NCBI RefSeq assembly: GCF_003346815.1
Contig: NZ_CP031217.1
Location: 992,001-1,056,000 of the forward strand
Direction of reading: 5' to 3'
DNA length: 64,000 nucleotides
Origin: Halarcobacter bivalviorum
GTDB taxonomy: Bacteria > Campylobacterota > Campylobacteria > Campylobacterales > Arcobacteraceae
Shown here: in pieces, positions 1 to 64,000 of the stretch
Layout: the number at the start of each line of letters is the position of its first letter
Numbering within the stretch: position 1 is the stretch's first letter
Notes under the pieces: generated by a model
What the model was told of the DNA's origin: nothing
The model's input: only the letters and a program-made list of their open reading frames with translations
Databases searched by the model: none
Made by a program: the position numbers and the translations under genes

Positions 1-1
1 T

Positions 2-3000
2 GGTGATATTATTGTTGATATTGACTCAAATGCAACTTCAAATGCTTTTTATGGTTTAGCTGGTGATGATACTATTACTGAAGGAGCAGGTTCTGATATT
101 GTAGAAGGTGGAGCTGGAAATGATTATATCTATGCTGGAACTGGTGATGATATCATTGATGGTGATGATAGTGATGTAGGAACACCAGATGGAACTTCAG
201 ATACTTTAGATTTTACAAAAGTATTAATCAATGATGATACAGGTGATACAAGAGTTGTAGATGCTGAAACTTATAATGGTGGTGATTTTACAGGTATAGA
301 GATTGACCTTTCAGATACTTCTTCTCAAAGAATTCATTCTGAATTTGGTACAGATACAATTTCAAATATAGAAAATGTAATTGGTACTGGAAAAGCAGAT
401 TATATAAAAGGTAATGATGCTGATAACTTAATAGAGGGTAGAAGTGGAAATGACTACCTTATAGGTTTAGATGGAGCTGATACTTTCAAAGGTGGAGATG
501 GACAAGATACTATTGATTTCTCTGCTGGGTCTCAAAATGTTGTAGTTGATATGACAAAAGAGCAGACTGTAGGAGATAGTAATTCTTATAGAGTTCAAGA
601 TGATGGTTATGGAAATAAAGAGTATATTGATGGAATTGAACATATTATAACTGGAAGTGGAGATGATACAGTTTATGGTGATGCACAAGGAAACTCTTTA
701 ATTACAGCAGCTGGTGATGATATCATTAGAGGTGGAGCAGGAAGCGATTATATTGATGGTGGAAGTGAAGGTGCAAATGGAGATACAGTTGATTTCTCTG
801 ATTTAAACTCTTCTGTTACTGTAACATTAAATGGAACTGGCACTGGTTCTGCAATCTCAGGTGTTGATACTGATACTTTAGTAAATATAGAGAATGTAAT
901 TGGAACTTCTAAAGATGATATTATCACAGGTGATAATAGAAATAATACAATTATTGCAGGTGATGGTAATGATACTATCAAAGGTCTTGATGGAAAAGAT
1001 TATATTGATGGTGGAGCAGGACTTGATGATACAGTTGATTTCTCAGATGGTACACAAGAGATTAATATTGATTTAACACAAGCAGACCCAAATAATAGAG
1101 TTATTAATGATGGCTTTGGACATAGTGAATATCTTGATGGAATTGAGAATATTATTGGTACAAACTCTGCGGATACAATTATTGGAGATAGTGCTGATAA
1201 TGAATTCTTTGGTGGACAATCAGATGATACTCTTTATGGAAATGCAGGAGATGATACTTTAGTAGGTGGTACAGGAGCAGATACATTTAGAGCTGGTGCT
1301 GGAAATGATATTATCTATGGAAATGAACAAAATAGTTCAAGTTTTGATGCTTCAAGAGATGTTATTGATTACTCTGATGTAAATGTTGATATGACAATAA
1401 ATCTTCAAGCAAATCAAGCAAATGGAGTAGGACAAGGTGTAGATACTCTTTATGATATTCAAGATGTATTAGGTTCAAGTGCAAATGATAAGATTACAGG
1501 AAAAACAGGAGAAGTAAACTCACTATTTGGACAAGATGGAGATGACACTTTCCATGCAACATTAGATGGAGATTTCATTTATGGAGGAAGTGTAAATACT
1601 GGAACTCATACTGATAGTGGGAATGATACTGTTGATTATAGTGCAATTGATTCAAATGATGGTAGGGCTATAAATGTAGACTTATCAAGGGATGATAATG
1701 ATGCTACAACTAATAATGAACAAGAAGTTCAACTAGTAGGTGATAATACTAAATTTGATAATTTAGAAGGAATTGAGAATATTATTGGTACTCAAAATGA
1801 TGATATTATCAAAGGAAGTGATATTGCAACAGAAATAAACACTTTAGATGGAAATAAAGGTGATGATACATTCTACTCTTCAAATGGAAAAGATAGTTTC
1901 ATCGGTGGAGAAGGAGTTGATACTTTAGATTTCTCTACAAATGGAAATGTAAGTGTAAATGTTGATTTAGACCAAGATAAAACTATAGATGATGGATTTG
2001 GTTATGAAGATTATATTGCAAATGATATTGAAGTAATAATCGGTAGTACAAATAATGATATTATCAAAGGGGATAGTGCAAATAATACACTTATAGGAAA
2101 TAGTGGTGATGACTCTATTTCTGGTGGAAGTGGAGATGATAATATTCAAGGTGGTATAGGAGCAGATACTCTTAAAGGAGATGAAGGAGCAGATACTATT
2201 TTAGGTGGAGCTGATGGAGACTTCATTTATGGTGGAGAAGGTAATGACATCTTAAATGGTGAAGCAGGTGATGATACTATCTATTTCGATAAAGGTAATG
2301 ATAATATTACTGGTGGAACAGGAGCTGATACTTTAACTTATGAAGAACAGATAATTACAAGCTCTGGAATTACTGTAAATCTTGAAGCAAATAGTGGTCA
2401 AATTGATGTGGGAGCTGATGGCTTAGATACCTTAACAGACCATATAGAAACTATTATTGGTACAGGAGTTGCTGATAACTTTAATGGATATACAGGTTCA
2501 GATGCAGGAGATTATGTAGATACATTTAAAGGCTTAGAAGGAAGAGATACTTTTAGTGGTGGAAAAGGAAATGACTATTTAGATGGTGGATATGATAAAG
2601 ATACTCTAATTTTCACAAATGCTCAACATGGAGTAGATGTAGATTTAAGTGTTACACAAAATTTAGCAGATGAAAATAGTTATGCCGTTCAAGATGATGG
2701 TTTTGGATATAAAGATTATGTATTAAATATTGAAGATATTATTGGAACTAATTATGCTGATACTTTAGGTGGAGATTCAAATGATAACTCAATAGATGCA
2801 GGAGAAGGAGATGATACTTTACTTCTTTCATCTGGTTTAGATACCTTAAATGGAAATAATGGTTCAGACTGGATATCTTTAGAGAATAATCAAGTAAATA
2901 TTGATTTATTAAATAATACACACACTTATGCAGTTAATGATAATACAACAATCCAAAATATAGAAAATATAATTGATTCAACAACAAGTACAGCTACAAG

Positions 3001-5560
3001 ATATATGTGGGGTACACATGGAGCAAATACTTTTATTGCTTATGATGGGGCTGATAGATTATATGGTAGAGATGGCGATGATTTATATGATGGGGGTGCT
3101 GGAAATGATATTATCTATTCAAATGAAAGAACAGCTTCAAATCAAATAGGAACAGGAATAGATACTATTATTGGTGGAAGTGGAAATGATATTTTAGAGC
3201 TTCGAAATGATATAGCAGGAGGAGTAAGTTCTAAAATTATTCTGCAAGATGTTTCTATAGATACAAACTTCGATTTTGTAGGAGATACAAACTTAACAGC
3301 TACTACAACTACTATAAATTTATCTGGTTTAGATAGTTATTCAGGAGATCAAACTTTTGTAGAGATTACTGATGCTACAGGAAATACAGACTATCTTTAT
3401 GTTAATGCTTCTGGAAATACAGATATAGAAGAGTTTAGATTAGGAACTGCAAGTGATACTTTTGTAGGAGATGAAGCTTCTAATATTGTAAATGCTTATG
3501 AAGGAAATGACACTATTCTAGGAATGGGTGGAGATGACATAATCAATGGACATAATGGAAATGATAAGCTTTATGGTGGAACAGGTAATGATATAATTAA
3601 TGGTGGAAATGACCAGGATACTATTGTGGGTGGACTAGGAAACGATGTAATCAACGGTGGAAGTGGAAATGATATCATCTATGATGATGAAGGTATAGAC
3701 TCTATTGATGGAGATGGTGGAAGTGACACAATTATCTTTAAAGATGGAGGAAATGGAATCTCTATAGATTTAACTGCAACTACAAATAATGCTACAGATT
3801 CATATGGAAATCTTCAAAATGTAAGAGAGATTGAAAATGTAACTTCAACAGATTATGAAGATACTATTACAACAAATAGCTCTACAAATGTTATAAAAGC
3901 TGGAAATGCTAATGATACTATTTTTGGTTCAGTTGGAGATGATAATATAAATGGAGAAGGTGGAATAGACCTTTTAGATTATTCAAACTTAAATGGTGGT
4001 AATGGAGTTATTTTACAACTTGGAGATAATGCAAGAATAGGACTTGATAATCAAACAATCACTAGTATAGAAAATGCTAGAGGAAGCCAATATGATGATG
4101 AAATAATAGGAGACTCTGGTGTAAATACTCTATGGGGAGGAGACTCTAATGATACTTTAGATGGAGGAGCTTCTAACGATACTCTTTATGGAGATGATGG
4201 AGATGATACTTTAATAGGTGGAATAGGTGTTGACTACTTATATGGAGGAACAAATAGTGCTTATACAGATGGAAGTACACACACAGGAGATACTGCTGAT
4301 TATACTGATATAGGTAATAAAGTAGTTATTAACCTTGATGAATCAGGAAATGCAATAGCTTCAATCTCTAATGGAAATGATAGATTATTTGAAATTGAAA
4401 ACTTAACTGGAAGTGCAGTTGGAGATGAACTGTCTGGTAATAGTAGTGCAAATACTCTATTAGGAAATGCCGGAAATGATACTTTAAATGGTGAGGCAGG
4501 AAACGATTATATTGATGGTGGAGCTGATGATGATACTATTACTGGTGGAGTAGGAAATGATACTTTAAGAGGAAGCACTGGAAATGATGTTTTTGTTGCT
4601 TCTACAAATGATGGAGATGATAATATTGATGGTGGAGATGACATTGATATTGTTGATTATAGTAGTGTAACAGGACCTTTAGATGTAACTTTAAATGCAG
4701 CAGGAGGAACTGACAGTCTTATTACAATTGCAGGAAATGATACTCTTTTAAATATTGAAGGTTTTATTGGTACTTCTTCAAATGATAATATGGTTGGTAA
4801 TGACGAAAACAATGTATTTGAAGGAAGAGCTGGTTCTGATACTTTAATTGGAAATGCAGGAGATGATACTTTACTTGGTGGAGATGGAGATGATACTCTA
4901 AGTGGTGGAACTGGAAATGACATTATTGATGGTGGAAATGATGGAGCAAATGGTGACTGGGTAGATTACTCAGGAAGTACAAATGCCATTAATATCAATC
5001 TTAGAGCTGATGCAGATCATGCAACAGGAGAAGGTGTTGACCAAATAAGATATATTGAGAATATTGATGTTTCAAATAATCAAAATGGGAATATTGTACA
5101 AGGGGATGCTAATGATAATATCTTTAAAGCAGGAACTGGAATAGAAGATACACTATCTTATGATGGCTCTACTATAAGTGTTACAATAGATTTAGATGCA
5201 GGAACTGTAAGTGGAGATGGGGATGATACTTTTTCAGAATTTGAAAGACTTATTGGTTCAAATCAAGGGGATATTTTAATAAATGACTCTGTAAAGGATG
5301 ATACAATATTTGAATTATTTGATGGAAAAGGTGGTATTGATACTGCTGATTATTCTGCTTCAACACAAAATATTACAGTTGATGTAAATGGAAATAGTTC
5401 TGCAACTTTAACTGTTGGTGCAGCTGATGATAGTTTAACTAATGTAGAGATTATCAAAACTGGTTTAGGAGATGATACTTTTGTTGTAACATCAACAAGT
5501 GGACTTAATACTTTAGATGCAGGAAATGGAACAGATACTTTACAATTAAGTGGTAACTTA
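2..5560 (+). repeat. Array of RTX nonapeptide modules
   Basis: About 15 long modules of roughly 90-130 codons repeat here. Each has a short RTX block, then a VDFS-type strand, then an IENIIGT/IENVIGT-type line running into DDxIxGD. Spacing and sequence vary, so the copies are diverged rather than recent duplications. Boundaries are approximate. Confidence 0.8.
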
Positions 5561-8500
5561 GATCTATCTTCTGTAACACTTTTAAACTTTGAAAATATTG
5601 TAGTAGCAACTGGTGATACTCTAACTTTAAGTGCAAAAGATTTAGATAACCAAACTTTAAATATTGAACTTCAAGGTAATGCAAATTTAATTATTGAAGG
5701 TACATTAAACAATGCAGATTTTGATTTTGATAATATAACTATAAATAAAACTGGAACTGCAAATGGTCTTGTTACTTTAGAGTTAGATAGCACTATTAAT
5801 TTAACATCAAAAAATATAAATGGTACAAATAATATTTTAGATGTAATTTCAGTTAATAGTGGAACAACAACTATTTTAGAATCACAAGCTACAACTTTAG
5901 ATGAGGTAAATGGAACAGGAAGTGTTATTGTAGAAGTTAGTGCAAATAGCTCAAGTGATTTTGATGGGATTTTAAAACTGACAAATCCAGCAAATGAGAC
6001 TATTAAGTTTACAGGAAGTTCTACTTTCACAGGAAGTTTTGGAGACTCTAATGTTGAGGTTGGTACAGGGTTTACTTTAACAACAGCAATTGATAAACTT
6101 GATTTAATAGAGGTTTCGGGTGCTGGAAATATTGTAGCAACAGGAAGTTCTACTACAGTTGATTTAAGTGGAGTATCAAATAATATCTCTTTTGATGGAG
6201 CTGTAACCTTAGGAAATAACAAAGTAAGCCAAGGAGATATTGCTTTAGGAAATAGTGCAAATCTTACAATTGAAGATGCACTAGATATTAGTTCAAAAAC
6301 AATAACTGGAACAGGTATTTTAAATTTACAAGGTGGTGGAACAGTTGATTTATCTAATATAAATATCTCTACTTTAACGGGTAACTTTACAACAGCTACA
6401 ACATTAAATGGATTATATATTGATATTGATGCTTCAGCTTCAAGTGCAAATATTACAATAAATGCACAAAATAGTGTTTCATCTATTCAAACTGGAAGTG
6501 GTAATGATATTATCAATACTGCAAATGGTTCAACAGATATTGATGGTGGAAGTGGAAATGATACTGTAGTTTATACTGCAAATACTACTTTAACAGGAAC
6601 ATTAACTTCTATTGAAACAATTACAATCAATGGAAGCAACTTAACTTCAAATGTTTCAAATGTTTCAGGTGCTACTGTAAATGGAACTGGAACTTTAACT
6701 ATCAACTCAGCTGGAACATTAGATGCAAGTAATATTTCAAACAATTTAATTCTTAATTCTAGTATTACACTAAGTGATGCAGGAATAGGAAATATTACTG
6801 TAAATGCTGGACAAACTTTAACAGCAGATGCAAGTGTTTTAAATGGGCTTACAATTAATGGAGCTGGAAATGTAGTAGTAACTGGAACAGCAACAAGTTT
6901 TGATTTAACTAATATTTCAAATGATATTACTATTAATGGAGATATTTCAATAGATAATGCTACTGATGTAAGTGATAAAACAATTGATGGAACAGGGACT
7001 TTAACTCTTAAAGGAGCAGGAACTGTAGATTTAGGAAATATTACAGTTTCGACTTTAAATGGTGATTTTGATTCGTCAGCTACAACTTTACAAAATTTAG
7101 GTGTAAATTTAGATGCTTCTGCTTCATCTGCTAATATAGAAATACAAACAGCAGATGGAAGTTTAAACATCTCAACTGGAAGTGGAAATGACACTGTAGT
7201 TTATACTTCAAGTACAACTTTAACTGGTAATTTAACAAATGTAGAAAATATCTCTTTAAATAATGCCGTTATATTAACTACAACAATTGCAGCTCTTGGA
7301 ACTATCGCAGTTGCTGAAACAGGAATAGCAACAGTTCAAATAACAGATGCAAGTGGAAGTTTAAATTTAAGTAATATCTCTACAAATATAATTCTTGATG
7401 GAAGTGTTACTGTAACTTCTTTACATGCTTCTGTTGGAACTATTACTACAACTGCATCAAAAACAATTAGTGTAGATGCTGATGTAATCTCTTCTAAAAC
7501 AGTAATTGGAAATGGTATTGTTGATATTACAAGTGGGTCTGCTTCTTTAATTGATTTATCAAATATTTCAAATGATATAAAAGTAAGTAGTGATTTCGAA
7601 ATTAGTTCAGTAAATAATAGTTCAAACTCTATTGAAATTACAGCTTCAAATACTTTAAGTGCTAATGCAACTTTAATTAATGGACATACAATTAATGGTA
7701 GTGGTACTTTAGCTTTAGATGGAGCAGGAGGGGTAATTGATATGTCAAATATCAGCTCTGTAAATTTAACAGCAGATATGACAGGAAATACTACTTTTAA
7801 TAACTTAGGTATAGATATAAATGCTTCTAGTTCAACTGGAAATATCACTATAAATGAAACAGCAGGTAATAATCTATCTATAACTACTGGAAGTGGAAAT
7901 GATACTGTTAATTTAAGTAATGGAAATGATAGTGTTGAGTTAGGCGAGGGAAGTGATAGAGTTAATATCTCTCATACAAATCTTGATATAAATGATAATA
8001 TTACAGATAGTGGAACAGTAGGAACAGATACTCTAAATATAACAAGTTCTGGAAATATTGATTCTGCAAATTTAATTGATGTTAGTGGTTTTGAAAATCT
8101 TAATTTATATAGTGGAGATGATAATATCTCTTTTGATAATCTAACAGAGTTTAATAACTTTATCAATGAGTTTACTGATATTGTTGATTCAGGAGGAAAT
8201 GATACTTTATCATTTGGAAGTAGTTCTATCTCAGGAGATTTGGATTTTAGTAAATTAAGTGAGTTTGAGAACTTAAATCTTTCATCAAATGATGACAATA
8301 TTACTTTAAGTGGGGATGAACCTTCAAATATAAATGGAGGTGCAGGAAATGATAATTTCACTTTAGACTTTGCAAATATTGATAACTTCACTATTGATGG
8401 TGGAAGTGATACTACAGCGGATAGAGTTTCTTTAACTGGAACAACTCAAAATATTACAAGTGATACAGTATTTGGTCATGCAAATTCATTTACAAATATG

Positions 8501-8764
8501 GAAGAGATAGACTTTACAAACTTAAACTTAGATGGAACAGCTGGAAGTGCAGAGTTTGAGTTAACAGCAGATTTACTTAACTCTTGGGCTGGCGATAGTT
8601 CAACAAGTCTGAAACTTATTTTAGATGCAGATGATGCTTCTAAATTAAAATTTACTGATTCAAGTAATACAGTGCAAGGTGATGGAGCAAGTTCAATAAG
8701 TGCAGGAACATATACCTTAAATGATAATGGTACAACCGTAACATTAGATATTGAAATTCAATAA
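2..8764 (+). CDS. Giant RTX (calcium-binding repeat) secreted protein, 5' end outside window
   Basis: The frame is open from base 2, so the start lies upstream; about 2,920 codons are visible. The first roughly 1,800 visible residues hold many glycine/aspartate nonapeptides of the form GGxGxDxIx (for example GNAGDDTLVGGTGADTF), which in RTX proteins bind Ca2+ after export. They sit in longer modules that recur with an [IV]EN[IV]IGT...D motif. The last 900 or so residues have few nonapeptides and consist of Thr/Ser/Asn-rich beta-solenoid-like repeats (TGSGNDTVVYT, NGTGTLT). No Cys is evident. The C-terminus (TYTLNDNGTTVTLDIEIQ) resembles an uncleaved type I secretion signal. The ABC exporter, HlyD adaptor and TolC-like protein follow directly, so it is the likely substrate. 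Size and the LapD-like neighbour favour an adhesin over a toxin; no catalytic domain was recognised. The N-terminal retention module expected of LapA-type adhesins cannot be assessed. Confidence 0.93.
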   Translation, partial: GDIIVDIDSNATSNAFYGLAGDDTITEGAGSDIVEGGAGNDYIYAGTGDDIIDGDDSDVGTPDGTSDTLDFTKVLINDDTGDTRVVDAETYNGGDFTGIEIDLSDTSSQRIHSEFGTDTISNIENVIGTGKADYIKGNDADNLIEGRSGNDYLIGLDGADTFKGGDGQDTIDFSAGSQNVVVDMTKEQTVGDSNSYRVQDDGYGNKEYIDGIEHIITGSGDDTVYGDAQGNSLITAAGDDIIRGGAGSDYIDGGSEGANGDTVDFSDLNSSVTVTLNGTGTGSAISGVDTDTLVNIENVIGTSKDDIITGDNRNNTIIAGDGNDTIKGLDGKDYIDGGAGLDDTVDFSDGTQEINIDLTQADPNNRVINDGFGHSEYLDGIENIIGTNSADTIIGDSADNEFFGGQSDDTLYGNAGDDTLVGGTGADTFRAGAGNDIIYGNEQNSSSFDASRDVIDYSDVNVDMTINLQANQANGVGQGVDTLYDIQDVLGSSANDKITGKTGEVNSLFGQDGDDTFHATLDGDFIYGGSVNTGTHTDSGNDTVDYSAIDSNDGRAINVDLSRDDNDATTNNEQEVQLVGDNTKFDNLEGIENIIGTQNDDIIKGSDIATEINTLDGNKGDDTFYSSNGKDSFIGGEGVDTLDFSTNGNVSVNVDLDQDKTIDDGFGYEDYIANDIEVIIGSTNNDIIKGDSANNTLIGNSGDDSISGGSGDDNIQGGIGADTLKGDEGADTILGGADGDFIYGGEGNDILNGEAGDDTIYFDKGNDNITGGTGADTLTYEEQIITSSGITVNLEANSGQIDVGADGLDTLTDHIETIIGTGVADNFNGYTGSDAGDYVDTFKGLEGRDTFSGGKGNDYLDGGYDKDTLIFTNAQHGVDVDLSVTQNLADENSYAVQDDGFGYKDYVLNIEDIIGTNYADTLGGDSNDNSIDAGEGDDTLLLSSGLDTLNGNNGSDWISLENNQVNIDLLNNTHTYAVNDNTTIQNIENIIDSTTSTATRYMWGTHGANTFIAYDGADRLYGRDGDDLYDGGAGNDIIYSNERTASNQIGTGIDTIIGGSGNDILELRNDIAGGVSSKIILQDVSIDTNFDFVGDTNLTATTTTINLSGLDSYSGDQTFVEITDATGNTDYLYVNASGNTDIEEFRLGTASDTFVGDEASNIVNAYEGNDTILGMGGDDIINGHNGNDKLYGGTGNDIINGGNDQDTIVGGLGNDVINGGSGNDIIYDDEGIDSIDGDGGSDTIIFKDGGNGISIDLTATTNNATDSYGNLQNVREIENVTSTDYEDTITTNSSTNVIKAGNANDTIFGSVGDDNINGEGGIDLLDYSNLNGGNGVILQLGDNARIGLDNQTITSIENARGSQYDDEIIGDSGVNTLWGGDSNDTLDGGASNDTLYGDDGDDTLIGGIGVDYLYGGTNSAYTDGSTHTGDTADYTDIGNKVVINLDESGNAIASISNGNDRLFEIENLTGSAVGDELSGNSSANTLLGNAGNDTLNGEAGNDYIDGGADDDTITGGVGNDTLRGSTGNDVFVASTNDGDDNIDGGDDIDIVDYSSVTGPLDVTLNAAGGTDSLITIAGNDTLLNIEGFIGTSSNDNMVGNDENNVFEGRAGSDTLIGNAGDDTLLGGDGDDTLSGGTGNDIIDGGNDGANGDWVDYSGSTNAININLRADADHATGEGVDQIRYIENIDVSNNQNGNIVQGDANDNIFKAGTGIEDTLSYDGSTISVTIDLDAGTVSGDGDDTFSEFERLIGSNQGDILINDSVKDDTIFELFDGKGGIDTADYSASTQNITVDVNGNSSATLTVGAADDSLTNVEIIKTGLGDDTFVVTSTSGLNTLDAGNGTDTLQLSGNLDLSSVTLLNFENIVVATGDTLTLSAKDLDNQTLNIELQGNANLIIEGTLNNADFDFDNITINKTGTANGLVTLELDSTINLTSKNINGTNNILDVISVNSGTTTILESQATTLDEVNGTGSVIVEVSANSSSDFDGILKLTNPANETIKFTGSSTFTGSFGDSNVEVGTGFTLTTAIDKLDLIEVSGAGNIVATGSSTTVDLSGVSNNISFDGAVTLGNNKVSQGDIALGNSANLTIEDALDISSKTITGTGILNLQGGGTVDLSNINISTLTGNFTTATTLNGLYIDIDASASSANITINAQNSVSSIQTGSGNDIINTANGSTDIDGGSGNDTVVYTANTTLTGTLTSIETITINGSNLTSNVSNVSGATVNGTGTLTINSAGTLDASNISNNLILNSSITLSDAGIGNITVNAGQTLTADASVLNGLTINGAGNVVVTGTATSFDLTNISNDITINGDISIDNATDVSDKTIDGTGTLTLKGAGTVDLGNITVSTLNGDFDSSATTLQNLGVNLDASASSANIEIQTADGSLNISTGSGNDTVVYTSSTTLTGNLTNVENISLNNAVILTTTIAALGTIAVAETGIATVQITDASGSLNLSNISTNIILDGSVTVTSLHASVGTITTTASKTISVDADVISSKTVIGNGIVDITSGSASLIDLSNISNDIKVSSDFEISSVNNSSNSIEITASNTLSANATLINGHTINGSGTLALDGAGGVIDMSNISSVNLTADMTGNTTFNNLGIDINASSSTGNITINETAGNNLSITTGSGNDTVNLSNGNDSVELGEGSDRVNISHTNLDINDNITDSGTVGTDTLNITSSGNIDSANLIDVSGFENLNLYSGDDNISFDNLTEFNNFINEFTDIVDSGGNDTLSFGSSSISGDLDFSKLSEFENLNLSSNDDNITLSGDEPSNINGGAGNDNFTLDFANIDNFTIDGGSDTTADRVSLTGTTQNITSDTVFGHANSFTNMEEIDFTNLNLDGTAGSAEFELTADLLNSWAGDSSTSLKLILDADDASKLKFTDSSNTVQGDGASSISAGTYTLNDNGTTVTLDIEIQ
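6420..7930 (+). repeat. Repeated beta-solenoid-like modules near the C-terminus of the RTX protein
   Basis: Three related blocks are visible, beginning near 6430, 7110 and 7820. Each has a DASASSANI-like or NASSSTGNI-like segment followed by TGSGND. Between them run NISNxI and NGxGTLT-like lines. Boundaries are approximate. The repeats suggest a stalk or fold-nucleation segment, not an enzyme. Confidence 0.6.
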
Positions 8765-8775
8765 ATAGGAATATT

Positions 8776-10572
8776 ATGAGCAAAAATGAAAATATAAAAG
8801 CATTATTAAAAAAAGCCTATGAAGCTTACTCTAAAAGTGATTTAGAATCTTCTAAAAATCACTATTTAGAGGTTTTAAAACTTGATGAAAAAAATAGTGA
8901 AGCCTTAGGTAATTTAGGAGTTATTTTTAAAGCTTTAGGAGAGAATAAAAAAGCCTATGATTATTATATTAAAGCTATAAATACAAATCCTAAAAATTCA
9001 ATGACATATAATAATCTTGGGAATCTCTTAAAAGATACAAAAAACTATAAAGCTGCTTTAAAAGTTTATGCTGATGGAATAAAAGTAAATCCAAAAAATT
9101 ATCATGCTTATAATAATATTGGAATGGTTTTTGAAAACCTAAATGATAATGAAAAAGCGATACAAGCTTATAAAGATGCAGTAAGAGTAAATCCAAAATT
9201 TGATAAAGCAGTAAATAATATAGGTGTAGTTTTATACAAACAAAAAAAGTATAAAGAGGCAATAGAGATATTTAAAATAGCCCTAAATATCAATCCTAAA
9301 TATGTAGAATTATTTGCAAATATTGGAGCTTGCTATAACAAATTAAAAATGTATGATGAAGCTATTGAAAACTTAGATAAAGCAATTGAATTAAATCCTA
9401 AAAATGCAGGTGCTTATACAAACTTAGGTAATGTATACAATAAACTAAAAGATTATAAAAAAGCAGCAAAACTTCATGAAAAGGCTATAGAACTTGACCC
9501 AAAAGGTGCAAATGCTTATAGTAATGTAGGAACTTCATACAAATATTTAGGTCAACTTTCAAAGGCAATTGATTCATATAAAAAAGCTATTGAGTTAAAT
9601 CCTACTTTTGAAAATGCACATTTTGACTTAGCAACAATTCTTTTAGGAAAAGGGGAGTTAAAAGAGGGTTTTAAAGAGTATGAGTATAGATTTAGAAAAG
9701 ATGAGATGAAAGGTCATATTCTAAATAATAGAGATATCTTTTCAAAGCCAATGTTTAAAGGAGATGAAGAGCTAAAGGGTAAAACTATTTTACTTCATTC
9801 AGAGCAAGGTTTTGGTGATTCAATTCAGTTAATAAGATTTTTACCACAATTTAAAGAGAAGTTTGGATGTAAAATTGCAGTTAAATGTAGAGACGAATTA
9901 AAAGAGCTATTTAAATGTATAGATGAAATTGATATTTTAAGACATAGAAGTGAGCCAACGCCTGCTTTTGACTATCATTTATCAATTATGAGTATACCTT
10001 ATATTTTGGGTATCTCTTCAACAAAAGAACTTATAACAAATACTCCATATCTTTTTGCTACAAAAGATAAAGATTTAGAAGTTAAAGAAGAAAAAGGAAA
10101 AATAAATATTGGTATTTGTTGGTCTGCCTCAACTACTTCAGAGAGTTATGAAGAGAGAGTTTTAGGACTTGAAAAGTTTTTACCAATAATAAATAGTGAT
10201 AAAGTAAATGTTTATAATCTTCAAATAGGAGAAGATAGAAAAGAGATTGAAAAATTAGGGTTACAAGATAAAATCATTGATTATAGTGATAAGTTAAAAG
10301 ATTTTTCAAAAACAGCATCTTTAGTAAAAGAGCTTGATTTAGTTATTTCTTCTGATACTTCAGTAGTACATCTTTGTGGAGCTCTTGATGTTCCAACTTG
10401 GGTATTAGTTCCAAAAGTTCCAGATTGGCGTTGGCAAAACAAAGGTGTAAATTCAACTTGGTATAAAAGTGTTAAAATTTTTAGACAGAAGAGTTTAGGG
10501 GTATGGGATAACGTATTTCAGTCTGTTTATGATAAACTATTTTCGAATTTTAAGATAAAAATAAAAAAATAA
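8776..10572 (+). CDS. TPR protein with C-terminal GT9/GT41-like glycosyltransferase domain
   Basis: Residues about 5-320 are tandem tetratricopeptide repeats (YNNLGNLLKDTKNYKAAL and similar, at least eight copies). Residues about 338-590 resemble heptosyltransferase/O-GlcNAc-transferase-type domains: a QGFGDSIQLIRFLP motif near 345, an SSDTSVVHLCGAL motif, and a WRWQ...STWY...FRQ...GVW tail typical of TPR-glycosyltransferase fusions. There is no signal peptide or membrane segment, so it should act in the cytoplasm. It starts 11 nt after the RTX stop, with AGGAA upstream of the ATG, and precedes the exporter genes. The inferred role is O-glycosylation of the RTX protein before export. The fold assignment is fairly secure; substrate and sugar donor are unknown. 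Confidence 0.8.
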   Translation: MSKNENIKALLKKAYEAYSKSDLESSKNHYLEVLKLDEKNSEALGNLGVIFKALGENKKAYDYYIKAINTNPKNSMTYNNLGNLLKDTKNYKAALKVYADGIKVNPKNYHAYNNIGMVFENLNDNEKAIQAYKDAVRVNPKFDKAVNNIGVVLYKQKKYKEAIEIFKIALNINPKYVELFANIGACYNKLKMYDEAIENLDKAIELNPKNAGAYTNLGNVYNKLKDYKKAAKLHEKAIELDPKGANAYSNVGTSYKYLGQLSKAIDSYKKAIELNPTFENAHFDLATILLGKGELKEGFKEYEYRFRKDEMKGHILNNRDIFSKPMFKGDEELKGKTILLHSEQGFGDSIQLIRFLPQFKEKFGCKIAVKCRDELKELFKCIDEIDILRHRSEPTPAFDYHLSIMSIPYILGISSTKELITNTPYLFATKDKDLEVKEEKGKINIGICWSASTTSESYEERVLGLEKFLPIINSDKVNVYNLQIGEDRKEIEKLGLQDKIIDYSDKLKDFSKTASLVKELDLVISSDTSVVHLCGALDVPTWVLVPKVPDWRWQNKGVNSTWYKSVKIFRQKSLGVWDNVFQSVYDKLFSNFKIKIKK

Positions 10573-10584
10573 GATAGGAATTTC

Positions 10585-12672
10585 TTGGAAGAGACTATTA
10601 GTAGAGACGAATATCCCTTAATATATTCATTAAAATATGTGCTAGACTTTTATTTTGGGGATATTTCTTTAGAAACAATATTAAATATTAGTGCTTCTTC
10701 AAGGGAAGGTTTTACAGAAGAGCTTGCCATTGATGTTGCAAATGAGGTTGGACTTACTGCAGTTTCTAAAAATATAGAAGCAGGAGATATCCCTGCTCAC
10801 TTTTTCCCTTGTATTATTTTTGATAAACATGATAAGCCTTTTATTCTTTTAAAAAAAGATAGAGATGTATATCTATTTGATCCTATTGCAAATAAAGAAA
10901 TAAAAGAAAATAAGAGTTTTTTAGGTAATTTCAAAAAAGCAATTCTTATATTCAGAGACCCCAAAAAAGAGAAGTTAGTAGAATCAAGTAGAACAAAAGA
11001 TTGGTTTTGGTCTCCTGTTAAAACTTTTTGGCGTTCATATGTTGAGATAGGATTTTTAACTATTTTTATTAATATGTTTGCCCTTGCAGTTCCTCTTTTT
11101 ACTATGAGTGTATATGATAGAGTAGTTCCAAATAATGCTACGGAAACACTTTTTGTACTTGCAAGTGGAGTTATTATAATTTTACTTTTTGATGTTTATT
11201 TTAAAAGTGTAAGAAACCATATTATTGAAAATGTTGGCAAAAAATTAGGTGTTTATTTAGAAGAAGAACTAATGAAAAGAATGCTTAAAATCAAATCTGA
11301 GTATGATAATATGCTTATTGGTTCAAAGGCTAATCTTTTTAGAGAACTACATCAAATAAGAGATTTTTTTGCCACAAAATCTATTTTACAAGTAATTGAT
11401 TTACCATTTTTCTTTATTGCTTTACTTGTAATATATCTTATCTCTCCAGCAGTTGCTGCTGTACCATTTATAGTTGCTATAGTTATTGTACTTTTTAATT
11501 ATCTAATGCAGAAACCAATTGAAAATCTTAGTAAAAAGAATGTTGAAAATGTACAAGCTAAAAATTCATATTTAGTTGAAACAATTCAAGGAAGTGAGAT
11601 AATAAAACTTACAAATGCCTCTTCAACAAAACTATTTAATTGGAGAAATATAATTGCTAAAACAGACTCTATAAGTCAAAGAATTCAATCTTTAAATGTA
11701 TTTTCAATGAATCTTTCTCAAACAGTTGTTCAGTTTGTGACGATGATGGTTATTGTTGTTGGAGTATTTGAAATTGCTTCTAATAATCTTACAGTTGGAG
11801 GACTTATTGCAGTAACTATTCTTTCTAGTCGTGCAATGGTTCCAGTAATACAAACTTCAATGATGGTAATTAGATTTAAAGAGATAAAAGAGTCTTTAAA
11901 TAATATAAATGAGTTCTGGCATCTACCTTTAGAAAATGATAATAATATGGAAATAGGTATTGGAAAAATAAAAGGTGAAATAGAGTTTTCTAATGTGGAG
12001 TTTTTCTATAAAAATAGTAAATATCCATCTTTAAAAGATTGTAATCTAAAAATAAAACCAGGTGAAAAAATTGGAATTATTGGACAAACTGGTGCTGGAA
12101 AAACAACTTTTTTAAGACTTCTCTCTGGTCTTGATAGTGCAACAAGTGGAAATATATTCTTAGATGGGCATGAGATTTCAACAATGCACCCAATTGAGAT
12201 AAGACAAAATATTGGAGTAATGACTCAAGAGCCATTTTTATTCTCAGGAACTTTAAAAGAGAATATTGAGTTATCAAATCCAATAAGTAAAGAAAGAATG
12301 ATGGAGCTTATTAGATTAACTGGTTTAGAAGAATTAGTTAAAAAAAGTGGACAAGGAGACGCTTTACAAGTAGGGGAAAGAGGAAGTAATCTCTCTGTAG
12401 GGCAAAGACATCTTGTAGCTCTTGCAAGGGCAATTTTGAATAATCCTCCAGTACTTATTTTAGATGAACCTACAACTGGACTTGATGTTGGATTAGAGAA
12501 AAAACTAATTAGTCATTTAAAACAATTAATGAAAGATAAAACACTATTTGTAATTACACATAGGTTTGCAGCTTTAGATTTAGTAGATAGAGTTATTGTT
12601 TTAAATAATGGTCAAATTGTTGCAGATGGACCCAAAAATAAAGTATTAGCAGCACTTCAAGGAAAAAGGTAA
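10585..12672 (+). CDS. Type I secretion ABC transporter, LapB/RtxB-like, with C39-like domain
   Basis: This is an inner-membrane ABC exporter of 695 residues, usual for the family. Residues 1-130 form a C39-peptidase-like domain without the catalytic Cys motif, as in exporters of uncleaved RTX substrates. Residues about 150-430 hold the transmembrane helices (FLTIFINMFALAVPLF, VIIILLFDVYF and others). The ATPase domain has a Walker A GQTGAGKTTF near 500, a signature LSVGQRH near 602 and a Walker B VLILDEP near 622. The start is a TTG at 10585 preceded by AGGAA; no in-frame ATG fits better. It lies 12 nt after the glycosyltransferase and 3 nt before the HlyD gene, so the genes are almost certainly co-transcribed. 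Confidence 0.93.
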   Translation: MEETISRDEYPLIYSLKYVLDFYFGDISLETILNISASSREGFTEELAIDVANEVGLTAVSKNIEAGDIPAHFFPCIIFDKHDKPFILLKKDRDVYLFDPIANKEIKENKSFLGNFKKAILIFRDPKKEKLVESSRTKDWFWSPVKTFWRSYVEIGFLTIFINMFALAVPLFTMSVYDRVVPNNATETLFVLASGVIIILLFDVYFKSVRNHIIENVGKKLGVYLEEELMKRMLKIKSEYDNMLIGSKANLFRELHQIRDFFATKSILQVIDLPFFFIALLVIYLISPAVAAVPFIVAIVIVLFNYLMQKPIENLSKKNVENVQAKNSYLVETIQGSEIIKLTNASSTKLFNWRNIIAKTDSISQRIQSLNVFSMNLSQTVVQFVTMMVIVVGVFEIASNNLTVGGLIAVTILSSRAMVPVIQTSMMVIRFKEIKESLNNINEFWHLPLENDNNMEIGIGKIKGEIEFSNVEFFYKNSKYPSLKDCNLKIKPGEKIGIIGQTGAGKTTFLRLLSGLDSATSGNIFLDGHEISTMHPIEIRQNIGVMTQEPFLFSGTLKENIELSNPISKERMMELIRLTGLEELVKKSGQGDALQVGERGSNLSVGQRHLVALARAILNNPPVLILDEPTTGLDVGLEKKLISHLKQLMKDKTLFVITHRFAALDLVDRVIVLNNGQIVADGPKNKVLAALQGKR

Positions 12673-12675
12673 TAG

Positions 12676-13950
12676 ATGAATAATAAGTTTTTTGAAGAGA
12701 CTAAATGGAACTACTATGTATCAGTTGTTCCTATAATGTTATTTTTTCTTGCTTTTATTACTTGGTCTTTTTTTAGTGAAATAGATGAAGTTGTAAGAGG
12801 TGCTGGTAAAGTTGTTCCCTCTTCTCAAACTAAAGTATTACAAAACCTAGAGGGTGGAATTATCTCTAGTATAAAAGTAAGTGAAGGTCAAAAAGTCTCT
12901 AAAGGAGATGTGATTTACACTCTTTCAAATGAGTTTTTTAAAGCTGATTTAAAATCAAAAGAGATAGATTTATTAGCTTATAGAGCAAATATTATAAGAC
13001 TTGAAGCTTTAATTGATGAGAAAAGCTCAATAGAATTTCCCCAAGAACTTTTAGAAAAAATTCCAGATATTGTAGAAAATGAAAGAAGAATTTTTTATGA
13101 AGATTTTAACAGTTCTATTACAAAAATAGAAATATCAAAAGATCAATTAAAACAAAAAGAGTATAAGTTAAAAGAAGCTCAAAGTAAATTTGAGAATTTA
13201 ACTTTAGAATTAAATCTTGCACAAGCAAATATGAAAATTTTAGAATCTTTATATATTAAAAAAGTTGTTTCTAAAAAAGAGTATTTAGCTGAATTATCAA
13301 AAAAACAAAATATTGTAACAAAACTTTCAGAGACAAGAAACTCTATTCCAATTATAAAAGAAGAGATTGAAGAGGCTAAAAAGAAGATACAAACAGTAAG
13401 ATCTGAAATAAGAACAAAACATCTTCAAAAATATTCAGCTTTAAAAGCAGAAATAAGTAAATTAACAGAAAAAAATAAAGCAAATGAAGATAGAGAACTT
13501 AGAAAAGAGGTTACTTCTCCTGTAAATGGAATTATAAATAAATTATATTTTTATACTGTTGGTGGAATTGTAAAACCTGGTGATAAAATGGCTGAAATTA
13601 CTCCACTTGATGACTCTTTAACAATTGAAGCAAGAGTAAATACTTCAGATAGGGCACAAATTTGGGAAGGACAAGATGTTTCTGTAGAAATTACAGCTTA
13701 TGATTTTTCTAAATTTGGTTTATTAAAAGGGAAGTTAATATCAATCTCACCTGACTCTTTTGAAGATAGAAATGGTAATATTTTTTATTTAGTAAAAGTA
13801 AAAGCAAATCATGATCAATTTGCTCCAGATTTACCTATTTTACCAGGGATGATTGCAAATATTAATATTTTAACTGGTAAAAAAACTATTTTACAATACA
13901 TAATTAAACCTTTAAAAGATGTAAGTAAAAATGCATTAAGTGAACAATAG
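12676..13950 (+). CDS. HlyD-family type I secretion adaptor (LapC/RtxD-like)
   Basis: This is the periplasmic membrane-fusion subunit linking the ABC exporter to the outer-membrane channel. One N-terminal membrane helix (about 15-35) follows a short cytoplasmic tail. The lipoyl-like motif GKVVPSSQTKVLQNLEGGII is typical of HlyD proteins, followed by long coiled-coil helices (about 140-260) and a C-terminal beta-barrel region (VTSPVNGIINKLYFYTVGGI). The length of 424 residues is normal. It ends the first gene run; 110 bp of AT-rich DNA precede the next gene. Confidence 0.92.
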   Translation: MNNKFFEETKWNYYVSVVPIMLFFLAFITWSFFSEIDEVVRGAGKVVPSSQTKVLQNLEGGIISSIKVSEGQKVSKGDVIYTLSNEFFKADLKSKEIDLLAYRANIIRLEALIDEKSSIEFPQELLEKIPDIVENERRIFYEDFNSSITKIEISKDQLKQKEYKLKEAQSKFENLTLELNLAQANMKILESLYIKKVVSKKEYLAELSKKQNIVTKLSETRNSIPIIKEEIEEAKKKIQTVRSEIRTKHLQKYSALKAEISKLTEKNKANEDRELRKEVTSPVNGIINKLYFYTVGGIVKPGDKMAEITPLDDSLTIEARVNTSDRAQIWEGQDVSVEITAYDFSKFGLLKGKLISISPDSFEDRNGNIFYLVKVKANHDQFAPDLPILPGMIANINILTGKKTILQYIIKPLKDVSKNALSEQ

Positions 13951-14060
13951 TTCAAAAAGTAAGAAAAAAAGATATATTATTAGTTATTATTCAATTATTT
14001 AAAAGCATAAATTAACTATTATATAGTCGTAATTTAATTATATATTTTAAGGGCTAGTTA
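13951..14060 (+). promoter_or_regulatory. Intergenic gap with probable promoter for the second half of the secretion locus
   Basis: This 110 bp, very AT-rich gap is the only sizeable break inside the secretion locus. A TATTATATAG stretch near 14015-14025 could serve as a -10 element. No clear -35, operator or strong terminator hairpin was seen. Confidence 0.3.
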
Positions 14061-15014
14061 ATGTTTAGTTTTTTTAAGTTCTTGCAGAAATTTTTTAAAG
14101 ATTTAAAAAGTAATAAAGGTTTATGGTTTACAACTTTAGCTTTTGTTTCAGTTACAGGTATTTTTTTGTGTTTATATATTCTTACAAACATGACAGAATC
14201 AGTTTCAAAAGAGGTATATGAAAATATCTCAAAAAATTATAATAAAAACTATAAAAATAGAGTTCTTAAAAAAGAAGAGAACTTACAAAAGATTATTCTA
14301 TCATTAAAATCAAATGAAGAGTTAATAACTAATATTGAAAATAACAACCTTGTTGTTGTTGGAGAAGAGGTTGCTTTATTTAATGATACTTTCAAGAAAA
14401 CAGGTTTTACAAAAACTCAGTTAAGCTTTTATCCTGTTATAAATCAAGTTAATCAATATAGAAATAGTATTAATACTGTAATAAATTCAAAGAATAAAAT
14501 CTTTGGATTAGAAATATTATTAGATGGTATTTTTTATGTTTATATTGAACCAATTCTTAAAGATGATAGACTAATTGGTGTCTTAGAATTAAAAGAAGAA
14601 GTACATATTTTCAAAAATGAGTATTTAAAAGATGATTTAATTTATATGTTCTTACTTGAAGAGAGAATGTTAAATAAATTATCAATACAAACAAGAGGAG
14701 ATAATTACAAAGAAGTTATTGACTCTGTTTATGTTGAAGCTTCAAAATATGATAGTCAATTTTTTGCAAAAATTATTGAAGCTGGAAAAGATGAATATAC
14801 TTTAATGTTAGAGAGAGGTTATTCAGTAGATGATACTTATTTCCGTTCAGCACAAAAGGTATCTGATATAAATGGAAATATTGTAGGTGTTGTTTTAATA
14901 GGGGAAACAGTAGAAGGAAGTGGAGCTTTTGTTAATATTGTTGATAATATGACAAAAACAGTTACAACAGTTGCACTTGGTTTAGTAATTTCAATCTTAC
15001 TATTTATGTTTTAG
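14061..15014 (+). CDS. Cache-like periplasmic sensor protein without cytoplasmic output domain
   Basis: The 317-residue protein has a short cytoplasmic start, a membrane helix (about 22-42), a periplasmic domain of about 250 residues, and a second helix at the very C-terminus (VALGLVISILLFMF), ending right after it. The periplasmic part (NKIFGLEILLDGIFYVYIEPILKDDRLIGVLELKEE, SDINGNIVGVVLIGE) resembles the ligand-binding half of chemoreceptors and double-Cache sensors. No HAMP, kinase, methyl-accepting or GGDEF domain follows. It lies 14 nt before the MotA-like gene. The inferred role is to sense a periplasmic signal and pass it laterally to the channel or secretion proteins. Family assignment is moderate. 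Confidence 0.6.
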   Translation: MFSFFKFLQKFFKDLKSNKGLWFTTLAFVSVTGIFLCLYILTNMTESVSKEVYENISKNYNKNYKNRVLKKEENLQKIILSLKSNEELITNIENNNLVVVGEEVALFNDTFKKTGFTKTQLSFYPVINQVNQYRNSINTVINSKNKIFGLEILLDGIFYVYIEPILKDDRLIGVLELKEEVHIFKNEYLKDDLIYMFLLEERMLNKLSIQTRGDNYKEVIDSVYVEASKYDSQFFAKIIEAGKDEYTLMLERGYSVDDTYFRSAQKVSDINGNIVGVVLIGETVEGSGAFVNIVDNMTKTVTTVALGLVISILLFMF

Positions 15015-15028
15015 AGTGAAGGGACTAA

Positions 15029-16174
15029 ATGAGACGGATTAAAATATTAAAGATTTATTTTATCTTTATTCTATTCTTAGTATTTTTAGTTTTTTCAAAT
15101 ATTCAATTAATTACTACTTTCTTTATGGCGACATTAACTTTTAATATCGCTATTTTGACAATATTTTCAATTGGTTTATTAATACTTTATCAAGCTGCAA
15201 TAAAACTTACTATGCTTTCTGGTACTTTTGGTATTTTAGCTTATAAAAAAGGTAAAGCTTTAGAGTTTTATTTAAATGGTATTACTGGAATATTCCCTGC
15301 AACAATTGCTCATATGTTTAATAAAAGAGCTAAGAAAGGGGTATTATATTTTACTCAAAATGAAGCAAAAGATGTAAGTGAATGGTTAGGAGAACAATTT
15401 TTCAATCAAAAAGGGTATACAAACTTTTTCGTTGGAACTTCTCTTATGTTAGGACTTTTTGGAACATTTACAGGTCTTTTAGTTGCAATTGATGAAATGG
15501 GAGCAATTATTTTATCTTTTGGTGGAGATGATATTGACATTGGTGAAGTAATGACTAAGTTTTCTGGACCATTAGGTGGTATGTCTATTGGATTTGCTTC
15601 TTCATTATTTGGGGTTGCTTCTGCTGTTATTTTAAATGTTATGCAATATATTCTTACTAGAAACCAAGCTGCTTTTATGCATGATGTTGAAGATTGGATG
15701 AAAGGTAAAATTATTGAAACTCAAAGTTCAGAAATGCTTGAGAGTTTACAAGGTGCAGATTTAGCTGGATTAAGAACTACTTCTCGAACAAGTTCAGAAC
15801 AAGGTTTACTAAGTGCTGGATTCTTAGATGTTTTTATTGATACAATGGGTGATTTTACAGAAAAACTTGATAAATCAAATAAAGCTTCTGAAGATTTACA
15901 TAAACTTATTAGTCAAAATATTGCTCAAGCAAGTAGAACTTCAGAAAAAGAGTCAGTTTTATTAGAAAGTATTGTAAATAACTTAAGAGAATTAAATGTA
16001 AATCAGTTTTCAAATGCTTCTATGATGGAAGAGTCTTTACAAGAAATTTCAAATGTAATTTTAGCAGAGCATAGATCTGTTAAAAAGAATTTAGCTTTAC
16101 AAGAAGAGAATAATAAGTTATTAAAAGAGTTAATCAATAGAATTGAAAAACTTGAAATAAATGATAAAAAATAG
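15029..16174 (+). CDS. MotA/TolQ/ExbB-like ion channel subunit
   Basis: Four hydrophobic segments are visible: about 6-28, 31-57, 132-157 and 185-210. The last two (GTSLMLGLFGTFTGLLVAIDEM and GGMSIGFASSLFGVASAVI) match the conserved channel-lining helices of the MotA/TolQ/ExbB family. The region after about 260 is charged, probably helical, and cytoplasmic. These proteins form a pentamer around a MotB/ExbD-type dimer and use ion flow to drive mechanical work across the periplasm. The next gene encodes exactly such a partner. The pair is not flagellar: no flagellar genes are near, and it sits between type I secretion genes. TolQ or ExbB identity is unlikely because no tolR, exbD or tonB gene is present. 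Confidence 0.82.
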   Translation: MRRIKILKIYFIFILFLVFLVFSNIQLITTFFMATLTFNIAILTIFSIGLLILYQAAIKLTMLSGTFGILAYKKGKALEFYLNGITGIFPATIAHMFNKRAKKGVLYFTQNEAKDVSEWLGEQFFNQKGYTNFFVGTSLMLGLFGTFTGLLVAIDEMGAIILSFGGDDIDIGEVMTKFSGPLGGMSIGFASSLFGVASAVILNVMQYILTRNQAAFMHDVEDWMKGKIIETQSSEMLESLQGADLAGLRTTSRTSSEQGLLSAGFLDVFIDTMGDFTEKLDKSNKASEDLHKLISQNIAQASRTSEKESVLLESIVNNLRELNVNQFSNASMMEESLQEISNVILAEHRSVKKNLALQEENNKLLKELINRIEKLEINDKK

Positions 16175-16189
16175 TTAGGTTTAGTATAA

Positions 16190-16921
16190 ATGGCAAAAAG
16201 ATGTGAAGACGAGTTTAACCCATGGCCATCATTCGTTGATATTTTTTCATCGGTTATTCTAGTAATGCTTCTATTTTTATTAGTTGTACTAGTAAATTTA
16301 GGGTATTACGCTCAATTTAAATATAAAGTATCATATACAGGAACTATTGCAACAGATGATTTAATAGTTAATGATAATCCAAGTAGTGGTACAACAAAGT
16401 TATATCAAGAAAGCCAAGCTCAACCTAATAAAAATATATCAATGATGCAACAAGAGATTATTAGACTTAGAAAAATTGTTGAAGAAAAAGTAGTAAAAGC
16501 AAAAGAGAAAGAAGAGTCAAAAATAGAACATGGTGGAATAGATGTTGCAGATAGAGATGATAGTGATAAACCATCAAAACAGACTTTGATTAGCACTGAG
16601 GATTATTATATTGTTACTTTTAAAGGTAATGAAATTTTCTTTGATACAGCAATTATTAAAGAGCTTAAAACCTTTATTGAAGATATTAAAAAGAAATATA
16701 AAAAACATCAAATTTTAATTACTGCTGCAGATGTTCAAGGACAAGCTAGTGCAACAGTAGCAAAACAGATCTCTTTAGCAAGGTCAATTGGTGCAAGAAA
16801 TCTAATTAGAAAATTTGGTTATGAGAAAAAAGATGTAAGGATTGATTTATTGGCAAGTACAGAAATAAAAGAAGAGATTGACAAACAAAATGGTTATCTT
16901 GTAATTAGGATAAAAAGATAA
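16190..16921 (+). CDS. MotB/OmpA-like partner of the ion channel
   Basis: The N-terminus (NPWPSFVDIFSSVILVMLLF) places an Asp at residue 17 just before a single membrane helix (18-38), matching the proton-carrying Asp of MotB, ExbD and TolR. A coiled/linker region (about 85-125) follows. Residues about 140-243 look like a diverged OmpA/MotB peptidoglycan-binding domain: ILITAADVQGQASATVAKQISLARSIGARNLIRKFG occupies the place of the usual TD..G....N..LS..RA motif. Binding to peptidoglycan is therefore plausible but not assured. It lies 15 nt after the MotA-like gene and its stop overlaps the TolC-like start (TAATG), so translation is coupled. Confidence 0.8.
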   Translation: MAKRCEDEFNPWPSFVDIFSSVILVMLLFLLVVLVNLGYYAQFKYKVSYTGTIATDDLIVNDNPSSGTTKLYQESQAQPNKNISMMQQEIIRLRKIVEEKVVKAKEKEESKIEHGGIDVADRDDSDKPSKQTLISTEDYYIVTFKGNEIFFDTAIIKELKTFIEDIKKKYKKHQILITAADVQGQASATVAKQISLARSIGARNLIRKFGYEKKDVRIDLLASTEIKEEIDKQNGYLVIRIKR

Positions 16922-19899
16922 TGAAGAAAATTTTGATTAAATCTTTTATAGCTTTATCTTTTGTTACTTCTTCTTTACTTGCACAAGTTGAGCAAGTTGA
17001 AATTGATCCAAAACTTTTAGTAAATGAAAATAAAAAACTTTTACAAGAGAACAAACTTAATCAGATAGAGGGACAAGAAGACTCTTTAGATGCAATAAGT
17101 AAAGATAACTTAAACACAATAACAAGTATAACAGAAAAAAAAAGTAATAAAAAATTACAGGGTTTAGATACTTCTGTTTATAAAAAAGTAAAATTAATAG
17201 ATGCAGTGTTAGAGACTCTTTCTCAAAGTGAAATTTTAAAATCTTCAAGAGAAAATGTAATACAGTATGAATTGAAACTAAAAAATGCAATGGCTGAATA
17301 TTATCCTACTATTGATTTTGAATATGTAAGAGGTAGAACACGAAGTAAACCAGGAGATGATGAAGAGACTAAATTCAAATTTTATAATGATGAATACTAT
17401 AAATTTGTATTGAGACAAAATTTATATTCTGGTGGCTCTACAAACTATATGGTTAAAAGTGTTGCAAAAAAACTTGAAGTAGCAAAAAATCAATATAAAA
17501 TAAAATTAGATGCAGAGATAAAAAAAGCTATAAAAGCTTATTTTGATGTAGTATTTGCAAATCGTTCAGTAATGGTAAATGAACGAAATATGAAAAAATT
17601 AAATAGAATATTAGAGATTGTAACTATTAAATATGATAATGGTGCAGCTTCAATAGGAGATTTAACATCAATAAAAGCAAATGTTGCAAATGCAATGACA
17701 AAACTTGTGAAAGTTAAATCTAAATTTATAGAGTCTTTACGATATTATGAATATATCGTTGGAACAAGCTTTGAAAAAACTCTTCCCTTTGAAAAGAATT
17801 TTGATATTAAAATAGATGAGTTTGATAAACTTTATGAAAGAGCTTTAGAGAATAACAAAAATCTAATAAATTACTATAAAAGTATTGATGCTGAAAAGTT
17901 CAAGCACAAAAGTATAAGAGGAAAATTTGAGCCTAAAATTGATTTTGAGCTATCTTATCAAGAGACTTTTGATAGTGAAGATATTGTAAATGATGAACAA
18001 GAACAAGATATAAATGGAAAAATCAGAGTTTCATATAATCTTTTTAATGGTGGAAGAGATAAAAATAGAGTTTTAGAAGTTAATAGTACGATTAGAGATT
18101 TAAACTATAGACTTGAAGAAGAGAAAAAGAAGTTAAAGTGGAATTTATCAAAAACTCATACTTCAATCACAACAGTTAGTGACGCTTTAAAAAGTACCAT
18201 AGAAGAGGTAGTTGCTTCAAGAAAAATGGTTTCTTCATATTGGGAAGCTTTTAAATTAGGAGAACAAGACCTACAAGCTTTACTTCAAGGACAAAAGCAG
18301 TTAAATGCAGCAGAAACAGAAGTTGTTAATTTTGAGAAAAATCAAGTTAATGATTTCTTCTCTATTTTAGAATATACAGGTGATTTATCTGCCTTTTTTG
18401 ATGTTGACCCAGAAAATCCTAAATTTATAGATTTTTCTAAGAGTGATTATAAAAAAACAGTAGTTGCAAAAGATGGAGAAAAAATCTCTTTAAATTTAGA
18501 AGAGGATAAACCAAAGAAAAAAGAGATAGAAAAAGAAGAGGTAAAGCAGATAGTTATTCCTGAACTCTCTTTAGAAGAAAAAATCAATAACTTTATAAAA
18601 GAGTTTAACTCTTTCAATGATGAAAGTTATATGATAAAAGTTGATAGTTTCAGAAATATTTATGACGCCTTTGCTTTTATAAAAGATAAAAAAATAGATA
18701 AAAACTCTTTCTCTTTTGATACTCTTGATAAACTTAAAATTAAGAATATCATAGTTCATAATAATTTCAAAGATGAAAAACTTGCACAAGAGTATATTGA
18801 AAAATTTAGAATAGAGAATAATATTAAAGAAGAGTTATCTGCAATTAAAGTTAAAGAAGTTAAGTCTTTATATAATAGTTATTTAGCTGGTTTAGAAATT
18901 GAAAAACCAAAAGCAAAAGTAAAAATTGTAGAGAAAATAAGACAAGAGAAACAAAAAGAAGAGTTTTTACCAAATAAACAATTTAAAGAGAAATTCTTTA
19001 GTTCAAATGAAGAGTTTTATACTATAAATGTCTCTTCTTTTACTACTAAAAAAGAGTTAGAAAACTTCGTTGTTTCAAATGGTATTTATGAAAATGTATT
19101 TTTCTTTAAATACTTTAGTTCAGTAGAACTATATAAGTTAGTTTTTGGAGTTTATTCAAATTATGAAAATATCGAAAATGATATTAATGAATTAGCTTTA
19201 AAAAATAATGGTATTTTCCCAATTGTAGAAAAAATAGGAAATATAAAAGAGCAATTTAAAGATAATCTTGATTTAAATATTGAAAAGAGAAAACCAAAAG
19301 AGTATGAATATATTTCATTAAAAGATTTAGAAAAACAGAAGAAAAAAGAAGAAGCTTTAAAAAATGAAATCTTAATTAAAGAAGAGAAAGAAAAACAAGA
19401 AGCTCAAAGATTAGAAGAAGAGAGACTAGCAAAGCAAAAACTTTTAGAAAAGCAGGAAAAAATAGTTCAAGAAAAAAAACTTGCAGAAGAAAAAGCAGAA
19501 CAAGAAACTCTAAAACAAGTTGATGAAGTAGAAGAAAAAGTTAATAATATAGAAAATAAATTAGCAATAGAAGAGATTGATTTATCAGGAAAAAAGAAAG
19601 AGCAAAAAGAGATAATCCCTTATACTAAAAGAGTAGAACTTTTTGAAAAAGAGTTTGCCCAAGCAGATGGGAATAAATATACTTTGCATCTTACAACGAT
19701 TAAACCTGATGAAATAACTTGGTATAGAAAAAGATTTACTTTAGAACCATCTCATATTGCAATTACAGAAGGAAATAAAACAAAGATTTATTTTGGGATT
19801 TTTGATACGGAAGAAGAAGCTATTAATAAAATAAACTATCTTCATCCTAAAATTTTTGAAGCTAATCCAAAAGCTAAAAAAATAGGAAATATTAGATGA
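16921..19899 (+). CDS. TolC-like outer-membrane channel with long coiled-coil/SPOR-like extension
   Basis: A signal peptide (MKKILIKSFIALSFVTSSLLAQ) precedes an outer-membrane-efflux domain at about 65-480 (YPTIDFEYVRGRTRS, VRQNLYSGG-like and VSYNLFNGGRDKN lines, two long helical stretches). Ordinary TolC/LapE proteins end near 450-500 residues; this one has 992. The extra 500 residues contain three diverged repeats resembling SPOR domains (YMIKVDSFRN..., YTINVSSFTTKK...YKLVFGVYSNYENIENDI, YTLHLTTIKP...TKIYFGIFDTEEEAINKI). A highly charged coiled coil (about 800-890) lies between the second and third. SPOR domains bind denuded peptidoglycan, so the extension may tie the channel to the cell wall. 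The SPOR call rests on pattern only. Confidence 0.8.
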   Translation: MKKILIKSFIALSFVTSSLLAQVEQVEIDPKLLVNENKKLLQENKLNQIEGQEDSLDAISKDNLNTITSITEKKSNKKLQGLDTSVYKKVKLIDAVLETLSQSEILKSSRENVIQYELKLKNAMAEYYPTIDFEYVRGRTRSKPGDDEETKFKFYNDEYYKFVLRQNLYSGGSTNYMVKSVAKKLEVAKNQYKIKLDAEIKKAIKAYFDVVFANRSVMVNERNMKKLNRILEIVTIKYDNGAASIGDLTSIKANVANAMTKLVKVKSKFIESLRYYEYIVGTSFEKTLPFEKNFDIKIDEFDKLYERALENNKNLINYYKSIDAEKFKHKSIRGKFEPKIDFELSYQETFDSEDIVNDEQEQDINGKIRVSYNLFNGGRDKNRVLEVNSTIRDLNYRLEEEKKKLKWNLSKTHTSITTVSDALKSTIEEVVASRKMVSSYWEAFKLGEQDLQALLQGQKQLNAAETEVVNFEKNQVNDFFSILEYTGDLSAFFDVDPENPKFIDFSKSDYKKTVVAKDGEKISLNLEEDKPKKKEIEKEEVKQIVIPELSLEEKINNFIKEFNSFNDESYMIKVDSFRNIYDAFAFIKDKKIDKNSFSFDTLDKLKIKNIIVHNNFKDEKLAQEYIEKFRIENNIKEELSAIKVKEVKSLYNSYLAGLEIEKPKAKVKIVEKIRQEKQKEEFLPNKQFKEKFFSSNEEFYTINVSSFTTKKELENFVVSNGIYENVFFFKYFSSVELYKLVFGVYSNYENIENDINELALKNNGIFPIVEKIGNIKEQFKDNLDLNIEKRKPKEYEYISLKDLEKQKKKEEALKNEILIKEEKEKQEAQRLEEERLAKQKLLEKQEKIVQEKKLAEEKAEQETLKQVDEVEEKVNNIENKLAIEEIDLSGKKKEQKEIIPYTKRVELFEKEFAQADGNKYTLHLTTIKPDEITWYRKRFTLEPSHIAITEGNKTKIYFGIFDTEEEAINKINYLHPKIFEANPKAKKIGNIR

Positions 19900-22115
19900 A
19901 AAATGTTTTAAATAAGTTTGATAAACAAAAAGTTAAAAACTTAAATAAACTTATTGATACAGGCTCATCTAATACAATTGTTATCTTAAGTTTTTTTGCT
20001 TTTATTTTTTTTATAACTTCATATATATTTTTTAAAGAGCATAAAGCAAAATTAGCAGAAGAAAAGATTACAGCATATCATTTAAATATTAATTATCTTA
20101 ATTCAAAATTAGAAAAAAATATATTAAACCATAATATTACAAAAATTGAAGAAGAGATTCAAAATCTATATAAAACAGGTCTTTTTGAATCAATAGTTCT
20201 TCAAAATGAAAAATATATCTTTGATAAAAATACTCTAATAAACAATACAGCTGGTTTTGATGATAAATCATGGAATTTAGCAGATGTTATAGTAGATATA
20301 AGAAATGGTTCTATAAGAAAGATAGAAAACACTTCTTTATATAGATTTTATCCTTCGGCTACCTATGATATAGAACAAGTGGTGAAAATCAGATATCAAC
20401 TTTACAAAAATAAACAGATTAGAAGTTTTGTAACAGAGTTAAATTTTTCAAACTTTAACATTGAAAAAAACTATAAAAGTGAAAGCTCTTTTATAAGTTT
20501 AGACTTTAAACTGCCAATAGAAAATGAGACTATAGAGCATGAAATAAAAGTAGAAAATCAAGTAATTGCAATAATAACTTATAAATTTAATCTTCAAGCT
20601 TTACAACTTGAAATAAAGAATTTTCTTTTTAATCTTATTCTTTTTAATATAGTTATGTTTTTACCTATTCTTTTTGTTATTGGTTTTTATCATAGATTTC
20701 TATTTAAAAAACATGTTACTAATCCTGTAAATAACTTAAATAAATATCTTGATAATATTTTAGAAGATAAATTTTCAATGCTTGATAAAAAAGAGTATGA
20801 AGGTACAAAAGAGCTAAAAGAACTTACTTCAAAAGTAGCAAAAATTTCTGGAAAAATTGCCTCTTTAAAAAATGAATTAAATATGAATAAAGAGACTTTA
20901 GAACTAAAAGCTTCAATGGATACTTTAACTGGTTTACCAAATAAAAATATTTTTGATTTTGAGATTAAAAGTATGTATGTCTCTTCTATCTCAGGGTATG
21001 TTTTTATTTTAAGAATTGAGAAATTAACTCAAATTAGTGAAAAGTATGATACTAGTTATATTAATAATTTTATTCAAAGTTATGTAAGTATTGTAAAAAG
21101 AGTAATCTCTTCTATTCATAAAACTGATATTACATTATATAGATTTTATGGCTCTAAATTTGCAATTATTGCAAAAAACCTTGAGATGCAAGAAGCACAA
21201 AAATTATGTGAAAAAATTATCTATGAATTACATCAAAATCTAAAAGATATTTATGATATCCCAGAAGATTTAGTTCAGCTTGCAGGTACATTTTTTGATA
21301 TTTATGGAAGTCTTGATTCTCTATTAAAATCGACAGATAAAGCTTATGAAATCTCTAAGAAAAAAGGTAAAAACTCTTATCATATAATTGCAGAAGAAGA
21401 GTTAGAAAAAAACTTCTCTAAATTGGATGCAACAGTAGTAGATATTATAGAAAGAGCAGATTTTAATCTAGCCTTTGTATTAGATTCATACTCTTTTGAT
21501 GAACCTGATAAAATAGTTATGAATGAAGCTGCTCCTCAATTATATGATAGAGAAGGGGAGAAGTTAGCAATTGGTTCAGTTATCTCTGTTGCTGAAAAAC
21601 TTCAAATAGCACATAAGTTTGATAAGCTAGTTATTGTTAAAACTATTGCTCATATAAGAGGAAATGATTTACAACATGCAGTTGCAATAAATCTTTCAAT
21701 GAGTTCTATAAGTGACTCAAGTTTTATGAAATGGCTTGAAACAGTACTTCAAGCAAATAAAGATATTCTAGATAAAATAGTCTTTAGTATAACTTCATAT
21801 ACAGCATATTTAAATAAAGAGATTTTTGTAATGTTTATTAGAAATATACATGAAATAGGTGCAGGAATTATATTAAAAAGATATAAAACAGATGAGTATC
21901 CATTAGAAGAGTTAGAAGGTCTACAAATTGATTATATAAGAATGCATCAAGATTATACTTCTAATTTTACAAATGATATGGTTAAAAAACATAAAGTTAA
22001 AAATATTTTAATTTTTGCAGAGTTAAATGGAATAAATGTAATTGCAGATAGTGTTAAACTAGATTCTGATTATGATTTATTAGAAAGATTAGGAACATAT
22101 GCTACAAGTAGATAG
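19896..22115 (+). CDS. LapD-like membrane protein with degenerate GGDEF and EAL domains
   Basis: The architecture is a membrane helix (about 27-47), a periplasmic domain of about 195 residues, a second helix (about 246-268), a HAMP-like linker, a GGDEF domain (MDTLTGLPNKNIFDFEI start, about 340-480) and an EAL domain (about 500-739). The GGDEF active-site loop reads RFYGSKFAII, so diguanylate cyclase activity is lost. The EAL domain keeps NEAAPQL and AINLS but lacks DDFGTG and the usual KID lysine line, so phosphodiesterase activity is unlikely. This is the layout of LapD, an inside-out c-di-GMP receptor that sequesters the protease LapG and keeps RTX adhesins on the surface. It overlaps the TolC-like gene by 4 nt. 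No LapG-type cysteine protease is encoded in the window. Confidence 0.78.
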   Translation: MKNVLNKFDKQKVKNLNKLIDTGSSNTIVILSFFAFIFFITSYIFFKEHKAKLAEEKITAYHLNINYLNSKLEKNILNHNITKIEEEIQNLYKTGLFESIVLQNEKYIFDKNTLINNTAGFDDKSWNLADVIVDIRNGSIRKIENTSLYRFYPSATYDIEQVVKIRYQLYKNKQIRSFVTELNFSNFNIEKNYKSESSFISLDFKLPIENETIEHEIKVENQVIAIITYKFNLQALQLEIKNFLFNLILFNIVMFLPILFVIGFYHRFLFKKHVTNPVNNLNKYLDNILEDKFSMLDKKEYEGTKELKELTSKVAKISGKIASLKNELNMNKETLELKASMDTLTGLPNKNIFDFEIKSMYVSSISGYVFILRIEKLTQISEKYDTSYINNFIQSYVSIVKRVISSIHKTDITLYRFYGSKFAIIAKNLEMQEAQKLCEKIIYELHQNLKDIYDIPEDLVQLAGTFFDIYGSLDSLLKSTDKAYEISKKKGKNSYHIIAEEELEKNFSKLDATVVDIIERADFNLAFVLDSYSFDEPDKIVMNEAAPQLYDREGEKLAIGSVISVAEKLQIAHKFDKLVIVKTIAHIRGNDLQHAVAINLSMSSISDSSFMKWLETVLQANKDILDKIVFSITSYTAYLNKEIFVMFIRNIHEIGAGIILKRYKTDEYPLEELEGLQIDYIRMHQDYTSNFTNDMVKKHKVKNILIFAELNGINVIADSVKLDSDYDLLERLGTYATSR

Positions 22116-22123
22116 GAAGAGTA

Positions 22124-22924
22124 ATGTATAAATATTTATTGGTTTTTGTATTAGTTTTTTTTACAGGTTGTTTTAGTAGTAAAAATCTTTCAAACAATAT
22201 AGAGAAATTAGATGATAAAAATAGTACAAAAAGAGTATATAAAGATATCTCAAAAGATGCAATCTTTGAAGCTGCAAAAAAGATATTTATCTTAACAGGA
22301 GGCTCTGAATTTAGGATTGATTCATATAGAGACTCTTTAATTGTATCAAAAACAAAACTATCTTATTATCCTTTTTATTCTCATGTTTCTGAAGATAAAT
22401 GGCAAATCTCAATAGAAGAAAAAGAGAACTCATCATATGTAAAAATTTTAGCTAAAAGAGTAAATAACTTTGATGAAAAAAATCCCTCTTATTTAAGTAG
22501 TAGCCTACATGAACTACTATTTGAAAGAATAGAGTTTTATTTAGGTTTAAAAGATAGTTGGAGTAGCTGTTTAGTTGATTTCTCTTTAGATGATGCTCTT
22601 TGTGATGTAATTGATTTAAAAACATATGCTACACCTACTAAAGAAGATGTACTTAAAGATATTTATATCTCTCAAAGAAAACCAAGTAAAAAGCTAATAG
22701 ATACAAAAGATATTTTATCAGAAGATATCTCTTTCTCTGTTGATGAACAAAGTGAAGATATCCTTTCACAAAAAGATGATATTGATGCAGACTCAGAGAC
22801 TAGAGAATTTGATGCAGAAATTTTAGAATTAGATAAAAAAATTAATAATAATTTAGATAAAACTTTAGATAAAATAGAAGATAGTCCTGAAGATAAAGAA
22901 GAAGCAAATGAGAGTATTAATTAA
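22124..22924 (+). CDS. Predicted lipoprotein of unknown function
   Basis: A lipoprotein signal peptide with lipobox FFTGC (Cys16) is followed by a folded region to about residue 150 (KDISKDAIFEAAKKIFILTGGSEFRIDSYRDSLIVSKTK) and an acidic, low-complexity C-terminal half. No known domain was recognised. It starts 8 nt after the LapD-like gene and overlaps the next gene by 17 nt, so it belongs to the secretion operon. A role as an outer-membrane accessory to the exporter is only a guess from position. It lacks the Cys-His-Asp arrangement expected of LapG. Confidence 0.7.
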   Translation: MYKYLLVFVLVFFTGCFSSKNLSNNIEKLDDKNSTKRVYKDISKDAIFEAAKKIFILTGGSEFRIDSYRDSLIVSKTKLSYYPFYSHVSEDKWQISIEEKENSSYVKILAKRVNNFDEKNPSYLSSSLHELLFERIEFYLGLKDSWSSCLVDFSLDDALCDVIDLKTYATPTKEDVLKDIYISQRKPSKKLIDTKDILSEDISFSVDEQSEDILSQKDDIDADSETREFDAEILELDKKINNNLDKTLDKIEDSPEDKEEANESIN

Positions 22925-23849
22925 ACCTTTTTTCTTTTTTTTATTTGCAACAACTCTGTTTGCAACTACCTTTGAAGATGCACAAAAAAGTCTTAATGAC
23001 AAAAATTATACAAAAGCCATAGAGCAATTTACTGATTTGGCTTTACATGAAGAGAATGCAAAAGCCCAATATAATCTTGGACTGATGAATTATAAAGGTT
23101 TAGGTACAAATATAAATAAACAGCTGGCTTTTTTTTGGTATGAACAAGCTTCAAATAATGGAAATGCAGAAGCAACAAACAATTTAGCCTATATGTATTC
23201 TATTGGTGAAGTAGTAGAAAAAAATATAAAAAAAGCAAGAGAACTATATGAAGAAGCAGCAAATCAAGGTTATGCTTTAGCTCAATTAAATACTGCAATG
23301 TTTTATGAAAAAAATCCAACAAAAGAGAATCTTGAAAAAGCCTTTGAATATTATTTAAAAGCAGCAAATCAAGGGGTAATAATAGCTCAAAATAATCTTG
23401 CTTCAATGTACTATTATGGAAAAGGAGTTAAAAAAGATTTGAAAGAAGCTTTTATGTGGTATAACAAAGCTTCAAATGCAAATAATAAAATTGCTTTATA
23501 TAATTTATCAATGATGTACTTAACAGGAGAGTATGTCGTAAGAGATTATGAAAAAGCAATACTTTTACTAGAAAAGTCTGCTCAAAAAGAGTATAAAACA
23601 GCTATACTAAAACTTGCTGATATCTATAGAGAAGGTAATATCGTAAGCCAAGATTATAAAAAAGCCTTTTCTTTATATGAAAAAGCAGCAAAACAAGATA
23701 GTTTAAAAGCGATGTATTATCTAGGTTTTTTTTATCATAAAGGATATGGAGTTCCAAAAGATGATGGGAAAGCAAAACTATGGATGAAAAAAGCTGCAGA
23801 AAAAGGGCATAAAAGGTCACAAAATTTTCTTGAACAAAATCAATTATAG
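22908..23849 (+). CDS. Exported Sel1-repeat (SLR) protein
   Basis: The N-terminus (MRVLIKPFFFFLFATTLFA) is a signal peptide. The rest is about seven Sel1-like helical repeats of about 36 residues, recognisable by A..NLG.MY..G.GV..D..KA..WY.KAA..G (for example AQNNLASMYYYGKGVKKDLKEAFMWYNKAS). Such proteins act as scaffolds in the periplasm. It is the last gene of the secretion locus and is followed by a terminator hairpin. Confidence 0.82.
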   Translation: MRVLIKPFFFFLFATTLFATTFEDAQKSLNDKNYTKAIEQFTDLALHEENAKAQYNLGLMNYKGLGTNINKQLAFFWYEQASNNGNAEATNNLAYMYSIGEVVEKNIKKARELYEEAANQGYALAQLNTAMFYEKNPTKENLEKAFEYYLKAANQGVIIAQNNLASMYYYGKGVKKDLKEAFMWYNKASNANNKIALYNLSMMYLTGEYVVRDYEKAILLLEKSAQKEYKTAILKLADIYREGNIVSQDYKKAFSLYEKAAKQDSLKAMYYLGFFYHKGYGVPKDDGKAKLWMKKAAEKGHKRSQNFLEQNQL

Positions 23850-23851
23850 TT

Positions 23852-23877
23852 AAAAGGTTTTTTTAAACACCTTTTTT
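23852..23877 (+). terminator. Rho-independent terminator after the secretion operon
   Basis: AAAAGGT (23852-23858) pairs with ACCTTTT (23869-23875) around a short AT loop, followed by more T residues. It lies 3 nt after the last stop codon and 20 nt before tRNA-Glu. Confidence 0.6.
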
Positions 23878-23897
23878 ATATAATTTTATCTTCTTTT

Positions 23898-23973
23898 GAC
23901 CCCGTCGTCTAGTGGCCAAGGACGTCAGGATTTCCTCCTGAAGACGGATGTTCGAATCATCCTGGGGTCGCCA
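23898..23973 (+). tRNA. tRNA-Glu (anticodon UUC), intact, at the left end of the integrated element
   Basis: The cloverleaf folds fully. Acceptor GACCCCG pairs with TGGGGTC (one G-T), anticodon stem TCAGG with CCTGA around loop ATTTCCT (anticodon TTC), and T-stem GGATG with CATCC around TTCGAAT. The discriminator is G and CCA is encoded (23971-23973). The 3' half from the anticodon arm on is duplicated with changes at 34074-34120, marking this gene as the integration site. The present 3' half was probably supplied by the element. Confidence 0.95.
23927..23940 (+). other. attL core in the anticodon arm of tRNA-Glu
   Basis: The 14 bases AGGATTTCCTCCTG are identical at 34074-34087. Beyond them the two tRNA 3' halves differ at five positions, four of which are compensatory pairs in the T-stem. 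Crossover inside this block, rather than in the T-loop, leaves each T-stem intact. Confidence 0.7.
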
Positions 23974-24023
23974 ACTATTTTATGGACTTTCTAGCTAATT
24001 TAAGTTTTATTAAAACCTATTGT

Positions 24024-24044
24024 TTCCCACCTATTTCCCACTTA
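24024..24044 (+). repeat. Left copy of terminal 21-nt direct repeat (candidate recombinase arm site)
   Basis: It contains two TTTCCCAC/TTCCCAC units about 11 nt apart. A 19/21-identical copy in the same orientation lies at 33930-33950. It is 50 nt inside the tRNA and overlaps the stop codon of the leftmost gene. Confidence 0.65.
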
Positions 24045-24788
24045 GAATGGAATTTCTTGTTCTATTAAATATTTTTCATAAACTTCAAAAAAATCTTTTT
24101 CTCTTTGTTGATTAAAATGTTGTTCGTCATATTCTGAAAAGAATTTTACTTCTTCTCCATATGAAGTATGTAGATTAATTTTTTTTATAGACTCAAGACC
24201 TATATTAATTAAATCTTTTGTTTTATAGTTAACTATTTGATTATTAGGATAATCTACATCTCCAAATAATACAAACTTCCTCATATAGTGAGGAATAGTA
24301 ATAGTATTGCTCTTTACTAGCATTACTATATAAATAAAGAATGTTTCTTCTTTTTTATTAAATAAGTTAATAAAATAGTTTATTTCTTTTACTATATTTA
24401 TTTCTGGGTAACCTATTTCTTTTGCAATAGTAATTAAAATTAATTGATATTCTAATAGCAAAGATATAAAATTATTTTTCACATCATTACTTATATTACA
24501 AATATCTTTTTTAAATCTTTGTAAAAAATCATAATAAAATTTTGTAGGAAAAGTAAAATGGGATGGACTATTAGAAGTGAATTTTTCATAATCCTCTTTA
24601 AACTGTTCTTTTATAGATAATAAAAGTTCTTGGCTAAATATTGAATCTTTTTCTAGAAATTCAATTAATTCTTCATTTTCTAAATATTTATTAATTAGTT
24701 TAATTATAGGTCTATTTTCTTTTTTCCAATTATAGTAAGTTGGAATAGAAAAACCAAAAAGTTTTGACATAAGTTCATCTGTTTTCAT
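24042..24788 (-). CDS. Island-encoded protein with N-terminal HTH-like segment, function unknown
   Basis: The N-terminus (TDELMSKLFGFSIPTYYNWKKENRPIIKLINKYL) looks like a short helix-turn-helix that recognises DNA, followed by about 200 mostly helical residues with no known domain. AGGAG lies just before the ATG at 24788. It is the only left-end gene pointing outward and is divergent from the Xis-like gene, so the 197-bp gap at 24789-24985 probably holds both promoters. A role as repressor of element genes is possible but unproven. Confidence 0.7.
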   Translation of the reverse strand: MKTDELMSKLFGFSIPTYYNWKKENRPIIKLINKYLENEELIEFLEKDSIFSQELLLSIKEQFKEDYEKFTSNSPSHFTFPTKFYYDFLQRFKKDICNISNDVKNNFISLLLEYQLILITIAKEIGYPEINIVKEINYFINLFNKKEETFFIYIVMLVKSNTITIPHYMRKFVLFGDVDYPNNQIVNYKTKDLINIGLESIKKINLHTSYGEEVKFFSEYDEQHFNQQREKDFFEVYEKYLIEQEIPF

Positions 24789-24985
24789 TTAAACTCCTAA
24801 AATATAATTATTATATCAAAAATCAATTTTTATTGCAAAAAAAACTATATTAAGTATAAATACAATAATAATTATAATTTCATAAGAAAAAACTAAGAAT
24901 ATATTTATTATAGTTTTATTTAGATTATATTTGAAAATTAGATAAAAATTGAAAAAGTAATCTAATAATTATAGAAAGGAATAAA

Positions 24986-25219
24986 ATGACACTTAAAGAT
25001 TTAAATATACTGTTACCAGAGAATAAACAAAACTCTGCTTGTTTGAATGAATCTTTTTCTGCTCAAGTATTAGGAATTAGTGCTTCCTCATTAGCAACGT
25101 ATAGAAAGAATGGATTGGGACCTGAGTTTATTAAAATAGATAATGGAAAAAAGGGAAGAGTTATTTATCCTAAAACTGCTTTAGTAGAGTGGTTAAATAA
25201 AACTACAAAAACTGCATAG
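24986..25219 (+). CDS. Small HTH protein, excisionase/AlpA-like
   Basis: The 77-residue protein has a MerR/AlpA-type helix-turn-helix (ACLNESFSAQVLGISASSLATYRKNGLGPEFIKI) and a C-terminal strand-helix ending YPKTALVEWLNKT, the usual layout of excisionase-type DNA-bending proteins. AGAAAGGAA precedes the ATG at good spacing. As the first rightward gene of the element it may act as Xis or as transcriptional activator. Confidence 0.75.
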   Translation: MTLKDLNILLPENKQNSACLNESFSAQVLGISASSLATYRKNGLGPEFIKIDNGKKGRVIYPKTALVEWLNKTTKTA

Positions 25220-25220
25220 T

Positions 25221-25329
25221 CGTCCACTTTTAAGGTTTTGGCGAACAGTCAAAAGTGGACGAATCCAATCGTGTTGGACAACTGAATTATAGTCAGTATG
25301 TCCTTATTTACAATTGAAAATAAATAAGG
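25221..25329 (+). promoter_or_regulatory. Three consecutive hairpins before the replication-type gene
   Basis: Hairpin 1 is CGTCCACTTTT (25221-25231) with AAAAGTGGACG (25251-25261). Hairpin 2 is GGACAACTGA (25276-25285) with TCAGT-A-TGTCC (25293-25303). Hairpin 3 is CCTTATTTA (25302-25310) with TAAATAAGG (25321-25329). Hairpin 3 contains the AAGG ribosome-binding site of the gene at 25337, and hairpins 2 and 3 share CC at 25302-25303, so they exclude each other. This looks like a translational switch or attenuator; an origin of replication is the alternative. Confidence 0.6.
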
Positions 25330-25336
25330 GATATGA

Positions 25337-26002
25337 ATGTCTTTAAAAATAATGAGTATAGGTTTTGAATCTAACTTAAAACCAACTGCAAAACTAATAT
25401 ATGTTGCAATTGCAGACTTTGCAAACGATGATGGAGAATGTTTTCCTTCTCAAAGTAAACTTGCTGAAAAAGCAAGTGTATCAATATCTACAATGAAGTA
25501 TTATCTTAGAGCATTTGAGAATCTAGGAATAATAAAAACTGAGCAACTTTATCGAAATAACGGTAGTAAATCATCTCTTTTATATAAAATAAATATTGAA
25601 TCCAAAAACTTAGAAAAGTCAAAAGTAGAAGCTGCCTATCAAGAGTGTAGAAAAAGCAAAGAACAAAAGAAAAGTCACAATGTGACTATCCCAATGAATG
25701 GGCAAAAGAAAGAGAATAAAAATCTACCTAAAGTGACTATCCAAAAGTCAAATTGTGACGGTCTTGAATCATCATATATTAACCACCAATCATTAGATGA
25801 AGAAGAAGTAGCTAAATATTTCGCAGATTTCTATTCCTACTTGAATTCTATTGGAGTAGTAGCTAAAAAATCTAAACAAATGCATATGAATAGGATTAAG
25901 GCAAATTTATTAAAAGGTCATAAAACTACAATGCAAAATTTTAATGATTTTCAAGTAGCACGTGGCATTAAACAAGAAAAGAAAATAAAAGGGGAGAAGT
26001 AG
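25337..26002 (+). CDS. Winged-helix protein, replication-initiation type (HTH_36-like)
   Basis: Residues about 10-85 (LKPTAKLIYVAIADFANDDGECFPSQSKLAEKASVSISTMKYYLRAFENLGII) form the winged-helix typical of HTH_36 proteins found in plasmid and phage replication initiators. The C-terminal part is basic and low in recognisable motifs. The start at 25337 is set by AAGGG seven bases upstream, inside the third leader hairpin. It could support replication of the excised element or act as a regulator; the sequence does not decide. Confidence 0.7.
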   Translation: MSLKIMSIGFESNLKPTAKLIYVAIADFANDDGECFPSQSKLAEKASVSISTMKYYLRAFENLGIIKTEQLYRNNGSKSSLLYKINIESKNLEKSKVEAAYQECRKSKEQKKSHNVTIPMNGQKKENKNLPKVTIQKSNCDGLESSYINHQSLDEEEVAKYFADFYSYLNSIGVVAKKSKQMHMNRIKANLLKGHKTTMQNFNDFQVARGIKQEKKIKGEK

Positions 26003-26103
26003 TGAGAGGTATAACTCTAAAAGTGCTTCTACAAAGAAAAAACAGTTGGCTTACAGTCAAATAAAAATAAAACTAAATGAAATTGAATTTTAAAGGTTAA
26101 ATT

Positions 26104-26250
26104 ATGAAAAAAACAATATTTATTTTATACACAATGTTTGAAAAACTAATCTCAACTTCAGATACTTATGAAAAAGCATTATTAGATTTAGGGCTAATAG
26201 ATGAAGTAGTTGTAAAAATAGTCATAGAAAAGGAGGCAATTGATGTTTAA
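26104..26250 (+). CDS. Small protein of 48 residues, unknown
   Basis: The reading frame MKKTIFILYTMFEKLISTSD...EKEAIDV starts with ATG at 26104 and overlaps the next gene by 8 nt in another frame. Its last codons carry the strong AAGGAGG of the next gene, an arrangement typical of translationally coupled genes. Its own ribosome site (AAAGG) is moderate. No domain was recognised. Confidence 0.5.
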   Translation: MKKTIFILYTMFEKLISTSDTYEKALLDLGLIDEVVVKIVIEKEAIDV

Positions 26251-26491
26251 TAGATATGAAGACTTTTCAAAAAAAGAACTTATTCTTAGGGTTAGAACAT
26301 TAGAAGGAAGTTTATCTGATCTATCAGAGATGTATTTAGACCTTTATGAAGAATGTTATAACGAAACAATGGAAGATTTTATACATAAAATAACAGTTGA
26401 GTATCAAATAGCAACTACTGATTTTAAAGGAAATATTGTAGATGGAAAGCTTTCAATAGAGAGGCAAATATTGGAGTTAGATGATGATTGA
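26243..26491 (+). CDS. Small coiled-coil-type island protein, paralogue of the gene at 27534
   Basis: The ATG at 26243 lies 6 nt after a perfect AAGGAGG (26230-26236) and is preferred to the TTG at 26240. The 82-residue product (YEDFSKKELILRVRTLEGSLSDLSEMYLDLYEE) is helical and acidic. Its first 40 residues follow the same pattern as the protein at 27534. The two flank the TrbL-like gene, so a role with that membrane protein is conceivable. It overlaps the next gene. Confidence 0.65.
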   Translation: MFNRYEDFSKKELILRVRTLEGSLSDLSEMYLDLYEECYNETMEDFIHKITVEYQIATTDFKGNIVDGKLSIERQILELDDD

Positions 26492-27500
26492 TGTTTATAG
26501 CATATTAAATGGTATCTTTTCTAAAGCAACTACAACAATAACTAAGGGTATGTATGGAGCAGGAGCAGGAATATTCAATCATACTTTTTTTACTAGTATC
26601 TTTGCTTTATTTATTGTTTATGTAGGTGTATTAATTGCATTTAAAAAGATACAATCCGAAGAACTAGCTTATAAATTAACATGGACTATTTTTATATTTT
26701 CTTTAGTAAAAGCTTTTATGTGGGATAGTTATTATTATGAGTCATTAATATCATTTTTAGATTTACCAAGACTTGTTTTTACAGAGCTTATTTCAAAAAT
26801 AGTTAGGGTAGCTTCAAATGATGCAAGTATTCAAAATATTATAAATGTTTTAAATAGTACAAATGATAGTTTATTATCAGCAATATTAAGCAAAGCAGGT
26901 TGGGATAATATTGTTGCATACATATTTGCAATTATTTTATGGTTAACATCAAGCTTTTTAATGATAGTTATTTTATTAACAACTGTATTTAGTACATTTT
27001 TATCAGAGATTATATTGTCTCTCGCTGTTTTTGTAATTCCTTTTATGATTATTAAAAAGACAGAATATATTTTCTACAATTGGTGTAAGCTATATATATC
27101 AGTTTCTTTATATGCACCTTTCACAATCCTTTTTGGATTGGTTTCAGTTGAGACAACAAATTTAACTATGCACATCACTAAATTATTAGAGAATGATTTT
27201 GAAAATAATTTCAATATGATTTTAGTTTTAGCATTAGCTCAAGTCTTAACAGCTCTTGGCATTTTTAAAATACCTAATATTATCAATCAAATTATAGGAA
27301 GTTCAAATGAAGGTACCTCTTTAACTAGTGGAGTTGGAACAGTAAGTGCAGGTGCAACTATAATGGATGGTTTCTCTAAAGCAACTGGGATGAGTTTTGT
27401 TGGTGCAGGGGTAAACAAAGGAGCAAAAAAGATGAGTAAAGCAGCTGTAAATAAAACAGGTCAAAAGTGGAATGATATTAAAGCTGGTGGAAGAGATTAA
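26481..27500 (+). CDS. TrbL/VirB6-family type IV secretion membrane protein
   Basis: The polytopic membrane protein has hydrophobic segments near 36-56, 62-80, 145-170, 172-195 and 205-225. The GMYGAGAGIFNHTFFTSIF start and the Gly/Ser/Ala-rich cytoplasmic tail (TSGVGTVSAGATIMDGFSKATG...) are typical of TrbL/VirB6 proteins, which form part of the inner-membrane channel of conjugation systems. Start may be 26481 or 26484; GGAG (26473-26476) suits the second slightly better. No other type IV secretion gene is present in the element. It could join a helper system or regulate DNA transfer. Confidence 0.78.
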   Translation: MMIDVYSILNGIFSKATTTITKGMYGAGAGIFNHTFFTSIFALFIVYVGVLIAFKKIQSEELAYKLTWTIFIFSLVKAFMWDSYYYESLISFLDLPRLVFTELISKIVRVASNDASIQNIINVLNSTNDSLLSAILSKAGWDNIVAYIFAIILWLTSSFLMIVILLTTVFSTFLSEIILSLAVFVIPFMIIKKTEYIFYNWCKLYISVSLYAPFTILFGLVSVETTNLTMHITKLLENDFENNFNMILVLALAQVLTALGIFKIPNIINQIIGSSNEGTSLTSGVGTVSAGATIMDGFSKATGMSFVGAGVNKGAKKMSKAAVNKTGQKWNDIKAGGRD

Positions 27501-27502
27501 TA

Positions 27503-27518
27503 ATTTCGCGAGCGAAAT
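27503..27518 (+). repeat. Short perfect inverted repeat
   Basis: ATTTCGC-GA-GCGAAAT sits 2 nt after the TrbL-like stop. It has no T-run directly after it. It may be an mRNA-end hairpin or a protein-binding site. Confidence 0.45.
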
Positions 27519-27533
27519 AAAAAGGAAAATATT

Positions 27534-27773
27534 ATGAATAAAAATTATGGAAAAATGAAAAGAAGTAGTTTAATAAAAGAAGTAAAAGAATACCAGGCAA
27601 TGCTGAATGAATTAGTTGGATTATATATCGAACTACAAGAAGTATATATGGAGTTTAAAGGTGGACGAGTAGAGGATATTGAAGATATAGAAAATAGGTT
27701 AAAAAGAGATATTAAAATAATGAACTTGACAAGTCAAGATGTAGAAAATGAAAGGAGTACTTCCCCTTTTTAA
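27534..27773 (+). CDS. Small island protein, paralogue of the gene at 26243
   Basis: The 79-residue, mainly helical protein (YGKMKRSSLIKEVKEYQAMLNELVGLYIELQEVYMEF) shares the Y..[FM].[KR]..LI..V...[EQ]..L..L..[ML]Y..L.E pattern with the product of 26243-26491. The ATG follows AAAAGG. No known domain was recognised. It lies between the TrbL-like gene and the oriT candidate. Confidence 0.65.
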   Translation: MNKNYGKMKRSSLIKEVKEYQAMLNELVGLYIELQEVYMEFKGGRVEDIEDIENRLKRDIKIMNLTSQDVENERSTSPF

Positions 27774-27782
27774 TATTATAAA

Positions 27783-27893
27783 TTGAAAGCTTTATGCTTC
27801 AACTTTATAACCATAACCTGATAAGGTGTTAGTTTGCATACTAGCACCCTTTCAGGATTTAAATTTAAAATCTACCCACAAGGGCTTAGATTT
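27783..27893 (+). other. Candidate origin of transfer (oriT): three hairpins before the relaxase gene
   Basis: Hairpin A spans 27783-27802 (TTGAAAGC/GCTTCAA, one bulge). Hairpin B spans 27817-27856, with 17-nt arms holding two mismatches and one G-T around a 6-nt loop. Hairpin C spans 27868-27893 (AAATCTACCC/GGG-CT-TAGATTT, loop ACAA). Imperfect inverted repeats directly upstream of a relaxase gene are the usual form of oriT. The nick site cannot be named from sequence alone. Confidence 0.55.
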
Positions 27894-27918
27894 CTTATAA
27901 AAAGGGGAGGGGTTTTAT

Positions 27919-29367
27919 ATGGAACAAGAAAAAAATTTATTAGAAGAAAAATTAAGGGCAACGTCCAAACCAAATGAAAAAATATTTAAATTAAAAGAAG
28001 AAAAAAACTTTAATAGTAGTTATTCAAATAGTAGTGGTAAAAGTAAATATGCAAGTGGAAATGTATCTATTTATAAATCATCTTTTCATAGTCAAAAAGC
28101 AACTAAACATTCATTAGAACATATGGAAAGAGAATCAAAAGTCACTTATCTTTTAGAACATGACTCAAGTGTGAATGATAATATAATATATGAAGATGTA
28201 GAAAAGTTTAAAAAAGAAGCTCCACAAATTTATAAAGAAAAGATTTCTCAAAAAATGCAGGCTACTTCAAAGGCTAACCTAATAAAGGAAGCAGTAATTA
28301 ATGTAAAGCCTGATACTACACTTGAAGATATAGAAAAAACTTTTAAAAACTTACATGAAAAGTTTGGAGGACATTTTATTTTAGCTACTTCTATTCATAG
28401 GGATGAAGGCGTTTTTATTGATAGTAAATATGATTTAAAAGATTTAGAATATGTTTCAAGTAACCTATCTTGGAAGTTAAGAAGTACGAATGAAGATGTT
28501 ACTACTGAAGTAGTAGATTATGCACCTAATAGGAATATATTTTTTAATAGTGAAAATAGCAACTGGTACTTTGATAAGGAGTTTAAAAATAAAGCAGATA
28601 CTTCAAAATTTCAAAAAAAAATCAATTATCATGCTCATGTTTTATATTCTAATTTTGATAAGCAAACTGGAAAAACTGCAAGGCTTGACAGAACTGACTT
28701 AAGAAATCTTCAAACAATAGTAGCAGATTCTTTAGGGATGAGAAGAGGGCAAAGATATTCTAAAACTAAGAGAATGAATCATTGGCAGTTAAAAAGAGCT
28801 ATAGATTCAAAAAGAGATTCAAATCTAAAAACTAAAGAATCTCTAGCTAGATTAAAAGATTTAAATAAAGAAGTGTCTGAGCTAAGACAAGAATTACAAG
28901 GAAATGAGTTTGACAGAAAAAGCTATGCCGTATTGGAGCAATTGAAAAAAACTTTGACAGAGAAAGTAAAAGCAAAAGAATTAACTATAGAAGATTTAAG
29001 AAGTCAGTTAGATAAATATAGAGCTGAGAATGAAAAGAGAAGAACTTTTATAGATGGAAAAATAAAAACTAAAACTGTAAAGCTAAAAGAGGGTTTACTC
29101 AAGTCTAAGGAAGTTAAGGTTTTTGATACTAAATCAGTTGAAGGCTTTGTAATAGAAAGTGAACAAAAACAGAAGTTTTTAGAAGAAAAAAATAAAAAAT
29201 TAGAGGAGAATAATCAAAAACTTACTAACTTTGTTCATGAGTTGCGAAGTCACCTCAAAATATTTGATTTAGACAATCTAAAAGAAACTATAAAAAGTAA
29301 CATCCCAAAGACAACGAAGAATATAAATAATCTACATAAGTCTTTAAATAAAGACATTGAACGTTAA
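27919..29367 (+). CDS. Relaxase-like mobilisation protein with HUH-type motif
   Basis: The central region has INYHAHVLYSNFDKQTGKTA (residues about 233-253), matching the metal-binding HxH motif of MobA/MobV-type relaxases that nick oriT. A candidate catalytic Tyr is not obvious by eye. Residues about 285-480 are a long coiled coil, common in mobilisation proteins. GGGGAGGGG six bases before the ATG is an unusually strong ribosome site. It lies just downstream of the hairpin cluster proposed as oriT. Confidence 0.75.
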   Translation: MEQEKNLLEEKLRATSKPNEKIFKLKEEKNFNSSYSNSSGKSKYASGNVSIYKSSFHSQKATKHSLEHMERESKVTYLLEHDSSVNDNIIYEDVEKFKKEAPQIYKEKISQKMQATSKANLIKEAVINVKPDTTLEDIEKTFKNLHEKFGGHFILATSIHRDEGVFIDSKYDLKDLEYVSSNLSWKLRSTNEDVTTEVVDYAPNRNIFFNSENSNWYFDKEFKNKADTSKFQKKINYHAHVLYSNFDKQTGKTARLDRTDLRNLQTIVADSLGMRRGQRYSKTKRMNHWQLKRAIDSKRDSNLKTKESLARLKDLNKEVSELRQELQGNEFDRKSYAVLEQLKKTLTEKVKAKELTIEDLRSQLDKYRAENEKRRTFIDGKIKTKTVKLKEGLLKSKEVKVFDTKSVEGFVIESEQKQKFLEEKNKKLEENNQKLTNFVHELRSHLKIFDLDNLKETIKSNIPKTTKNINNLHKSLNKDIER

Positions 29368-29405
29368 TAATAAGTATAGTAAAATAATAAAGAAAGGAAT
29401 TTATT

Positions 29406-29714
29406 ATGTATTTTTATTATATTAGTGGAAGTAATACTTTTGCATTAAAAGAAGACATTAAACAGCTAAAGCCAGAAAGAAAAGATTTTATAAACTGGTG
29501 GAAGTTTAATAAAGATTTTAAATCTTGGTCTTTAGAAGTTCCAAACAACATATATACAAAAAAGTTTGATTTAAAAATAGAAACTTTTTGTAAAGAGAAT
29601 GATTTAAAACTAGAGATATTAGAGTTTACAGAGCCACTTACTAAAGCAATTAATGACTTTAAAACAGAAGAAGAGTTTTTTTCATATATGCACAAAAAGA
29701 ACAATAAAAGGTAA
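29406..29714 (+). CDS. Small conserved-looking protein, unknown function
   Basis: The 102-residue protein begins MYFYYISGSNTFALKEDIKQLKPERKDFINWWKFNKDFKSW and has alternating strand/helix character. AGAAAGGAA gives a good ribosome site. It sits 38 nt after the relaxase gene and may be translated from the same message. No known family was recognised. Confidence 0.6.
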   Translation: MYFYYISGSNTFALKEDIKQLKPERKDFINWWKFNKDFKSWSLEVPNNIYTKKFDLKIETFCKENDLKLEILEFTEPLTKAINDFKTEEEFFSYMHKKNNKR

Positions 29715-29748
29715 TAATATATTATAAATATATATTCAATGATATTTT

Positions 29749-29777
29749 TGTGACACCATATGTGACAAGATTATACT
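29749..29777 (+). promoter_or_regulatory. Promoter with paired TGTGACA motif before the PH/dGTPase genes
   Basis: TGTGACA occurs at 29749-29755 and 29761-29767 (period 12), followed by a -10-like TATACT at 29772-29777. The same paired motif with period 11 precedes the sbcD operon at 34236-34253. Direct repeats one helical turn apart next to a -10 suggest binding of a regulator. Confidence 0.55.
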
Positions 29778-29806
29778 AAAATAATAAAAAAAATTAGGAG
29801 CTAAAA

Positions 29807-30250
29807 GTGAGTTATGTAGAAAATAATTTAATGCCAGATGAAAAAGTTTTGTTTAAGGCAAAGATTCATTGGATAATTTATTTATTTGGAGTTATTTTAA
29901 TTTTAGCAGGAGGGGTTTTACCAATAGCTAACGAATTAAAGATAATTATATGTTTGATAGGACTTTATTCCTTAGTTAAAGCTTTTATTTTTGCAAAAAC
30001 TACAGAGCTTGTAATTACTTCAAAAAGAGTTATTGCAAAGTTTGGATTGATACGAAGAAATACAGTAGAACTTAATCACACTCAGGTAGAAAGCTTAATG
30101 GTCGACCAAAGTATTATTGATAGATTAGTAAATGCAGGAACAATTTTAATTCAAGGAACAGGAGGAAGTAGCACACCAATTCCTCAAATTGTTAGACCTT
30201 TAGAGTTTAGAAAAGAGTATTTTTCTATTGTAGAGAATGATAAAAAATAA
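29807..30250 (+). CDS. PH-domain membrane protein (YdbT/bPH2-like)
   Basis: The start is GTG at 29807 after AGGAG. Two hydrophobic helices (about 23-60) precede a bacterial PH-like domain (TTELVITSKRVIAKFGLIRRNTVELNHTQVESLMVDQSIIDRLVNAGTILI), the standard layout of small membrane-anchored bPH2 proteins. The biochemical role of these proteins is poorly known. It lies 17 nt before the dGTPase gene and behind the TGTGACA promoter, so the two probably form one cargo unit. Confidence 0.78.
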   Translation: MSYVENNLMPDEKVLFKAKIHWIIYLFGVILILAGGVLPIANELKIIICLIGLYSLVKAFIFAKTTELVITSKRVIAKFGLIRRNTVELNHTQVESLMVDQSIIDRLVNAGTILIQGTGGSSTPIPQIVRPLEFRKEYFSIVENDKK

Positions 30251-30267
30251 ATAGGATACTTGATAAA

Positions 30268-31530
30268 ATGAAAAAAAATAGACAAATAGGTAAAACATTA
30301 ATTGAGTATGCAAAAGAAAGAGAAAATGAATTATTTGAAATTTCAAATATAAGAATAGAGAAAAATGAAGGAAAAGATTTAGATAGTAGAGTTAGTAAAG
30401 CAAGAGATAATCAAGAAAGAGATTATGCAAGGATTCTTTATTCTTCTTCTTTCCGTAGACTACAGGGTAAAATGCAATTGTTTATTCCTTATACAAATAG
30501 ATTTAATAGGAATAGATTAACTCATAGTTTAGAAGTAGCACAAATTGCAAGAGTAATTGCAAAGAAACTAGAATTAGATGACATAACAACAGTTCAAAGT
30601 GTTTCTTTAGCACATGATATAGGACATCCTCCCTTTGGTCACTCTGGAGAAAAAATATTAAATTCATTATCCCATAAAATAAGATTTGAGGGAAATGCTC
30701 AAACATTTAGAATATTAAATCATTTAGAAGAGAAACACTATTCTTTTAATGGATTAAATTTAACTTTAAGAACATTATTTGGAATAGTGAAATATTTTCA
30801 AAATTATGAAATGAATCAAGATAAGTTCCTTTATGATGAAGATTATACATTAGTAAAAGAATATGCTGATAAGTATAATATAACTTTAAAAACAATAGAT
30901 GCAGAAATAATGGATATTGCAGATGAAATTGCATATGCTGCTCATGATTTAGAGGATGCATTTTATTTCAAATGGTTTACAATTGATGAGCTATTATATG
31001 AATTTAAAATTAGTAAAGAATACTCAATAGCCCATTCAATTTTAAATGATATAGTTGAACAGGCAAAAGAGTTTGCTAGTAAAGCATATACATATAATAG
31101 TTCTGAGGAGTATATGATATTATTTAAAAAAGAGCTAACATCAAGAATTGTTGATTCATTAGTAAGTAGTATATGTGTTAAAGATGATAAATTAGCATAT
31201 AGTGATGATTATGATTTATTATCTGAAGGATTAAAAAGATTGACATATAGTGCTGTATCGCGTTCTCCAATAAATAAACAGTATGAATTAAAAGGTGAGA
31301 AAATTATAAAAGGTTTATATAATGTTTATATGGATAAAGAATTTAATAAAGATATGTATTTACTACCTAAAGAGTATAGAGATGAAAATGAATGGGAAAG
31401 AAATGTTTTTGATTATATATCAGGAATGATGGATGAATATGCAATATTAAAATATAAAGAATTTTATGGTAATAATTCATTGTCAAATATATATGAACCT
31501 AAATCAAGTAACTTAAAAGTTGTAATTTAA
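30268..31530 (+). CDS. dGTPase-family dNTP triphosphohydrolase (HD domain), island copy
   Basis: The family motifs are present: SSSFRRLQGKMQ, RLTHSLEVAQIA near residues 84-95, LAHDIGHPPFGHSGE near 112-126 (HD metal site), and DIADEIAYAAHDLEDA near 213-228. The expected reaction is dNTP to deoxynucleoside plus triphosphate. A second family member is encoded at 49812-51260 with clearly different sequence, so this island copy is redundant for housekeeping. dGTPases that deplete dNTPs during infection are established anti-phage defence proteins, and the mobile location suits that role here. Its 420 residues are slightly short but all core motifs remain. Confidence 0.85.
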   Translation: MKKNRQIGKTLIEYAKERENELFEISNIRIEKNEGKDLDSRVSKARDNQERDYARILYSSSFRRLQGKMQLFIPYTNRFNRNRLTHSLEVAQIARVIAKKLELDDITTVQSVSLAHDIGHPPFGHSGEKILNSLSHKIRFEGNAQTFRILNHLEEKHYSFNGLNLTLRTLFGIVKYFQNYEMNQDKFLYDEDYTLVKEYADKYNITLKTIDAEIMDIADEIAYAAHDLEDAFYFKWFTIDELLYEFKISKEYSIAHSILNDIVEQAKEFASKAYTYNSSEEYMILFKKELTSRIVDSLVSSICVKDDKLAYSDDYDLLSEGLKRLTYSAVSRSPINKQYELKGEKIIKGLYNVYMDKEFNKDMYLLPKEYRDENEWERNVFDYISGMMDEYAILKYKEFYGNNSLSNIYEPKSSNLKVVI

Positions 31531-31590
31531 TGAACAAAATGTCATAAATTGAGAAAATAGAAAAAATGGATAAAAAAAGATTTTATAAAA

Positions 31591-32124
31591 TTATATTTTT
31601 ATTAATACTGTATAAATACAGTATGAGGCTATTGTAAAAGCACTAAGAGAAGTTATTGTAAGAATTATTGAAATCGCATTTGATACATTACCCTTTGTGA
31701 TTTTTTGATTACTATAAAATGCTTGTGTAAAATATGTTGTACCATAGGCACATGCTGATAATAGTACACCTAATACAAATATGAGAAGTGGAGTTGATAG
31801 TGCATTTACATATATTTTTTCATTTTTCCCAATCAAATTTGATATTAGAGTTAACATACTTATTGCTGCACCAGCATTTATAAAAAGAGCAGTTTTCATA
31901 ACATTTTGTCCACTTTGAATAACAGATTTAAGCATTTCAATAGATATATTTGATTGGTGTTGTAATCTTTCTTTTAATAAATTATCTTTTTTTTCATTAG
32001 GAATTTGTTTGTTTGAATAGTCTATATAGTCTAGTAAATCATCTACATTAACAGATATTTGATTGTTTTCTTTTAAATTTATAAGCTCTTCTCGTAGTTT
32101 AGTAATTTGTTCAGTTTGTTTCAT
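31591..32124 (-). CDS. Small membrane protein with N-terminal coiled coil, unknown
   Basis: The N-terminal half (about 1-70) is charged and helical. The C-terminal half has three hydrophobic segments (ALFINAGAAISMLTLISNLIG, LLIFVLGVLLSACAYGTTYF, AISIILTITSLSAFTIASYCIYTVL). AAGGA lies before the ATG at 32124. It is convergent with the dGTPase and lies downstream of the structured region at 32224-32349. Membrane proteins of this general shape accompany nucleotide-dependent defence enzymes, but no specific family was recognised. Confidence 0.6.
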   Translation of the reverse strand: MKQTEQITKLREELINLKENNQISVNVDDLLDYIDYSNKQIPNEKKDNLLKERLQHQSNISIEMLKSVIQSGQNVMKTALFINAGAAISMLTLISNLIGKNEKIYVNALSTPLLIFVLGVLLSACAYGTTYFTQAFYSNQKITKGNVSNAISIILTITSLSAFTIASYCIYTVLIKI

Positions 32125-32223
32125 TTTATTTTTTTCCTTAGTTTTAGTAAAGATATAGATTAATTCTTGATTGAGTATTATCCCATTGACAATTAATAAA
32201 TATTTTATTATAATTTTATTACA

Positions 32224-32349
32224 ACATTTCTATCACAGAGTACATAGTTTATGTATTTGATGACAGAAATGTCTTCTAGTAGTGAAGAGGGGTTACGATA
32301 GTCTGCGTTAGTTTACCCGTGGAGGTTTAAAGATATATCGTCTCTCTTC
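32224..32349 (-). other. Structured intergenic region, possible ncRNA or leader
   Basis: Two nested hairpins fill most of the 229-bp gap. The first has 12-nt outer arms (32224-32235 with 32261-32272, one G-T) and inner arms TACATA/TATGTA (32241-32246 with 32250-32255). The second has GAAGAG/CTCTTC (32284-32289 with 32344-32349) and ACGATA/TATCGT (32295-32300 with 32336-32341), enclosing a GC-richer loop. The gap lies between two minus-strand genes, so a minus transcript is assumed. Function is unknown. Confidence 0.5.
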
Positions 32350-32353
32350 CAAT

Positions 32354-32788
32354 TTAATCAATACTGTAAAAAGAAACTACTAATTCATTCTCATTTTCAG
32401 ATTTCAATATAATATTATGTTCTTTATCTCTATTTTTATAATTGATTACTATATTATCAGGATTTGTTACACCTACACTATTTAGTTTCAAGCCTCTTTG
32501 TATTATTAAATCCATATTTAAAATATCACTTAATGTGATTCTTCCAGGGCATTCATTACAATAGTGTTTTTCTAATATATGTTGAAATCCTGCTCCAGTA
32601 TGTCCTTTTCTTAATATTATTTTCATATCTTTTATATAGAAAGTTGCATTTTTAGTGACATTATTAATGAAGTTGATCATAATTTCTTGATTAGGCGTGA
32701 ACTTTTTCTTTTTCTTTTTTCTTTTAGTTACCTCTATAGAAAGTTCCCTTTTTAATTTTGCTAATCTTTGTTGATACAATTGACTCAC
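32354..32788 (-). CDS. Possible PBECR-like (barnase/EndoU/colicin-type) nuclease
   Basis: The N-terminus is very lysine-rich (KRKKKKKKF). The C-terminal part (KGHTGAGFQHILEKHY ... RITLSDILNMDLIIQRG ... NIILKSENENELVVSFYSID) follows the pattern of phage- and island-encoded PBECR nuclease-fold domains: a G..HI..RH-like histidine pair, a short helix, then strands ending in VVSFY. If correct it would cleave RNA and may be toxic. No antitoxin-like gene directly abuts it. This is a pattern match only; another small nuclease-like fold is possible. Confidence 0.5.
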   Translation of the reverse strand: MSQLYQQRLAKLKRELSIEVTKRKKKKKKFTPNQEIMINFINNVTKNATFYIKDMKIILRKGHTGAGFQHILEKHYCNECPGRITLSDILNMDLIIQRGLKLNSVGVTNPDNIVINYKNRDKEHNIILKSENENELVVSFYSID

Positions 32789-32823
32789 TAAATACCTTTA
32801 TTCCATATTGAAAAATGATTTTA

Positions 32824-33936
32824 TCATATATTATATAAATCCTTAACTGCATCTCTTCCACTGTCAGGACTCAATTTAGCATATCTTAAAGTCATTTTTA
32901 TATCTTTATGATTCATAAGTTTTTGGATTGTAAAGATAGGTGTACCATTTATTGCTAAATGGCTTGCAAATGTATGTCTTAGTGTATGAAATACTATTTT
33001 ATTCTTTCTATCGTTCTCTTCAATACCTTTATTAAATAAATCATTAAGTAATGCTCTTAATCTTCGCTCAGGATTTGAAATAAAGAGTTTATTCTTAATA
33101 TCATTGTTTATGATGTAGTTCTCAAGTAATTGGCTTAATTCCTCTGTTAAAAAAGCTTTATAAGTACTTTTATTTTTAAAGTCTTTAATTGTTAATAGTT
33201 CATGGGTAAAATCAATATCATTTTTTTGTATATTTAATATTGATGATAGTCTAGCTCCTGTATTCAATGCAATTTTATATATTAGGTATAAAACATCATC
33301 ATCCTTAGAACTTTCAAATAAAGTATTTATCTCTCCTTTTGATAAAAATCTTTCCCTTGCATTATCGATTGAAAAGAGTTTTACATACTTTGATACATCA
33401 TTTTTAATGAAGTCATTCTTTACTCCATATTTGATAATTGTTTTAAATAGGTTTAGAATATTATTTATAGTCTTTTCTGCAAGTTTTTTATTATCTTTAG
33501 AGTAGGTTATGTTTTGTAAGTATTTTGAAAAGCTATCAATGTTTGTTTTATTTAAGTTATCAATATCTATATCATTGAAATATACTTTAATATATTTGTT
33601 ATAATTTGATTTATCTGTTAATGTACTTCTTGTGTTATCTCTTTGCTCAAAATAAGATTCTGCAATTTTTTCTATACTTAATATTGATTTCTTTTTTTTA
33701 TTTGAAATTGCAGGTGGTTCTTCTCCTATTCGTTGCTTTGTAATTATTTCATTTCTTATTTGATTACAATAGTTCTCTCTAAAGCCTTCCGAATATTTAC
33801 CAATCTTTTTTTCGACATCTTTTCCATTAGTATCTTTATATCTGATATAATAGGTTTTATCTTTCTTATCATTAGTAAAAGATTCTCTATAAAATACACC
33901 ACTAAATTTAGTTTGAACTCTCTTTGATATTCCCAC
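32824..33936 (-). CDS. Tyrosine recombinase (integrase) of the element
   Basis: The product has an N-terminal arm-binding region (TYYIRYKDTNGKDVEKKIGKY), a SAM-like core-binding domain (about 85-180), and a catalytic domain with NTGARLSSILNIQ (first Arg), HTLRHTFASHL (His-x-x-Arg), LMNHKDIKMT and TLRYAKLS (Tyr nucleophile). The start is GTG at 33936, with GGTGGG six bases upstream; it lies inside the right-hand copy of the 21-nt terminal repeat, so binding of integrase there could control its own synthesis. It faces inward from attR and catalyses integration into tRNA-Glu. Confidence 0.93.
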   Translation of the reverse strand: MGISKRVQTKFSGVFYRESFTNDKKDKTYYIRYKDTNGKDVEKKIGKYSEGFRENYCNQIRNEIITKQRIGEEPPAISNKKKKSILSIEKIAESYFEQRDNTRSTLTDKSNYNKYIKVYFNDIDIDNLNKTNIDSFSKYLQNITYSKDNKKLAEKTINNILNLFKTIIKYGVKNDFIKNDVSKYVKLFSIDNARERFLSKGEINTLFESSKDDDVLYLIYKIALNTGARLSSILNIQKNDIDFTHELLTIKDFKNKSTYKAFLTEELSQLLENYIINNDIKNKLFISNPERRLRALLNDLFNKGIEENDRKNKIVFHTLRHTFASHLAINGTPIFTIQKLMNHKDIKMTLRYAKLSPDSGRDAVKDLYNI

Positions 33937-33950
33937 TTATTTCCCACCTA
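33930..33950 (+). repeat. Right copy of terminal 21-nt direct repeat
   Basis: It matches 24024-24044 at 19 of 21 positions in the same orientation and has the same pair of TTCCCAC units. It spans the GTG start of the integrase gene and lies about 124 nt inside the attR core. Confidence 0.65.
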
Positions 33951-34073
33951 AAATTAATTAATATAGAATATTATAGGTTTTATTGTAAAAAGTCAATTTA
34001 ACACAAGGCTTATAAATAGGCTGTTTAAGATAGTATTTTAATATTTAAGGATTATTGGAAAATATATCAGATA

Positions 34074-34120
34074 AGGATTTCCTCCTGTAGACGCAAGTTC
34101 GAATCTTGCTGGGGTCGCCA
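34074..34120 (+). pseudogene. Displaced 3' half of tRNA-Glu at attR
   Basis: The 47 bases align with 23927-23973 of the intact tRNA with five differences. The T-stem reads GCAAG/CTTGC instead of GGATG/CATCC, so both changed positions are compensated. CCA is kept. It lacks the acceptor 5' strand, D-arm and half the anticodon stem, so it cannot be a tRNA. It is best read as the chromosome's original 3' half, displaced by insertion. Confidence 0.85.
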
Positions 34121-34235
34121 ACCATTATTTTTCAAAAATAAATCAAACTACTTTTTATTTTAAAATCACATTATTTATTAGTAAAAAAAATTATTTATCA
34201 AAAAAAAGTTAAAAAATATTATAAAATCTTACATC

Positions 34236-34268
34236 TGTGACAGGGATGTGACAAAATAATATTATAAT
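34236..34268 (+). promoter_or_regulatory. Promoter of the sbcD operon with paired TGTGACA motif
   Basis: TGTGACA occurs at 34236-34242 and 34247-34253 (period 11), followed by -10-like TATAAT at 34263-34268. The sbcD ATG follows only 7 nt later, so the message has a very short leader, or the real start is the second Met. Compare 29749-29777. Confidence 0.55.
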
Positions 34269-34274
34269 TTCTCC

Positions 34275-35474
34275 ATGAAAAGTATGAAGGTCTTACACAC
34301 ATCTGATTGGCACTTAGGTCAAAATTTTATGGGAAAAAGTAGAGAAGAAGAGCATAAAGCTTTTTTTTCTTGGTTACTTGAAATAATAAAAGAAAATCAA
34401 ATAGATTTGCTTCTTGTTTCAGGAGATATTTTTGATACAGGAACACCACCAAACTATGCATTAGAACTTTACTACAACTTTTTGAAACAACTATCAAGTA
34501 TAAAGAGTTTAACTACTACAATCATAACAGCTGGAAACCACGACAGTGTTTCTACACTAAAAGCACCAAAGCAACTACTTGAAGCACTAAATGTTCATGT
34601 AATAGTAAATGGTGATGAAGATGAAAACATAATCATTCCTATAAAAGAGGATGATATTACTAAAGCAATAGTTTGTGCAGTACCTTTTTTAAGAGATAGT
34701 GTCATCAGACAATCACTTGGTGGCCAAACAGTAAGCCAAAAAGAAAAACTAGCAACTGATGGTATTAAAGCTTACTATGAAAAAGCCTACAACAAAGCAA
34801 AAGAGTTAAATGAAAACTCTCCAATCATAGCTATGGGACATTTGACTACAGTTGGAAGTAGAAGTAGTGAAAGTGAAAGAGATATTTATATAGGTGGAAC
34901 ACTTGATATAGGTGGAGATTATTTAGCTAGTATGTTTGACTATGTAGCTTTAGGACACTTGCATATCAATCAAACTGTAGGAAACGAACATGTAAGATAC
35001 TCAGGCTCTCCAATACCTCTTAGTTTTTCTGAATCTAAAAACACTCAAAAAGTAAATCTAGTAACTATAGATGAAGATGTAAAAGTAGAAGAGTTAGAAG
35101 TACCACTTACAAAAAAACTACAAGTTATCAAAGGTGATTTGGAAACTATCAAAAAAGAGCTAAAAGCTATCGAAGATAAATCTACTTGGATAGAAGTTCA
35201 TATCAAAGATGATAACCCAATGTTTGCAAACACAGAAATAAGAGAACTAGCTACAAAATTAGAGCTTACAATCCTAGCAGTTAAAATAGAAAAAAGTGAA
35301 AAAGCCCTTCGAGCAAAAGAGTTAAAAGCTATAAGCCTAGATGAATTAAGTGTGCAAGAGGTTTTTGAAAAAAGACTAAAAGATGAAAATATAGAAAATA
35401 AAGAGTTTAAAAAACAGTTATCTCAAACTTTTAATGAAGTGGTCTCAAATCTTCATCAAGAGGAACAAATCTAA
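34275..35474 (+). CDS. sbcD: SbcD, nuclease subunit of the SbcCD DNA-end-processing complex
   Basis: Calcineurin-like phosphoesterase motifs are complete: HTSDWHLGQ, SGDIFDTGTPP, TAGNHDS, MGHLTT and GHLHINQ. SbcD (Mre11 type) with SbcC cleaves hairpins and blocked DNA ends. The 399 residues are normal. Two Met codons (34275 and 34284) are possible starts; neither has a clear ribosome site. It overlaps sbcC by one base (TAATG). Confidence 0.95.
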   Translation: MKSMKVLHTSDWHLGQNFMGKSREEEHKAFFSWLLEIIKENQIDLLLVSGDIFDTGTPPNYALELYYNFLKQLSSIKSLTTTIITAGNHDSVSTLKAPKQLLEALNVHVIVNGDEDENIIIPIKEDDITKAIVCAVPFLRDSVIRQSLGGQTVSQKEKLATDGIKAYYEKAYNKAKELNENSPIIAMGHLTTVGSRSSESERDIYIGGTLDIGGDYLASMFDYVALGHLHINQTVGNEHVRYSGSPIPLSFSESKNTQKVNLVTIDEDVKVEELEVPLTKKLQVIKGDLETIKKELKAIEDKSTWIEVHIKDDNPMFANTEIRELATKLELTILAVKIEKSEKALRAKELKAISLDELSVQEVFEKRLKDENIENKEFKKQLSQTFNEVVSNLHQEEQI

Positions 35475-38400
35475 TGAAGATACTAAAAGTAAGACTACTA
35501 AATATAAACTCCCTAAAAGGTGAGTTTGAAATAGACTTTCAAGAGTTTCTAAAAGATGAATCTCTTTTTGCCATAACAGGACCAACAGGAGCAGGAAAAA
35601 GTACAATTCTTGATGTAATCACTTGTGCTTTATATGGAAGAACAGCCAGACTAACAAACCCAAATGACCTGATGAGTAGACACACAGGTGAGTGTTTATG
35701 TGAGGTGGAGTTTGAGATAAAAGGCAAAATATATAGAAGTTCTTGGGCTCAAAAAAGAGCCAGAAAAAATCCAAATGGAAACTTCCAATCTGCAAAGATG
35801 GAGATAGTAGAACTTGAAACAAATAAAATACTAGAATCATACCTTTCAAAAGTTCCAAAAGTAGTAGAGGAAATCTCAGGGCTTGATTTTGATAGATTTG
35901 TTCAATCTATGATGTTAGCCCAAGGTTCTTTTGATGCCTTTTTAAAAGCCAAAGAAAACGAGCGTTCAAACCTACTAGAAAAGATTACTGGAACATATAT
36001 CTACAAACAAATCTCACAAAGTATCTATGAAACATACTCGTCAAAGAAAAAAGAGATAGAAGCTGATGAGATATCACTAGGAAGTATAGAACTTCTAGAA
36101 CCAAACATAGTAGAAGAGAAAACAAAACAACTAGAAACAAACAAAAAAGAAAAGCAAAACTTAGATAAAAAAGAAAGCGAACTAAAAAAACTATCAAACT
36201 ACCTAGAAACTCTAACTAAACTAGAAGCAGATAGCCAAAAATACAACCAAGAGTTCGAGCAAATAAGCAAAGAGAAAGAGGATAACAAAGAGCAGTTTAC
36301 AAAGCTAGAACTAGCAAACAAAGCCATAAGAATACAAGCCTTAAACCAAGAGAAAAACCAACTAACAAACACAATCACAAGTGATAAACAAAGCTTAGAA
36401 TCTCTACAAAAAGAATACAAAGAGTTAAAAGAACAAATCCAAACAAAAGAGCAAGAGTTAAAACTCTCAAAACAAAGCCTTGAAAAAGAGCAAACAACAT
36501 ACAATGAAAACTACAAAAAACTAAAAGAGTTAAGAACTATAAAAACACAAAGTGATGGTAAAAACCAGCTTTTCATAGAAAAAAGTAAAAAAATCTCACA
36601 ACACCTACAAGAGTTGGCAAATCATTTTGAGATAGCTTTTGAAACACTTCTAAATGATGAAACACAAATAGACAATCTATACAAAAACTTCTCATCAAAT
36701 CTAGACACAAAAAAAGAGCAATTAGAAACTTTAGTAGAACAATACAAAGCCCTAGAAACCCAAACAAAAGATATAAACCAAAAAGAGCAAAACACAAGAG
36801 CCAAACTAAAAGAGATAGAAGCCCTTCTAAAAGCACTAAGTGATTATGAGACACTAAAAGAGCAAATTACACAAGAGCAAAACAAGATAAAAGAGTACAA
36901 CACACAAATAGAAGTTCAAACAAAACTAAACCAAGAAAAAACAAAACTAATAAACCAAATAAACGAAACTCTAACTTCACTAAAACAAACAAGAGAAAAA
37001 GAGCTTCTTATCAAAAACTACGAGCAAGACAGAGCCAAACTAAAAGATGGGCAAGAGTGCTTTTTATGTGGTTCAAAAGAGCATCCATATATAAACCACT
37101 CTTTAAATATAGACACAGAGATAAGTCAAACACTAGCTAAAATAAAAGAGCAAGAAAACTACCTACAAGAGCAAAATAGTGAACTAAACAATGCTCAAAT
37201 AAACCTAGCAAAACTTAGCTCAAAACTAGAAAGCTCAAACCTAGAAATACAAAAACAACAAACTACAAAAGAGCAAATAGAAGAGTACTTTAAATCAAAC
37301 GATTTCAAACTACAAGAAGACTCAAAAGCCACACTGCAAGAGCAAATGCAATTTTGCGAAAAGGAGCTAAAAGAGTATATAACTTTAAGAGAGCAAAAAG
37401 AGTCTTTACAAGCAAAAAAAGAGTCTCTACAAACATCTGTAAACAAAGAAGAGCAAAAACAACAGCAGATAAACACAAGTATAAACACAATAAAAGAGCT
37501 AAAAGAGGAACAATCAAAACTAAAAGAGGAGATAACAAAGCTTCAAACCCAAAGCAAAAGTATCTTAGATATAGAAGATTTAGAAGCTTTTGAGAAAAAT
37601 ATTCAAGAGAGTCTAGACACTGTTTCAAAACATTATAACAGTTTGCAAAACCATCTTTCAAGCCTAAAATCAAAAGATGAATCCCTATCAAAACAGATAA
37701 TACAACTAAACAAAAAACAAGAAGATGACAAACTAAACTTAGTACTTATAAAAGAGAAGTTTGAAAAAGCTTTAGTAGAGTATGGCTTCAACTCGCAAGA
37801 GGAGTTTGAAAAAGCAAACCTACCAAAAGAAGAGTTTGAAACCTTAACAAATCTATGGAAAACCATAGAAGAGAAATACACACAAATACAAACTCTAAAA
37901 ACAGACACAAACAAAAAACTAAAGGAATATAAACTTTTAGAAAAAGAGATAAACCCTACAAATCAAAACAAAGATGATATAAACAAAGAGTTACAAAACC
38001 TACAAAACACAATAGACCAACTACAAGAAACCATAGGAAGTATCTCAAAAGAGTTAGAGATAAATACACAAAATATAAAAAAATCCGAAGACAAAATCAA
38101 ACAACTAGAAAAGAAAAAACAAGCCTTCCAAGTATGGGTAAAACTAAATGATATGATAGGCTCAAGCCAAGGGGATAAGTTCGCCAAATTTGCCCAAGGT
38201 ATAACCCTAGACCAACTAATCTACCTAGCAAACAAACACTTAAGTGTACTAAGTCCAAGATATGAACTCCAAAGAAACACAGAATCAAACAAACTCCTAG
38301 ATATAGAGATAATTGACGGCTTCCAAGGAGACGTGGTAAGAGGTGTAAACACACTCTCAGGAGGAGAAAGCTTTATAGTAAGTCTATCTTTAGCTTTAGG

Positions 38401-38635
38401 ACTATCAAGCCTAGCAAGTCAAAAGATAAGTATTGACTCACTTTTCCTAGATGAAGGGTTTGGAACACTAGACAGCGATAGCCTAGAACTAGCACTAAAT
38501 GCACTAAACCAACTACAAAGTTCAGGGAAAATGGTAGGTGTGATTTCCCATGTGGAAGCATTAAAAGAACGAATCCCATTGCAGATAAAGGTTGAGCCTA
38601 AAGGTGATGGGACGAGTGGATTGGAATTATATTAA
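35474..38635 (+). CDS. sbcC: SbcC, SMC-like ATPase of the SbcCD complex
   Basis: Walker A GPTGAGKST near residue 36 and Walker B SLFLDEGFGTLD near 990 with the signature LSGGESFIVSLSLALG flank two very long coiled coils, with the zinc hook CFLCGS at residues 529-532. This is the Rad50-type partner of SbcD. The coding strand is unusually rich in A and C with little G (many AAC, CTA and ATA codons), unlike the genes on either side. The following gene starts 16 nt after the stop. Confidence 0.95.
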   Translation: MKILKVRLLNINSLKGEFEIDFQEFLKDESLFAITGPTGAGKSTILDVITCALYGRTARLTNPNDLMSRHTGECLCEVEFEIKGKIYRSSWAQKRARKNPNGNFQSAKMEIVELETNKILESYLSKVPKVVEEISGLDFDRFVQSMMLAQGSFDAFLKAKENERSNLLEKITGTYIYKQISQSIYETYSSKKKEIEADEISLGSIELLEPNIVEEKTKQLETNKKEKQNLDKKESELKKLSNYLETLTKLEADSQKYNQEFEQISKEKEDNKEQFTKLELANKAIRIQALNQEKNQLTNTITSDKQSLESLQKEYKELKEQIQTKEQELKLSKQSLEKEQTTYNENYKKLKELRTIKTQSDGKNQLFIEKSKKISQHLQELANHFEIAFETLLNDETQIDNLYKNFSSNLDTKKEQLETLVEQYKALETQTKDINQKEQNTRAKLKEIEALLKALSDYETLKEQITQEQNKIKEYNTQIEVQTKLNQEKTKLINQINETLTSLKQTREKELLIKNYEQDRAKLKDGQECFLCGSKEHPYINHSLNIDTEISQTLAKIKEQENYLQEQNSELNNAQINLAKLSSKLESSNLEIQKQQTTKEQIEEYFKSNDFKLQEDSKATLQEQMQFCEKELKEYITLREQKESLQAKKESLQTSVNKEEQKQQQINTSINTIKELKEEQSKLKEEITKLQTQSKSILDIEDLEAFEKNIQESLDTVSKHYNSLQNHLSSLKSKDESLSKQIIQLNKKQEDDKLNLVLIKEKFEKALVEYGFNSQEEFEKANLPKEEFETLTNLWKTIEEKYTQIQTLKTDTNKKLKEYKLLEKEINPTNQNKDDINKELQNLQNTIDQLQETIGSISKELEINTQNIKKSEDKIKQLEKKKQAFQVWVKLNDMIGSSQGDKFAKFAQGITLDQLIYLANKHLSVLSPRYELQRNTESNKLLDIEIIDGFQGDVVRGVNTLSGGESFIVSLSLALGLSSLASQKISIDSLFLDEGFGTLDSDSLELALNALNQLQSSGKMVGVISHVEALKERIPLQIKVEPKGDGTSGLELY

Positions 38636-38651
38636 AAGGAGTGGTTTAAAA

Positions 38652-41330
38652 ATGTCTATAGGTTCAAATTGGAATAAATGGGATTTACATGTACATACCC
38701 CTGATTCGATTGTTCATGATTATAAGTTTGTTGAACAAGAAAATAGATGGGATGAATATATTGATGCATTAGAAAAACTACCATCAGATATAAAAGTATT
38801 AGGTATAAACGATTATTGGTTTTTAGATGGTTATAAAAAAGTATTAGAATATAAAAATGCAGGCAGGCTTGAAAATATTGAACTGATTTTACCTGTGGTT
38901 GAAGTTCGGTTAAAAGAATTTGTTGGTAATAAATCTCTTAATAAAATTAATTATCATATCCTATTTTCTAATGAATTAACTGTGAATGAAATTGAAACTC
39001 ATTTTTTAAATAGAATTGATATAAAAACGAATTTAGATGGAAATGAAATGGCATTTGGTCATTTATGTGATGACAATTTTGAAAAGCTTGGAAAAGAAAT
39101 TGAAAGAACTACTCCAGCAAATAAAAGACAAGGATTACCTTCTCATAAAGAAATAGGTTTTAATAACTTTACTATTGATTTAAATAAGTTAGATGAATTA
39201 TTGAAAAATGATTATTTAAAAGGTAAGTTTTTAAGAATTATAGGTAAAAGTGAATGGGATGATTTCAGATGGGAATCAAGTGCTGGAGATAAAAAATCTA
39301 TTATTAATAATTGTGATTTTGTGTTTAGTGCTTCACCTACGATTGAAAATGCTAAAAAATCAAAACAAAGTTTAATTGACCAAGGTGTGAATAATAGATT
39401 ATTACATTGTAGTGATTCTCATAAATTTTATATTGGTAAATATGATAGTAAAGTTTTAGGACATTGTTTTACATGGTTAAAAGCTGATTGTACATTTGAA
39501 GGTTTAAAACAAGTTTTATATGAATCTGATTCTAGAATTTATTTAGGTGAAAATATACCACCGAAAGCAGTACATAAATTAGATAAAGTAATTATAGATT
39601 TCGATAATGATATATTGATTGGAAATGAAAAATTTTGTTTTTCAGGAAAACATGAAGTTTCTTTTAGTCCTTATTTTACTTGCATTATCGGAGGAAGAGG
39701 TTCTGGAAAGAGTACTTTAGTAAATTTAGTTGCTGAGAAAAATGGGCAAAAACAAGATTCATTAAAACAATTAAAGAGTAATAAATCGATAGATGAATCA
39801 ATTGGTTTTTATCCATTAAGCTTGTCAAATTTAGAATATATTCCTCAAAATAGAATTGAAGATTTTGCAAAGGATAGTCCTAAATTTACTGCATCTATTT
39901 TTGAAAGGTTAGATAGAGAATCTGATAATGAATTAATAAGTATTGAAAAAGAACTAGAAAAAGAGCTTGAAAAATTAGATAGTCAAATTGCATTATTAGA
40001 TGATAGGGATAATTTATCAATTAAACTTGACGAAATAAAGAATGATATACAAACAAAAGAAGAGTTAGTCAAAGCTTTCAGTGATAAAGAATATCTTCAG
40101 AATAAAGAAAAAGTAACTAAAATTTCAAAAGACATTGAAATAATAAATAATTCAAAGACTGATTATAATAATCTTTTAGTAGCATTGAAAAAGATTCTTA
40201 ATGAAAATGAAGAAAAGATTATAAAAAATAAGTATGATGAGAAATATAATTTACTTTTAACAAAAATTGAAAGCTTAGTAAATATATTTAGTGTAAATAC
40301 TTTTTATAATGAAGTTAAAGGTTATGAAAAGTTAGTAACAAATCAAGATGAAATCGCTGAAAATATAAAAACATTTTTAAAAAGTAAAAATTTAAGTGAT
40401 GAAAATATTAAAGATGTGACAAATGCTAATATCGATATTGCAAAGTTAACATCTGAAAAAGATAATATCAACGTTAAATTAGCAAAAGTTATTAAACAAA
40501 TTGAAGAATATAAATATGATAATTTAGATAAATTAAGAGAAAGCTTTTCTTCGAAAATTAATGAACAATTAATTCTAGTAAATGAAAAATTTCTTAAAAT
40601 TAAAGAATCAAATCCTGATGACATAAAAGAGATAAAGATTGAATATCTTGTATCTACTGAAATAAAAGAGCAATTAATTAATAAATTAAATAAATCTTTA
40701 GAATTAAATTATAATTCAAGAAGTCCATTTTACGATTATCTTTTTAGAGTGTCATTTTCAGAAGTTCTTTTAATTGAAAATTGTGAAGATTTTATATCTC
40801 AGGTGGGTGAAAACTGTAATACAAATACAAATGCATATCAAGAACTGGAGACAATTTTTACAAATGAAAAAGCATTTGAGATTTATAAATTGTGTATTAA
40901 ATATTGTCAGTATGATTTTAAGTCCAATAAAGTGTTAAAAGTTTTATATGATAATAAAAGTTTAGAAGATTCATCTTTTGGACAAAGATGTACTGCTGCA
41001 ATAGTTATTCTTTTATCTTTAGGAAATAATCCTATTATTTTAGATGAGCCAGAGGCTCATCTTGACAGTTCTTTAATTGCAAATTATTTGGTTAGTTTAA
41101 TAAAAGAACAGAAACAAAACAGACAAATAATTTTTGCTACTCATAATGCAAATTTTGTAATAAATGCTGATGCTGACTTAATAATTAAATTAAATAATGA
41201 AAATGGAATTACAACTAGTGAGTCTTTCACAATTGAAGATTTAGAACATAGAAATAGTTTATTAAATCTAGAAGGTGGTTTAGATGCTTTTGAAAAAAGA
41301 GAAAAGAAATATAATATTAGGAAAATATAA
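38652..41330 (+). CDS. PHP-domain/AAA (SMC-like) ATPase, TrlF-like
   Basis: The preferred start is ATG 38652 after AAAAGGAG. An earlier Met at 38592 would overlap sbcC by 44 nt and add residues with no family match. Residues 1-300 are a PHP phosphoesterase domain (WDLHVHTPDS metal ligands; HCSDSH; GHCFTWLKAD). Residues about 330-890 form an ABC/SMC-type ATPase with Walker A GGRGSGKST near 347, coiled coils (about 425-650), and NPIILDEPEAHLDSS near 792 with an AIVILLSLG line before it. This matches TrlF-type PHP-ATPase fusions. PHP domains hydrolyse phosphoesters, so a nuclease or DNA-repair/defence role is likely. Codon use differs from sbcC, suggesting separate acquisition. Confidence 0.8.
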   Translation: MSIGSNWNKWDLHVHTPDSIVHDYKFVEQENRWDEYIDALEKLPSDIKVLGINDYWFLDGYKKVLEYKNAGRLENIELILPVVEVRLKEFVGNKSLNKINYHILFSNELTVNEIETHFLNRIDIKTNLDGNEMAFGHLCDDNFEKLGKEIERTTPANKRQGLPSHKEIGFNNFTIDLNKLDELLKNDYLKGKFLRIIGKSEWDDFRWESSAGDKKSIINNCDFVFSASPTIENAKKSKQSLIDQGVNNRLLHCSDSHKFYIGKYDSKVLGHCFTWLKADCTFEGLKQVLYESDSRIYLGENIPPKAVHKLDKVIIDFDNDILIGNEKFCFSGKHEVSFSPYFTCIIGGRGSGKSTLVNLVAEKNGQKQDSLKQLKSNKSIDESIGFYPLSLSNLEYIPQNRIEDFAKDSPKFTASIFERLDRESDNELISIEKELEKELEKLDSQIALLDDRDNLSIKLDEIKNDIQTKEELVKAFSDKEYLQNKEKVTKISKDIEIINNSKTDYNNLLVALKKILNENEEKIIKNKYDEKYNLLLTKIESLVNIFSVNTFYNEVKGYEKLVTNQDEIAENIKTFLKSKNLSDENIKDVTNANIDIAKLTSEKDNINVKLAKVIKQIEEYKYDNLDKLRESFSSKINEQLILVNEKFLKIKESNPDDIKEIKIEYLVSTEIKEQLINKLNKSLELNYNSRSPFYDYLFRVSFSEVLLIENCEDFISQVGENCNTNTNAYQELETIFTNEKAFEIYKLCIKYCQYDFKSNKVLKVLYDNKSLEDSSFGQRCTAAIVILLSLGNNPIILDEPEAHLDSSLIANYLVSLIKEQKQNRQIIFATHNANFVINADADLIIKLNNENGITTSESFTIEDLEHRNSLLNLEGGLDAFEKREKKYNIRKI

Positions 41331-41366
41331 ATGTCATTAATAATTACTACTTATGGGGTAAAATAG

Positions 41367-42848
41367 ATGACTCTCTCTAAATCCCTCTACACAAAAGGCA
41401 TCCAATGCCCCAAAGCACTTTGGCTTAAAAAAGTAAAGAGCTGTGTTTTAACCCCACCCGATGAGCAAGCACAGGCTATATTTGAAACTGGAAATATAGT
41501 AGGAGACTTAGCTTGCCAGCTTTTCCCTGATGGAAAAGAAGTGCCATACACTACAAATTATGATGAGATGATGGCTACTACAAAAGAGTGGGTGGAAGAT
41601 GGTGTATCAAATATCTACGAAGCTACTTTTAGCTATGAGGGCATACTTATCATGGTAGATATTTTAAAAGTAGAAGATGATGGAGTATCTATCTATGAGG
41701 TTAAAAGTTCAACTGAAGTAAAAGATATATATCTACATGATGTATCTATTCAGTATTATGTTTTACAAAACTTAGGCTTTAGCATAAAAAATGCAAGTGT
41801 AGTACACATAAACAATGAGTATGTCAGAGGTGAGTCTTTAGAACTAGATAAACTATTTAAAATAGTTGATGTCACTAGTGAAGTGCAAAGCTTACAATTA
41901 AATATCCCAATCATATTAAAAGAGTTTGAAACCTATTTAGAAGATAAAGTAAATGAACCTGATATAGATATAGGAAAACATTGTAACAAACCTTATGAGT
42001 GTGATGCTAAAAACTATTGTTGGAAAGTTCAAAAACAGATACCTGAGTACTCTATCTTTAATATTTTCAATCTAGGAAGTAAAAAGCAAGTTGAGTTATA
42101 CAATCAAGGTATCATAGATATAGAAGATATCCCAGCAGATTTTGATATGACTGCAAATCAAGCTCAAGCAGTAGAAAACTACAAATCAAAAGCAAACTAT
42201 ATAGACAAAGAAAATATCAAAGCCTTTTTAGAAAACCTCATATACCCAATCTATCACTTAGACTTTGAAACCTACCAACAAGCCATACCACAATACAAAG
42301 GTATAAAACCCTTCGAGCAAATCCCTTTTCAATATTCACTTCATATAGAGTATGAAGATGGAACTTTGGAGCATAAAGAGTATTTGAGTAAAGATAGCAT
42401 AGATAGCAGATATGAGTTAGCATTAAAGTTATTTGAAGATATCCCAAGTGATGTTACAGTATTGGCTTACAATATGAGTTTTGAAAAAGGTGTGATAAAA
42501 AGATTAGCCAACCTTTTCCCAGACCTTAGCTCACACCTACTAGCGATAAATGAAAATATGCAAGACTTAATGACACCTTTCCAAAAGAAATGGTATGTAA
42601 CACCAAGTATGCAAGGAGGTTACTCTATCAAGTATGTATTGCCAGCACTTGTACCAGAGTTTGAAAAAGCCTACAAAGAGTTAGAAGGTGTACAAAATGG
42701 AAGCCAAGCTATGAATACCTTTGCGAATCTTAGTAAACTAAATAAAGAAGAAAAACAAAAGATGAGAACTTCTCTTTTAGAGTATTGTAAACTTGATACT
42801 TTGGCTATGGTGAAGGTGTTGGAATCTTTAAAGGTAATAAAAACTTGA
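41367..42848 (+). CDS. DUF2779 nuclease: Cas4/AddB-like domain plus RNase H-fold exonuclease domain
   Basis: The N-terminal half resembles Cas4-type PD-(D/E)XK nucleases: one Cys at IQCPKALW, the motif MVDILKVEDDGVSIYEVKSS (Asp...Glu-x-Lys), and a cluster HCNKPYECDAKNYCW that with the first Cys could hold a 4Fe-4S site. The C-terminal half is a DUF2779 region with a DEDD-exonuclease look: YHLDFETYQ (Asp-x-Glu), VLAYNMSFEK and EYCKLDTLAM. Two nuclease activities in one chain are therefore predicted. Its composition resembles sbcC. It overlaps the helicase gene by 4 nt. Confidence 0.78.
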   Translation: MTLSKSLYTKGIQCPKALWLKKVKSCVLTPPDEQAQAIFETGNIVGDLACQLFPDGKEVPYTTNYDEMMATTKEWVEDGVSNIYEATFSYEGILIMVDILKVEDDGVSIYEVKSSTEVKDIYLHDVSIQYYVLQNLGFSIKNASVVHINNEYVRGESLELDKLFKIVDVTSEVQSLQLNIPIILKEFETYLEDKVNEPDIDIGKHCNKPYECDAKNYCWKVQKQIPEYSIFNIFNLGSKKQVELYNQGIIDIEDIPADFDMTANQAQAVENYKSKANYIDKENIKAFLENLIYPIYHLDFETYQQAIPQYKGIKPFEQIPFQYSLHIEYEDGTLEHKEYLSKDSIDSRYELALKLFEDIPSDVTVLAYNMSFEKGVIKRLANLFPDLSSHLLAINENMQDLMTPFQKKWYVTPSMQGGYSIKYVLPALVPEFEKAYKELEGVQNGSQAMNTFANLSKLNKEEKQKMRTSLLEYCKLDTLAMVKVLESLKVIKT

Positions 42849-45800
42849 AAAACATAATTTTTTGTGATCTTGAAGCAAGTATCAAAACTAAAAAAATAAA
42901 TGAAATAGGAATAATCTATCAAGATAGAGAATTAAAAACAACTTCTGTAGAAGAGTGTAAAGGATTTATTGAGTCTTGCGAAGCAACATATATTTCAGGG
43001 CATAATTTTATTGATTTTGATATGCGATTTATAAAAGAGTCAAGTTTATATCAAAGTATTAAAGATTATAAAATTATAGACACCTTACCTTTATCTCTTC
43101 TTCTTTTTAATGAGAAAACGATTCATAGTCTACCAAAGAATTATAAAACAGAAGATGATTTCCAGAATAATCCAGTAGAAGATTCTAAACTTTCTAAAGT
43201 ATTATTTGAAAAATTAGTTGATAGATTTAAATCTTTACCTAGTCAGGCCCAAAATATTTTTTATTCACTTTTAAAAGATGATAAATATTTTGGTGGGTTT
43301 TTTCAGTATATAAATAAAGATATAAATTTAGAATATTTAGATGAAGATGAATTGTATGATTTAATAGTTAGTTTACATAATAAGGTTATTGTTAATTTTG
43401 ATTATTTAAAAGATGCTGTCTTAATTAATAAAAAAGTACAATTAGCATATATCTTGGCTCTTTTAACTCCATATATTGAGATAAAATCACATCCTCCTAA
43501 AATACTATATTCATATCCTGAAATTGTTGAAATACAAAAAAAGTTGTGTTTTGATATAGAGAAAGCACAAGATGAACTTGCAGATTTTTCAAAAGAAGTT
43601 TTTGGATTTGGTACATTTAGACCCTTCCCCAGATTAAATGCCGGTGTATTGGATGATCCAACCATTTCACAACGAGATATGGTTGAAGCTTCTTTAAGGG
43701 ATGAGTCTTTTTTAACAGTATTACCTACTGGTGGTGGAAAAACTTTTACCTTTTGGCTACCTGCTATTTGCAAAGCTAAATCATATAAAAGTTTGACAGT
43801 TGTTATTTCTCCATTACAAGCTTTGATAGAAGACCATATTAAAAGTTTTAATTCAAAAGTTGCAAATTATAAAGCTGTAGCAATTAGTGGGTTTATGAGT
43901 CCATTAGAACGAAGTGAAGCAGTTGAGCAAGTGATTAATGGTGAAGCTGATATTTTATACATTGCTCCTGAATCTTTACGTTCAAATACTATTTTTAATA
44001 TATTAAAAAATAGATTGATTGAAAGATTTGTTATTGATGAAGCACATTGCTTATCTACCTGGGGAAATGATTTTCGACAAGATTATTATTATATTTGTGA
44101 GTATATAAAAGAGTTAACTAAGGAAAAAAACTTTCAAGAGCATATACCTATATCATGTTTTACAGCAACAGCGAAACCAAGTGTTATACAAGATATAGAA
44201 AAATATTTTTTAGAAGGTTTAAATATAAAGCTTGATAAATATTTGGCAATCCCTGAGAGAAAAAACTTAAAATATAAATCAATTCCTTCAAAAAGTAAAG
44301 ATAAATATATTGAGCTTTTAAAACTTATAAATGAACATGATGGTTCTACTTTGGTTTATATACCATCATCAACAAAAGATTGTGATGATGTTGCAAAACG
44401 TTTAGCCTTGGATACTCAAAAAGTAGTAAAATCTTTTCATTCAAAAATAGATTCTCAAGAAAAGATGCAAATATTAAAACAATATATAGAAAATGATATT
44501 GAAATTATTGTAGCAACAACTGCATTTGGTATGGGGGTTGATAAATCAAATATTACAAATGTTATACATTATGAAATATCTGATTCTTTGGAAAACTATG
44601 CTCAAGAAGCTGGTAGAGGAGCAAGAGATGAAAGTCTTGAAGCCTTTTGTCCTATACTTTTTGATGAAGACGATTTAGATAAACATTTTAATTCATTAAA
44701 TAGAAGTAAATTAACTGCCAGTGAAGTAAATTCAATTTTTTTGGTGATAAAGAAATCTAAAGGTCAAGTTTTAAACAAAACTGCTTTTGAAATAGCAAAA
44801 GAAGCGGGATGGGATGTTGAAGACAGCTCTTTAGATTATAAGACAAAAGTCAAAACAGCATTACTAGAACTAGAAAGAGAAGGATATATTAGTCGAAAGA
44901 GAAACAAAACAAGCTTTTTTGCAGATTCTATTGCTTCAAAATGTATGGAAAAACTTACTCTAAAATTGGAAAAATCCAATTTTAATGAAGAAGAAAAAGA
45001 CAGAATAAGATTTATTCTTAAAAGTATAATTGGAAGAGGAAAACCTGAATCGATTCAAGTAGATGAATTAGCACATACATTAGGTTATCCAAAGCATGTA
45101 ATCTCTTTAGTTATAAATCAGCTAAAACAGATGGAAATATTAGGTGATAGTAAAGATTTAAGTTTGGAAATTAGTATATTTAGTATTAATCAATTTAAAA
45201 AAGTTAGAGATATTGAAATTTTATTGTTTGAATATTTATCTTCTTTAAACACCAACAAAATAAAAATAAGAGAACTAAATGAAGAGTTACATACAAGTAA
45301 ACTTATAACTAAAAATGAAACAGAGTTGATAAAATCAATAATAAAAAACTGGAGAAGTAAATCAAACTTTATATTTAACAGAAGAAATAGAGAACATGAT
45401 TTATGGTATTTTAAATTTGAAAATCTTGAAAATATCAAAGATACAATTGAAAAAAGACATAAAATAGCTGAAGAAGTTATATTTTTGCTGACAAAAGATT
45501 TAGATTCTAAAAAGAAAGAAGAAATTGTATTTTCACTCAAAGAATTACATAAAAACTTGGATGAAAAATATACTATTGAAGATATAGACAAAACACTACT
45601 TTATTTACACCATTTAAATATTTTAGAATTGTTAACAGGTAGATTTATTAATTATAGTCCAATGAATATTTATAAAGAAGACAAAATTGAAACAAAAAGA
45701 AAATATACAAAAAATGAATATAAACAAAGACTTGAAAATCATTATTTGACAAAAATTGAATCTATACATATTATGGGAGAATATGCAAAAAGGCTTAAAT

Positions 45801-47641
45801 ATGATGATCATAAAGCAATATTGTTTCTAAAGGATTATTTTACATTATCATATGAAAAATTTAAAGATAAATATAAATTATTAAAAGAGAAGATTTCTAA
45901 ACCTATTACACAAAATCGTTACAATAAGATATTTGAAAAAATGTCAGAAGAACAAAAAATAATCATTAATGATACAAAAACAAAAGCTATGATGATTTTA
46001 GCAGGTCCAGGAAGTGGAAAAACAAAAGTATTAGTTCATAAAATTGCTTCAATGATTTTAACAGAAGATATAAAGCCTGAACAATTTATGATGCTCACTT
46101 TTTCTAAAACTGCAAAATTGGAATTTAAAAGTAGGCTAAATAGCTTAATGGGTGCTTTGTCTTATGATGTTGAGATTCAAACCTTCCATTCTTATGCTTT
46201 AAAGTTAATAGCTAGGCTTGTAAAAAAGGAAAATAAAGATATCCTTGAAAATGCTATTGAAGAAGCAACAAGACAGATAAATGAAAATGAAATATTATTG
46301 CCACATATTACTGTTTTGGTGCTTGATGAATTTCAGGATATAAATGAAAAAAGTTTTGAGTTTGTTAAAGCTATATACAAAGCACAAAATAATGATATAC
46401 GGATAATTGCAGTAGGAGATGATGATCAATGTATTATGGAACACATTGGTGCTAAAGTAGATTTTGTAGATAGGTTTAGAAATGAGTTTGGTAATGATGA
46501 TGAAGGAAAAAACTTATTTCAACAATATGAGTTGAGTACAAATTTTAGAAGTAAGCAAAACATTGTAAAATATTCTAATACATTTATTACAGGAGTAAGT
46601 AAAAGATATAAATTACAACCTTTACATGCTAATAGTTCTGAAAATGGTACGGTAAAGATTTACTCATGTATATCTTCAAATCTAGCTTTACCTTTAGTTG
46701 AATTAATTAAAGAAGAAGAGTTAATAAATGAAATTGCAGTTTTAGCACATACAAATGAAATGGTTATGGATATTTACTCACTTTTACAAGAAAATAATTT
46801 AAATGTTAAATATTTAATAGATAGAGATAAGTTTGAATTAAAAAATATAATTGAATTAGTTGATTTTGATAATGCGTTAAATAGTTATTTATTGGAAGAT
46901 GAAATATCTTATAAAGATAGTTATTTTGAAAATGCATTAAATATGATTGAATCAAAATATAAACAATCAGAAAATTTGAGTTTGGTTTATAAAGTAGTTG
47001 ATAAGTTTTTAAGCGAAAGTGACAATTATTATATTTCTCAATGGTTATCATATCTTGAAGAAATAAAACTTGAAGATTTTGAAAATACAAAAAATAAGAT
47101 TGTTGTATCAACAATACATAAATCAAAAGGAATGGAGTTTGATAAGGTTTATTTGTTAGTTAATCAAAATCCAAATAAAGATGTAGATAAAAGACTTTTT
47201 TATGTGGGTATGACTCGGGCAAAAAGTCAACTCAATATAATAAGATATGGTAATAATATAGAAAATAAAAAAAATTATGTAAAATATCTTTTTGATGAAA
47301 AAGAGTATTTTTCAGAGAGTAAAACATTTACGTATATTATGTCACTTAGTGATATAAAGTTAGGATTTGATTATGAAAAGTATGGTAACTACAATAATCT
47401 ATATTCAGGTTCTATTCTAAAAATTGATAGAAAGCAAAATTTTGATAATTTTTGTTTATTAGATAATAATAAAGTCATTGGAGTATTTTCAAATAACTTT
47501 CAATCTTTTATTGAAAAGAAGATTGAAGAAAATTTTGTATTTGAAACATGCATTTTAGAATATGTAGTTTTATGGGAAGGTAAAGATTTTAAAAATAAAG
47601 TAAAACATCCTTTATGTAAAATTATAATGAAAAAGAATTAA
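42845..47641 (+). CDS. Exonuclease-RecQ-UvrD triple fusion helicase
   Basis: Translation starts at TTG 42845, overlapping the previous stop (TTGA). Residues 1-130 look like a DEDD 3'-5' exonuclease (FCDLEAS, SGHNFIDFDMRFI, NPVEDSKLS). Residues about 270-650 are a RecQ-type helicase: PTGGGKT near 295, IDEAHCLSTWGNDFRQDY near 398, TAFGMGVDKSNI and YAQEAGRGARDE. A winged-helix-like region follows. Residues about 1030-1480 are a UvrD/Rep-type helicase: AGPGSGKT near 1053, VLDEFQDI near 1160, GDDDQCI, and YVGMTRAKSQL near 1452. RecQ and UvrD motors normally are separate proteins of about 600-700 residues. The combination with a nuclease implies processing of branched or resected DNA. Confidence 0.85.
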   Translation: MKNIIFCDLEASIKTKKINEIGIIYQDRELKTTSVEECKGFIESCEATYISGHNFIDFDMRFIKESSLYQSIKDYKIIDTLPLSLLLFNEKTIHSLPKNYKTEDDFQNNPVEDSKLSKVLFEKLVDRFKSLPSQAQNIFYSLLKDDKYFGGFFQYINKDINLEYLDEDELYDLIVSLHNKVIVNFDYLKDAVLINKKVQLAYILALLTPYIEIKSHPPKILYSYPEIVEIQKKLCFDIEKAQDELADFSKEVFGFGTFRPFPRLNAGVLDDPTISQRDMVEASLRDESFLTVLPTGGGKTFTFWLPAICKAKSYKSLTVVISPLQALIEDHIKSFNSKVANYKAVAISGFMSPLERSEAVEQVINGEADILYIAPESLRSNTIFNILKNRLIERFVIDEAHCLSTWGNDFRQDYYYICEYIKELTKEKNFQEHIPISCFTATAKPSVIQDIEKYFLEGLNIKLDKYLAIPERKNLKYKSIPSKSKDKYIELLKLINEHDGSTLVYIPSSTKDCDDVAKRLALDTQKVVKSFHSKIDSQEKMQILKQYIENDIEIIVATTAFGMGVDKSNITNVIHYEISDSLENYAQEAGRGARDESLEAFCPILFDEDDLDKHFNSLNRSKLTASEVNSIFLVIKKSKGQVLNKTAFEIAKEAGWDVEDSSLDYKTKVKTALLELEREGYISRKRNKTSFFADSIASKCMEKLTLKLEKSNFNEEEKDRIRFILKSIIGRGKPESIQVDELAHTLGYPKHVISLVINQLKQMEILGDSKDLSLEISIFSINQFKKVRDIEILLFEYLSSLNTNKIKIRELNEELHTSKLITKNETELIKSIIKNWRSKSNFIFNRRNREHDLWYFKFENLENIKDTIEKRHKIAEEVIFLLTKDLDSKKKEEIVFSLKELHKNLDEKYTIEDIDKTLLYLHHLNILELLTGRFINYSPMNIYKEDKIETKRKYTKNEYKQRLENHYLTKIESIHIMGEYAKRLKYDDHKAILFLKDYFTLSYEKFKDKYKLLKEKISKPITQNRYNKIFEKMSEEQKIIINDTKTKAMMILAGPGSGKTKVLVHKIASMILTEDIKPEQFMMLTFSKTAKLEFKSRLNSLMGALSYDVEIQTFHSYALKLIARLVKKENKDILENAIEEATRQINENEILLPHITVLVLDEFQDINEKSFEFVKAIYKAQNNDIRIIAVGDDDQCIMEHIGAKVDFVDRFRNEFGNDDEGKNLFQQYELSTNFRSKQNIVKYSNTFITGVSKRYKLQPLHANSSENGTVKIYSCISSNLALPLVELIKEEELINEIAVLAHTNEMVMDIYSLLQENNLNVKYLIDRDKFELKNIIELVDFDNALNSYLLEDEISYKDSYFENALNMIESKYKQSENLSLVYKVVDKFLSESDNYYISQWLSYLEEIKLEDFENTKNKIVVSTIHKSKGMEFDKVYLLVNQNPNKDVDKRLFYVGMTRAKSQLNIIRYGNNIENKKNYVKYLFDEKEYFSESKTFTYIMSLSDIKLGFDYEKYGNYNNLYSGSILKIDRKQNFDNFCLLDNNKVIGVFSNNFQSFIEKKIEENFVFETCILEYVVLWEGKDFKNKVKHPLCKIIMKKN

Positions 47642-47700
47642 ATTAGAATGACCTAATGTACCTGATAAATAAGTTGAATAAACTCCTTGTTCTGCCATAG

Positions 47701-47898
47701 TGGATACAACTACATTTCTCTAAATCCTTTTTATTTGTTCTTATCGCAAGTAAGAGTAGTGCAATATTATCTCAAATAAAAGCATTTGATACAAAAAAAG
47801 TAAAATTTAGACTAGGAATAATTAGAAAAAATGATTTTACTCATTTACATTTTAAGCTAATAAATGTAATAGAACCAAAAGACATAGTAACACCCTAA
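47701..47898 (+). pseudogene. 3' remnant of a MazF/PemK-type toxin gene
   Basis: The open frame lacks a start codon and reads SKSSAILSQIKAFDTKKVKFRLGII in two overlapping pieces before ending at TAA 47896-47898. SAxLxQI...D.[KR].[LVR]...[IL]G.[IL] is the typical C-terminal half of MazF/PemK endoribonucleases. The N-terminal half and any antitoxin are missing, so the product cannot be functional. Confidence 0.5.
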
Positions 47899-47910
47899 TA
47901 GTTATTAGGG
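47893..47910 (+). terminator. Perfect hairpin at the end of the MazF-like remnant
   Basis: CCCTAATA-GT-TATTAGGG overlaps the stop codon of the remnant. No T-run follows, so termination strength is doubtful. Confidence 0.35.
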
Positions 47911-48065
47911 AGAGTCCCGAATGAATTTGTAATATTATATTGTCAAAAATATGATATTAAGTCAAGATGTTGTTTTAGTCCAATAACTTCGGCACTAAAA
48001 ATTATTTATTAAAAGATATTATACTTGAATTTTAACTAGAAAACTTTGATAATAAACTTGAAATT

Positions 48066-48090
48066 AAGGTATCACAAAATGTGATACCTT
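48066..48090. terminator. Strong, probably bidirectional terminator
   Basis: AAGGTATCACA (48066-48076) pairs perfectly with TGTGATACCTT (48080-48090) around AAA. It lies between the gene remnants and the parvulin gene and would insulate the helicase operon from it. Confidence 0.6.
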
Positions 48091-48204
48091 TAAAACAAAT
48101 ATAAGAACAAATGTAGATTAGGATAGTAAAATTAGAGGTGATTTTCACTTTGATATACTAAAGATAAAATCGATATAATTCTCTCAATATAAAAAAGGAA
48201 CTAC

Positions 48205-48486
48205 ATGGCAAAAGCAATAGCTAGGCATATCTTAGTAAACAACGAAAAGTTAGCTAGAAAACTAAAAAAAGAGATTATCAAAAACGAAATCACTTTTGAA
48301 AAAACTGCTAAAAAGTTTTCAAAATGTCCTTCTAAAAAAAGTGGTGGTAATCTAGGTACTTTTTCAAAAGGTGAGATGGTAAAAGAGTTTGATAATATTG
48401 TTTTCAAAGAGGATTTACATAGAGTTCATGGACCTATTAGAACTGAGTTTGGGTTTCATCTGATTGAGATTTTAGCTAGATACTAA
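48205..48486 (+). CDS. ppiC: Small parvulin-type peptidyl-prolyl isomerase (PpiC-like)
   Basis: The 93-residue protein is a single rotamase domain: ARHILVNNEKLARKL, FSKCPSKKSGGNLGTFSKGEMVKEFDNIVF, and FGFHLIEI are the family motifs. No signal peptide is present, so it acts in the cytoplasm, catalysing cis-trans isomerisation of prolyl bonds. AAAAGGA precedes the ATG. It stands alone between a terminator and two small unknown genes. Confidence 0.9.
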   Translation: MAKAIARHILVNNEKLARKLKKEIIKNEITFEKTAKKFSKCPSKKSGGNLGTFSKGEMVKEFDNIVFKEDLHRVHGPIRTEFGFHLIEILARY

Positions 48487-48538
48487 TCATAAAATATAGT
48501 ATATTTTGATAACATACAAAAAAATTTAGGAGTATTTT

Positions 48539-48844
48539 ATGGCAAAATTTATAAAACTAAAACTTGAAGAGACTTACCAAATCCCAAATGAATGGGAACT
48601 TGTTACAAATAAAGAAGGAATAACTAAAATAAAAGTATCAGAAAATGAATTTTATGACTTTGGGTCTATTCCTTATTGTTCACCTTCTTTAGAATCTGAT
48701 GAAGAGATGATGTTATTACCAGAAGAATACCTTGAATTTCAAAGTAAAGGTTTAGGTTTGGTTATGGCTGATGGAAAAGTATCTGTTATCGAAGATGAAA
48801 ATGAGATAAAAGAGATACTTGATTTTGATGATAAAGAACTTTAA
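48539..48844 (+). CDS. Small acidic protein of unknown function
   Basis: The 101-residue, strongly acidic protein (MAKFIKLKLEETYQIPNEWELVTNKEG...) has no signal peptide, membrane segment or recognised motif. AGGAG lies seven bases before the ATG. It is followed after 14 nt by another small acidic protein, suggesting a two-gene unit. Confidence 0.7.
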   Translation: MAKFIKLKLEETYQIPNEWELVTNKEGITKIKVSENEFYDFGSIPYCSPSLESDEEMMLLPEEYLEFQSKGLGLVMADGKVSVIEDENEIKEILDFDDKEL

Positions 48845-48858
48845 TATTAAGGATAATT

Positions 48859-49218
48859 ATGAATAAAATAGTTATAAAACCAAAAAGTCAAAAAAAGTTT
48901 AGCTTATACTGCCCATTTACAAATGAAAAACTATACAACGATGATAGTTCCTTTGAAATTTATGAAGGTGCTGGAAACTATCTTTTTTCTATATGTGAAG
49001 ATTGTCTTTTCTTTGATGCAGGAAACAATGATGAAATTGAAAATTATTGGAAAGATTCTGCTCTTGAAGCTATTGAAAAGTTTGTAGAAAATCACAAAGA
49101 AGAGAATATTTTAGTTATTGAAATCCAAGACAATGATGATACTTATTGGTTTGGTTTTTTAAATGAAGATAATATTGAGTTATCAGCTGAAGAAATAGAA
49201 AATAGATTTATCAAATAG
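48859..49218 (+). CDS. Small acidic protein with paired cysteines, unknown function
   Basis: The 119-residue protein contains YCPFTNEKL and ICEDCLFF; three cysteines with that spacing could bind a metal, but no family was recognised. The rest is acidic (IEIQDNDDTYWFGFLNEDNIELSAEEIE). AAGGA precedes the ATG. It is probably co-transcribed with the gene before it. Confidence 0.65.
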   Translation: MNKIVIKPKSQKKFSLYCPFTNEKLYNDDSSFEIYEGAGNYLFSICEDCLFFDAGNNDEIENYWKDSALEAIEKFVENHKEENILVIEIQDNDDTYWFGFLNEDNIELSAEEIENRFIK

Positions 49219-49265
49219 ATAAATCTAACAGGATAATTTTTATAACTTTACACTATAATCCATCT

Positions 49266-49796
49266 ATGATTATTTTAGATTTTGAAACAAATACAATGAC
49301 TGCTCAAGATGTAATAGAAGCTGCTGCTGTAAAGTTAGAGTTTATAGATGGTAACTTTAAAGTTATTGATAAATTCCATAGATATTATCTTTCACGTTAT
49401 CCTGTAAACCCTTACTCTTATGAGGTTCACAGGCTTACTCCTGAGAAAATTATTGCCCATAGAAATGGCGCTACTTATAGTTCTTTTTTTAATGAAGATG
49501 AAGAGTTTATTGAGTTTTGTAGCTCTGCAAGAACTTTAATAGCTCACAATATAAACTTTGAACTTAGACATCTTGATAAGCTAGTAAGCTTTGAAAATCA
49601 CTTTTGTACGATGAAAGAAAACAAGCATATTGTAAAAGCATTAAATAAAAATGGCAATATCAAAAATCCAAAACTAGATGAGACTTGTCTTTTTTATGGA
49701 ATAGATTTTGACCCACTTTCATATCATAGTGCTACATATGATGTAAGTAAAACTTACGAGATATTAAAGAATATGAAAAATCTTTTCAACAATTAG
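49266..49796 (+). CDS. DEDDh-type 3'-5' exonuclease (DnaQ-like)
   Basis: The 176-residue protein is a lone exonuclease domain: MIILDFETNTMT (Asp-x-Glu), LIAHNINFELRHL and YHSATYDVSKTYEIL (His...Asp). The second-motif Asp is replaced by Glu in NFELRH, a change to note for activity. It has no polymerase domain, so a repair, proofreading or RNA-trimming role is possible. It lies 15 nt before a dGTPase gene, linking it to nucleotide or DNA quality control. Confidence 0.8.
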   Translation: MIILDFETNTMTAQDVIEAAAVKLEFIDGNFKVIDKFHRYYLSRYPVNPYSYEVHRLTPEKIIAHRNGATYSSFFNEDEEFIEFCSSARTLIAHNINFELRHLDKLVSFENHFCTMKENKHIVKALNKNGNIKNPKLDETCLFYGIDFDPLSYHSATYDVSKTYEILKNMKNLFNN

Positions 49797-49811
49797 TAAA
49801 GGTAAAAAAAG

Positions 49812-51260
49812 ATGATTGATTATAAAAAAAGACTTACTACTTTTAGGCAGATGAATGAGATTGATATAATAGATTACTCAATAGAGAGTGATAGAGGAAG
49901 GATTCTCTCTTCTGCTGCTTTAAGAAGGCTTCAAAAAAGAACTCAGGTTTTTGCTCTTGAGTTAAATGCTTCAATTCGTTCTAGGCTTACTCACTCGATA
50001 GAAGTAGCTCAAAATGCTAGATTTATAGCAAAAACTATTTTAGCTAAATTAAAAGATGAAGGTTTAGATAAATATGGTTTAGAAGAGTTAGAAAATGCTT
50101 TTATTTCTACTGCTGAGATGACAAGTTTACTTCATGATATAGGAAATCCTCCCTTTGGTCATTTTGCAGAACAGACTATAAACAAATGGATGAGCAAAAA
50201 TGCTCTACCTATTTTTGAAGAGTTTGAAGCTTTAAAAGATGAAAATAAAAAGCTTAAAGAGATGCTCTCTTTTGACCTTTGCAATTATGATGGAAATGCA
50301 CAAGCCTTAAGAGTGATAATGAAATTACAAAGGATGAATCTATCTTATACTCAGATTATCTCAGTCTTAAAGTATACAAGAGGGGCATATGAAGAGAAAC
50401 CAAAAAAAGATTCAAATCTATCATATGTTATGAAAAAGCCTGGTTTTTATTATAGTGAAAAAGACTCTATCTTAAAGATACAAGAAAAGCTTGGGATTAA
50501 AGCAGGGCATAGATTCCCAATCACATATATAATGGAAGCTGCTGATGATATCTCTTATCTTACTGCTGATTTAGAAGATTCTCATGAAAAGGGTATTTTA
50601 AGTCTTAAAAAAATATATAGACTTATTACTGAAGAGTGTAAAAAACAAGAAGAAGAGTATTTACTTAAGATTGTAGAAGAAGAGTATACAAAGGCTCAAG
50701 CCGGAGAAAAACCTTATCAATTTAATATGTTTTTTACAATTATGAGAGCTAGATTAGTTGGCTCTTTAGTTCGTCATGTGGCAGAAGTATATATTCAAAA
50801 TCATGAAAAGGTTTTTGAAGGAAGTTTTAATAGTGCACTATTGGAGTATGATGAGCAAAGTAAATATTATAAGGCTATAAAGGTACTTCAAACTATCTCT
50901 ACTAAATATATCTATCAAAATAAAGATGTACAGACTTTAGAGTTACAAAGTTATAAGATTATCAACTCTTTATTTGACAATTATAAGCCTCTTTTAGAAC
51001 TAAAAACTGAAGATTTTTTAGCTCTTTTAGAAGATAAAAAAATAGATTGTTTTATCTCTATGAGACTGATAAAAAGAATCTCTTCAAAACAAATTGTTGC
51101 CTATGAAAATGATATAAATGCTTTAGATAAAGAGGACAAAGAAGCTTTTAAAATCTTAGAATGGTATCATAGAGTTAGGCTTATTATTGATTATATTAGT
51201 GGTATGACTGATGACTATGCCCTAGAGGAGTATAAAGTTTTATCTGCTTTAAATAAGTAA
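49812..51260 (+). CDS. dgt: dGTPase-family dNTP triphosphohydrolase, chromosomal copy
   Basis: The family motifs are complete: SSAALRRLQKRTQVF, SRLTHSIEVAQNARF near residue 57, LLHDIGNPPFGHFAEQ near 107-122, and MEAADDISYLTADLEDSHEKG near 237-257. The enzyme removes triphosphate from dGTP or other dNTPs, adjusting precursor pools. Its 482 residues are close to the usual Dgt length. It differs strongly from the island copy at 30268, so the two did not arise by recent duplication. It follows the exonuclease gene closely and has AAAAAAG-type weak upstream purines at the ATG. Confidence 0.9.
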   Translation: MIDYKKRLTTFRQMNEIDIIDYSIESDRGRILSSAALRRLQKRTQVFALELNASIRSRLTHSIEVAQNARFIAKTILAKLKDEGLDKYGLEELENAFISTAEMTSLLHDIGNPPFGHFAEQTINKWMSKNALPIFEEFEALKDENKKLKEMLSFDLCNYDGNAQALRVIMKLQRMNLSYTQIISVLKYTRGAYEEKPKKDSNLSYVMKKPGFYYSEKDSILKIQEKLGIKAGHRFPITYIMEAADDISYLTADLEDSHEKGILSLKKIYRLITEECKKQEEEYLLKIVEEEYTKAQAGEKPYQFNMFFTIMRARLVGSLVRHVAEVYIQNHEKVFEGSFNSALLEYDEQSKYYKAIKVLQTISTKYIYQNKDVQTLELQSYKIINSLFDNYKPLLELKTEDFLALLEDKKIDCFISMRLIKRISSKQIVAYENDINALDKEDKEAFKILEWYHRVRLIIDYISGMTDDYALEEYKVLSALNK

Positions 51261-51340
51261 ATAAATATAATCCAAGCTTATAATATTAAAAAAGTATATA
51301 TAATTTAACAAAATAATTAATTTTATTGATTTTAATCAAT

Positions 51341-51359
51341 GATAATTAATATCATTTTC
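51341..51359 (+). promoter_or_regulatory. Fur-box-like operator before the ABC/TonB operon
   Basis: The 19 bases match the consensus GATAATGATAATCATTATC at 15 positions. A -10-like TATAAT (51362-51367) begins two bases downstream, so bound repressor would block the promoter. The first gene starts at 51390. This predicts iron-repressed expression. Confidence 0.6.
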
Positions 51360-51389
51360 ATTATAATCTGAAAAAAGTTTAGGATTATA

Positions 51390-52172
51390 ATGAAAAATAT
51401 AATAAAAATAGTTAAAGATTTTCCTCTTTATCTTTGGAGTGGTTGGGGTTCTCTTGCCTCAATCTTTTTATTTCTTGCACTTTGGGATTTTGGAAATCAA
51501 GTATATGGTAACTTAATTCTTCCCTCACCAAAAGAGACTTTTTCAACTCTTTTTTCAGCTTTTAATGATGAAACTATTTTCAATAATATATTAATAACAA
51601 TCAAAAGAGCTTTCCTAGGTTTTTCTATCTCTTTACTTTTTGGTTCTTTTTTAGGTTTACTAGCTGGATTTTTTATTACGGCTTCTATGATGAGTAGACC
51701 AATAATTACAATTCTTATGGGTATGCCTCCTATTGCTTGGATTGTTTTAGCAATGATATGGTTTGGGATGAGTGATACAACAGTTATTTTTACTGTGGTA
51801 CTGGCTTCTTTTCCTATTATATTTATTGGTGCTTTACAAGGAACAAGGACTCTAGAAGGAGACCTAAAAGAGATGGCAGAGAGTTTTAATCTTCCTTTGA
51901 AAATGAAAATATTTGATCTTTATTTCCCTCATATTTTTTCTTATGTTTTTCCTTCTTGGATAAGTGCTTTAGGAATGTCTTGGAAAATTGTTGTTATGGC
52001 AGAACTTCTCTCTTCAAATGATGGTATAGGCGCTTCTTTGGCTATAGCAAGAAGTCAGCTTGATACTTCACTAGCTTTGGCTTTAGTTGTAATTATGATA
52101 GCAAGTCTACTTCTAATAGAGTATCTTTTTTTAGAACCTATAAAAAGAGAGGTTGAAGCATGGAGAAATTAG
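51390..52172 (+). CDS. ABC transporter permease, SsuC/TauC type
   Basis: About six hydrophobic segments and the family line AESFNLPLKMKIFDLYFPHIFSYVFPSWISALGMSWKIVVMAELLSSNDGIGASL (the coupling EAA-like loop) identify a BPD_transp_1 permease. Relatives import sulphonates, nitrate, thiamine precursors or other small molecules; the sequence does not name the substrate. It overlaps the ATPase gene by 13 nt. Confidence 0.88.
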   Translation: MKNIIKIVKDFPLYLWSGWGSLASIFLFLALWDFGNQVYGNLILPSPKETFSTLFSAFNDETIFNNILITIKRAFLGFSISLLFGSFLGLLAGFFITASMMSRPIITILMGMPPIAWIVLAMIWFGMSDTTVIFTVVLASFPIIFIGALQGTRTLEGDLKEMAESFNLPLKMKIFDLYFPHIFSYVFPSWISALGMSWKIVVMAELLSSNDGIGASLAIARSQLDTSLALALVVIMIASLLLIEYLFLEPIKREVEAWRN

Positions 52173-52900
52173 AAGTTATAAATCTTTCTCACTCTTTTGG
52201 TTTTAAACAGATTTTAAAAGATATAAATTTTAGATTAGAAAAAGCAGAAGTAGTATCTATTGTTGGTCCAAGTGGTGGTGGAAAAACTACATTACTTCAT
52301 CTTTGTGCAAACTTACTTCTTTTAGAAGAAGGGAAAATAGATAATAGTTTTAGCAGTTCTGCTTTTGCTTTTCAAGAAGCTAGACTACTTCCTTGGAAAA
52401 ATGTTCTTGACAATATCTCTTTAGGTTTACTTGCGAAGAAAATTAAAAAAGAAAAAGCATTAGAGTTAGCAAAAGAGATAGCTTTAAAATTTGGTTTAGA
52501 AGAAGAGGATTTTTATAAATTCCCAAAAGATTTAAGTGGGGGAATGAAACAAAGAGTCTCTTTTGCCAGAGCCTTAGTTGTTAAACCCTCTTTACTCTTT
52601 TTAGATGAACCTTTTTCAGCTTTGGATATAGGCTTGAAAAAGGAGTTGCAGACTTTGCTTATTAATACTATAGAAGAAGAGCAATTAAGTATCTTATTTA
52701 TTACTCATGATTTAATGGAAGCAATAAAACTAAGCGATGAAATACTTCTTTTAAAAGCTGAACCTGTAGGACATTTTGTAAAGAGTTTTAAAATTAAAAC
52801 ACCAAGAGCTCAAAGAGATGAGGCTTTTATTTATGAACAAACAGCAAGGCTGTTAAATGATAAATATATTATAAATACTTTTGAATTGGAATTAAGATAA
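52160..52900 (+). CDS. ABC transporter ATPase, SsuB/TauB type
   Basis: Walker A GPSGGGKTTL near residue 35, Q-loop FAFQEARLLPWKNV, signature LSGGMKQRVSFARA and Walker B LLFLDEPFSALD are all intact in 246 residues, the usual size. The ARLLPWK Q-loop is typical of the SsuB/TauB group. It energises the permease before it, and its stop overlaps the start of the NnrS-like gene. Confidence 0.92.
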   Translation: MEKLEVINLSHSFGFKQILKDINFRLEKAEVVSIVGPSGGGKTTLLHLCANLLLLEEGKIDNSFSSSAFAFQEARLLPWKNVLDNISLGLLAKKIKKEKALELAKEIALKFGLEEEDFYKFPKDLSGGMKQRVSFARALVVKPSLLFLDEPFSALDIGLKKELQTLLINTIEEEQLSILFITHDLMEAIKLSDEILLLKAEPVGHFVKSFKIKTPRAQRDEAFIYEQTARLLNDKYIINTFELELR

Positions 52901-54135
52901 TGGAAAATAAAAAACAGTATGCAACAAAACATTATGAATATTATCCCAAAGGAGAAGTACCTATTTATTTAGCTTATGCTTTTAGACCAATATTTTTGTT
53001 ACTTGCTCCTTATATAGTAGTTTCAATAATTTTATGGACTCTTACCTTTTCTGGAGTTTTTTCTCTTTCTTTTATTGATAATCTTGTAACTTGGCATATG
53101 TATGAAATGATTTATGGAATAGGAAGTGCAGGGATAATTGCTTTTTTTTTAACTGCAGTTCCAGAGATGTTTCCAGGAGCAGTTCCTATAGTAGGGAAGA
53201 GATTATTGTTTATTGTTCTTTTATGGTTTTTGTGTAGAGTTAGTTTTTGGTTTATAGACTTTTTAGGAGTACCTTTTGTTGCCACTATAAACTTATTTTT
53301 GAGTCTATATATTATTTTACTTGTGACTAAACCGATTTTCCAAGATAAACACAAAAGGCATATTTCTTTTATCTTTAATCTTTTAGCCTTACTCTTTATT
53401 CAAACAATGTTTTTTCTAAGTATTGAAGCTTATATCAAAATTGATTCTTCTTCAATTTTAATTTTTGCTTTAGGTTTTTTTATAGTTTTAATTTTATTGG
53501 CATTAAGAAGAGTAAATATGGAAGCTATAAATGAATTATTAGAAGATGAAAATATTGATGAAACTTTTTACTCTAAGCCTTTTAGATACAACCTTGCGAT
53601 TTTTTGTGTTTTATTATATAGCTTCGTAGAGTTTTTCTTTCCTGCAAACTCAATTTTAGCCTATTTGGCTCTTGCTTGTTTTGCTTCAATTTTGGCAATT
53701 ACAAATGATTTTATTTTAAAAGATAATAATATTTTATTTAAGCCCTTTGTTTTATATATGCTTACAATTATTTTTCTTACAGCAATAGCTTATGCTTTTT
53801 TGGCATATGACTATTTTGATGAAGAACTTTATGCTTTAAATCATTTTAGACATTTTCTTACTACTGGTACTTTTGGTTTAGTTTTTTATGTAGTAATGGT
53901 AGTTGTTTCAACTATTCATACTGGAAGAAAACTCTTCACAAATATTTGGACAAACTTGGGTGTGGTTTTAATTGTTTTAGCCACTTTTATAAGAGCATTA
54001 ATCCCTTTTTATCAAGAGTATTCAAGTTTAGCTTATCTTGTTTCTTCTTTATTTTGGGCTTTGGCTTTTTTAATTTATATGAAAATCTTTTTTCCCTTTT
54101 TACTCTCTAAAAGAGAAGATGGAATTAAAGGTTAA
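52900..54135 (+). CDS. NnrS-family polytopic membrane protein
   Basis: About twelve hydrophobic segments are seen in 411 residues. The family lines are AYAFRPIFLLLAPY, WHMYEMIYGIGSAGIIAFFLTAVPEMF and LLWFLCRVSFWF. NnrS proteins are haem- and copper-containing membrane proteins tied to nitric oxide stress, though their reaction is not settled. Being embedded between the ATPase and the binding-protein gene of a Fur-type transport operon is unusual and suggests a haem- or metal-linked task in uptake. Confidence 0.85.
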   Translation: MENKKQYATKHYEYYPKGEVPIYLAYAFRPIFLLLAPYIVVSIILWTLTFSGVFSLSFIDNLVTWHMYEMIYGIGSAGIIAFFLTAVPEMFPGAVPIVGKRLLFIVLLWFLCRVSFWFIDFLGVPFVATINLFLSLYIILLVTKPIFQDKHKRHISFIFNLLALLFIQTMFFLSIEAYIKIDSSSILIFALGFFIVLILLALRRVNMEAINELLEDENIDETFYSKPFRYNLAIFCVLLYSFVEFFFPANSILAYLALACFASILAITNDFILKDNNILFKPFVLYMLTIIFLTAIAYAFLAYDYFDEELYALNHFRHFLTTGTFGLVFYVVMVVVSTIHTGRKLFTNIWTNLGVVLIVLATFIRALIPFYQEYSSLAYLVSSLFWALAFLIYMKIFFPFLLSKREDGIKG

Positions 54136-54146
54136 GAAAGGAAAAA

Positions 54147-55130
54147 ATGAAAAAGATTTTATTACTTAGTTTACTATTTATATATTCTTTATATGCAAAA
54201 GATGGAAATAAAATAGTTGTGGCAGGTCCTTTTGCTTCAGTGTCTCATCCAATAATACATATGTTAAAAACTGATGCTTTAAAGGACTTAAATAAAAAAA
54301 TAGAGTTTAGATTGTGGAAAAACCCAGATGAACTAAGAGCTTTAGTTTTAAATTCAGATATTGATTTTATAGCTCTTCCTACAAATGTAGCAGCAAATCT
54401 ACATAATAAAGGAATTGATATAAAACTTTTAAATGTCTCTGTTTGGGGTATTTTAGCAATGATAAGTAGGGAGTCCAATTTAAAAACTCTAAAAGATTTT
54501 AAAGGAAAGAAAATAGCTCTTCCTTTTAGAGCAGATATGCCTGATATTATTTTTCAAGAATTAGCTAAACAACAGGGATTAGACCCAAAAAAAGATTTTG
54601 AAATTCAATATGTAGCAAACCCAATTGATGCAATGCAAATGTTGATATTAAGAAGAGTTAATCATGCTCTTTTAGCAGAACCAGCAATCTCCATTGCACT
54701 TAGAAAAACAGACTCTTTTCCAATAAAGGTCGTAGCACCAGATTTATATAGAAGTGTAGATTTACAAGAAGAGTGGGGTAGAGTTTTTAATACTAAAGCA
54801 AAAATACCCCAAGCAGGAATAGCTTTTTTAGGTAATACAAAAGGGAAAGAGAAACTTATAAATAGATTTTTAGAAGAGTATAGAAAGTCTTTGATTTGGT
54901 ATAAAAACAATCCTAAAGAAGCAGCAACTTTAGTAGTAAAAACTCTTCCTATGTTAGAAGAAAAAGGTTTAGCTGATTCAATTAATCATGTGACTTTAGA
55001 AGAAGTATCTGCTTTTAGTGCAAAAGAAGAGTTAGAGTTTTTCTTTGGAGTATTAAAAGAGAGTAACTCAAAATTAATAGGTGGCAAACTGCCAACAAAT
55101 GACTTATATTATAATCCCAATGAAAGGTAA
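54147..55130 (+). CDS. Periplasmic substrate-binding protein of the ABC transporter (SsuA/NMT1-like)
   Basis: The signal peptide MKKILLLSLLFIYSLYAK precedes a type II binding-protein fold: DIDFIALPTNVAANLHNKG, LKDFKGKKIALPFRADMPDIIFQELAKQQGLDPKKDFEI, and HALLAEPAISIAL match the NMT1/SsuA family. The operon places it with the TonB receptor, so the ligand probably crosses the outer membrane by energised uptake. AAGGAAAAA precedes the ATG. Confidence 0.85.
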   Translation: MKKILLLSLLFIYSLYAKDGNKIVVAGPFASVSHPIIHMLKTDALKDLNKKIEFRLWKNPDELRALVLNSDIDFIALPTNVAANLHNKGIDIKLLNVSVWGILAMISRESNLKTLKDFKGKKIALPFRADMPDIIFQELAKQQGLDPKKDFEIQYVANPIDAMQMLILRRVNHALLAEPAISIALRKTDSFPIKVVAPDLYRSVDLQEEWGRVFNTKAKIPQAGIAFLGNTKGKEKLINRFLEEYRKSLIWYKNNPKEAATLVVKTLPMLEEKGLADSINHVTLEEVSAFSAKEELEFFFGVLKESNSKLIGGKLPTNDLYYNPNER

Positions 55131-55133
55131 AAA

Positions 55134-57239
55134 ATGAAAAGAGAAGTAGTATTATCAGCTATTACAGTTTTAGCTTTATCAAAGAGTATGTATGCAGATA
55201 CAAATTTAGGAGAGGTTTTAGTTACAACAGCTACAAAAACAGAAAAATCAATTGATGGAGTGACTGCTTCAATTCTTGTAATTACTCAAGAAGAGATAGA
55301 GAAAATGGGAGCAGAGTCTTTAAAAGATATTATAAATAAAACGGCAGGACTTACAGTACAGTATGGAACTTTCCCTAGTGCTAGTTCAAAATCAAAATCT
55401 TCAATATCAATTAGAGGAATGAGTGCAAATGGTACTCTGTTTTTATTAGATGGAAGAAGATTAGCAGGAGAAGTTAGAAATCCTTATGACTTGGATAGAA
55501 TTCCAGCAAGTTCAGTAGAAAGAATAGAGATAGTAAAAGGACCAATGTCTTCACTTTATGGAGCAGATGCTACAGGTGGAATTATAAATATTATTACAAA
55601 AAAACCAAGTTCTACACCACAAATAGATATTAATCTAAGATATGGACAAAACTCTAAAGGAAATGCAAAAAATAAAAATGCCTCAGTCTCAATTAGAGGA
55701 ACAAAAGATAAATTTAAATATTCAATTTATGCAAATCAAACAGATACTACTCCTTATACTCAAAAAGAAAAAGCAAATGTCTTAGTAAAACAAGTAGGAG
55801 GACCAAACTCTCAAACAAATCAAAAACCAAGTAATTTGACACCTGCAACCCCTTCTTATGCACTTTCAAATTTAAATGATATTTATAAGCATGATGTTAC
55901 ATATAGAGAAGATAGTGAGATTACAACTGTAGGAGGAAGATTTGATTATAGCCTTTCTGATAATTCAACAATAGGTTTTGATTTTAACTTTTTTGAAGAA
56001 GATAGAGAAGGGTCATATATAGGTTATTTTCATCCTTCAAATTATAAAACACCTTTAGGTGGTAAGATACCAGTTTTTAATATTCCAGTAGACTCTAAAG
56101 ATGAAAATGAGAGATTAGACTTAGGCTTAGATTTTGAAAGTTCTTTAACAAAGGATTTATTACTTAAATTAAGAGTATATAACTCTAGCTATGAAAAAAG
56201 AAATAGTACAACAGCAGTATATTATAAAGAATTAGGATATCTTTCAAAAAAAGATTCTGCAAGTAATGGAATGAATGCAAATGTAGATGTAAGAAGTTAT
56301 GAAGCAATGTTAAATTATGTTTTAAATAATTCACATTTATTAACAGTAGGTACAGAGTATAGAGAAGAAGAAAGAGATGCAACTGTTTTTGATAATACAC
56401 CTAAAATGACTACAAAAAAAGTTGACTATAAATCTATTTATTTACAAGATGAGTGGCAAATTACTGAAACTTTAAATGCAACTTTAGGTACAAGATATGA
56501 TGAGGTATCAAATGCAGATAATAAAGCTACTTTTAAAATAGGAGTTGTAAATAAGTTTTCAGATTTAGCAAATCTTAGAGCAATTTTTGCACAAGGATAT
56601 AGAACTCCTGACCTTCGAGAAATGTATATAAATAAACAAACTCCAAACGGTTTACAGCAAGGTGCACAAGTAGTAGGTTATGATTTAAAGCCAGAGTTTA
56701 CAAATACATATGAACTAGGATTATCTGGTAGAAATTCTAATTTTAGATATGATATTGCACTATTTTTAAATGATATAGAAGATAGAATATCACAAGTTCA
56801 AAGAAATGGTTATTATACTTTTGAAAACATAAATGAAGCACAAACAAAGGGTTTAGAGTTAAATCTTTCATATGATATTTTAAATAATTTATCAACAAAT
56901 TTTAATTTTATGTATTTAAAAACAAAAGATAAAAGTACTGATAAGGATTTAGAATTTAATCCTGATAAAACAGCTTCAATAAGTTTTTCATATTCACCAA
57001 TTGAAACTTTAACTCTTTCTCCTACATTAAGATATATAGGTAAGCAATATTATAGTGAGAACTTTAAAACATTAACAACTAATTCTCAAACTTTTGTAGA
57101 TTTTAATTTAGATTATAAAATAGATAAGAACTTTTCATTATATGCAGGAGCCAATAATATTTTTGATGAAAAAGTTGATGATGTTTTAGGTTCAAATGTA
57201 GGTGTGTTTTATTTTACGGGACTTAGAATAAAGTTTTAA
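55134..57239 (+). CDS. TonB-dependent outer-membrane receptor
   Basis: A signal peptide (to MYA, about 22), a TonB-box-like EVLVTTATKT, and a plug domain (IEKMGAESLKDIINKTAGLTVQYG, SISIRGMSANGTLFLLDGRR, VERIEIVKGPMSSLYGADATGGIINI) precede a beta-barrel ending in Phe (FTGLRIKF). Length (701) and motifs fit the FepA/CirA/BtuB-like siderophore, haem or cobalamin receptors. It begins 3 nt after the binding-protein gene and closes the Fur-box operon. The exact ligand is unknown. Confidence 0.93.
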   Translation: MKREVVLSAITVLALSKSMYADTNLGEVLVTTATKTEKSIDGVTASILVITQEEIEKMGAESLKDIINKTAGLTVQYGTFPSASSKSKSSISIRGMSANGTLFLLDGRRLAGEVRNPYDLDRIPASSVERIEIVKGPMSSLYGADATGGIINIITKKPSSTPQIDINLRYGQNSKGNAKNKNASVSIRGTKDKFKYSIYANQTDTTPYTQKEKANVLVKQVGGPNSQTNQKPSNLTPATPSYALSNLNDIYKHDVTYREDSEITTVGGRFDYSLSDNSTIGFDFNFFEEDREGSYIGYFHPSNYKTPLGGKIPVFNIPVDSKDENERLDLGLDFESSLTKDLLLKLRVYNSSYEKRNSTTAVYYKELGYLSKKDSASNGMNANVDVRSYEAMLNYVLNNSHLLTVGTEYREEERDATVFDNTPKMTTKKVDYKSIYLQDEWQITETLNATLGTRYDEVSNADNKATFKIGVVNKFSDLANLRAIFAQGYRTPDLREMYINKQTPNGLQQGAQVVGYDLKPEFTNTYELGLSGRNSNFRYDIALFLNDIEDRISQVQRNGYYTFENINEAQTKGLELNLSYDILNNLSTNFNFMYLKTKDKSTDKDLEFNPDKTASISFSYSPIETLTLSPTLRYIGKQYYSENFKTLTTNSQTFVDFNLDYKIDKNFSLYAGANNIFDEKVDDVLGSNVGVFYFTGLRIKF

Positions 57240-57297
57240 AATATTACATTTTTCTAACTATTTTGTCTTTATATTTAGATTATGATAAGATTTTACT

Positions 57298-58929
57298 ATG
57301 AAAGAAAAATATATTAAATCAAATAGTTTTATTACTATTGCAGTATCAATTTCAATTGTTTTAGTTTTATCTCTTATAAGTTATAACTTTTTTATGCAAA
57401 ACTTTGAGAGCATAGAAAAAGAACAAAATACTAAAAATATCTATTCTGCTTTAGATATTATGAACAAAAAGCTTTCTTATATGGAAGGTATAGTAAATGA
57501 CTATGCTAAATGGGATGATACTTATAATTTTTTAAAAGACAAAAATGAAGAGTATATCTATGAAAATTTTAGAGAAGGTACAAATACTTTAGGTGACATA
57601 GGTCTAGATTTTGCAATATTTATTAATTTAGAAAATGAAATTTTCTATACTTCAAATGTAGAAAAAGAAGCTTATAAATTTGATGGAGCTTTTATTCAAA
57701 ATATTTTAGAAAAATTTAAAGGGGAAGAAGATCTTACAACATTGTTTAAAAGTGGATCAAATAACTTTTATCTTATAAAAAAATATGTTTCAAATAGTGA
57801 TGATACAGCTCCTAAAAATGGCTTTATTTATGCAGGTAAACTTGTATCTAAACCTACACTTACAAGTATAAAAAAAGTATTTCACCGAGTAAGTCTTGAA
57901 GATAGAGTTTATAAAGAAAATGATTTAGTTTTTGATTCAAAATATTTAAAAAATGTATCAGTTAAATCTTTAGAAAGTAAAAATTGTAATTGTCTTGAAA
58001 ATGTAATTCAACTGTATGATAAGAATAAAAACTATGTTTTTTCTCTTATTACCCAATCTCAAAGAGATTTAATAAATAAAGGAAAAGAGACAATTCTTTA
58101 TTACAATATTATTATCTCTATTTTTCTATTTATTGTACTGTTTTTAATTTTTAGAAATCAAAGAAGTTTAGAAAAAGATAATAAAAAATTAGAAAAAAGA
58201 GTTCATGAGGTTGTCTCTTCTTTAAGGGAAAAAGATCAAATCCTTTTTCAACAATCAAAATTAGCCCAAATGGGAGAAATGATAGGAAATATTGCTCATC
58301 AATGGAGACAGCCTTTAAACTCACTAGGTCTTTTAATTCAAAAAATTGAAATAAAATATCATACAAATAGTTTAGATAAAGAGAGTCTTGAAGATATTGT
58401 GACAAGAAGTAAACTTCTTACAAACAATATGTCAGAAACAATTGATGATTTTATGAACTTTTTTAATCCTGGATTAAATGATGAAACTTTTTTTATTGAT
58501 GATATTTTAAATAAAGCATTAAATCTTTTTGATTCAAAAGATATGAAATGTGAGATAAAACTTATAAATGAAGTAAGTTCTAAAAAAGAGTTAAGTGGCT
58601 CTAAAAATGGACTTATTCAAGTGATTTTAAATCTTCTAACAAATGCTTGCGATAGTATGAAAGATAAACCATTTTGTCAAATTGATTTAATAATTAAAGA
58701 GGATAAAAATTCAATTTTTATAATAGTAAGAGATTATGGAGATGGAATAAAAAAAGAGATTTTTAATAGAATTTTTGAACCATATTTTACTACAAAGTTT
58801 AAATCACAAGGTACAGGGATAGGTTTATATATGTCTAAAATGATTATTGAACAATATATGAATGGTACCCTTACTGTAAAAAATAATAAAGAAGGAGCTA
58901 CTTTTACTATAGAATTAAAGTATAAATAA
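57298..58929 (+). CDS. Membrane histidine kinase with CHASE4-like sensor
   Basis: Membrane helices lie at about 12-34 and 262-284. The periplasmic part (MEGIVNDYAKWDDTYNFLKD) has the DYAxWDDxY line of CHASE4 sensors. The cytoplasmic part has an H-box AQMGEMIGNIAHQWRQPLN (phosphoaccepting His near 333), an N-box LLTNACDSM, and DYGDGI / FEPYFTTKFKSQGTGIGLYM ATP-lid motifs. It is paired with the response regulator 53 nt downstream. Confidence 0.92.
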   Translation: MKEKYIKSNSFITIAVSISIVLVLSLISYNFFMQNFESIEKEQNTKNIYSALDIMNKKLSYMEGIVNDYAKWDDTYNFLKDKNEEYIYENFREGTNTLGDIGLDFAIFINLENEIFYTSNVEKEAYKFDGAFIQNILEKFKGEEDLTTLFKSGSNNFYLIKKYVSNSDDTAPKNGFIYAGKLVSKPTLTSIKKVFHRVSLEDRVYKENDLVFDSKYLKNVSVKSLESKNCNCLENVIQLYDKNKNYVFSLITQSQRDLINKGKETILYYNIIISIFLFIVLFLIFRNQRSLEKDNKKLEKRVHEVVSSLREKDQILFQQSKLAQMGEMIGNIAHQWRQPLNSLGLLIQKIEIKYHTNSLDKESLEDIVTRSKLLTNNMSETIDDFMNFFNPGLNDETFFIDDILNKALNLFDSKDMKCEIKLINEVSSKKELSGSKNGLIQVILNLLTNACDSMKDKPFCQIDLIIKEDKNSIFIIVRDYGDGIKKEIFNRIFEPYFTTKFKSQGTGIGLYMSKMIIEQYMNGTLTVKNNKEGATFTIELKYK

Positions 58930-58981
58930 TTTTATTGAAAGTAACAAAAAAGTATAATTCAAAAAAAATAAAGAGTTAGTC

Positions 58982-59332
58982 ATGGCAAGAGTATTATACG
59001 TTGAAGATGATTTAGATGTTTCTGAGATAATGAAAGATATGTTAGGTATGTTTTTTGATGAAGTATATGTAGCATATGATGGAGTTGAAGGATTAGATAA
59101 ATATAAAGAGTATAATCCTGATTTAGTAATCAGTGATATTCTAATGCCAAGAATGGATGGACTTGAGTTAGTAAAAGAGATTTACTCTATAAATAAAGAT
59201 GCAAAAATCATTCTTACAACAGCAGATAATGAATTAAACTATCAATCAAAGGCAAAAGAGTTAGGTGTATTTGGCTATTTAAATAAGCCTATTGATTTTT
59301 CTGAACTTCAAAAGTTCTTTGATAAGCTATAA
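58982..59332 (+). CDS. Single-domain response regulator (CheY-like)
   Basis: The 116 residues form just a receiver domain: acidic pair EDD (8-10), phosphorylated Asp52 (VISDILMPRMDG), ILTTAD (Thr switch) and LNKPID (Lys). No DNA-binding or enzymatic output is attached. It is probably phosphorylated by the kinase before it and passes the signal by protein contact or phosphorelay. Confidence 0.92.
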   Translation: MARVLYVEDDLDVSEIMKDMLGMFFDEVYVAYDGVEGLDKYKEYNPDLVISDILMPRMDGLELVKEIYSINKDAKIILTTADNELNYQSKAKELGVFGYLNKPIDFSELQKFFDKL

Positions 59333-59348
59333 ATTTAATTTATAGCTT
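59324..59348. terminator. Near-perfect palindrome formed by two convergent gene ends
   Basis: AAGCTATAAATT (59324-59335) pairs fully with AATTTATAGCTT (59337-59348). The stop codons of both flanking genes lie in it. It has an AT-rich stem, so it may act as a weak bidirectional terminator. Confidence 0.45.
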
Positions 59349-61523
59349 ACTTTTATTTAACTCTATAATAAAGCTTACACCATCTTTTTTATTTTCAAAA
59401 TATAGTTTGCTTTTTTGGTATTGCTCTATAATAATTTTAGACATATAGAGTCCAAGTCCTGTTCCATTTTTATCATCTTTTGTTGAAAAATATGGTTCAA
59501 AAATCTTATCTTTAATAGAACTAGCTATTCCACCACCATTATCTGTAATAATTATTTTAAAACTTTTTTCACTATTAATAGTTTCAATCTCAATTGTTTT
59601 ATTCTCTATATTATTAATCTCAAAGTTATCGATTGCATTTTTTATGATATTTAAGAGTACTTGAATAAGCTCATTTTCATAAAGTCTAAAAGTATCATTT
59701 GAATCATATTTTTCAATTAATTCAATCTTTTTATTTCTTATTACGGGCTTTAAAATAGAGATTGTTTTTTCACATATTGTTTTTACAGAAATCTCTTTTT
59801 TATTTTTTACTGGCTTATAAAAGTTTCTAAAATCATCAATTGTTGTAGATAAAACATTAATTAAATCTTCAATATTCTCAAAGTTTTCTTTTAGAAAATT
59901 TTTAAACTCTTCTTGCTCTTTTTTTATTTCTAAGTTGAATTTATTTAAAAGAATTTTTAACTTTATATCTGTTACCATAGAGTTTATTGTTGCAAGAGGT
60001 TGTCTCCATTGATGTGCAATCATCGAAATCATCTCTCCCATTTGGGCAAGTTTTGATTGGTGAAGCATTAATTGATCTTTTTCTCTATTTTTTAATACTT
60101 CTTCTTCAACTCTTTCTTCAAGTGAGTTATTAAGTTCTTTTAGTTGATTTCTTCTTTCATAAAGCTCATTTGTCATCTTATAGAAGTTATTAGCTAAAGT
60201 ATCTATCTCTTTGATATTTGTTTCCTCAGGTTTGCTGATTCTTTTTTCTGCATCAAAATGATGAGTTTCTTTTGCTAATAAAGAGATAGGATTTGCAATT
60301 AGATTAGTTATCTCTTTTATTTTTCTACTTAAAAACATAAAAAACAGTAAATAAAATAATATCATCCCAAAGATAGCTATAAAACCAATTTTTTTTGATA
60401 TTTGGTCTAATTCATTTACTGGTTCAAAAACTTTTTCTTTATCTACAAAAATAAATAGTTTCCAGTTTGTTTGTTCAATTTTAGATTGAGTAATAATATA
60501 TTCATGTTCATTTATAGTTGTAAAAGCTAAATTTTGTTCATCATTTTTAAACTCTTGAAAATATTTTTTTAGTTTTTCATTTTTATAAATATTAAATTCA
60601 TCTGGTTTTAGATTTGTATCATTTATCACTTTTTCATAATTATGAGAAGTAAGTTCTTTTATATTTAAGATTTTTTCAATCTCTTTAGGCATAGCAAGGA
60701 TTAAGCCATCTTCTCCCACTAACATAGCAGAAGCATTCCAAGGAAGATTTAAATTTAAAACATTTTTAACAAACTTATCAATAGTTACATCAAGCCCTGT
60801 AACACCTTCTAAAAAATCATTGTTATAAATAGGAACAATACAACTTACCATCCAACCTTGACCTGCTGGGTCTAAATAAGCACTTGTCCATTTTGTTTTT
60901 CGTTGGGGATTATGTTTTTCATCTGCTTCATAATAGAAATTATAGTTTTGCATTTTTATATCAGCAGGATATTGAGAATATACATTTTCTATGAAAGGAT
61001 AAAGTCTATTCATTTGGTCATAACTATTAAAATATGCAGCAACAATTAGTTCATTACTATCAACTAAATATTTTAGTTGTTCATCAAAAGCCTCTGTAAA
61101 AATGGCTTTTTCTCTTTGCTCTTTGCCTATTTTAGTAGTTGCACCATATAAAAGACTTGCTCCACCATTATTATTTACTTTATAAAAAGTATTATTATCA
61201 GCAAATGCAAATTCAGGAGCAATACTATTTTTTAAAAATCTCTCTTTATTTTTAAATATCAGTTGTTGTTTATATTGTGCCATATAAGCAAAGTCACTTA
61301 TCTCTCTTAATTGATAGTTAATCTCTTGAGTCTCTTTTTTTGATCTAGTAATCAAATTTGTTTTTATCTCTTCAGAAAGAAGTGTTTTACTATTATTAAC
61401 CATATACTTGCTAATACCAAAATATAAAACTAAAAGAGTAACTTCAATTACGATAAGAGGTACTAAAGCTGTCTTAAAATATGTATTATAAAGAATAGAT
61501 TTTAGAGTTGATACTTTTTTCAT
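59340..61523 (-). CDS. Membrane histidine kinase with double-Cache sensor
   Basis: Membrane helices are at about 17-37 and 376-398. Between them lies a dCache domain (YYEADEKHNPQRKTKWTSAYLDPAGQGWMVSCIVPIYNNDFLEGVTGLDVTID), which binds small ligands. A HAMP-like linker and coiled coil lead to the H-box AQMGEMISMIAHQWRQPLA (His near 503) and ATPase motifs NIIKNAIDNF, DNGGGI and TGLGLYM. The start overlaps the stop of the REC-GGDEF-EAL gene by one base, so the two form a pair. Confidence 0.92.
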   Translation of the reverse strand: MKKVSTLKSILYNTYFKTALVPLIVIEVTLLVLYFGISKYMVNNSKTLLSEEIKTNLITRSKKETQEINYQLREISDFAYMAQYKQQLIFKNKERFLKNSIAPEFAFADNNTFYKVNNNGGASLLYGATTKIGKEQREKAIFTEAFDEQLKYLVDSNELIVAAYFNSYDQMNRLYPFIENVYSQYPADIKMQNYNFYYEADEKHNPQRKTKWTSAYLDPAGQGWMVSCIVPIYNNDFLEGVTGLDVTIDKFVKNVLNLNLPWNASAMLVGEDGLILAMPKEIEKILNIKELTSHNYEKVINDTNLKPDEFNIYKNEKLKKYFQEFKNDEQNLAFTTINEHEYIITQSKIEQTNWKLFIFVDKEKVFEPVNELDQISKKIGFIAIFGMILFYLLFFMFLSRKIKEITNLIANPISLLAKETHHFDAEKRISKPEETNIKEIDTLANNFYKMTNELYERRNQLKELNNSLEERVEEEVLKNREKDQLMLHQSKLAQMGEMISMIAHQWRQPLATINSMVTDIKLKILLNKFNLEIKKEQEEFKNFLKENFENIEDLINVLSTTIDDFRNFYKPVKNKKEISVKTICEKTISILKPVIRNKKIELIEKYDSNDTFRLYENELIQVLLNIIKNAIDNFEINNIENKTIEIETINSEKSFKIIITDNGGGIASSIKDKIFEPYFSTKDDKNGTGLGLYMSKIIIEQYQKSKLYFENKKDGVSFIIELNKSKL

Positions 61524-63142
61524 TAAATCTCTTCTAAGGGTTTACTTAAATAATAACCTTGAAATTCATCAATTCCTATTTTTAAAAGTTTTTCATAAAT
61601 ACTTTCAGATAAGACAAATTCAGCTACAGTTTTTATATTGGTCTCTTTAGCAAAAGTAATTACAGCTTTAACAATGGCAAAAGATTTATAGTTATAATTT
61701 ATCTCTTTAATTAAAGAGCCATCAATTTTTACATAATCAAAATCCATATTGATTATTTGACTTAAGTTTGAATAACCTGTTCCAAAATCATCTAAAGCGA
61801 TTGAAACACCATATTTTCTAAATCTTTTAATAAACCTATCAATAATAGTATAGTCTTCAATTTCATATGTTTCTAATAGTTCAAAAACAAATCTTTTTCC
61901 TAAAGAGGCATCTTTTATAAATTTATCTTCTAAATAATCACAAAATGTTTTACTTAAAATATCTTCATATGAGATATTAAATGAAAATTTCTTATCACAT
62001 TTTTCCATTACTTTAAATACTTTTTCAAGCATTAAGAAATTTAATCTATCAAATTCATTTATACTAATAGCAATATCTATAAACTCATTTGGGTAGTAGA
62101 TTTTATCTTCAGCATTTGATTTTATTCTCATTAAGATTTCATATTTTATAATCTCTTTATTTCTATTATAAATTGGCTGATAAACAGGAAAAACACTGTT
62201 CTCTTTTATTGCCATTGAAATAACTTCTTTAATTTTAAGATTTACAAGGTCATTATCTTTTGTATCTATCTCTTTTGTATAAATTTTATATTTTTGATTA
62301 TGGTTTTTTGCATATTTTAAAGCCATTTTTGCAGTTGAAATAAGGTTTTCTTGTTGTTCACAACTTGCTCCAATGCTATATGAAAAAATACTTTCATCAA
62401 GTTTTTCAATTAAATTATTTTTTTCTTTTTCTAAATTTTGGCTAAATAAATATGCAAATTTATTTGTTCCTTTTCTATAAAGAGAATTTTTTTCACTAAT
62501 TTTATTTTTAATTGTGTCTATTAACTCTTTTAAGATCTCATCACTTTTATCAATCCCATAAATTGATTGAATATTTTCTAAGTTTGTAAGTTCAATTATT
62601 AGTAGATTTTTGTGATTTGTCTCTTTTATATCTTTATGAAGAGCATGAATATTTTTTAATTTTGTAATATTATCTATTTCACTTAGTTGTAAATGTGTCT
62701 TTTCTAAATCTATTTTTTCATGTATCTCTTTTGCAGTTTTTTCTAAAACTTCAAAAAATCTATCGGTACTAACTGGTTTTTGAATAAAATATTTAATACC
62801 TAATTCAATCAATGACTCTAATTTTTCAGAATCATTATAAGCTGAAATAATTAGTATCATTTGCTTTTTATTGATTTTCAAAATCTCTTTTGAAAGTTCA
62901 ATTCCACTCATATATGGCATGTTTATATCAGAAATAACTAAATCATAAGTTTGATTACAGTTATTCTCTTCCACATATTTTTCAAAAGCTTTTTTACTAT
63001 TAGTATATGCATCAACCTTTTTAAAGATACTGTTTAAGATTGAAGTATTTACCTCATTTAACTTTTCGTCATCTTCAACATAAAGCACTTTTAAGTTTTC
63101 GCATAACTTTATTAGTTCATTTATATTACACATTTCTTTCAT
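61523..63142 (-). CDS. Response regulator with degenerate GGDEF and EAL domain
   Basis: The receiver domain (about 15-140) has EDD and phospho-Asp72 (VISDINMPYMSG) with FIQKPV (Lys). A GGDEF-like domain (about 155-285) lacks the signature, reading RKGTNKFAYLF. The EAL domain (about 300-535) keeps YEILMR, NISYEDI, FELLETYEIEDY, ALDDFGTGYSNL and VKIDGSLIKEI, so c-di-GMP phosphodiesterase activity is plausible. The paired kinase gene follows directly. The output could lower c-di-GMP and thereby affect the LapD-like protein at 19896. Confidence 0.9.
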   Translation of the reverse strand: MKEMCNINELIKLCENLKVLYVEDDEKLNEVNTSILNSIFKKVDAYTNSKKAFEKYVEENNCNQTYDLVISDINMPYMSGIELSKEILKINKKQMILIISAYNDSEKLESLIELGIKYFIQKPVSTDRFFEVLEKTAKEIHEKIDLEKTHLQLSEIDNITKLKNIHALHKDIKETNHKNLLIIELTNLENIQSIYGIDKSDEILKELIDTIKNKISEKNSLYRKGTNKFAYLFSQNLEKEKNNLIEKLDESIFSYSIGASCEQQENLISTAKMALKYAKNHNQKYKIYTKEIDTKDNDLVNLKIKEVISMAIKENSVFPVYQPIYNRNKEIIKYEILMRIKSNAEDKIYYPNEFIDIAISINEFDRLNFLMLEKVFKVMEKCDKKFSFNISYEDILSKTFCDYLEDKFIKDASLGKRFVFELLETYEIEDYTIIDRFIKRFRKYGVSIALDDFGTGYSNLSQIINMDFDYVKIDGSLIKEINYNYKSFAIVKAVITFAKETNIKTVAEFVLSESIYEKLLKIGIDEFQGYYLSKPLEEI

Positions 63143-63185
63143 AATTATATTATATACTAAAAAAGTATCTAAATAGTATTAAAAA

Positions 63186-63213
63186 TGATAATAGAAATTT
63201 TATTTTATTATCA
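63186..63213. promoter_or_regulatory. Inverted repeat in the divergent promoter region
   Basis: TGATAATA (63186-63193) is the inverted copy of TATTATCA (63206-63213). It lies between the divergent REC-GGDEF-EAL and SIMPL genes. The spacing and GATAAT halves resemble a loose Fur-like operator, but AT-rich chance is a real alternative. Confidence 0.3.
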
Positions 63214-63262
63214 ATGTTTATATACAATACATAAAATAAAAAATTATAAAAGGAAAATATAA

Positions 63263-63973
63263 ATGTCAACAAAAAATAGTGTACTAATCTCAATTGGTTT
63301 TATAATAGGATTATCAATTATGGCATTGATTTTAAGTAAAGGTTTTATCTCATATAAAGAGTTAGACCGTACAGTTACAGTAAAAGGTTTAGCACAAGAA
63401 GAGGTTAAAGCTGATTTAGTTATTTGGCCAATAAAATTTATAAAAGCTTCAAATGATAATACAGAGCTTTATAAAGAGTTAGAAGATGACACAAAAAAGA
63501 TTTTAGAATTTTTAAAAGGTATTGGTTTTAATGATAGTGAATTAACAGTATTAGCTCCTTCCGTAAATGATAAGTTTGCACAAAGTTATGGAGGAAGTGA
63601 CAGAATTAAATTTAGATATAGTGGTTTTAATAAAGTAGTTGTATATTCTAATAATATAGATTTAGCAAGAGATGCGATGAAAAAACTTAGTAAACTTGGA
63701 AAAGAGGGAATCACTTTTTTACAAGATGATTATGATACAAGAGTTGAGTATATGTTTACAAAACTTAATGAAATTAAACCTAAAATGGTTGAAAAAGCAA
63801 CACAAAGTGCTAGAGATACAGCTCTTAAGTTTGCACAAGATTCAAGTAGTAATTTAGGAAAAATAAAAAAAGCCTCACAAGGACAATTCTCAATTAGTTC
63901 AAGAGATAAAAATACAGAGCATATTAAAAGAATTAGAGTTGTTTCAACAGTTGAGTATTATTTAGTAGATTAA
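63263..63973 (+). CDS. SIMPL-domain (DUF541) membrane-anchored protein
   Basis: An N-terminal membrane helix (about 5-27) is followed by a periplasmic SIMPL domain: RTVTVKGLAQEEVKADLVIWPIKFI, the VNDKFAQSYGGSDRIKFRYSGFNKVVVYS stretch, and the closing IRVVSTVEYYLVD. The family includes the oxidative-stress protein YggE, but the molecular function is unknown. AAAAGGA precedes the ATG. The gene is complete; the last 27 bases of the window show nothing. Confidence 0.88.
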   Translation: MSTKNSVLISIGFIIGLSIMALILSKGFISYKELDRTVTVKGLAQEEVKADLVIWPIKFIKASNDNTELYKELEDDTKKILEFLKGIGFNDSELTVLAPSVNDKFAQSYGGSDRIKFRYSGFNKVVVYSNNIDLARDAMKKLSKLGKEGITFLQDDYDTRVEYMFTKLNEIKPKMVEKATQSARDTALKFAQDSSSNLGKIKKASQGQFSISSRDKNTEHIKRIRVVSTVEYYLVD

Positions 63974-64000
63974 TTTTATTCCTGACTTTAATAGTAGATA

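Follow-up and report, generated by a model that had tools for sequence, protein, structure and literature searches.

What could a MotA/MotB-like channel pair and a Cache sensor do within the export locus of a giant RTX protein? The window analysed here, a stretch of 64 kb from the genome of Halarcobacter bivalviorum, contains such a locus (Table 1). Three genes, coding for a Cache protein, a MotA-like protein and a MotB-like protein and referred to below as the trio, lie on the plus strand between the genes of the HlyD-type adaptor and the TolC-like channel, exactly where an earlier note on this DNA had placed them. An ion-channel-like pair with a membrane sensor in a giant-adhesin export cluster occurs in many relatives of Campylobacter.

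The HlyD gene ends at 13950, 110 bases ahead of the Cache gene; the Cache-MotA and MotA-MotB gaps measure 14 and 15 bases, and the TolC-like gene begins at 16921, the base with which the MotB stop codon ends, which confirms the overlap noted before as one of a single base. The start at 551 formerly assigned to the RTX gene is wrong: the frame leaves the window and belongs to an ORF of 8,997 aa (about 925 kDa, 97 GGxGxD motifs, no Cys; genome C1:973771-1000761). At E up to 0.1 the LapD-like protein gave no match to the periplasmic LapD domain of Pfam. Among the genes further downstream, the one with the lipoprotein-like start accompanies the locus across the Arcobacteraceae, and the Sel1/TPR-like gene is the final conserved gene of the block.

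Table 1. Genes of the export locus, with positions counted from the first base of the window
Feature	Positions	Strand	Basis or remark
Giant RTX substrate gene, 3' part	1..8764	+	gene start outside window
TPR protein	8776..10572	+	conserved in locus
T1SS ABC exporter, LssB type, C39-like domain	10585..12672	+	TIGR03375 above its cut-off
HlyD-type periplasmic adaptor	12676..13950	+	TIGR01843 above its cut-off
Membrane dCache sensor (predicted), 317 aa	14061..15014	+	predicted fold and family matches
MotA/TolQ/ExbB-like channel protein (SiiB position), 381 aa	15029..16174	+	family profiles
SiiA/MotB-like protein, 243 aa	16190..16921	+	predicted fold and alignment
TolC-like outer membrane channel, long C-terminal extension	16921..19899	+	sub-threshold SPOR match in tail
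LapD-like GGDEF-EAL membrane protein	19896..22115	+	family scan
Conserved protein, lipoprotein-like start (by eye)	22124..22924	+	no family match
Sel1/TPR-like repeat protein	22908..23849	+	named by eye and weak family matches

The three proteins of the trio

Family scans of single sequences left the three proteins almost without names, and the families of their relatives were therefore required. Relatives were found by scanning genome contigs with two short peptide patterns, a procedure that may miss relatives outside the Campylobacterota.

The MotB-like protein consists of a single transmembrane helix (about residues 11-44), a linker and an OmpA-like domain of the peptidoglycan-binding type (132-243). 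Asp17, at the start of the helix, is present in all 37 rows of the alignment, window included, so that the Asp and the OmpA-like tail described earlier both stand; Arg198 is likewise invariant in the family. The best PDB match to the model of the periplasmic domain is SiiA (6qvp), which takes ranks 1-4 in Foldseek (E 4e-7) and also leads a second structural search (Z 13.8 against 11.8 for the entry after it; rmsd 1.9 across 98 residues), with the flagellar MotB of H. pylori behind it at rank 5 (Foldseek) and rank 9 (Z ranking). The MotB family could not be connected to SiiA by sequence profiles, the link being one of predicted fold, and a PDB profile search with the family gave no usable match. 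SiiA also has an acidic residue at the start of its transmembrane helix, and its critical residue is Asp13. R198 and R203 are spaced by 5, as are the peptidoglycan-binding arginines R162 and R167 of SiiA, which makes for a putative equivalence by spacing; R203 is replaced by Lys or other residues in distant relatives.

The MotA-like protein shows about four hydrophobic transmembrane regions and a C-terminal tail. Several distant relatives have a longer tail, the difference reaching about 470 aa (855 vs 381 aa). Taken alone the window protein matches PF01618 weakly (E 0.051); 20 of the 29 family members match it at E up to 0.1, at least one of them (L133) above the curated cut-off, and profile comparison of the family with ExbB (hhalign) yields P 2e-6. 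Channel-helix motifs are invariant across the family alignment. The assignment to the MotA/TolQ/ExbB type in the earlier note is thus upheld. Against the PDB the family profile found 8vvn at E 0.026, ranked after a coiled-coil match of similar score; this entry, annotated as a MotA/TolQ/ExbB protein, is presumably ZorA. A conserved PF01618 protein of about 370-460 aa from other Campylobacterota was considered as a source of the MotA-like protein and rejected; the window family profiles did not match it. The eight regions around that protein contained no match to HlyD, TolC or full exporter profiles and one short ABC ATPase; in four of them the ORFs were inspected, and each of these four has a MotB-like neighbour.

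For the Cache protein the model (pLDDT 84.7) predicts a double-Cache fold, with two PAS-like lobes on a long helix as in dCache domains, flanked by transmembrane helices at about 20-45 and at 297-317. The second helix closes the protein, of which it is one of the best conserved regions; no cytoplasmic output domain was found in the window protein, in agreement with the earlier description of a sensor without output. PDB matches of the model are almost all Cache-type ligand domains (Foldseek and VIA), with VIA Z up to 11.6 and low Foldseek TM-scores, mostly 0.2-0.4 of the query. With E up to 0.1, 26 of the 38 family members match Pfam dCache_3; L125 lies above the cut-off, and the window protein is not among the matching members listed; a PDB profile search with the family gave no usable match.

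As a lead only, the C-terminal helix of the Cache protein may copy the last helix of ExbB/TolQ. Six of the 38 Cache proteins match PF01618 (E up to 0.1). When eight were scanned singly the match lay on the C-terminal helix in three (best E 9.8e-5, at 22.6 bits slightly below the cut-off of 22.9) and on the N-terminal transmembrane helix instead in two others; the hhalign comparison was weak (P 0.005).

Conservation of the trio and its gene order

The MotB gene directly follows the MotA gene in all 50 other loci examined, and because of this adjacency the arrangement is not due to chance. TolC comes directly after MotB in 48 of the 50; in the two exceptions (G147 and G339) the next gene codes for an adhesin that has the shared N-terminal module, and in G147 the TolC gene is divergent and lies ahead of the Cache gene. 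A Cache gene is present in 49 loci, the only exception being cut off by a contig end. Six genomes carry the genus label g41, among them one Sulfurospirillum cavolei. Five of these have the order MotA-MotB-TolC-TPR-Cache-giant RTX-ABC-HlyD on one strand, and the sixth (G331) has the order of the window. Sulfurospirillum cavolei (L133) and Malaciobacter halophilus (L105), neither of them known as a pathogen, both carry the locus. The matching exporter is distant in G042 (about 100 kb) and on a separate contig in G046, the only two such cases, so that the search of other genomes proposed in the earlier note did not find the trio mostly away from type I secretion loci. These counts support the view that T1SS loci of this kind regularly include the stator-like pair together with a periplasmic sensor of its own, as a fixed component.

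The genome of the window has six further PF01618 places, and the pair might be a stray flagellar or Tol/Exb paralogue that merely happens to lie in the locus. We consider this highly improbable: the MotA-like family occupies a single place in the genome, all 50 loci retain its order, and the MotB domain is closer to SiiA than to the flagellar MotB of H. pylori. Type I secretion or adhesin genes adjoin the trio, and this, together with the ranking of SiiA, argues against classing the pair as flagellar MotAB.

Two further explanations bear on the neighbouring genes. In the first the module would mainly fix TolC to the peptidoglycan, ion flow opening the wall for the channel as in Tol-Pal. The peptidoglycan-binding type of the MotB domain and the long TolC tail with its sub-threshold SPOR match speak for it, but the five g41 loci of joined order keep the trio although their TolC (458-464 aa) is without the long tail, and the sensor is left unexplained; such a function appears improbable. 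In the second, load on the adhesin would act on the wall-bound MotB arm and alter ion flow, the dCache and LapD-like proteins relaying surface contact to c-di-GMP. It draws on the presence of the dCache component and on the LapD-like gene, which occurs in 26 of 36 family loci (the remainder being limited by contig ends and stretch length), but neither the distant group of named loci L125-L139 nor the five joined g41 loci showed a LapD-like gene behind the trio. The gene is consequently not required for the core role, and a touch or tension sensor seems quite unlikely.

Giant adhesins and LapG-type sites

Channel-linked substrates measure 4,176-13,089 aa (n=13 with complete N-termini; the adhesin of G091 was left out, its N-terminus being incomplete). 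The motif [TAP]AA[GV], which we take to be the LapG-type cleavage motif, does not occur within the first 300 aa of the window substrate, and no AA pair is found in it before residue 837. Two other T1SS loci of the same genome are without the channel, and their presumed substrates (1,287 and 2,264 aa) have LapG-type sites.

For a wider comparison, non-channel LssB loci were taken from the own genome (A and B), G242, G321 (twice), G338 (twice), G042 C5, G044 C13 and G302 (upstream). Six large substrate-like ORFs with complete N-termini from these loci served as controls. No control substrate came from G042 C5, G044 C13 or the second G321 locus; the G302 ORFs (1,122 and 1,016 aa, no site) were excluded as apparent fragments, and G042 C15 and G046 C15 were excluded as channel-type exporters. 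The motif occurs in the N-terminal 300 aa of five of the six controls (absent from G338b), as against 1 of 13 channel-linked substrates, where it lies at aa 20, and in none of the 13 at aa 80-200. Fisher p-values are 0.003 (first 300 aa) and 0.0005 (aa 80-200), and they overstate independence because the sequences within each set are related. Composition alone predicts a site in just 0.4 of the 13 channel-linked N-termini, so the lack of sites in this set is not remarkable by itself.

LapG genes are mostly remote. Only 1 of 33 LapG places (15 channel genomes) lies within 30 kb of MotA, five are on other contigs, and in 3 of 18 channel genomes no LapG was found. The only PF06035 (LapG) place in the genome of the window lies 367 kb from the locus, in a canonical LapG-LapD pair. 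A possible rule across bacteria would be that what holds a giant T1SS adhesin is a LapG-cleavable plug or else an ion-driven module, but not both.

The size of the channel-linked substrates, set against the 1,287 and 2,264 aa of the other two in the same genome, and the position of TolC immediately after MotB would also suit an export motor, in which the ion-driven unit adds force beyond ATP to move a very long polypeptide through ABC-HlyD-TolC. Against it stand the LapA-type giants, which to our knowledge are exported elsewhere without a channel module, and the 3,111-aa substrate of G338, which adjoins an exporter without one. In Salmonella, according to a passage of a review (PMC12607715), SiiE is still secreted without siiA/siiB. 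We regard an export motor as unlikely.

Relation to SiiAB and a proposed role

An ion-channel-like pair in a giant-adhesin T1SS is already known. In Salmonella SPI4, as passages of the literature describe it, SiiA/SiiB form a MotA/MotB-like proton channel that controls retention of the giant adhesin SiiE (PMC6272769, PMC12607715), which is reportedly not proteolytically processed (PMC6272769). Of the earlier claim of a stator unit with its own sensor in a T1SS locus, the fixed presence is borne out and the implied novelty falls, given this precedent and a MotB domain nearest to SiiA among the solved structures found. We file the trio as a putative Campylobacterota variant of SiiAB on the strength of the predicted MotB fold and the gene context. 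Both systems have a MotB-like and MotA-like pair within a T1SS locus whose substrate is a giant Ca-binding adhesin, a SiiA-type peptidoglycan-binding domain, a single transmembrane helix near the N-terminus (14-38 in SiiA according to PMC12607715, about 11-44 here) and a substrate N-terminus without a LapG-type site. They differ in gene order and phylum, in the substrate (RTX here, Ig repeats in SiiE), in the longer MotA tail of some relatives, in the long-tailed TolC and LapD-like gene of the Arcobacteraceae loci, and in the additional dCache membrane protein, which goes unmentioned for SPI4 in passages of the reviews.

We propose that the three proteins together make up an inner-membrane module belonging to the giant-adhesin type I exporter. 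Two of them, the MotA-like and the MotB-like protein, would form an ion channel of the SiiB/SiiA type, presumably a proton-driven 5:2 assembly with Asp17 as ion site, whose MotB arm would extend to the peptidoglycan alongside the TolC channel and contact the exporter. The dCache protein would serve as output-less periplasmic sensor, its membrane helices adjoining and gating the channel. Ion flow would then cause the periplasmic arm to grip or free the conduit, or the N-terminal adhesin module within it, and an adhesin of several thousand residues would be kept on the surface or let go without LapG cleavage. For an ion-driven three-part module of this function we estimate a probability of somewhat below 60%. 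Retention or release is the more likely role than export power in view of SiiAB and of a substrate that lacks a LapG-type site, and with a LapD-like gene here and in most family loci c-di-GMP may still matter. It is possible, though less likely than not, that the dCache protein acts without a kinase or cyclase, a stator-like membrane helix of its own sitting in or beside the MotA-type ring. A periplasmic signal would then determine ion flow and with it the holding or release of the RTX adhesin. Such a ligand-gated latch would replace LapD/LapG without proteolysis, and a single cell could operate both kinds in parallel, each on different adhesins.

New are the conserved output-less dCache protein as third component, the size of the substrates beside the channel, and the contrast within one genome between a channel locus without a LapG-type site and two channel-less T1SS loci with sites. 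Among the open papers listed in literature searches, none visibly connects SiiAB-like genes with the Campylobacterota, or such a pair with a Cache protein. How SiiAB proton flow holds the adhesin is called unclear in a passage of a review (PMC12607715). Another version, remote from the first, retained in many genomes and equipped with a sensor, would offer new material on adhesin holding and on its natural trigger, with Asp17, Arg198, the channel motifs and the N-terminal adhesin module as invariant elements.

With the Lap system (LapA-LapB-LapC-LapE with LapD/LapG, in Pseudomonas and others) and the Dvh system of Desulfovibrio vulgaris the locus shares an LssB-type T1SS, a giant adhesin and a LapD-like GGDEF-EAL protein. 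Unlike Lap, it has an ion-channel-like pair in place of a nearby LapG and of a LapG-type site at the substrate N-terminus. A periplasmic dCache domain is part of DvhD (PMC13090378), whereas the dCache domain here forms a separate, output-less protein and is not within a c-di-GMP receptor. Channel-helix motifs and an Asp-bearing partner with a single transmembrane helix are shared with the 5:2 ion motors ZorAB, MotAB, TolQR, ExbBD and GldLM, and a cytoplasmic tail on the MotA-like protein with ZorA (the weak 8vvn match); in contrast to these motors the pair lies in T1SS loci rather than in loci for flagella, Tol, Ton, gliding or defence, and has a sensor gene alongside.

Gene order and conservation of the trio

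The genes for a Cache protein, a MotA-like and a MotB-like protein form a real and strongly conserved module, a variant of the SiiAB kind that is new in having a sensor gene. Their coordinates in the window (G000:C1:992001-1056000, from a single chromosome of 2.68 Mb) were correct in the earlier note; the three genes lie on one strand with gaps of 14 and 15 bases, and the last overlaps the TolC gene by one base. Upstream follow, nearest first, HlyD, an ABC exporter of the LssB type, a gene for a TPR protein and finally the RTX gene; downstream lie a LapD-like gene (GGDEF-EAL), another whose product starts like a lipoprotein, and one of the Sel1 type.

Features of the window and of compared loci
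Feature	Coordinates	Strand	Remark
Cache gene	14061-15014	+	
MotA-like gene	15029-16174	+	
MotB-like gene	16190-16921	+	
TolC-like gene	16921-19899		
Stretch behind the locus	23898-33936		perhaps an integrated element
TrbL-like ORF	26481-27500		name by eye
Relaxase-like ORF	27919-29367		name by eye
Integrase-like ORF	32824-33936		name by eye
Cache relatives with C-terminal PF01618 match	L138:16797-17762; L133:16549-17511		
Further MotA-like/MotB-like pair	L180:6001-8278		
LapG-LapD pair, own genome	L069:9380-12254		at 639-642 kb
Presumed substrate of exporter B, own genome	C1:2424284-2431075 (L257)		

Behind the locus a tRNA-Glu adjoins the stretch that holds the three ORFs named by eye.

MotA has relatives in 37 of the 104 Arcobacteraceae genomes and in 28 of the 397 Campylobacterota genomes sampled; a scan of named genomes delivered 44 loci, every title being Campylobacterota. 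A MAG titled 'Campylobacteraceae' contains a MotA with 94% identity; within the named collection, the genomes close to this one belong to the Arcobacteraceae. Neighbourhoods were counted in 36 loci of the family and 14 from outside, excluding the window, with profiles built from the family loci. The search for the gene order, suggested in the earlier note, found MotB directly after MotA in all 50 loci, followed by TolC in 48. In the two others (genomes G147 and G339) the next gene carries the N-terminal module of the adhesin; it is cut at a contig end in G339, while in G147 it encodes 8,265 aa and is followed by TPR and ABC, with TolC divergent and upstream of the Cache gene. Of the 50 loci, 49 have the Cache gene, which stands immediately upstream of MotA in 44 and behind TolC and TPR in five genomes of genus label g41, including Sulfurospirillum cavolei; the single locus without it is cut at a contig end. 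The 44 named loci come largely from the same genomes; all 44 have MotB, 42 have TolC and 43 have Cache, and the missing genes fall at contig ends.

In 29 family loci the stretch reaches 5.5 kb or more ahead of MotA; ABC and HlyD lie inside it in 26, divergently in two of these (L060 and L063). As for the three others, HlyD, ABC and TPR are 13 kb off on the opposite strand in G044; the exporter lies about 100 kb from the MotA locus in G042 and on a different contig in G046. The five g41 loci carry it on the same strand behind the giant gene, and a sixth g41 genome (G331) has the gene order of the window. One trio copy, its three genes annotated as hypothetical, is located on an Arcobacter plasmid.

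This plasmid-borne locus, L276 (CP146529.1), has a 25.7-kb gene and an ABC gene annotated as two pieces; the plasmid measures 121 kb, and IS3 transposases lie nearby. Two titles look wrong: L118, a MAG titled 'Helicobacter pylori PMSS1', bears an Arcobacteraceae-type locus, and L107, titled Sulfurospirillum, matches family genome G042. The TolC-like protein and its relatives (L032-L067) are extended at the C-terminus by several hundred residues, reaching up to 1,403 aa in total, and the window's copy gives a SPOR match below threshold; in the five g41 loci TolC has only 458-464 aa.

Channel pair and dCache protein

Judged by its profile matches, the second protein of the trio is MotA/TolQ/ExbB-like. 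PF01618 matches 20 of 29 family members at E ≤0.1, with the S. cavolei member exceeding the curated cut-off, and hhalign aligned the family across the channel helices with Campylobacterota ExbB (P 2e-6), more weakly with TolQ and flagellar MotA (P 5e-4). The tail is short in the window and at most about 470 aa longer among distant relatives. The MotB-like protein spans the membrane once, and Asp17, which stands where this TM begins, is the same in all 37 alignment rows. Its modelled domain 132-243 (mostly pLDDT >80; whole model 73.1) has as closest solved structure the periplasmic domain of SiiA, which ranks 1 to 4 in Foldseek (E 4e-7) and aligns with Z 13.8, against 11.8 for the next entry, at rmsd 1.9 over 98 residues.

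According to passages of two reviews (PMC6272769 and PMC12607715), SiiA and SiiB belong to the Mot/Exb/Tol type and make up a proton channel of the SPI4 T1SS; SiiE is still secreted without them, its surface retention is under their control and tracks the proton motive force, R162 and R167 of SiiA serve peptidoglycan binding, and the mechanism is termed unclear. A passage of a 2025 paper (PMC12204202) counts SiiAB among the pentamer:dimer motors. The kind is therefore already known, and the module is less surprising than the earlier note supposed.

A further conserved pair occurs in L177-L184, with a MotB bearing 'YADLMAGLLFVFILLIGAIV' and a MotA-like protein of about 370-460 aa; no T1SS exporter genes were found around it within the Campylobacterota regions taken.

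The Cache protein has one TM near each terminus, and its model (pLDDT 84.7) places a double Cache domain between them. Foldseek and VIA-align returned almost only Cache-type ligand domains, with low TM-scores but Z values reaching 11.6; Pfam dCache_3 matches 26 of 38 family members at E ≤0.1. The 317-aa protein terminates right behind the second TM, among its best conserved parts, and carries no output domain. This TM (residues 297-317) resembles the last ExbB/TolQ helix, with PF01618 matches in L138 (E 9.8e-5), L133 (0.0014) and L135 (0.009), but hydrophobic bias is possible because PF01618 falls on the N-terminal TM in two other relatives. In Desulfovibrio Dvh, a passage of PMC13090378 describes a dCache domain within a LapD-like receptor, a build that differs from the present one.

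Adhesin substrates and the LapG contrast

The RTX gene extends beyond the window to a full ORF of 8,997 aa (about 925 kDa, no cysteine). The 13 channel-linked adhesins with complete N-termini range from 4,176 to 13,089 aa and have in common a conserved module at the N-terminus, about 120 aa long; the longest, in G036 (L233, L232, L038), is cysteine-free. A fourteenth (G091) is open-ended, with at least 13,793 aa, and cysteine-free. Cysteine is absent from 13 of the 14, with one residue in G242.

Two more LssB exporters of the own genome exceed the cut-off, both without a channel pair, and their presumed substrates contain AAAG at aa 113 and 148. Scored as [TAP]AA[GV] within the N-terminal 300 aa, a LapG-type site occurs in 5 of 6 non-channel versus 1 of 13 channel-linked substrates of the loci taken (Fisher p 0.003). 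The sole channel-linked site (PAAG at aa 20, in G321) lies outside the region of the non-channel sites; at aa 80-200 the channel-linked count is 0 of 13 (p 0.0005), both p-values being optimistic because the sequences are related. Shuffled N-termini gave expectations of 0.4 of 13 and 0.7 of 6, so the channel-linked absence is about that expected from composition, and the outstanding part is the presence in non-channel substrates. LapG is found in 15 of 18 channel genomes, and 1 of 33 places over cut-off lies within 30 kb of MotA (5 of 33 are on other contigs); this one adjoins a second exporter. The own genome's canonical LapG-LapD pair lies apart from all three LssB exporters.

Given the SiiAB analogy and the missing LapG-type site in the window's substrate, the channel pair most likely uses ion flow to hold the adhesin, and the dCache protein would sense a periplasmic ligand and gate the pair across the membrane. 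How the channel brings about a grip, which ion it uses, in what stoichiometry the parts assemble and how the sensor makes contact are all inferred. The module is worth testing because Lap-type systems stand beside it in the same cell. The presumed substrate of exporter B carries a long run of Asp-Thr dipeptides behind its LapG-type site.

What the first reader, a model, noticed from the sequence alone, without database searches (positions are those of the whole stretch)
34275..47641. Five-gene nuclease/helicase operon: SbcD, SbcC, PHP-ATPase, DUF2779, Exo-RecQ-UvrD
Five genes overlap or lie within 36 nt over 13.4 kb. They provide an Mre11/Rad50 pair, a PHP phosphoesterase with its own SMC-like ATPase, a Cas4-like plus RNase H-fold nuclease, and a two-motor helicase with an exonuclease. 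Each family is known, but this set in one operon, beside an island and under a special promoter, looks like a dedicated DNA-end-processing or anti-phage machine.
Basis: partly seen in the sequence, partly recalled or inferred. Interest (0 to 1): 0.75.

Follow-up and report, generated by a model that had tools for sequence, protein, structure and literature searches.

The report
Nuclease operon with swappable phage-defence slots
In Arcobacter-like bacteria a fixed set of DNA-cutting genes (SbcD, SbcC and a Cas4-like exonuclease) frames a slot into which one anti-phage system after another has been swapped at exact gene boundaries, so the five-gene run in this window is one version of a plug-in defence locus and not a fixed machine.

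Summary
The five genes are real, intact and tightly packed (34275-47641), but they are not a conserved five-gene machine. Across Campylobacterales (chromosomes and Aliarcobacter plasmids) two parts stay constant on one strand: an Mre11/Rad50-type pair (sbcD-sbcC here) and the DUF2779 gene (Cas4-like nuclease fused to a DEDD exonuclease). What lies between them, and after DUF2779, is exchanged. In relatives whose sbcC and DUF2779 are ~91% identical to the window's at DNA level, the slot holds OLD, Mokosh, Lamassu, Gabija, Hachiman-like or other candidate systems; on plasmids, Qat or SIR2-HerA. Of 52 locus pairs with both frame genes >=88% identical, 47 share no cargo. DNA homology stops within 30 nt of the sbcC stop (135/139 pairs) and resumes within 30 nt of the DUF2779 start (330/341). 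Slot genes are co-directional (98 of 99). An empty-slot form exists. The window's cargo is a TrlF-family PHP-ATPase (slot 1) and the Exo-RecQ-UvrD helicase (slot 2). I read the locus as an operon-nested, two-slot defence hotspot with a selected nuclease frame (dN/dS 0.10-0.19). The exchange mechanism and any cooperation of frame and cargo are inferred. No paper found describes it; nearest precedent: rlo/mlo inserts of C. jejuni hsd loci.

The parts
34076..34120 (+). Partial copy of the tRNA-Glu 3' half (attR-like right end of the neighbouring integrase island); shows that the operon lies outside that island
   Evidence: 45 nt with 5 mismatches to tRNA-Glu 23898-23973 (tRNA)
34236..34268 (+). 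Promoter-like element TGTGAC-N5-TGTGAC-N10-TATAAT
   Evidence: Same element upstream of sbcD in several other chromosomal and plasmid frames; 53 matches in 104 family genomes, none for the reversed control pattern
34275..35474 (+). sbcD (Mre11-type nuclease subunit), left frame gene
   Evidence: TIGR00619 230 bits, cut-off 77.7; intact phosphoesterase motifs; dN/dS 0.13-0.19
35474..38635 (+). sbcC (Rad50-type ATPase), left frame gene; homology with relatives ends at its stop codon
   Evidence: Pfam AAA_23 and SbcC_Walker_B; Walker A, CxxC hook, LSGGE, LDE; edge statistics; dN/dS 0.10-0.12
38652..41330 (+). Slot-1 cargo: TrlF-family PHP phosphoesterase + SMC-like ATPase (longest ORF from TTG 38592)
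   Evidence: NF045780 449 bits, cut-off 350; related genes in slot 1 of L037, L042, L073, L078
41367..42848 (+). DUF2779: Cas4-like Fe-S PD-(D/E)XK nuclease fused to a DEDD-type exonuclease; central frame gene
   Evidence: PF11074 156 bits; invariant Cys14/206/212/218, D98/E111/K113, D299/E301/D400/Y473/D477; model pLDDT 90.4 with Cas4 structures as best PDB matches
42845..47641 (+). Slot-2 cargo: exonuclease-RecQ-UvrD fusion (1598 aa)
   Evidence: Pfam/NCBIfam domains; directly behind DUF2779 also in L046 (79%) and L081 (48%); alone beside parA on pACIB
49812..51260 (+). dGTPase (PRK04926 type), right neighbour shared by chromosomes and plasmids; directly behind DUF2779 where slot 2 is empty
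   Evidence: NF003429 537 bits, cut-off 405; plasmid order; L048, L071, L073, L078, L096; also present in genomes without the frame

Best explanation
The locus is a modular, operon-nested anti-phage locus. A nuclease frame under purifying selection (SbcD-SbcC, or in other lineages a different Mre11/Rad50-like pair, then DUF2779, a Cas4-like nuclease fused to a 3'-5' exonuclease) holds two slots, one between sbcC and DUF2779 and one behind DUF2779. Complete defence systems are swapped in and out of the slots and are probably transcribed from the frame's promoter. In the window slot 1 carries a TrlF-type PHP-ATPase and slot 2 an exonuclease-RecQ-UvrD helicase. Shown: the frame, the swapping, the sharp gene-boundary junctions, the co-direction, the purifying selection and the defence identity of much of the cargo. 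Inferred: that the cargo protects the cell here; that the frame nucleases attack invading DNA ends while the cargo supplies recognition or a second line; and that swapping occurs by homologous recombination in sbcC and DUF2779, with occasional illegitimate joining that leaves truncated DUF2779 5' copies.
For: Same order and strand of sbcD and DUF2779, 5.9-11.9 kb apart, in nearly every family genome with an intact sbcD whose contig reaches that far; G105 is a true exception. Defence cargo in slot 1: Gabija (633/915 bits), Mokosh (626), Lamassu (225; 706), HamB (756), HerA (556), PDC-S06 (880), PDC-S53 (1266), PDC-M49A (928), Qat annotated. 341 of 362 related locus pairs share no cargo; edges lie within 30 nt of the gene ends in 330/341 and 135/139. 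Slot genes 98:1 co-directional against 178:134 in the flanks, p 7e-19; median gap 10 nt. sbcC and DUF2779 identities correlate (r 0.85) across 21 loci although the DNA between them differs. dN/dS 0.10-0.19. Empty slot 1 in L070. A second Mre11/Rad50 pair in the same position in other families.
Against: Several DUF2779 loci have no Mre11/Rad50 pair, and a few intact sbcD genes show no DUF2779 (contig ends, plus one real case, G105). Some slots hold genes with no recognised defence function. PADLOC hits among AAA ATPases cross-match (OLD/GajA/AriA), so some names are approximate. No matched control of PADLOC content at other variable loci was run. No functional data exist for any frame gene here. 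The known anti-phage relative Ppl is only distantly related to the window's TrlF-type protein (107 bits against a cut-off of 1000).
Confidence: 0.78

Rival explanations
1. A dedicated five-gene DNA-end-processing machine: the five proteins work together as one complex or pathway.
For: Tight packing and short overlaps; every gene encodes a DNA-end-acting enzyme or a relative of one; DUF2779 followed directly by Exo-RecQ-UvrD recurs in L046 and L081.
Against: Genes 3 and 5 are replaced by unrelated genes in relatives with ~91% identical frames; Exo-RecQ-UvrD occurs without the others on pACIB and elsewhere; full-length gene 5 was found in only 3 of 79 relatives.
Confidence: 0.06
2. An ordinary variable locus with passive flanks: sbcCD and DUF2779 are plain DNA-repair genes, and defence genes accumulate between them because conserved flanks allow homologous exchange. 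Frame and cargo do not cooperate.
For: Swapping, stacking and truncated DUF2779 5' copies need only recombination in conserved flanks; DUF2779 loci without any Mre11/Rad50 pair keep cargo; published hotspots elsewhere are defined by conserved flanks (e.g. PMC12629846).
Against: Passive flanks do not explain why unrelated cargo is almost always on the frame's strand with ~10-nt gaps, why two different Mre11/Rad50 pairs sit at the same place, or why sbcD is accessory (full length in 24 of 104 family genomes) and almost always tied to DUF2779.
Confidence: 0.4
3. A site-specific cassette system (integron-like or recombinase-driven) that inserts cargo at a fixed site at the end of sbcC or the start of DUF2779.
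For: Razor-sharp edges; strongly similar DNA at the sbcC 3' end and DUF2779 5' end; sbcC-tail scars in loci that lost sbcCD.
Against: Synonymous codons at those ends are not clearly more conserved than in the gene bodies (0.82 and 0.71-0.80 against means of 0.71 and 0.69, sd 0.08-0.09). Truncated DUF2779 copies end at many positions (about 45 to 390 nt). No recombinase is regularly present in the slots.
Confidence: 0.05

Closest known systems
Campylobacter jejuni type I restriction (hsd) loci with rlo and mlo inserts (Miller et al. 2005, as cited in PMC5183652 and PMC2610378)
   Same: Accessory ORFs, including RloC-type Rad50-like anticodon nucleases, sit between the genes of a nuclease operon, in the same bacterial order.
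   Different: There the frame is a type I restriction system; here it is Mre11/Rad50 plus a Cas4-exonuclease fusion, with two slots, full known defence systems as cargo, and plasmid as well as chromosomal copies.
Defence hotspots of genomic islands (e.g. the 11 Pseudomonas hotspots, PMC12629846)
   Same: Conserved flanks, rapidly exchanged defence cargo.
   Different: The flanks here are nuclease genes of one operon, cargo is co-directional with ~10-nt gaps, and no integrase or island core is part of the frame.
SbcCD (bacterial Mre11-Rad50)
   Same: SbcD and SbcC carry the standard motifs; SbcCD processes DNA ends and acts against phage N15 telomeres unless TelN protects them (PMC12624138).
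   Different: Accessory in this family (full length in 24 of 104 genomes) and tied to DUF2779 and defence cargo.
DUF2779 (PF11074), RNase H-like family F.17 with a PD-(D/E)XK domain (PMC3985635)
   Same: The window protein has both domains and their catalytic residues.
   Different: None of the papers found links it to defence; it has no match in PADLOC.
TrlF-family and Ppl PHP-ATPases
   Same: Window gene 3 passes the TrlF family cut-off; a cargo protein in L042 resembles both TrlF and Ppl (489 and 456 bits).
   Different: The window protein is far below the Ppl cut-off; I found no paper on TrlF and phage.

Membership tests
SbcCD | SbcD subunit: TIGR00619 above cut-off with intact phosphoesterase motifs | tested here: met
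   230 bits against 77.7; DxH, GDxxD, GNHD, GHxH
SbcCD | SbcC subunit: TIGR00618 above cut-off | tested here: not met
   362 bits against 478.5; Pfam AAA_23 and SbcC_Walker_B are above their cut-offs and Walker A, CxxC hook, LSGGE are present, so it is an SbcC-like Rad50 outside the curated subfamily limit
TrlF family AAA-like ATPase | NF045780 above cut-off over full length | tested here: met
   449.5 bits against 350, residues 24-908; HxH and SDSH of the PHP site, Walker A and B
Ppl anti-phage protein | NF042955 above cut-off | tested here: not met
   107 bits against 1000
DUF2779 / Cas4-like exonuclease | PF11074 domain, Cas4-type PD-(D/E)XK core with four cysteines, DEDD exonuclease residues | tested here: met
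   Fe-S cluster and nuclease activity not testable here
RecQ family helicase (gene 5, part) | TIGR00614 above cut-off | tested here: met
   235 bits against 219.8
Dpd (7-deazaguanine) system, DpdF helicase | NF041063 above cut-off and other dpd genes nearby | tested here: not met
   193 bits against 550; no other dpd gene among the neighbours annotated with Pfam
Gabija (GajAB) | GajA nuclease next to a GajB helicase in the window | tested here: not met
   UvrD part of gene 5 resembles GajB (148 bits) but no GajA adjoins it
Defence hotspot (variable defence cargo between conserved flanks) | Related flanks, different cargo, cargo rich in defence systems | tested here: met
Defence hotspot (variable defence cargo between conserved flanks) | Cargo confers protection | not testable with these tools
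   needs phage assays

The most novel reading that the evidence does not exclude
The frame is a working core of a plug-in immune system: SbcCD and the Cas4-exonuclease fusion act on invading DNA ends, and the exchanged cargo modules are alternative sensors or effectors that depend on that core (for example, triggered by its products or by its inhibition by phage proteins). A stronger and less likely form is that the Cas4-like nuclease and SbcCD also help capture new modules into the slots.
Probability: 0.25. Interest if true: 0.9.

Novelty: new variant of a known kind. Interest (0 to 1): 0.7.

Why it matters
It turns an odd five-gene operon into a general rule for Campylobacterales genomes and plasmids: find DUF2779 with an Mre11/Rad50 pair and read what lies between. 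That gives a defence-discovery address (69 cargo families among 98 slot genes in 30 loci, many without a name), gives DUF2779, a domain of unknown function, a testable role, and allows a direct test of whether a shared nuclease core cooperates with exchangeable defence modules.

Tried and rejected
Fixed five-gene machine: rejected by cargo swapping. DNA-level recombination site at the frame ends: the 15-nt sbcC tail and the DUF2779 head looked suspiciously conserved, but a codon test showed nothing clear beyond the gene bodies, and truncated copies end at varied positions. Operon as part of the tRNA-Glu integrase island: rejected, it lies outside the tRNA copy. dGTPase as a strict frame gene: not claimed, because it is also resident in genomes without the frame. 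Promoter element as a defence-specific regulon: rejected, it also precedes response-regulator and lipoprotein genes. Literature searches for TrlF with phage, Arcobacter defence hotspots and SbcCD hotspots found nothing. One promoter-pattern search used a wrong spacing and was repeated. One PADLOC call failed on coordinates and was repeated.
Full report
What is there. The five ORFs reported are present and intact at 34275-47641 on the + strand. Families: SbcD (TIGR00619, 230 bits), SbcC-like (Pfam AAA_23 and SbcC_Walker_B above cut-off, but below the curated SbcC limit), TrlF-family PHP-ATPase (NF045780, 449 bits, cut-off 350), DUF2779 (PF11074), and an exonuclease-RecQ-UvrD fusion (the exonuclease part rests on a DLE motif at residue 8, not on a family hit). 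The start of the PHP-ATPase is probably ATG 38652, behind AAGGAG, rather than TTG 38592. Active-site motifs are intact in all five.

Surroundings. An integrase gene (32824-33936, minus strand) ends an island that begins at tRNA-Glu 23898-23973 and stops at a 45-nt copy of the tRNA 3' half at 34076-34120. The operon starts about 155 nt beyond that copy, so it is next to the island and not inside it. Its promoter region carries TGTGAC-N5-TGTGAC-N10-TATAAT (34236-34268). The same element precedes sbcD in several other chromosomes and plasmids. In 104 family genomes it has 53 matches with up to one mismatch, against none for the reversed pattern. It is not specific to defence, because it also precedes response-regulator and lipoprotein genes. 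Direct repeats 11 bp apart suggest an OmpR-type regulator, and the Aliarcobacter plasmids carry a response regulator near the frame; this link is inference.

The five genes do not travel as a set. On Aliarcobacter plasmids the order is sbcD, sbcC, something, DUF2779, something, dGTPase. The first something is the Qat system on pACRY43158, a NACHT protein on pM830MA, SIR2 + DUF87 + DUF6602 + a Mokosh-like pair on pAFAEC, and an AAA protein of a PADLOC candidate system on p133. In 104 genomes of the window's family, full-length sbcD genes were found in 24, and DUF2779 lay downstream on the same strand 5.9-11.9 kb away in nearly all that could be judged; some exceptions are at contig ends and one (G105) is real. 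About half of the family (53 of 104 genomes) has a DUF2779 match, remnants included, often without sbcCD.

Cargo swaps at gene boundaries. In loci L022-L027 sbcD-sbcC is 91-92% and DUF2779 about 91% identical to the window at DNA level, yet nothing between them matches apart from short DUF2779 5' remnants. Over all pairs of loci with DUF2779 at least 80% identical (362), 341 share no cargo family. In those pairs the alignment begins within 30 nt of the DUF2779 start in 330 of 341 and ends within 30 nt of the sbcC stop in 135 of 139. Of 52 pairs with both frame genes at least 88% identical, 47 share no cargo. Slot-1 genes are 98 to 1 on the frame's strand, against 178 to 134 for the flanking genes of the same loci (Fisher p 7e-19), with a median gap of 10 nt. 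They fall into 69 families among 98 genes. Pairs are not independent, and counts depend on mechanical ORF calling.

What the cargo is. Slot 1: Gabija GajA+GajB (L026, 633 and 915 bits; also L058), Mokosh MkoA+MkoB (L024, 626 and 181; also L042 and pAFAEC), Lamassu (L025 LmuB 225; L067 LmuB 706; L059, L033), Hachiman HamB (L038, 756; a more distant one in L022), SIR2-HerA-type HerA (L046, 556), CBASS-type E1-E2 (L039, 642, beside a broken sbcD), OLD-type (L023, L024, L035, L048, L051), PADLOC candidates PDC-S06 (L018), PDC-S53 (L029), PDC-M49A with PDC-M62A (L034), HEC-06 (L028), and a nucleoside deoxyribosyltransferase with a dGTPase (L030). TrlF-type PHP-ATPases recur in L037, L042, L073 and L078, so window gene 3 is one recurrent cargo. 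Slot 2 holds Mokosh-like helicases (L015, L023, L025, L036), a DrmD-like helicase (L034) and IetA (L025), or the Exo-RecQ-UvrD gene (window, L046, L081). That gene also stands alone near plasmid partition genes or elsewhere. PADLOC names among AAA ATPases cross-match, so OLD/GajA labels are approximate.

The frame. sbcD, sbcC and DUF2779 are under purifying selection (dN/dS 0.10-0.19), and sbcC and DUF2779 identities co-vary across 21 loci (r 0.85); shared host ancestry contributes to that. In other families of the order a different Mre11/Rad50-like pair (about 372 and 789 aa; Mre11 115 bits, Rad50 174 bits, both below their curated cut-offs) sits in the sbcCD position before the cargo and DUF2779 (L067, L068, L072-L079). 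One locus (L070) has sbcD-sbcC followed directly by DUF2779: an empty slot 1. DUF2779 next to dGTPase with nothing between occurs in five loci. In G004, at the same chromosomal place (upstream of the same small gene and RNase T), the promoter precedes an unrelated operon without any frame gene.

DUF2779. In 22 sequences four cysteines (14, 206, 212, 218), D98/E111/K113 and D299/E301/D400/Y473/D477 are invariant. The model has mean pLDDT 90.4, and the best solved matches are Cas4 in Cas4-Cas1-Cas2 complexes and a free-standing Cas4 (E about 1e-4 to 1e-3, TM-scores modest because only the N-terminal half matches). The C-terminal half belongs to the RNase H-like 3'-5' exonuclease clade in a published classification that also notes the PD-(D/E)XK domain (PMC3985635).

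How exchange may happen (inference). Truncated copies of the DUF2779 5' end, each beginning at or near the start codon and ending after about 45 to 390 nt, lie upstream of the intact gene in nine loci, mostly between stacked cargo modules, and sbcC-tail scars remain in loci that lost sbcCD. This fits an incoming fragment anchored by homology in DUF2779 (or sbcC) with the other end joined illegitimately. A fixed recombination site is unlikely.

How it may work (inference). SbcCD attacks DNA ends and hairpins and acts against phage N15 unless TelN protects the ends; lambda Gam also inhibits it (PMC12624138). A nuclease frame plus an exchangeable second line would resemble PrrC and RloC beside restriction systems (PMC2610378). 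Whether frame and cargo cooperate is untested; the plainest alternative is a hotspot with passive flanks.

Known or new. The nearest precedent is the C. jejuni hsd locus with rlo/mlo inserts (PMC5183652). Searches of the held open-access library found no description of this locus; subscription papers are mostly missing there. I file it as a new variant of a known kind (operon-nested defence hotspot).

Noticed in passing
window 23974-34120: A roughly 10-kb integrase island between tRNA-Glu and a partial tRNA copy, carrying a HTH protein, a TrbL/VirB6-like protein, a bacterial PH-domain protein and an HD phosphohydrolase (30268-31530) with the same HD and HD_assoc domains as the dGTPase at 49812.
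   Followed up: partly
window 551-13950: A 2737-aa RTX calcium-binding repeat protein followed by a TPR protein, a type I secretion ABC transporter and an HlyD-type fusion protein: a type I secretion cluster.
   Followed up: no
L107 (G004:C2:212400-219650): Same promoter and same chromosomal neighbour genes as the window, but the frame is replaced by a 1106-aa protein with weak similarity to a PADLOC candidate protein (PDC-M62A) and a 405-aa protein.
   Followed up: partly
104 family genomes, e.g. L109, L111, L113, L118: TGTGAC-N5-TGTGAC-N10-TATAAT precedes response-regulator genes of one type (227-231 aa) in several genomes, which suggests an autoregulated OmpR-type regulon.
   Followed up: partly
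L022, L027, L030, L044 just upstream of DUF2779: A shared ~95-nt intergenic stretch (GGGTCGTCCCGTAGGAATTT...) precedes DUF2779 behind unrelated cargo in four or five loci; its role is unknown.
   Followed up: partly
L019 (pCNAC48) 15856-23805: Macrolide resistance genes ere(B), msr(D) and mef(A) with transposases are inserted where slot 2 and the dGTPase lie on sister plasmids.
   Followed up: no
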